Shown here: one piece after another, positions 1 to 22,116 of the stretch
How positions within the stretch are numbered: the first letter of the stretch is position 1
Layout of the letters: each line of letters begins with the position of its first letter
Assembly: GCA_000316135.1 (NCBI GenBank)
Contig: JH994025.1
Coordinates: 26,655 to 48,770, forward strand
Length of the DNA stretch: 22,116 nucleotides
Source: Trachipleistophora hominis
Taxonomy: Eukaryota > Microsporidia > Pleistophoridae
Reading direction: 5' to 3'
Translations under genes and position numbers: made by a program
The notes under the pieces: model-generated
The model's database searches: none
The model's input: the letters and a program-made list of their open reading frames with translations, nothing else
Told to the model about the DNA's origin: nothing

Positions 1-159
1 ATCCAGCGGTAATATAAAAGAATAGGGCGTGTTTAACATTCTATCACGGGATATTATGAATTTGAAACATCATTATTTAACGTATATTTTTATAAAAACG
101 TCATATCACAGTTATATCATGTATGACATATTAAAATCTTCCAAGTTAATTTATGAAAT

Positions 160-177
160 GTTCAGAAACGTATATTT
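160..177. repeat. Left direct repeat (target-site duplication) of copy 4
   Basis: GTTCAGAAACGTATATTT matches 285-302 at 17 of 18 positions. It sits directly at the A-rich-tail end of the element. Confidence 0.75.
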
Positions 178-284
178 TTTTTTATTTGAAAGTTATTTTA
201 ATTAAATCTTCTTACCACCACACACTTTAAAAGACTCACTGGCGCGTTAGCGCCTACCATGGTCTTGTTGGCCTTTGGTTCACG
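178..284 (-). mobile_element. SINE-like element, copy 4, full length, minus orientation
   Basis: Read on the minus strand, this 107-bp body starts with GAACCAAAGG, holds a GC-rich hairpin (GGCGC/GCGCC, 241-254) and ends with AATTAAAATAACTTTC and an A-rich tail. The 5' part aligns with copy 5 (shared ACCAAAGG, CCA and GCGC blocks) and the 3' part with all other copies. It is bounded by an 18-bp direct repeat with one mismatch (160-177 and 285-302), read here as a target-site duplication. No coding capacity and no terminal inverted repeat are seen. Retroposition is inferred from the tail and the duplication. Confidence 0.72.
241..254. repeat. GC-rich hairpin inside copy 4
   Basis: GGCGC-GTTA-GCGCC is a perfect 5-bp stem with a 4-base loop, conspicuous in otherwise AT-rich DNA. 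The matching place in copy 5 carries the 12-bp palindrome TTAGCGCGCTAA (13886-13897), so a GC-rich structured core appears to be a family trait. Confidence 0.7.
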
Positions 285-302
285 GTTCAGAAGCGTATAT
301 TT
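285..302. repeat. Right direct repeat (target-site duplication) of copy 4
   Basis: GTTCAGAAGCGTATATTT is the partner of 160-177 and marks the 5' end of the minus-oriented element. Confidence 0.75.
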
Positions 303-887
303 CTTCAATTACATAAAGGGATATTATTCACATTCCTTCTTGTTTATTTATATTTAAACCTACATTAACGTTTTGTACAACGTATAATTTATCTCAGTGA
401 TTATCATGTGAATGGCTGTTAAGCTATCCTTCTGCATCAAATGCATATGTACCAGGTTGGATTTTCATTTTTATACTACTGCTGGTGAATATCAACACTA
501 GGATCATCGCATTTTATCTATCAATATTTGTAACAAACAAAATCTTTTCATCAGTGATCAGACAACTTCTTTTATTAATACGATCAGATATACCTAATCG
601 ATAAGAATAGGATTATCATGTAATACCATGTGTTAAATCGTGGAAATTATGGTGTATTATAAAACATTTATACACTAGAACACTAAAAATTGGACAAATC
701 CGGTGGACACAACGTAATTCGTTTGAATTTGAGAAGCATTGGGTCAAATCACTTATAACAGAATGAATGGTCGACCAAATATTTTAGTTAAGTAATAACA
801 AATTAATATTTACTTAGATAAATCAATCAAAATATTCATAATTTTGTTTATTTTTCTAGAACACACGTTTTGTTTCATATTTTGCCA

Positions 888-901
888 AAAAAGTATATAA
901 G
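888..901 (+). promoter_or_regulatory. TATA-like promoter motif
   Basis: AAAAAGTATATAAG lies with its TATATAA core 31 bases before the ATG at 925. The identical 14-mer recurs at 4556-4569, and a variant (AAAAGTATTTAAAG) lies at a similar distance before the gene at 21084. Promoter function is inferred from sequence and spacing. Confidence 0.45.
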
Positions 902-924
902 CAAATGAGAAAGGTAAACATAAA

Positions 925-1038
925 ATGTTGATTTACGCAATTACTCTATTCATAGCAACTATTGTATTCGTTAACTGTGTAATAAATTGTAATAATGGTC
1001 GGGATTGGGAACACGCTCCCAGAGAACCTTCTTTTTAA
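925..1038 (+). CDS. Possible small secreted peptide (37 aa)
   Basis: A 37-codon ORF encodes MLIYAITLFIATIVFVNC followed by a short polar tail ending in HAPREPSF. The first about 20 residues have the form of a signal peptide or anchor, and there are two cysteines near its end (C18, C22). A TATATAA motif lies 25-31 bases upstream and an AATAAA at 1124-1129 lies downstream, so it has the parts of a minimal gene. There is no CCC motif before the ATG. At this length chance cannot be excluded and no family is recognised. If real, it would be a very small secreted or membrane-anchored peptide. Confidence 0.33.
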   Translation: MLIYAITLFIATIVFVNCVINCNNGRDWEHAPREPSF

Positions 1039-1361
1039 GCGGGATATCGGTTGGGTCGTGCATTTTTTACTGGATTATAGACTGTTGTGACTGGCCAATG
1101 CATCGACCCTACAAGTAAAGTTCAATAAAGTTAGTTAGTAGAGATGAGTAGTTAGTAAGATAATTTTTTTCTTTACATTTTTAATTAACTTTCAAGTAGT
1201 TTTATCCAGTATACAGGAGATATGCACCATATTTATAACGTATTCTTGGTGTATCTATTAATATGACGATTGCAATGGCCCGTAGTTCCCTTAGAAAAGA
1301 GTTTTTAAGGAATGTGAGATATGAATTTAGTATTAGAAAAACGTAGGAATGAAAAAACACC

Positions 1362-1552
1362 AAAAGGAAGACTAGGATGCTAACTTAGACTAACTATGAT
1401 AACCTCAACACACGCTAAAAGGAACACTAGGATGATAACTTTAACACACGCTAAAGGGATACTAGGATGCTAACTTAGACTAACTATGATAACCTCAACA
1501 CACGCTAAAAGGGATACTAGGATGATAATTCAGAGTAACTATGATAACTTTA
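1362..1552 (+). repeat. Higher-order tandem repeat, 90-bp period (55 + 35)
   Basis: ACTAGGATG occurs at 1371, 1426, 1461 and 1516, giving alternating spacings of 55, 35 and 55 bases. The long unit contains CTAACTTAGACTAACTATG and ATAACCTCAACACACGCTAA. The short unit lacks the middle part and reads GATAACTTTAACACACGCTAA. The pair was therefore probably duplicated as a 90-bp block. The final unit is diverged (CAGAGTAACTATGATAACTT). Units are too few and too uneven for a CRISPR array. Confidence 0.85.
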
Positions 1553-1738
1553 ATGCAGATGCACCCAAGACGAATATACCACGGCTTTCAACCTGCTTAA
1601 TATTGGATTTCTTCTCTAGGTTAGTAATTTATTGTACTCTCCTTACATAAACAAATTTATACGTTCTATCGATTAAATAGCAGACGGACTATCGGACCTT
1701 ATAGTATTTTATGTAGATATGAATTGATAAAGAACATT

Positions 1739-1751
1739 AACTATGGCATCC
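1739..1751. repeat. Left target-site duplication of copy 1
   Basis: AACTATGGCATCC is identical to 1800-1812. Confidence 0.8.
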
Positions 1752-1799
1752 TTTAGATTATATGTTGTGTGATGATAATTAAACTGACTTTTACTAAAA
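1752..1799 (+). mobile_element. SINE-like element, copy 1, 5'-truncated
   Basis: This 48-bp body reads TTAGATTATATGTTGTG, then TGATAATTAAACTGACTTTT and an A-rich end. It matches the last part of copy 2 (5888-5935) at roughly 90% by eye. A perfect 13-bp direct repeat, AACTATGGCATCC, flanks it at 1739-1751 and 1800-1812. The shortness is explained by 5' truncation, which is typical of target-primed retroposition. Confidence 0.78.
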
Positions 1800-1812
1800 A
1801 ACTATGGCATCC
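1800..1812. repeat. Right target-site duplication of copy 1
   Basis: AACTATGGCATCC follows directly after the A-rich tail and is identical to 1739-1751. Confidence 0.8.
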
Positions 1813-2596
1813 ACTTATATTCAAATGACATTAAACCGAGTGTTACTCTCTTAAAACTTTAACAGTAATTCCTTTCTAACGATGCCATTAAGTCGTAATA
1901 CTTTATTGTTAGACTAAGAACGATCGCATGTGCTATTATCAACGAATTATAAGTATACCATGATGAAACTTTTTCTAATGTTTTATGATTGATCGATATA
2001 TACAGCGTTTGTTTCATATATGATACCGTTAAAACTTAAAATTTAATTCGTTGCACTAATATGTAGTAAAATAATGTAAATAATTGGTATAAAATCTAAT
2101 ATTAAACATTGTTAATTTTTAGTAGAATAATCTGAGCTGCGCCTTATAAATTATTTTACTCGTCTAAAATATCAATGGTGGACGTTATCTAGCCGAATGT
2201 ATTTTTACTTAATGTTCGATGCATGTAATTTCACAGTATTTACCACAGCCTAGTAATGACAACTTGCCGAGGAGAATAGAAAATATGTAACGAAATATGA
2301 ATGACGCGATGAATAAATGTGTTTAATGAATAAATTGCCACATAAGAATAATCTATACACAGTTTATAATTTTAAATAAATTTTTTGTTTGAGAAAACAA
2401 TTATTTGAACCTATTGAAATTTAATACATCTTCAGATATTTATACATCAGATAAGCCGGTAATTTTGAAAAAAATTTTTAACAATTAAAAAGTAAAAGTT
2501 GCTCTTTACAACTATAACAGAAAAAATGCATTCTTTTTAATCAATATAAGACCTTTCACAATCCATCCGTGACATTTAAACTATCACGTCCACAAA

Positions 2597-2604
2597 TTTA
2601 TTTA
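2597..2604 (-). terminator. Stop codon fused to polyadenylation signal
   Basis: On the minus strand the transporter ends TAAATAAA, so the AATAAA hexamer (2602-2597) begins inside the stop codon. This implies a very short 3' UTR. Confidence 0.55.
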
Positions 2605-3849
2605 GTTTTGGTGCTTGAGCAGCTTAAAAAGTGATAGTGCAAAAACACAGCTCCCGAATACAAATCCTATGCAACCAAATATTATTAACCATCTCTTTCT
2701 CTCCAATCCCATGTTATAATAGAATAACAACGGGAATATTAGGCATATCATAGTGGATGCAGTTGCTCCTACAAAGGCGTACATCTCACCCAGATTAAGA
2801 CCCGTAATGGTCAATACATACGTACTGGCGAGCAATAATGTAGTGATTACCGCATGGACTAGGTTATTGTTTCTCTTTTTCGTATTGAATCCTAACAAAT
2901 TGTACATGTATACGCGTGCAGGATTTATCTGAAGAGGATATGAAAATCCCATTACGCAAACGTACAAAAAGTGCAAGAATAGTGTGATGTGGTCATTTGG
3001 ATAGCTCTTTAGAACGTTATCGTGCATGTTCGTGGCATATAATGCGTAATTTGTAAAACCAAACACCATGTAAATGACCAGGCTTGTGGCTGTGGTGGCA
3101 TACACAATTTTTTTCATTCGATCTGGCGAGTTATCAACAACTTCGTTCTGAACCGATATCAAGTTTTGATGGCATGTAAACGCGAACACAAAGGTTCCCA
3201 AGCCTTTTAACCATTCAATAGTTATCGGTTCGTATAAGGTCACGTGTTCTAGAGAGCCATGTTTGATGAAATTGTACATCGAGAAAAACAGAATGAAGGA
3301 AATAGCTATCAGGCCAATTGATGATGTATATTTTAGATTCTTGAGCTGTCTAAAATACGTAATTGGCGAGATAAAGCATAGAAATATTAGTAGAGCCACT
3401 TTTGGCCTTGCGAGCACAGACTCACCAAACACCGTTTGAATCAAATTCGGAATCAGTTCCCGAATAATAATGAGATACGAGGTAGACACGCCAAAGCACT
3501 TAAAAAATACGAAAAAATCAACCAGGAACCGTGTTCGTGGCACACTTTCTCTTGCCAATGATGTTATATTCGTCGAGCGGTCATTCAAAAACGCGTTGCA
3601 GTATAGGAAAATGATCTGTCCCACCATGGACAGAGTAGCCGATAAGCACATTAGAAAGAACGTGCTGATAGCACCATACGACTTAAAAAGCATGGGTATG
3701 TAGAGTATACCACTTCCTATGATTGTCTTTAGAATATTTACGTAGCCAGAGAGGTATTCCTTCATGAGAAATGGTATTCGTGTTGTGAAACAATGCTTAT
3801 AAATAATAATACCAATCTGTTTCAGAATGAATCTAATGAATGTAAACAT
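2602..3849 (-). CDS. Vacuolar-type amino-acid transporter (AAAP/SLC38 family, Avt5/6/7-like)
   Basis: The 415-residue product is an integral membrane protein with about eleven hydrophobic segments (roughly 32-56, 61-85, 107-130, 149-163, 174-194, 212-236, 248-270, 288-308, 330-350, 353-377, 386-408). The first segment carries the family signature KTIIGSGILYIPMLFKSYG. The sixth has FVFAFTCHQNLISVQNE, close to the CHQN...NE signature of fungal Avt5/6/7 and animal SLC38 carriers. Family members move neutral or acidic amino acids across vacuolar or plasma membranes, coupled to protons or sodium. The substrate cannot be read from sequence. The frame stays open upstream to 3885 only through a TTG. 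The first ATG is at 3849, and the ATG at 3765 (before KEYLSGY) is an alternative that would remove an unconserved N-terminus of 28 residues. The stop overlaps an AATAAA signal. Confidence 0.9.
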   Translation of the reverse strand: MFTFIRFILKQIGIIIYKHCFTTRIPFLMKEYLSGYVNILKTIIGSGILYIPMLFKSYGAISTFFLMCLSATLSMVGQIIFLYCNAFLNDRSTNITSLARESVPRTRFLVDFFVFFKCFGVSTSYLIIIRELIPNLIQTVFGESVLARPKVALLIFLCFISPITYFRQLKNLKYTSSIGLIAISFILFFSMYNFIKHGSLEHVTLYEPITIEWLKGLGTFVFAFTCHQNLISVQNEVVDNSPDRMKKIVYATTATSLVIYMVFGFTNYALYATNMHDNVLKSYPNDHITLFLHFLYVCVMGFSYPLQINPARVYMYNLLGFNTKKRNNNLVHAVITTLLLASTYVLTITGLNLGEMYAFVGATASTMICLIFPLLFYYNMGLERKRWLIIFGCIGFVFGSCVFALSLFKLLKHQN

Positions 3850-4122
3850 GAGTTTGTTGATAGAATGTTGTGATACATGCACCAATAGGCATATTTATCT
3901 AATAAGTACCTTTTCGTTCAACGTGTTATTTGATAGTGGTTGGTTTATAAAGGCAGAGCTTGTTGTTTGGCAGAATTAATTAAAATACGATTTGTTGTGT
4001 TGAATTTGTATCTACATTTTGAAACATCGCACATATTGATGAAAGATAAAAGTGTTTACAGAATATTGAAATATAATCGTGCGTTAAGCGTTTTCATTCC
4101 GGCTCAACACAACTAGAATGCT

Positions 4123-4338
4123 ATGAAAATTAAATCCATGAGAATAAAGTGTAGGAAATTCATGATTGGTGAATATACCATAGAAAAAACAAATACTTAC
4201 CATATTGTGGTTATTTTCAAGGAAAACATTTTTATATATGTTTCAATTTATCCTGATGATATGTACAAGGCTACAGGGAACCTTCGAGGTCACAACGGCA
4301 AACTTGTTAGGTCAAGAGGAACCGTGTATATTAAATAA
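4123..4338 (+). CDS. Small basic beta-rich protein, possibly a degenerate Sm-like (SmF-type) protein
   Basis: This 71-residue ORF is rich in lysine, arginine and beta-branched residues. Its end, LRGHNGKLVRSRGTVYIK, resembles the Sm2 motif of SmF (pattern LxGHxG..hhxR...hxYIR). The preceding IFIYVSIYPDDMYK could stand for the Sm1 strand ending in D..MN. The canonical glycine and asparagine of Sm1 are missing and the spacer between the motifs is short, so this is either a divergent Sm protein or chance. SmF is a ring subunit of spliceosomal snRNPs. No CCC motif precedes the ATG. The stop is contained in AATAAA (4334-4339), which favours a real transcript. A strand switch separates it from both neighbours. 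Confidence 0.45.
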   Translation: MKIKSMRIKCRKFMIGEYTIEKTNTYHIVVIFKENIFIYVSIYPDDMYKATGNLRGHNGKLVRSRGTVYIK

Positions 4339-4339
4339 A
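4334..4339 (+). terminator. Stop codon inside AATAAA
   Basis: AATAAA contains the TAA stop (4336-4338) of the 71-residue ORF. It is one of four such overlaps in the window. Confidence 0.5.
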
Positions 4340-4555
4340 CTTACTTTTCCGTAGAAAATATGTTTCAGTTCCGCATCTAGAATTGTTTATTTTGATCTTT
4401 ATTTCTCTGAAGTAACAAAATAATAATAGATTGCATGTTACTATGAATTTATTCGTTTATTTATTCATTCATATCATACTAAATTTGAGATAAAGCACAG
4501 CTCAGGTATATTTTTGGGCCTAGCCACATTAATAAACGTATTTTATTGCTATTGT

Positions 4556-4569
4556 AAAAAGTATATAAG
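4556..4569 (+). promoter_or_regulatory. TATA-like motif, identical to 888-901
   Basis: AAAAAGTATATAAG is repeated exactly. No substantial ORF follows (the nearest ATG gives 9 codons), but the hairpin at 4577-4616 does. It could drive a short non-coding RNA or be a coincidence in AT-rich DNA. Confidence 0.3.
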
Positions 4570-4576
4570 AAATATG

Positions 4577-4616
4577 AACAGGTTGTTTACAATAATGTAC
4601 TAATAAAAAACCTGTT
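4577..4616 (+). ncRNA. Possible structured RNA or hairpin downstream of a TATA motif
   Basis: AACAGGTT (4577-4584) is the exact reverse complement of AACCTGTT (4609-4616), with a 24-base loop. It starts 7 bases after the TATATAAG motif. No known RNA family is recognised, so this is a low-confidence candidate based only on the pairing and the upstream motif. Confidence 0.2.
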
Positions 4617-5209
4617 AAGGTACTAAAAATAATTTTATAGTTGCAAAATATATTCTTACTATAAATCAGCACTGGCTACTCAATTATATGCAAAAATATT
4701 CTGAGGATCAGAGCAAATCATAGAGTTGTAAAGTGTGACTCAATCGACTGCGTAACATATGTTTTAACAGATATTCTTCCGATCTATAATGAATATTATT
4801 AATGAAACACTTTTATAGATATGATACCTCATATGTTGTTTATACGATGAGATTCCTCGTAATATATCGTTGTTAGCTGTTAATGGTGTATATTCTGCTT
4901 TAACCGTAATATATTTTTTGCCTCGTATTTTAATGACATTTTACCATAGATACACTTTTTATATTCCTCTGTCGAACGTAGTTATTAAAACATCACCCCT
5001 TCATATCAACAATAGATAAATCTCTTTCCAATAAATGTAGTAATTAACCCATAATTAATTATTTTGTTAAAAAAATCCTTTCACACTAATACTTAGTAAA
5101 TCACTTTCCAAAAACAATTTTATTCTTTCATACGTTCAAAAACTGCAATAATTAGTAACAGAAAAACTAAATTTTTAATCAACATGCAATTATGCCATAG
5201 CTGGTTGAA

Positions 5210-5758
5210 TCATTCGTATTTAAGATTTTCTGCATGCACTGGTTTCTTTACAGGTACCATATATCGTTTATCCCCGTCTCGTTCGAGCGATATCCTCATA
5301 TCGTACGCATCCTCCTCAGGACTGGTATAATACCCTAAAACTCGTCGATACTTTATATAACCGTTCTTTTCGTAGAATGCGATTGCTTTAAAATTGCTGC
5401 ACCGCACAAAGAGATCAACAAAATACGCGTTTCTTTCATTTCCCAGCGCCTCAAGAATGCGCATCAAAGACGTAGCCAGCCCACATTTTCGATGTGTTGG
5501 TGCAATGCTTAGAGATGATACGTGCATGGATAGCACGCCCCTTCTTTCTTGTTTACCAATGATGTAGCCTACAATCTTGGAGGTATATAAAAAACAAGTT
5601 GAAGAAAGATCTTCTGTCTTTACAATGTACATGTTGTCCGAAAAGTTAAGATGATAGTATAGGTAGTAGCTCAAAGAATAGTTATCGGTTGTAGAATCCA
5701 AATTGACGAGGTCGAGTGAAAAGATATCCTCGGGCAGAAATGGTACAGTCTTATACAT
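5210..5758 (-). CDS. NAA20: NatB catalytic subunit, N-alpha-acetyltransferase Naa20/Nat3
   Basis: The product is 182 residues, close to the about 178-195 usual for Naa20. It transfers acetyl from acetyl-CoA to the initiator methionine of nascent chains starting Met-Asp, Met-Glu, Met-Asn or Met-Gln, acting at the ribosome with the auxiliary subunit Naa25. Diagnostic features in order are the N-terminal NLDSTTDNYSLSYYLYY (19-35), VGYIIGK (63-69), the acetyl-CoA loop R90-KCGLA, the strand VDLFVRCSN (114-122), FYEKNGY, then GYYTSPEEDAYDMR (142-155) and the C-terminal VPVKKPVHAE typical of Naa20 rather than Naa10 or Naa50. The ATG at 5758 is preceded by CCC at -3 to -5. It ends with TGA. Confidence 0.96.
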   Translation of the reverse strand: MYKTVPFLPEDIFSLDLVNLDSTTDNYSLSYYLYYHLNFSDNMYIVKTEDLSSTCFLYTSKIVGYIIGKQERRGVLSMHVSSLSIAPTHRKCGLATSLMRILEALGNERNAYFVDLFVRCSNFKAIAFYEKNGYIKYRRVLGYYTSPEEDAYDMRISLERDGDKRYMVPVKKPVHAENLKYE

Positions 5759-5760
5759 GA

Positions 5761-5763
5761 GGG
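5761..5763 (-). promoter_or_regulatory. CCC motif before the NAA20 start
   Basis: On the minus strand CAACCCTC runs into the ATG, placing CCC at -3 to -5. The same placement occurs at 14434 and 19461. Microsporidian genes are known to carry such CCC motifs just before the start codon. Confidence 0.55.
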
Positions 5764-5817
5764 TTGATAATTCAAAATTTGCTGAGAATTAAAACCATTT
5801 AATTCAGGAATAAAAAT

Positions 5818-5827
5818 ATAGATTGGT
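5818..5827. repeat. Left target-site duplication of copy 2
   Basis: ATAGATTGGT is identical to 5938-5947. The next bases CTATGA and ATACGA keep four of six matches. Confidence 0.75.
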
Positions 5828-5937
5828 CTATGAATTGAAAGCTGGTGGTCATGGTCAATCCCAGCGGTTCAAAAACGTGGGTTTGATTAGATGATATGTT
5901 GTGAGGTGATAATTAAACTGACTTTTTAAAAAAAAGG
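5828..5937 (+). mobile_element. SINE-like element, copy 2, full length
   Basis: The 110-bp body starts CTATGAATTGAAAGCTGG and contains GGTCATGGTC. Next come CCCAGCGGTTCAAAAACGTGGG-type pairing (CCCAgCG with CGTGGG) and ATATGTTGTGAGG. It ends with TGATAATTAAACTGACTTTT and an A-rich tail. A perfect 10-bp direct repeat ATAGATTGGT (5818-5827, 5938-5947) flanks it and extends to 16 bp with two mismatches. GGTTCAAAAAC at 5866 weakly resembles a pol III B box, but a matching A box is not clear. It is about the same length as copies 4 and 5. Confidence 0.78.
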
Positions 5938-5947
5938 ATAGATTGGT
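5938..5947. repeat. Right target-site duplication of copy 2
   Basis: ATAGATTGGT lies two bases after the A-rich tail. Confidence 0.75.
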
Positions 5948-7583
5948 ATACGATACGAGTGAAAAAATGAGCTTATATTAAAATTTGCAGTAAAAAAAAC
6001 TTGGAGAATTAGTTAAATTATATGTCAATTATTACGCGTATTTTTAAACGTATGAAGAGGAAAACGATTCTTTGACTATTAGTTGCTTAAAAACAGGGAG
6101 TAGGCCAACATTTTAAAGAATAGAACCAAGGAAAAAAATTTATTTTTAAGCATCGGATCGAGTTTGGAATCTGTTTTATAGAAGCTTAATCCTATACTTT
6201 ATTATAATAACTTTAAACGTAGTACAATACAACATCCTACTTTATTCCATACTCTATTGCACTATAATATCATATATCAATAAATCTTCTCTTTTTTATT
6301 CAGATACATTGAAAAATATGCCATGTTACATTAGTAGCATCAGTAAATTGCGTATGAAATGTTCATAAAATACCATCCATAAATTTTAATAGAATACCCT
6401 GCTAATATTTAAATATTTGGAGTAACGCCGTCATTGAAGGTTTTTAAACGATTAGATTGTTGGCAATTACGATGCCTTTGTTTTAGAAACCATAAAGAGT
6501 TTACGGTAGTACAATTAACTATACACATAAGAGTTGTTTGTGTTATTTCATATGTTTTTGTTTTATAATGAAGTTGTTGGCTATTATTTAATCGTTTCCT
6601 TATGATTCTTAAAAGCTAATTGATAATTTTTAATCAATGGATAGAATCGTTACAATTTGTATAAATAAACATACATATATTATGGTAAGAACGTATATTT
6701 AACACGTAAGAGAAAAAGTATAAAGTTTAGATATGTGTGTATACGTATGATAGGTAATGTAAATAACTTAATATGTTTGAAAACTGTGACAAGTTCGATA
6801 GTAAAGGAATATGAATTGTATTTCCTATTTACAAATGTTTCTAACTGAAAACAAGCTTTTCGAAAGAGAATAAAATGATATTATATTATAGTAGAACGAA
6901 ATCTCGCTTAAATGACCCTATTTCAGAAAATATTATAGTTAGTTTTATATGATACTGCATTGTGCACAAGAAAGTATTGGAACTTTGTCCTAGATTGTAA
7001 GATGAAAACAGCTAGTTATGTCATGTTTCAAACAAATATCAAAAATATAGTAACTTATTCGTGAATATAGTTGATATAGTAACAAATAATAAACCATAGC
7101 AGAAAGAGAGGCTTTTTTATAATAGAAGTTATTTTTTCATATTATTTTATACCAAGTTTAAATAACAGAGAATAAACACTTTTTTAGTTTCTATGTAAGT
7201 AATTACATGTTATTTAGTTATATGTTAATGGTAAGATGATTGTATCTGTTGAAAAGCGATTCTTCTATACAAAAGACAATAAATTTCTTTTTACAAGTAT
7301 TACATACCGTGTTATTTTAACTTTTTATAATAAAAACTGAAAGGAATGTATCTAATAGTTATTAAACAAGATCTTCTCTGACCAACACAAATTTCTAACA
7401 TAATTAATTTATAATTTTGTACAAAAATGAATGATTTAACAATTTATATCAAGCATATTTTTCACTAACAAACATATTTATAAGTACTTGTAGCTTTTTA
7501 ACGATTAAATATATATTTTACTGAATTTTACGGTCTTGAGAAATCTGCAAAATAAGAGTAACCAATACGCTACTTCCTACGTA

Positions 7584-7591
7584 TTTATTTA
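7584..7591 (-). terminator. Stop codon fused to polyadenylation signal
   Basis: On the minus strand the 104-residue gene ends TAAATAAA, so AATAAA starts on the last base of the stop codon. Confidence 0.5.
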
Positions 7592-7903
7592 GAAAAATAT
7601 AAGTGGACTGAAAGGCTCAGTCACTCTTGAATATGCTTCCAATAAACTCTCATTCAATTCGTTTGCAGTAAAAGATCTATTTCTACAACATTTTTTCGAA
7701 CATATCTTTCGTTTTCCCGAGAAGTACAAGTATAAACCAATTAATATCACGAAGCTGAGAACAATTAATATTATAGTAATATCAATCCAACTATGGCTGG
7801 ATGTGTTAATAGTCTGAACTGGTATCTCATTTATGTTTGAAGGCTGTACATAACTCTGCTCTTCCTGCTGTTCAACTGTTACTATAGTTTCTACTCTTGT
7901 CAT
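7589..7903 (-). CDS. Small single-pass membrane protein (104 aa), unknown
   Basis: No family is recognised. A polar, glutamine- and threonine-rich N-terminus (1-40) is followed by one hydrophobic helix (about 41-61, DITIILIVLSFVILIGLYLY). Next is a basic, cysteine-rich stretch GKRKICSKKCCRNR (63-76) and a short tail ending in FSPLIFF. There is no cleavable signal peptide. The positive-inside rule puts the C-terminal tail in the cytosol. The juxtamembrane cysteines C68, C72 and C73 are plausible palmitoylation sites. Layout and strand match the next upstream gene (9346-9930), which also has its single helix at about 42-62 after an SWI motif, so the two may be distant tandem relatives. The stop overlaps AATAAA. 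Confidence 0.7.
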   Translation of the reverse strand: MTRVETIVTVEQQEEQSYVQPSNINEIPVQTINTSSHSWIDITIILIVLSFVILIGLYLYFSGKRKICSKKCCRNRSFTANELNESLLEAYSRVTEPFSPLIFF

Positions 7904-9345
7904 TTTTTATTTTTTACAACTTTAATTTTATTAAAATAAACGAATTTGCCTTTTTGGTAGTGTACCAAAAAAAGCCGCTGAATTATTTGTAACCAGAAGT
8001 AAAACGAGTAGATATTATAAAAATGCATTCTGTGATATCTAACATGTTTAACTAATTAAAATGATATGATTCCTTGATAGATCACTTATAAACTTTTATG
8101 GAATGTCTCACGTTGTCTGTGAAACAAAAACTATTTCAAATACAGCGCGTATACGTAATTAGATGAAATATAAAATAAATATAGAAGTAGTGTTTTCTAC
8201 ATAAAAAGTTTTAAAGCAAATGATCACTTATTATAAAAAGTAAATTAACTATCAATTCATTTATCTATACATATTATGAGTTTCAGTTACATAATAGTAC
8301 AATACTATTTTGAATCTTATTTCATTATGAACAGTATAGTCTTGTACATCTTAGTTACTGAGCTGCCGTTAATGTCAAACTTCTTCTTTTGTTTTTTGCT
8401 TCGGCAAAAATATTCTATGGAAGTTTATCGGTTTACTTTGAGTAAAATCTAATTAGGAATATAACTTGAATAAGTTTTCTTTATCTTTCTACATCATGTA
8501 GGTTAACAAACACAACAATTATGTTTATCGAATTATGAAAAATTTTACACTTTTTTAAACAAGTGTTTAAATGCCACTTTACACAACAATAGTATTCCTT
8601 TAATACGCTGGAATTGATGATAGTCATCTATTTTTGGTTTGTGTAATATTTATTTCAATATAATTATTTTTATTTAGAAAAGAAAATGTAGATACATTAT
8701 TTACATAGTACGTTTTTTCCCATCGTTATTGATGAGCTTTATTTTAAATAGTTTTTGTTTTTTTTCGTATTTAAAATATGGAATAAGAAGTTATTTGTGG
8801 TTAAATATTAGTTGTTTATATGTTGCTATTAGCATATAGCTAAAAACGATCCAAAGGATGAATATATGAGCATTTTAAATATTTTTTTGTTTATAAAAAG
8901 AAACATCTTTTATTGTTTTGTGAAATTAAATAATTTATTATTTTCAACTAATCGACCATCTTTAGATTGCTTCTCCGTATTAAATCGCTCGGAGAGTCCC
9001 GAGAAATTTTGTGCCCTATTTTAACATAAAAGATCATCATTTGAGGATAACAATGCTTTGACCTTTTATTATTATGATTTTTACAACATTTTTAGTAGAA
9101 TCAAAACAGACTTTATAAAATATTACTCGGTTGGATTACTTGTGTTTCCAACCGCTGATATTTAGGAATTGTTTTTTACATTTATTCGAAAAATATAAAG
9201 ATTTATTGTCAGAGTTTAAATTTTTTACGTTCAATTTGGATGTCCCATTCTTATGATTAACATTTCGTTATGAATTACATTAAATAAAATATCCTATATA
9301 CGTATCACTATTAACACCAAAAAACATTTAAAAAAGATATTTTTA
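7904..9345. other. 1.4-kb AT-rich intergenic region
   Basis: No supported gene is seen. A 41-codon ORF at 8327-8452 has no promoter motif or homology and is not called. A small hairpin CTCGG/CCGAG (8988-9003) lies in a short GC-richer patch around 8970-9015. Confidence 0.55.
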
Positions 9346-9348
9346 TTA
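9342..9348 (-). terminator. Stop codon overlapping polyadenylation signal
   Basis: On the minus strand the PPSY protein ends TAATAAAA, with AATAAA at 9347-9342 beginning inside the stop. Confidence 0.5.
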
Positions 9349-9930
9349 TTTAACGTTCCTTTCCGCAAGATTCATGGTCAATTCTGTACTTAATGGAAGT
9401 TGGCATAGCTTCTTCTTACGTTGGCAACCTGTCATCATTTCTTTAATATCATTGCGATTTAATAATTGATAAAGTGGCAACTCGGCATTTTTTAGCTTTG
9501 ATTTGGCACTTAGCATAACACTTTCGTAAGATGGTGGTAGGTTTTTACATAGGGAACCTGCAGAACATTGATAAGAGGTTATAGCTGTCTGCCCCGGAAC
9601 AGCAAGTGCTTGGATAGTAGCAGAAGTTTGTCCCTTTTCAGACATACAATTGGATCCATGGTTAATAGTAACCACCGACTGTTGTTGATTGTTCTGAGTT
9701 CTACAATTATTATATAACGTGTTTCTACGCCTGTGAAAGCGTACACATGTAATTATCGTAAGTATTGCAAATATAAATATATAAAAACTAAAAAATAGAA
9801 GAGTTATTCGTGTTTCAATGGAAGGAATCCATGACGCTTCTTTAAAGGTTGTGTTTTCATGTAATAACGTGCCAATTGGTCTCGAAATATTTGTATATTC
9901 CACTTTTGTTGAGTTCCATGCATCAGCCAT
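9346..9930 (-). CDS. Single-pass membrane protein with a PPxY motif, candidate ubiquitin-ligase adaptor
   Basis: The product is 194 residues. The N-terminus (1-40) has three N-glycosylation sequons (N6, N14, N26). One helix spans about 42-62, followed by a strongly basic stop RFHRRR (64-69), so the N-terminus is predicted outside and the about 130-residue tail cytosolic. The tail carries LPPSYESVM (131-139), a textbook PPxY ligand for WW domains. In fungi, membrane proteins of this shape (Bsd2, Tre1, Ear1, Ssh4 class) recruit the Nedd4-type ligase Rsp5 to transporters. That role is inferred from the motif only, and no domain homology is recognised. A second candidate motif, LPLYQLL (151-157), lacks the second proline. 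The ATG is preceded by CCAAACC and by TATATAAG 43-50 bases upstream. Confidence 0.78.
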   Translation of the reverse strand: MADAWNSTKVEYTNISRPIGTLLHENTTFKEASWIPSIETRITLLFFSFYIFIFAILTIITCVRFHRRRNTLYNNCRTQNNQQQSVVTINHGSNCMSEKGQTSATIQALAVPGQTAITSYQCSAGSLCKNLPPSYESVMLSAKSKLKNAELPLYQLLNRNDIKEMMTGCQRKKKLCQLPLSTELTMNLAERNVK

Positions 9931-9972
9931 GGTTTGGAACTATTTCGTCATAATAAAGATGTATCAATAATA

Positions 9973-9980
9973 CTTATATA
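9973..9980 (-). promoter_or_regulatory. TATA-like motif upstream of the PPSY-protein gene
   Basis: TATATAAG on the minus strand begins 50 bases upstream of the ATG. It shares its core with the motifs at 888 and 4556. Confidence 0.35.
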
Positions 9981-10054
9981 GATTATGAATCGAACAAAGT
10001 GCAATATAACTGCTAAGGAATAAATTATATTAATGTCGGAAAAATCCGTGCTGT

Positions 10055-10067
10055 ATAGTAGCATATA
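10055..10067. repeat. Left target-site duplication of copy 3
   Basis: ATAGTAGCATATA matches 10114-10126 at 12 of 13 positions. Confidence 0.72.
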
Positions 10068-10113
10068 TTGGCACCTGTATGAAGGAGATAATTAAACAGA
10101 CTTTTTTAAAAAC
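10068..10113 (+). mobile_element. SINE-like element, copy 3, 5'-truncated
   Basis: The 46-bp body ends GAGATAATTAAACAGACTTTT plus A-rich tail, one base different from copies 1 and 2 in the core block. It is flanked by a 13-bp direct repeat with one mismatch: ATAGTAGCATATA at 10055-10067 and ATAGCAGCATATA at 10114-10126. The 5' truncation point is similar to that of copy 1. Confidence 0.74.
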
Positions 10114-10126
10114 ATAGCAGCATATA
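10114..10126. repeat. Right target-site duplication of copy 3
   Basis: ATAGCAGCATATA lies directly after the A-rich tail and one C. Confidence 0.72.
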
Positions 10127-11067
10127 AGCTAAGAAAATTAGCAAATATTCATGTAAAATCATAATATCTTTTAGAAAGCGTTATAGTAACGCTTTTAAAT
10201 TTGTGCATTATCTCAATATTTATGTTTTAAATTTAAATAACTAGGATATGCTTTTAATTGCCCGTTTCATCTGTATTATCGTATATTTACGAATTCATCT
10301 TTTGGTTACTGAATGCTTCAAACTTAATTGAAATCTTTCTACGTAGAGCAGCTCAATTGTTAAAAATTGGTTTCGTAGTTTCAATAGGTGAACTGGACGA
10401 AATAAAATAAAATACGATCATAACATCGAGATTCATCATCTATGGCAACAAAGTACGATTAAATAAAGCATATAAAGAAATGAACAGCTATTTATTGAAA
10501 GTCAATTTGATTCACAGTGGTTATTATATAATAGCTGTTGTATTTATGTAGATTTTAACTATATTCAACATTTTTTTCGCGTAAAATAAAAATTACTTTT
10601 TTCCTTTTGAAGAAACTTTTTTAATTAATATTCCAATATTCCCAAAACATTTATTCAATATGCCTAAAAATTAACAATTACTTGATATCATTGATCCAAA
10701 ACATCCATAGAAGCATAACAATGCAAATCTGATTTTTCTAAAACCAGAATTTTCAAAGGACATAGTGAAAATTAATTATACCTAATGAAAATAGTCTCTA
10801 CAGACTGTGTTAAACTATTATAGGATAAATTTTGAAATACTTCTTGTTTCGAACTGGAAGAAGTTTGCTTCAATTAAAATATTAACATAAATACCGAATA
10901 TTTAATCTATTTCATAGTATTTAATTATAATTCAAAATATTTAGCCAAAAATTCATCAAAGTGTTATTGTTTAGTATAATTGTAATGGTATTTTTTATCA
11001 TGAATAGCTGTAACAGCTTCTGAATCACATATACATATTAATATTTTTAACTTTCATAAACTTTTAA

Positions 11068-12006
11068 TTATAGAAAGAAACAAATCTCCGGCTTTTTATC
11101 GCAGTATTTCTTGGTTTCTGCACAATAAACAACATATCCACATGTTTTCAAGTATTTTTCAGAGTAAATGTGTCTTGTTTCGTACACCAAAGGCCTGTTA
11201 CTTTCATTTATTTCTTCATTACTCCCCTTGCATCTTAGGAAGGTATTCGTGCGTCTTGAATATGGCAACTTGGCCGCCAAGCTTTGTATCCATGGTAAAC
11301 AAGTTGGACAATCATCAACTCGTCTTTTGTTTAGACAGTCGATGCTATTGAGCGCTATTATACCCGCCACTATTCGATTTGTCAGCCGTGTCTGTGATGG
11401 TAATCCTTTGATATGGCACAATATTCTCTTATATTCATTAACCAAATTGTTAAGATGCTCATTTATCTTACTCATATGCAAATTATAGTCCCGCACTAGG
11501 AGAAACAGCCATTCTCTCATAATATCCACGGATATTTGCTTGGCTCTAACGAATTGTATAGCTTCACTATATTCCTTGTTACAACAATGTATGATGAAGA
11601 TTCTGACCTTTAAGTTTTCCATCAAATCACTTTTCAATTCTTTGAGGAGCACTTTATTGGCCTCGCAAAAGATTTGCAGTTCTTCTAAATCGTTTTTCCT
11701 GATATTTTCTTCTTTCTGTTTCAATTTTTCGAAATACGGTATTCGTTGCTCATAAATATAAATATCGTTCTGTTCAAGATATTCTTGAATGGCATAGTCC
11801 AAATTATCAATTGGTTTTAAACCATCATTCTGTTCGAGCGCAGCAAATTTCTTTTTCAGACTCTCTTTTAGCAGCAATAGTTTTTCTTTAAGCTGTTCTT
11901 TGCTAACCTTTCCTTTGAAGTGCATATCCATAAGCTTTTTGATAAGACGTGCGGTATTTCGTGTGAAAAGAAGCAATTCTGCCTCGTTTATGAAACTCTC
12001 TGTCAT
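11068..12006 (-). CDS. GID9: GID/CTLH ubiquitin-ligase subunit Gid9 (MAEA/Fyv10)
   Basis: The 312-residue product starts with a helical, lysine-rich region (1-60). A CTLH domain follows (about 105-163), containing LEELQIFCEANKVLLKELKS and EAIQFVRAK, then a CRA-type helical region. The C-terminal RING-like domain (about 232-312) has DDCPTC (231-236), LPYSRRTNTFLRCK (247-260), the IYSEKYLK segment and a final YCAETKKYC...CFFL that parallels the VCPxTxxxF ending of MAEA/Fyv10. In yeast, Gid9 pairs with Gid2 to form the RING core that ubiquitinates gluconeogenic enzymes for degradation. It is shorter than the yeast (about 516) and human (about 396) proteins, mainly at the N-terminus, where no clear LisH motif is seen. 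The LPNG turn typical of the RING-like domain is replaced by YETRH, so its ring is diverged. No CCC motif or AATAAA overlap is present. Confidence 0.9.
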   Translation of the reverse strand: MTESFINEAELLLFTRNTARLIKKLMDMHFKGKVSKEQLKEKLLLLKESLKKKFAALEQNDGLKPIDNLDYAIQEYLEQNDIYIYEQRIPYFEKLKQKEENIRKNDLEELQIFCEANKVLLKELKSDLMENLKVRIFIIHCCNKEYSEAIQFVRAKQISVDIMREWLFLLVRDYNLHMSKINEHLNNLVNEYKRILCHIKGLPSQTRLTNRIVAGIIALNSIDCLNKRRVDDCPTCLPWIQSLAAKLPYSRRTNTFLRCKGSNEEINESNRPLVYETRHIYSEKYLKTCGYVVYCAETKKYCDKKPEICFFL

Positions 12007-12139
12007 ATTTGTTTATTTTTAAATTTTAAATATATGTTATCATGATATTTTATCAGATTTCAAACAAAAACATAAAACGCTAATAAATGAATGATAGCAC
12101 GAGTTCTAGTTTTTAACAGAGTAGATTTATTGATTCTCC

Positions 12140-12409
12140 TCACCAGGTTTTACACATCGGTCCCGATGAACTAAAAAATATAGAGCAAAATACATGGATG
12201 ATAAATGCATACTTAACATGAGAAGAGTTAAAAAAAACATTTAAATCTATGAACCGCACACCTCTTGCCATGGCAAATCTCAGCTCATCAGAAGAGTGTG
12301 TGAGGTGATGAGATGAATAAAAAAAATACATTTCAATTAAAAAATATACAGTTAATACACAACTGATATATTTATATTGTTTAAACATGAAAAACTTCTT
12401 TATACACAT
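12140..12409 (-). CDS. Doubtful small hydrophobic protein (89 aa)
   Basis: This ORF begins about 400 bases upstream of GID9 on the same strand and ends 133 bases before it. It encodes a hydrophobic N-terminal segment (YISCVLTVYFLIEMYFFY, about 14-31) and a polar, histidine-serine-rich centre with SSDELRFAMARGVRFIDL. A second hydrophobic stretch, YAFIIHVFCSIFF, follows near the end. The centre is less AT-rich than its surroundings and the same bases can fold (CTCATCA/TGATGAG, 12284-12312). No family, CCC motif or polyadenylation overlap supports it. It could be a real two-pass membrane protein or a chance ORF over a structured segment. Confidence 0.35.
   Translation of the reverse strand: MCIKKFFMFKQYKYISCVLTVYFLIEMYFFYSSHHLTHSSDELRFAMARGVRFIDLNVFFNSSHVKYAFIIHVFCSIFFSSSGPMCKTW
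12284..12312. repeat. Inverted repeat in a GC-richer patch
   Basis: CTCATCA (12284-12290) pairs with TGATGAG (12306-12312) around a 15-base loop. The neighbouring CACACCTCTT and AAGAGTGTG can pair imperfectly. It lies inside the doubtful 89-residue ORF. Confidence 0.4.
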
Positions 12410-13809
12410 TTATCTCGCCTTTCAAGTCATCATTTCTCGCTTTTTCTCAATTTTTCACAGGTTTTGCATTTTTCCGTACGATTTTTTTATTTCAAACGTT
12501 TTATTTATCATTCCATACTCTATAATACACATTCGTTTTCTCTACTAGGATGAATTGTGGTTACTGATACTTGAGTTATTTATTTGATACGGGTCACATA
12601 ATTTTCTTCTTAAAAATGGTCTTTCAGTTTATAAATTATTTTTTACTTATATTTATTACCATAAATTATTCTCCATGTTAAATAGATAATTTAAACAATT
12701 AGAAATGATTTTATACGTCTATCAGTAGTATAAAATAGAGATTAGTAAAATTTTCATGAACTTTGTGTGAAAGATATATCATCAGAACGAACAATTAAAC
12801 GTTACGGTGGCCTAGATAGGATCGAACGAATTTAATGAACACTTGTTAATAACATTTTTATCGCAGATTTAGTTAACAGATGACCTATAAACCTCTATAT
12901 CAATGATAATCTTGATAAATTTTCCGTGTAAAATTACGCGCCACATGTAGTGTATCTAAATAAGAAGAAACTTTTTCATAACTATCTAAAATTTCTTATT
13001 GAGTTTAAAATTATTTATTTGATAGTGCCTTATCTTGAGCGTGTGGTTTAGCAAAAACGTCAATGCTTGCCAGTTGTCAGTTTCCTGATTTACAATATAA
13101 CCAGCTATTTATTGAAAGCTGTTCATGAACATCATTATACTATTACATCATAAGTATGGCATTTTACATATCCATGATTATTGTAGCATTAAAAACTTCG
13201 ACTATTACACTTTGTGATTCTAGTGTGGATATGTCTATTTGTTTCCATAATTATCATCCTAGTTGAATATAAAGATGTTTCATAGTCATCAAAATCTATA
13301 GTTATCTCAGTATCAATAAAAAGAGAATTCCCAGGCTGGTTCGTCAGTTCAAGAAAAATCAAACAATTTTTTCCTGTTTACTGCAAAAAATCAAAAATTA
13401 TATGTTATTATGAAATTTTTATGTTTGTAAACACGCACAGCAGTCATTTGTGATCTATCTTAAGATAAATCGTCAATCCCGATTAGAAATTAATTTGCTG
13501 ATCTCTACAAAAAACAAAAATATAGGCGCAATGGTTAACCTAAAACGAATTTAGGAACAAAAAAAGAATATGTCCTATCAAATGCATGCAAATTTGAATT
13601 TTTGTTTCATAAACAGAATAGCGCATCGAGTTATATATAAAAATGTCTATGTTACTTTAATTTAAAAAATCTTAATTCATTTTTTAAATTAGTGGTATTT
13701 ATTACGTAATTGATAAGTTCCAACTCATAAAATAACAGTTGTTTATCTTATATACTTGTGTAATATTTGCATTCTTTTGGTTAAATCACGCTGTTAAATT
13801 CAATAATTC

Positions 13810-13817
13810 GTTTAAAA
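13810..13817. repeat. Left direct repeat of copy 5
   Basis: GTTTAAAA is identical to 13933-13940. It is short and AT-rich, so weaker than the duplications of the other copies. Confidence 0.5.
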
Positions 13818-13823
13818 CGTGGA

Positions 13824-13932
13824 TTTTTTATATGAAAGTCCATTTAATTAACTCTTCAGATAATCGCACATTTTAACAGATTCTATTAGCGCGCTAAGCG
13901 CATACAGTGGCCTACACAACCTTTGGTTTATG
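13824..13932 (-). mobile_element. SINE-like element, copy 5, full length, minus orientation
   Basis: Read on the minus strand, this 109-bp body begins CATAAACCAAAGG and has GGCCACTGTATGCGC with the palindrome TTAGCGCGCTAA. It ends GTTAATTAAATGGACTTTC plus an A-rich tail. It aligns along its whole length with copy 4. The flanking perfect direct repeat is 8 bp, GTTTAAAA (13810-13817 and 13933-13940). Six bases (13818-13823) lie between that repeat and the tail and may belong to a longer, decayed duplication. It is the most diverged copy at its boundaries. Confidence 0.66.
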
Positions 13933-13940
13933 GTTTAAAA
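13933..13940. repeat. Right direct repeat of copy 5
   Basis: GTTTAAAA abuts the 5' end of the minus-oriented element. Confidence 0.5.
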
Positions 13941-14427
13941 ATGAATCATTATTAATCATACTATTCCGAAAACCAAATATAGATTGATGACTTCATTACA
14001 TAAAAATTACGCTATAAAATCGCTTCTAACACCAATATAACCATAGTAATTCCCGGTTTTTAACGTATTACTATATAATTTTACTTCTTATAACTATTTT
14101 GCCATTTATGTGTGTAGAAACTGTTTTAATTGTAGTTCATACTCTTTTGACGTTTTTAACCATGAAATTTCTGTCAACAATAAAAACTTTATAATATTGG
14201 CTAGGAAAAAAATATAAATAGAACAATCCTATGGACACTACTTTTATGATATTTCGAGATGCATACTGCGCACTTTTCCAGGTTAAAACGTAATCTTGTC
14301 AATTTATGGTTTAATTATTAATTTTTGTACCTTTTCAACACGATTGTACACTTTCTTGCTGACAAAAAATATTTACAAGCATAGTCTCGTGTTTGTTGTT
14401 ATTTGTTCAAATTTTTTAATTTCTGAT

Positions 14428-14431
14428 CCCC
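14428..14431 (+). promoter_or_regulatory. CCCC motif before the start at 14434
   Basis: GATCCCCTT runs directly into ATG, with CCCC at -3 to -6. It supports 14434 as the start over the upstream in-frame TTG at 14296. Confidence 0.55.
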
Positions 14432-14433
14432 TT

Positions 14434-15330
14434 ATGATCTATAAATCGGACCTGGATGATGACGATATATCTGACACCATTAGTCAAAAATATCCGGCCC
14501 TGTGCCAATTTTTAAAATCTCCTGACAATAACCTGCTGCTGGAAATATTAACATATCCTTGCCTGGCAGTTTTAAAGAAACTTATAAAAAGCAAATTTAC
14601 AAAACTTGCAGAGCCAAAAAATCTGCTGCAATTAATCGAAAAGATGTTGCCTTATAATTCCACAACCACTATCCTTCTAATTAATTTGTTACGATACTGT
14701 AATAGTCAACCTTTTGTTAGTGAATGGATTCGCAGGATAAGGACAACATACGATGATCTTCTCCAGCAAACATCTTTTACATTGTTTTATAATTACGTAA
14801 TCGATAATGACACCAAAAACTTTTATTGTGAATATTTTATAAAAATAACACCACAGCTAGAAAGCTATATAGAATTCTTTTTATCTGTAAACAATAATCA
14901 TGAGTTCTACATCAATCTACTTTTTGAGAAGGAAATAACGAACAAAGAAATTGCTCAAAATACGTTAAACTATTTGGTAAATTTAGAAATTAACGATAAC
15001 TTAATTTTGCTTTACAATTCAGTAGTAAAGCGTTACAACCTTGACGAGTACAACATAAACTTAAAAGAAGTTAAAGACATCATAGATGATATCAAGAAAC
15101 TTAACCTAAAAAGATATTTTGCTATTATTGAGAGCGGTAAGCCTTATATAAATAAGGAATTTTACCACATTACTTTACTTCAATCAAGGAAATGGGATGG
15201 TTATTTGCAAATATTATTTTGGAAAATTTTGATATACCAGAGAATAGCCTTTGATTGGACAGTGCCAGATGATAATAATAACAATGACTTTGGGAAGGAC
15301 GCATTGATGGTCCTGGATAATCTTCATTAA
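14434..15330 (+). CDS. Alpha-helical repeat protein, possibly a SAPS-like phosphatase regulator
   Basis: The product is 298 residues, almost entirely predicted helix, rich in Leu, Ile, Asn and Lys. It opens with an acidic stretch, SDLDDDDISD (about 5-14). Successive amphipathic segments follow, including YPALCQFLKSP (about 20-30), LLLEILTYPCLAVLKKLIKS and ILLINLLRYC, and the pattern of an ARM/HEAT-like solenoid continues to the end. The acidic start plus QKYPALCQFLKSP resembles the entry of SAPS domains (Sit4/PP6-associated proteins), which are much longer. This assignment is tentative. The frame is open upstream from 14296, but only a TTG lies there and the added residues are hydrophobic and low in complexity. 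The ATG at 14434 follows CCCC and is preferred. Confidence 0.82.
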   Translation: MIYKSDLDDDDISDTISQKYPALCQFLKSPDNNLLLEILTYPCLAVLKKLIKSKFTKLAEPKNLLQLIEKMLPYNSTTTILLINLLRYCNSQPFVSEWIRRIRTTYDDLLQQTSFTLFYNYVIDNDTKNFYCEYFIKITPQLESYIEFFLSVNNNHEFYINLLFEKEITNKEIAQNTLNYLVNLEINDNLILLYNSVVKRYNLDEYNINLKEVKDIIDDIKKLNLKRYFAIIESGKPYINKEFYHITLLQSRKWDGYLQILFWKILIYQRIAFDWTVPDDNNNNDFGKDALMVLDNLH

Positions 15331-16392
15331 ATTTTAAAGATACAAATTACTTGGCGGACTTGCATTCTAGTAACAGTATAAAACACATCTCAAGGAGAAT
15401 ATATTGCGTTCTAGCTATCTTTTTCAATGTATAATCCGTAATGTAAAAAACTTTACCTGTTAACGATGGTTATTTACATTTTATAACGGTTTAATTTTTT
15501 ATATTATATTCACAAATTTTGTCATACAACAAGGACTATTACGGTTGATCTGAGCAGATCAAAAGAATGTGAGTGTGAAATAAATAAAAACATTTAAAGA
15601 AAAAACAAAGGATATTTGCACCATTTCATTTATGAAACAAAACTTAGATCTGCTACAGATTCAGTAAAGTTTATATTTTCAGCCAAGTTCTTAATTAATA
15701 TTAAATTTATTTACTACTTCAGTTACTCTTATCTCACTATATCACACCATTCATAAATTTTCAATCAAATTCTTGATGTTTGTATTTTCCATTAAGGGAT
15801 ATAAAATTAATTACCAGTCATAAATGTCACCTGTTCATCTCATTAATAATGATTGGTATAACTCCTATGAAAAAATTTACGAATAAAGTATTGATTTTTC
15901 ATAAATTTAAACATATTAGAATAAAATAACGAAATACAATACGTAGTGTATTTAATAAGATAACGAACTATAATTCATACAGTATATCAATAACACCACG
16001 GCTAATGAAACTCATTAAGTGTAATGAATGTTTTACATATCATTAATAAATAAGAATTTATCTCACGATAACACTAAGATTTTTTTACATATATTTAATT
16101 CATAGCTGTAAAATAGCCTTTTCTCCCAATATCAACACTTGTGCTTACAACACCAATTCATTATAATATTGAAAACGTATTAGGCTCATATAATAGCTAA
16201 CAACAAACAAAACACCTTTCATGCTAATAGAATTGTCCTAGTATATGATTGTGCCGAAGACAAAATACGTTATAATTATAAACTATGGTACTGTTGTTTT
16301 AACCGCTACTCTACACGACTAAAGGATCATTAACATTCAATTTTCAAATTAAAATCGCTAATTGCTTTGCAGTTTTTATATATATGGAAAGT
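15331..16392. other. 1.1-kb intergenic region between convergent genes
   Basis: The genes on either side point toward each other. One near-perfect palindrome lies at 15545-15562. No ORF or other signal is recognised. Confidence 0.55.
15545..15562. repeat. 18-bp inverted repeat
   Basis: TTGATCTG-AG-CAGATCAA pairs perfectly over 8 bp around two bases. It lies about 215 bases past the stop of the helical-repeat gene. The function is unknown; a protein-binding palindrome or an RNA hairpin is possible. Confidence 0.6.
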
Positions 16393-17238
16393 TTAATCAT
16401 CAATATCGATGATTTCAAGCGTTTTTGTACGTCTGATACCTCTAAAAAATCGTATAGATTTCCATTCCCATTCACCATTTAACAACTTTTTTGTACTGAT
16501 GCCAAGAATGAGCGATAGCAGGTATTGCAGAGATAAAATGGCCGATAGAACGAATAAAGACATGCTTATAAGCATGATAGCAACTACTATTATAATTTGG
16601 AACGTACTCAATTTCACGAGAACTTTCGCAGAGAATATTTGAAAAGTGTCGCTCACGATTAAAAATGCTGAAAATGTTAAGGATAGAATAAAACATAGAA
16701 AAACATTAAAATTGTTCTCAGCAATACACTTGTTAAACCATGCACAGTGATGGTCTCTGTTCACTAGACACACGTCGCAAAATCTACAGTGTGATATGAA
16801 GTCTCGTTGAATCACAAGACACTTTTCGCAATAATCGTCATTGTAAAACGAACTGTCAAAAGTAGTGCTTCGCTGTGCAGGTATCTTTCTCGTATATATA
16901 ACGTTGTCTCTGACGAAATTTATGCTGCTTTGTCTGCTGTCATTTTCTGAATGAGCTTGGCCCGAATCGATCCGCAAGATAATACACAATGAAATTAAAT
17001 TAATTGTCATCAGTGCAAGCTGGCTAAGCCTTATAAGAGCGCATTTTTCTAGGGCATATATGTCATAGAGGATAACGTAGTAAAACGTCAGACACAGAAG
17101 CACGGTTAAGAAAATATTCCTCCTAGGTAACATTTCATTCTTGTCGTCAAGTAATAAAAATTCATCATTCCTCTTAAGCATATATTTCATCCAGAGCAGC
17201 TGAAATTTAAAGCGGTAACAGCCAATCAGAAGGAACAT
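16393..17238 (-). CDS. DHHC-type protein S-palmitoyltransferase
   Basis: The product is 281 residues with four hydrophobic regions (about 42-62, 68-90, 176-198, 212-246), the usual layout of the family. The cytosolic cysteine-rich domain lies between the second and third. It shows C137xxC140, H150-C151, C154, C157, then the catalytic DHHC (162-165) followed by AWFNKCIAENNF with C171. C165 would carry the acyl group in transfer of palmitate to cysteines of membrane proteins. After the last helix, GISTKK (246-251) stands where most members have a TTxE motif, so that motif is degenerate. Size and layout recall fungal Swf1/Pfa-type enzymes, but no specific orthologue is assigned. The usual proline after DHHC is replaced by alanine. 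The ATG at 17238 lies just after a CTCCTTT-repeat leader. Confidence 0.93.
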   Translation of the reverse strand: MFLLIGCYRFKFQLLWMKYMLKRNDEFLLLDDKNEMLPRRNIFLTVLLCLTFYYVILYDIYALEKCALIRLSQLALMTINLISLCIILRIDSGQAHSENDSRQSSINFVRDNVIYTRKIPAQRSTTFDSSFYNDDYCEKCLVIQRDFISHCRFCDVCLVNRDHHCAWFNKCIAENNFNVFLCFILSLTFSAFLIVSDTFQIFSAKVLVKLSTFQIIIVVAIMLISMSLFVLSAILSLQYLLSLILGISTKKLLNGEWEWKSIRFFRGIRRTKTLEIIDIDD

Positions 17239-17243
17239 TTGTA

Positions 17244-17282
17244 AAAGGAGTTAAAGGAGTAAAGGAGTCGACGATAAAGGAG
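17244..17282 (+). repeat. Four copies of AAAGGAG upstream of the DHHC gene
   Basis: AAAGGAG occurs at 17244, 17253, 17261 and 17276. On the coding (minus) strand this is CTCCTTT repeated four times, from 6 to 44 bases before the ATG. It may be a pyrimidine-rich leader or initiator region, or a small slippage repeat. Confidence 0.65.
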
Positions 17283-19455
17283 ATTCTTTACCTATTCAGT
17301 TTTGTCGATAAGGAGAACTTGTTCTAATCAGCTATTGCTACGATAAGTTCGCTGTAAATTTCCAAACATGCTCTCAATTCAATTTTGATTCAATCATCTG
17401 TCGACAATATTTTACAGTTGTTGTCGCTTAGCGAATTATTTATACATGAAACACGCTATTCGTTACTTCTTTAATAAGAATTCACTTTGTCCAAGCTTAG
17501 GCATACGCTATTGTACATAGATTGAATAAAAAAATGCGCACAAAGTTATCCTTTCCTCATTCGTTGCCAACTGAAAATTGAATAACAATGTAACCAGAAT
17601 ACTTACGGTTAAACTATTTTTAATTAAATAATTACTTTAGGATAAAACATTTTCGTAATGTGTCATTAAAGCGAACTATCACTCGTTGACCTGAATATAA
17701 AATATTGTCTGAAGGGATATTGTCTATAACTTTATTTTTAAATTAAAAATACTTTACTTATTACTTCAGTTTCTCTTCGCTTTAATATTGCCGATAACTT
17801 TTTTCGGTTACAGAATCGCTTACTTCAAAAATATTTTACGATAATTATCCGTGGAATGCATATATTTCAACACAAATGTGCTATTTAAACTCTTCTCACG
17901 TATTACGTTGGTATTCAATACTTTAGTTGAAAGCTTTGTATTTTATACATGTCAAGATTTTTCATACATATTAGGATTCACGTGACCAAATTATACCATC
18001 AGGAATATATAGCAAATAAATTAAAATTTCTTGAGTATATGATAAACATAAACACTGAATTATCATCATTTTATGTTCACATTAAAAAATAGCACTCGAA
18101 CAATATCGGAAGTTGATTCTATGATCAACGGTTAGTCAAATTCGTTAAACAACAAACTATATTTCTGAAATAAAGTAGCAATATATTAATTACTTGCTCA
18201 GTATTGTACATGTTTCAAAGCAATAAAGTGATTAAGCTATTGGTTCAGCACTTCGTAAAATGTTAAAACCCAAAACTTCGATCAATATGTTCTCAATCTT
18301 ACATATAATTTTTCTAGTAAGTTATGAACCAGTGTAATCTTTAAAACACCACATATACTTAAAATATCGAATATTTCTGTTAGAAATACAAAATTCCAGC
18401 TTTTAAGCTTTCGATTGCTAGAGTTGAATTAATGAACATAATTTTACTATTGTACCGCAATTTCTCTATAGACATATAATTTTATCTCCAATGAGTTGAA
18501 TAAAACTTATTGGTTGGGAAAATGCTCAGAGTTTCAAGTAATGGTTAACATTTCACGTGTACAATTAGGAATCTAAATAAACTTATTTAACAGAATAATA
18601 AATTTTTTTATTGAGAATCACATTTTAATTTCTTTTAAGCCTTACTTTGTAGCTTTTCAGTTTTTACTTATTCACTTTCATTAAACAACAGTATAATGTA
18701 CTAAACATGCATTCGACAGCTGCTCTGATCAATAAATTGCTATAGAATAAAAAATAAATACTACAAGAACAGCTTAGTATCACATAATCTATATATCTTG
18801 TATGACAATCAAATACACTGTTGATATAAAGATGTTACACATTTAACCGAGTTATTGGTCTGTTGGCAAAGTTCATGATTATTTGATTGATTTATATTTT
18901 ATTAAAATGATTTGTTCTATCAATGGATCGATCGTGTTTTTACTGGGAAAGTGCAAATTTTGCGCTTTTATCATCAATTCTATTTATGATAAAAGAATCC
19001 AATTGATATAGTTGCGATTGTACACATGTATTTTATTGCTAACATAACGCATTATAGAGAATCAACTGATATACTAAGTCGTTTGTTATAACAACTCTGG
19101 TAAAATAATTAATACATTACAGTGGTGTAACGTAAATCTACGCTCAAACACTGGAAAATAAAACATAACTATTCATTAAATTATATAAATAATAGTTTCT
19201 TCTCAATTTAAATGAATCATCCTCCATGATAATTCGAGCTGTTACGTCTTCACGTCAATACCATATAGATTCTTTAATACAATAACTACAAAATATAAAT
19301 AATTAAATCAATTGTTTTGGTATAAATTAGAATGTTTCTGATCTCAATAACGAATATGCCATTTTTTACTGCCATACGAGCAGAGACCCTTTTCAAAATG
19401 GTTAATTCGTAAAAAATCACTTTTTAATTATACGAATACCGAATTAATATTTAAA

Positions 19456-19459
19456 CCCC
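19456..19459 (+). promoter_or_regulatory. CCCC motif before the start at 19461
   Basis: TTTAAACCCCA runs directly into ATG, with CCCC at -2 to -5. Placement is as in NAA20 and the gene at 14434. Confidence 0.55.
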
Positions 19460-19460
19460 A

Positions 19461-19730
19461 ATGGTGAATGAATATAATCTCGACGAAATTTTGGATGATA
19501 CCAAGTTTATCGATGACCATGATGTAGAACTAAATTTTTTGGAAAAAAGAGTTGGTATTGGATATAAATTTTCGTATGCAAGGTACAGTAAAAAATTTAT
19601 CAAACACGATTTGAAAATAAAAAGATCAAAGCCACAAGAAAAAAATAAAAATCAACATGTAAGTAGTAGCGAGGATGCGGAACCGATAACAAAAATGGAT
19701 ATTGTTAAGAAAAAATTTGGAAGACGTTAA
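19461..19730 (+). CDS. Small charged protein (89 aa), unknown, possibly nuclear
   Basis: An acidic N-terminus (NLDEILDDTKFIDDHD) is followed by VELNFLEKRVGIGYKF and then a strongly basic half (KFIKHDLKIKRSKPQEKNKN), a short serine-acid stretch SSSEDAE and a basic end KKKFGRR. No membrane segment or signal peptide is present. The composition is that of a nuclear or nucleolar protein. The LEKRVGI...F..DL spacing faintly recalls the N-terminal motif of some ribosome-biogenesis factors, but this is too weak for a name. The CCCC motif at -2 to -5 and an AATAAA 15 bases after the stop argue that it is a real, very compact gene. Confidence 0.72.
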   Translation: MVNEYNLDEILDDTKFIDDHDVELNFLEKRVGIGYKFSYARYSKKFIKHDLKIKRSKPQEKNKNQHVSSSEDAEPITKMDIVKKKFGRR

Positions 19731-19744
19731 AATCTGGTATGTGT

Positions 19745-19750
19745 AATAAA
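19745..19750 (+). terminator. Polyadenylation signal after the 89-aa gene
   Basis: AATAAA begins 15 bases past the TAA stop. Confidence 0.45.
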
Positions 19751-20383
19751 CCATGGAAATGAATTCTTGGAAAGTAATGATTACCTTCGGGTAAAACTTT
19801 ATATTGATAATGGATAGACGTGAATTCATTTGAGGGATACCACAATTAAAATCTGCCGGTAATTGCAATTTTCACTGACATTAAAAAAGCAAAATTATTA
19901 TTTATATTGTTTAGCTTTAAGAATCACTTTAATGCTGTAATATCATTTATAGAAACATCATGTTAGTAGATAAAACACGCTTTATACCTATTACTGCACG
20001 AATAACGTGTTATATCAAATAAAAATAGATTTTTTGATCAAAATGTTGTATTTCCACACCAAAAAATCACGTTTACGACATTTAATTTAATTTCATATTA
20101 AAAGCGCCATCGAGCGTCAAAAGCTCTATTTTACGGAAATGAGTAGAGTGAAAAATAGTCTTGGAATTCTCTTCGCGAGAAACACCAACTAAAAGTCACT
20201 AAATCATGAACTTTATAGAAGTATTTTGTGTGGCACATCGTTATACGAATGGGTTTCCGATAACCTGCTCCTTGTTTCAGTTGACATCACGTAATTGATC
20301 AAAAATATCATCTATCATCGCTAACATGATTGTTATCATCCTATTAAATTGTTGGCCATATTGGTGCGATCACTCCATGTTTG

Positions 20384-20408
20384 TTACCAATTTTCTAATT
20401 ATTGGTAA
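20384..20408. repeat. Inverted repeat TTACCAAT/ATTGGTAA
   Basis: An 8-bp perfect stem (20384-20391 with 20401-20408) closes a 9-base loop. Overlapping CTAATT/AATTAG pairing is also possible. The function is unknown. Confidence 0.5.
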
Positions 20409-21050
20409 TTAGGTAGCCAGAATCAAACAGAATTTTTTTGTGGTTACTAATACTTGATTAGGTAAAAAATAAAATTTATAGGACACTTTTGTACCATTTC
20501 TTTTAAACTATCAATTGTACGAATGCTCAACTTATTTTTAAGAACCAAGGATTGATTAATCATATTGATGAACATGAGGATGTATATTCACGTTTTTATA
20601 GTTGTTAGGGATTGGCGTTTCAATATTTCTGGTATTTTTTAATAAATCAACGTATTTACCATTTAGCATAAGAAAATTTATTTAGTAATAGCAGCCAACA
20701 TGTACATTACTTCGCTAAACCTTTGTCAATTACTCATTTATAATATTGACCTATTACATCGAATGCATATGAACAAAACTCCTCAACTTATATTAAAATA
20801 TCTTGTATACTAAAATTATTACCTTTTACTTACCTTGATTTTCTAGAGCTGTACGAAAAAAAAACGTTCGATGTAAATAGAGTGGTTGGATACCACCAGG
20901 TATTTTTAATTTGTATGTAAAAAGGAGAAAATATGACCAGATACTATAGATCTTTTATACAATAGTACCACAAAGCCATAGAAAGGATAAGTAAAAAAAT
21001 ACGACTGAAAAACACAGTAGAATATTTCGATTGGTTATAGTCATACGCAC

Positions 21051-21064
21051 AAAAGTATTTAAAG
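21051..21064 (+). promoter_or_regulatory. TATA-like motif before the membrane-anchored protein gene
   Basis: AAAAGTATTTAAAG is a variant of the 14-mer at 888 and 4556. Its TATTTAA core begins 28 bases before the ATG, against 31 for the small ORF at 925. Confidence 0.4.
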
Positions 21065-21083
21065 AGCTTGTGAGAAGAAAAGA

Positions 21084-21449
21084 ATGGATAGAAAGTTTTA
21101 TCATTGTGCATTCTTCTTAATAGTGCTCATTTTACTATCAAACGTATATAAAATAAGATGTCAATCAACAGTAGAAAAAAAGGATCAGAACGCGGAGAAT
21201 GATGCTGGTGGTGCTTCTCCAATCGCGGAGGAGGTTCAAGGTATATCGCCTGACAGCGAAGAAAAGGATGATGGTGGAATGGGTGGCTTGTTTGGCAAAA
21301 GTAAGGATAAAGATCAGAAGAAAGACAAAGGCTCTAAATCTAAAAATCAGTCTTTCTTCTCAAAGTATAAAACGTACATCATAATTGCTTTGGTTGTCAT
21401 TGTAGTTATAGTTATAGCCGGTGTAGTTTTCGGAATGTTCAAGAAGTAA
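21084..21449 (+). CDS. Type I membrane protein with signal peptide and C-terminal anchor (121 aa)
   Basis: No family is recognised. A clear signal peptide spans about 1-26 (hydrophobic core AFFLIVLILLSNVY, cleavage plausible after Cys26). Next comes a polar ectodomain rich in Glu, Asp, Lys, Gly and Ser (27-95) with GGMGGLFGKSKDKDQKK, and a strong helix YIIIALVVIVVIVIAGVVF (98-116). The tail is only FKK-like. The ectodomain has no cysteine, no fold-like pattern and looks disordered. Such short, charged, membrane-tethered proteins are common among lineage-specific surface or secretory proteins of intracellular parasites, but that role is only inferred. The KK pair at the very end is not in the -3/-4 position of an ER retrieval signal. 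Confidence 0.8.
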   Translation: MDRKFYHCAFFLIVLILLSNVYKIRCQSTVEKKDQNAENDAGGASPIAEEVQGISPDSEEKDDGGMGGLFGKSKDKDQKKDKGSKSKNQSFFSKYKTYIIIALVVIVVIVIAGVVFGMFKK

Positions 21450-22116
21450 AAACGTTTGCATTAGTTCCGAACATTTTTCAGAAATAACGCTCAGCGGGTA
21501 TTCCTCATGATCGATTATTTGTAATAACTCATGCTCTTTTGCTCTCATGACAAATAACCTTTCAAGTAAATGATTTGAATATAAACATTTATTGATAATA
21601 TCAATTGTAAATCTATCGGTTCTAATATAATTAATAATTTTTTACTATTGTATCACGAATATTCTTTAAATATTGTATGCGTACTAAGCTAGAGCACTAA
21701 CTTGATGCCTGTCATAATGTCGTGACATGACAGGCTCTTGTAAAATAAAATTAATAAACGTGTACAATAAGAGCGAAAAAACTGCACAACTTTCAATAAG
21801 AATCTGGCAGAAACCTTTTCGTTCATTAAAATAAAGATGATTACAATATGTGATTTTTATATAATTTAATGATTTATTGTAATAATGAATAAAAAACTGT
21901 TTTGAATGAACGAAAATTTTAAAATATATTCATAAAAGATATCATTTTAACATGAATTTACGTAGATTTTAGCTATAGTTAATTAAATTTAATTTGTAAT
22001 GCCTCAGTTCTTTCTAAAAAAAGGATACTTGATGAATAAGTATGATACTCTAGAAGGAACCACATAGAGTATAAGACATGACAACATAATTATATATCGC
22101 AAAACGAACGTCATTC
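21450..22116. other. Terminal intergenic stretch with a strong hairpin
   Basis: A 9-bp inverted repeat lies at 21707-21735. A reverse-strand ORF that overlaps the end of the preceding gene enters this region but is not called. Nothing else is recognised to the window end. Confidence 0.5.
21707..21735. repeat. Strong hairpin GCCTGTCAT/ATGACAGGC
   Basis: A perfect 9-bp stem (21707-21715 with 21727-21735) with an 11-base loop, GC-rich against its surroundings, lies about 260 bases past the 121-residue gene. No T-run follows, so a pol III or bacterial-type terminator is unlikely. It could be part of a structured RNA or a protein-binding site. Confidence 0.65.

Follow-up and report, generated by a model that had tools for sequence, protein, structure and literature searches.

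A dispersed retroposon family in T. hominis

The short repeats scattered over the window, the whole 22,116-nucleotide stretch of Trachipleistophora hominis DNA that was analysed, belong to one dispersed retroposon family. The five copies pointed out by a sequence-only reading of this DNA were all confirmed at their positions, with slight adjustments of their ends. The family has a unit length of about 108 bp and comprises four sub-families, A to D, as well as a divergent E. Its members are very probably non-autonomous non-LTR retroposons, in which a discrete RNA of about 108 nt would be copied by a LINE-encoded reverse transcriptase (RT) via target-primed reverse transcription. The copies carry an A-rich tail and target-site duplications (TSDs), an empty site was found, their 5′ end is fixed and a LINE family carries the whole A unit as its 3′ end. 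The last two observations, together with the missing tRNA-type promoter boxes and the lack of a relevant Rfam match, go beyond the sequence-only reading, whose case for retroposition (A-rich tail, variable duplications, 5′ truncation) held on all three points, as did the suspected microsporidian host.

Copies in the window

Sub-family A is represented by three plus-strand copies: a full-length one at 5828–5937 (E = 1.5e-17; exact 10-bp TSDs at 5818–5827 and 5938–5947) and two 5′-truncated ones at 1752–1799 (E = 1.5e-6; exact 13-bp TSDs at 1739–1751 and 1800–1812) and 10068–10113 (E = 3.7e-3; 13-bp TSDs with one mismatch at 10055–10067 and 10114–10126). A sub-family B copy occupies 175–285 on the minus strand (E = 1.1e-14), its start CCGTGAACC lying at 285 and its A tail reaching to about 175; its TSDs, annotated without strand, are found at 161–174 on the 3′ side (TTCAGAAACGTATA) and at 286–299 on the 5′ side (TTCAGAAGCGTATA). 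The divergent, full-length sub-family C copy lies on the minus strand at 13824–13933 (E = 8e-13), with a weak 8-bp TSD, GTTTAAAA, at 13810–13817 and 13933–13940; used as a query, it recovered only itself. A sixth copy, the divergent ‘E’ (12247–12327, plus strand; E = 4e-5, nhmmer E = 4e-7), had been overlooked. Its TSDs (12237–12246 and 12328–12337, 9 of 10 bp) were read by eye, the automatic TSD test having chosen an A-run instead. A possible very old copy at 8551–8644 on the minus strand is weak (E = 1e-4): nhmmer did not recover it at E ≤ 0.05, and it has no convincing TSD.

A direct repeat of its own had been claimed for each of the five copies. The two exact repeats stood as described, the 18-bp repeat of the B copy was reduced to 14 bp with one mismatch plus A's, and those of the second truncated A copy and of the C copy kept their lengths, with the mismatch and the weakness given above. 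The 3′ block proposed to be common to the five is indeed a shared tail, in variant forms: that of sub-family A in its three copies, TTTAATTAAAATAACTTTC in the B copy and a divergent form in the C copy. A 5′ head, too, is common to the three full-length copies; it reads CCGTGAACCAAAGG in the B copy, CCATAAACCAAAGG in the C copy (at 13933) and, more diverged, CTATGAATTGAAAG in the A copy (at 5828). With a profile of the family, nhmmer (E ≤ 0.01) found 6 copies in the window and 9 in 23 tRNA loci, and none in the same sequences reversed; the window copies are thus not due to chance. Six copies in 22 kb, against nine in the 69 kb of tRNA loci, indicate that the window is not exceptional for the family.

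Genome-wide copies and target-site duplications

A strict 22-base tail pattern, allowing up to 2 mismatches, matched 113 places in the 5.5-Mb assembly, and its reversed control none. The assembly search thus yielded many further copies, with distinct flanks. Among 100 copies picked by their tail alone, 43 had a TSD scoring at least 10, compared with 12 of 300 mismatched pairs; the other 57 may be old copies, or the test may be strict. For members of other sub-families recovered by model or profile, 7 of 15 scored at least 8 (null, 11 of 210). These seven were excluded from our counts because at least one is an A-run and some others read into the element. Sub-family B has 8 copies in the assembly, 6 full-length and 2 truncated. 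Full-length A units are 72–95% identical to L050 and none of the listed RT matches is both complete and free of stops, which does not uphold the claim that the family is active in this genome.

The empty-site check gave the result expected of retroposition for one copy, L129, a 54-bp insert with a 20-bp duplication containing one mismatch: the target is present as a single copy in the paralogous repeats L060, L014, L041 and L085/L021. Around the nick, 35 TSD-bearing insertion sites are A/T-rich. An insertion-site motif was considered and dropped, since the lack of A at the first base of the duplication is an artefact of trimming.

A fixed 5′ end in short copies

These 35 sites are what remains of the 43 TSD-bearing copies after removal of 2 tandem loci and of 6 copies with matches more than 90 bp away. 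Twelve of their duplication-defined 5′ ends fall within 7 bp, 73–79 bp upstream of the tail, at the sequence CCATG (p = 7.4e-6 against a uniform distribution over 90 bp). Ends defined by homology in the 100 copies gave the same position: 25 were at CCATG, 60 were truncated inside the unit, 9 were of LINE length, 6 were unaligned and none lay 12–83 bp upstream of CCATG. Six of the eight sub-family B copies also begin at the same base. The ends are therefore not spread without a preferred point, as would be expected of 5′-truncated LINE copies, and the clustering in both sub-families argues that a discrete RNA of about 108 nt was copied rather than randomly truncated LINE RNA. A truncation peak just 3′ of the second hairpin of the head appeared in the homology-based ends; it is not evident in the 23 truncated copies defined by duplications, and we do not claim it.

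This RNA would start with CCRTGAACC and, in sub-family A, end with GATAATTAAACTRACTTTTAATAAAAAA. The LINE RT would have recognised the common 3′ end, giving full-length copies when it reached the 5′ end of the RNA and truncated ones when it fell off early. The 5′ end of the short RNA may be set by a promoter of its own or by processing of LINE RNA.

The A unit and the LINE 3′ end

That the tail might be shared with a LINE had been anticipated; what we found is a degenerate LINE family whose 3′ end comprises the entire sub-family A unit. The LINE region adjoining the unit occurs at 35 places in the genome, and at four of five loci with non-LTR RT matches (L083, L086, L087 and L088, of which L083 and L086 are segmental duplicates) an A unit follows immediately upon the LINE 3′ region; at the fifth, L084, no unit follows the RT in the stretch examined. 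No LINE carrying a B, C, D or E unit was seen, and LINE sequence adjoins none of the 8 sub-family B copies. The 9 LINE-length copies in the set of 100 lack a clear TSD within the 330 bp searched upstream, and a wider search at L083 and L088 gave no exact matches of at least 10 bp.

A LINE that is full-length or intact was not found, the RT matches being partial or with stops, and the PF14529 endonuclease gave no match; we therefore infer the mobilising enzyme. The locus on C21 matches a protein named as a T. hominis non-LTR RT at all 80 of 80 residues (100% identity). The closest PDB match of one RT piece is R2 (3.7e-11), followed by LINE-1 (2.6e-8), and with PF14529 not found we made no clade assignment. 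In a tree of 57 units, 18 LINE-linked and 39 short units are intermixed, with 10 label changes, at least 3 of which are forced by supported branches; 38 of its 54 inner branches are unresolved. The 10 changes compare with 15.4 for shuffled labels, so that some of the short lineages may have multiplied independently.

Promoter, small-RNA origin and RNA structure

With A/B-box matrices built from the genome's own 23 tRNAs, the tRNAs score 24–34 bits, the 57 A units have a median of −0.2 and the 6 B copies range from −9 to −2. Only one of the 57 A units exceeds the 95th percentile of shuffled units (simple letter shuffles), and no tRNA-type pol III A or B boxes were detected in A units or B copies. 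An Rfam scan of the window and the elements gave no tRNA, 5S or SRP match. The genome's SRP RNA candidate, at locus L169, matches partially with 45 bits, below the gathering threshold; three of four heads align to it no better than shuffles, and that of sub-family B is marginal (11.5 against a 95th percentile of 10.5). Promoter matrices, Rfam and the SRP candidate thus gave no convincing relation to tRNA, 5S or 7SL RNA. Three of 6 sub-family B copies have TTTT in the middle of the element.

Two hairpins in the head are kept by compensatory changes. In six single-sequence folds the stability does not clearly exceed that of shuffles (z from −1.5 to 0.2) and RNAalifold alone proposes another, weak structure, so it is the compensatory changes that carry the case for the hairpins. 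HDV-like ribozymes are defined by a nested double pseudoknot, a conserved P2 and a catalytic C. Such a fold was tried on the element and fits in part: the helices come in the right order and P1, P3 and P4-like helices are kept, but only 70% of cells form P2, whose two central pairs are each unpaired in 14 of 26 rows. An alternative stem, ACCA/TGGT, fits better, inspection by eye showed no catalytic C beyond the second hairpin of A copies, and no Rfam ribozyme family matched the element.

Origin of the short units

Might the units be nothing more than LINE insertions that halted at a favoured place, leaving the final ~108 bp? The A unit at the LINE 3′ end, the mixed tree and the many truncated copies would fit this. 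The CCATG spike, however, is 5′ of both hairpins, and an RT arriving from the 3′ end should meet no structure to halt it there; with no ends in the interval upstream and an equally sharp end in sub-family B, whose copies do not reach into a LINE, we hold plain truncation to be improbable. Segmental or tandem DNA duplication would fit the small number of tandem units (L007, L008 and L059) and the segmental duplicates L083/L086, but the distinct flanks, individual duplications, A-rich tails and empty site leave it a negligible chance as the source of the family.

A classical SINE would be an independent element with an internal pol III promoter from a tRNA, 5S or 7SL gene and a LINE-derived 3′ end, the LINE having later acquired the complete SINE as its 3′ terminus. 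The short unit with its fixed 5′ end, A-rich tail and LINE-shared 3′ end, the structured head common across sub-families and the amplification of sub-family B to 8 copies with no B-type LINE seen all agree with it; box scores far below those of tRNAs, the lack of a relevant Rfam match in the stretches scanned, the SRP comparison of three heads and the mid-element TTTT of three B copies make it unlikely. Another possibility, a little better placed and still tentative, is a short RNA cut from LINE RNA exactly at the 5′ border of the two-hairpin head, whether by a host nuclease or by self-cleavage, each LINE sub-family thus giving rise to short copies anew. The fixed 5′ end, the compensatory changes in the hairpins and the intermixing of short and LINE-linked units favour such cutting, and the many unresolved branches, the clustered labels, the unseen B-type LINE, the imperfect HDV-like P2 and the lack of a ribozyme match count against it. 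Cutting would also supply the 5′-end step in retroposition of a discrete RNA by the LINE RT. We put forward as a conjecture that the last ~108 nt of the LINE may be a self-contained retroposition module, in which the two-hairpin head would set the RNA 5′ end and the tail would be recognised by the RT; short elements could then be born repeatedly by cutting or starting RNA there, with no tRNA-type pol III promoter.

Relation to known retroposons

The family shares with SINEs that it is short, dispersed, non-coding and multi-copy, with TSDs, an A-rich tail and, in sub-family A, a LINE-shared 3′ end. The internal pol III promoter of SINEs (A/B boxes, or a 5S or 7SL origin) was not found in a test that covered tRNA-type boxes, Rfam matches and the SRP RNA comparison. 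Without tRNA-type boxes or a relevant Rfam match, a defining feature of a classical SINE was looked for and not found, and with the whole A unit, beyond the tail, at the LINE 3′ end, the SINE label does not hold in its strict sense. RIME and NARTc are short retroposons derived from trypanosomatid LINEs, with which they share a 79-bp signature at the LINE's 5′ end; in T. hominis, by contrast, the shared unit lies at the 3′ end, and the loci examined include no LINE 5′ end of full length. The SIDER elements of trypanosomatids, as far as described in PMC2323293, are likewise short, related to LINE sequence and marked by a conserved signature common to members. LINE-mobilised SINEs derived from tRNA, 5S or 7SL RNA, such as those of hagfish in the account given in PMC7245038, are alike in being short and non-autonomous with an A-rich tail, TSDs and a LINE-shared 3′ end; unlike them, the T. 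hominis family has neither a detectable pol III promoter of tRNA type nor a known small-RNA head, and the entire A unit, head included, lies in the LINE 3′ end. The short fungal SINEs of Aspergillus fumigatus have duplications of 4–14 bp and are described, in the relevant parts of PMC5063351, as tRNA- and 5S-related, a relation not found here.

The LINE partner belongs among the T. hominis non-LTR retrotransposons described by Heinz et al. (2012, PMC3486916), where frameshifted LINE ORFs are reported. LINEs, LTR elements and DNA transposons of microsporidia have been catalogued in sources such as PMC4202319. The word ‘SINE’ is absent from the main texts of PMC4202319, PMC3486916, PMC4435813, PMC3749934 and PMC4654818. 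The last of these, Watson et al. (2015), is a source of public T. hominis RNA-seq data and reports a peak of allele frequencies at 0.5 for the isolate. The available text of PMC7313128, PMC10542269, PMC13174016 and PMC12449221 holds no mention of SINEs, and that of PMC6416283 names them only as a class, not in microsporidia. A SINE-like family in microsporidia was found nowhere in the literature searched.

Microsporidia are models of genome reduction and the lineage with the smallest eukaryotic genomes. Perhaps hundreds of short insertions could serve as presence/absence markers in this human parasite, and the family offers a test case for the origin of LINE-dependent short elements without a pol III small-RNA gene. 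If the module reading is true, SINE-like elements would have arisen without a captured small-RNA gene in the very lineage of the smallest eukaryotic genomes.

Results

The five retroposon copies that the sequence-only reading had described in the window (contig C81 bases 26655-48770 of an assembly of 5,508,218 bases in 119 contigs) are all present with direct repeats, of 14 (one mismatch), 13, 10, 13 (one mismatch) and 8 bp. A family model, built on an alignment that includes three of these five, matched the copies at 5828 (E 1.5e-17), 178 (minus strand, E 1.1e-14), 13824 (minus strand, match at 13825, E 8e-13), 1752 (match at 1741, E 1.5e-6) and 10068 (match at 10046, E 3.7e-3), and revealed an additional copy at 12247 (E 4e-5). 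Searching with this alignment by nhmmer at E<=0.01 gave these 6 copies in the window; 23 tRNA loci (69,259 bases), picked irrespective of the retroposon family, yielded 9 matches, and the reversed sequences of both sets none. Extrapolation from the 9 tRNA-locus matches leads to a rough figure of about 700 recognisable copies per genome. DNA searches of the assembly returned at least 41 matches with the 5828 copy, at least 42 with locus L050 (127 candidates), at least 40 with locus L078 (69 candidates), 8 with the 178 copy (sub-family B) and, with the 13824 copy (sub-family C), only itself. The strict tail GGTGATAATTAAACTNACTTTT, allowing up to 2 mismatches, occurs at 113 places, and the B tail, allowing up to 3, at 8; both controls, reversed for the strict tail, gave 0.

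Genes of the window include an amino-acid transporter (87% identity to Vavraia culicis), a GNAT acetyltransferase and a DHHC palmitoyltransferase. Five ORFs have no Pfam family above cut-off: 7589-7903, 9346-9930, 11068-12006 (CTLH just below, 25.1 vs 26 bits), 14296-15330 and 21084-21449 (ECM10 just below, 22.1 vs 23 bits). Outside the retroposon family, 1363-1553 holds 3 directly repeated copies of a unit about 46-76 bp long (AAAGGGATACTAGGATGCTAACTTAGACTAACTATGATAACCTCAA), with spacings of 90 and 55.

Target-site duplications were analysed on 100 of the 113 strict-tail places, selected on the tail alone, by matching the sequence after the A-tail to the 330 bp upstream, with another copy's 3' flank as the null. 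A duplication score of at least 10 was reached by 43 of the 100 copies, compared with 12 of 300 mismatched-flank pairs. Dropping 8 (2 tandem units and 6 matching more than 90 bp upstream) left 35 copies, whose median duplication is 12 bp with leading A's trimmed. Empty sites, which had been proposed for related strains, were sought among paralogues. The 54-bp truncated element at locus L129, bearing a 20-bp duplication (1 mismatch), is inserted within another repeat, and the paralogous repeats L060, L014, L041 and L085/L021 (one locus) carry a single, uninterrupted target copy, as an empty site should; L092 and L013 also span the insertion point, according to the match table rather than printed alignments. 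At L133 (15-bp exact duplication), the flanks align across the insertion point in L037. As L037 also belongs to the family, L133 is a nested insertion. Among 40 joined flanks, only these two were matched across the insertion point in the loci examined. Target-primed retroposition is well supported as the mechanism of the family.

The second interspersed repeat has a TCTAAACATCGATCGTAAATGACTGCTGAGTGAGTC core, aligns over at most about 200 bp and is 70-77% identical to L129 between loci (L129:1-301, L060:985-1174, L014:880-989, L041:2713-2913, L085:2930-3093, L092:204-310 and L013:2169-2262).

Duplications set the 5' ends of copies independently of homology. Twelve of the 35 duplication-defined ends fall at CCATGAACC, 73-79 bp upstream of the tail (p=7.4e-6 vs uniform over 90 bp), and the remaining 23 lie 9-62 bp upstream of it. 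By homology, 25 of the 100 tail-chosen copies end at CCATG, the start of the full-length sub-family A unit (including L055, an internally deleted LINE copy), 60 are truncated within the unit, 9 are LINE-length and 6 unaligned; none ends 12-83 bp upstream of CCATG. In sub-family B, 6 of 8 copies share the same start base. This fixed 5' end in A and B points to a discrete RNA as the template of retroposition.

The assembly contains nine PF00078 matches. Five loci form a non-LTR group by similarity (contigs C111, C107, C12, C21 and C45), and in four of them (L083, L086, L087, L088) the RT is followed by a LINE 3' region of about 160 bp and then directly by an A unit. No unit was found downstream of the RT within the stretch examined at the fifth, L084 (C45). 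Two loci outside this group, L082 (C108, with a weak integrase match, E 0.024) and L085 (C16), carry RT fragments unlike the LINE and are probably of LTR type. The LINE 3' region occurs at 35 places. The RT matches are partial or contain stops, and the search for a LINE endonuclease gave no PF14529 match. Fuller copies may be absent from the assembly, because two LINE ends (L005, L058) adjoin runs of N. The closest PDB match of one LINE RT piece is R2, then LINE-1, and one RT locus is 100% identical over 80 residues to an RT protein labelled Trachipleistophora hominis, which makes this species, or a strain almost identical to it, the host.

At L007, L008 and L059, A units stand in tandem at LINE-copy ends, the second unit following immediately, complete or truncated. 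Beside the same kind of LINE remnant, L083 (C111) and L086 (C107) both carry an 810-aa ORF with an almost identical start and are probable segmental duplicates; this ORF has no Pfam match above cut-off in L083, and our guess is that it could be a member of the leucine-rich family whose expansion in T. hominis has been reported.

A tree was calculated from 57 full-length A units, 18 LINE-linked (2 hand-labelled) and 39 short, after removal of 4 identical units. Ten label changes are needed on this tree, of which supported branches force at least 3, compared with a mean of 15.4 for shuffled labels (0/500 as low); short and LINE-linked units are therefore mixed, though somewhat clustered. Some short copies are each the partner of one LINE copy (L164 with L156, L075 with L007), and others are paired among themselves. 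On 108 columns, 38 of 54 inner branches lack resolution. The tree is compatible with a repeated birth of short units from the LINE, without proving it.

The proposed scan for pol III A and B boxes, with matrices derived from this genome's own 23 tRNAs, did not bear out a tRNA-type signal: these tRNAs score 24-34 bits and A units a median of -0.2, a single one of the 57 exceeding the 95th percentile reached by shuffled units. Rfam gave no relevant match for the family on the stretches scanned. Promoter matrices and Rfam thus both speak against a tRNA-type SINE; other pol III promoter types are possible. L169:1501-1609 with its flanks (C89 near 85700) matches RF00017 model positions 117-232 at 45 bits, below gathering, and is likely the SRP RNA gene of T. 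hominis. Three of four heads (the 5' parts of units) resemble it no better than shuffles do, and B is marginal. L075:24-84 (C51 near 61400) resembles a C/D-box snoRNA, matching sR1 at E 7e-5 with a score short of gathering.

Units of sub-families A to D all carry a variant of CCRTRAACCAARGG together with two hairpins, the first ACCA-AA-GGCC..GGCC-A-TGGT, the second GGTCC-CAGC-GGACC in A and GGCGC-TAGC-GCGCC in B, with G-U and other pairs in D; sub-family E has only CTATGAACC and some hairpin parts in common with them. Both-side changes fill 16 cells in 26 sequences (6.6 shuffled) and 12 cells in 12 representatives of the five sub-families (5.9 shuffled), with 0/500 shuffles as high in either set, these cell counts being inflated by related sequences. 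Counted by pairs that show a double change, neither set exceeds its shuffles, and folding energy on its own gives no support to the hairpins. The second hairpin, with its U-A to C-G and C-G to G-C exchanges, is the solid part of the head structure.

Discussion

Frameshifted LINEs were already known in T. hominis (Heinz et al. 2012, PMC3486916), as was an RT family with variable expression (Watson et al. 2015, PMC4654818); Parisot et al. 2014 (PMC4202319) reported nine LINE families for T. hominis and zero for V. culicis. The term 'SINE' is absent from the main texts of these three papers and of PMC4435813 and PMC3749934. Because Heinz et al. ran RepeatModeler, the family may already sit, unnamed, in one of their supplements. 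The retroposon family is real, and its novelty is moderate: it has a fixed 5' end without a recognisable tRNA-type pol III promoter, and it is a microsporidian SINE-like family whose main sub-family lies wholly within the 3' end of a LINE.
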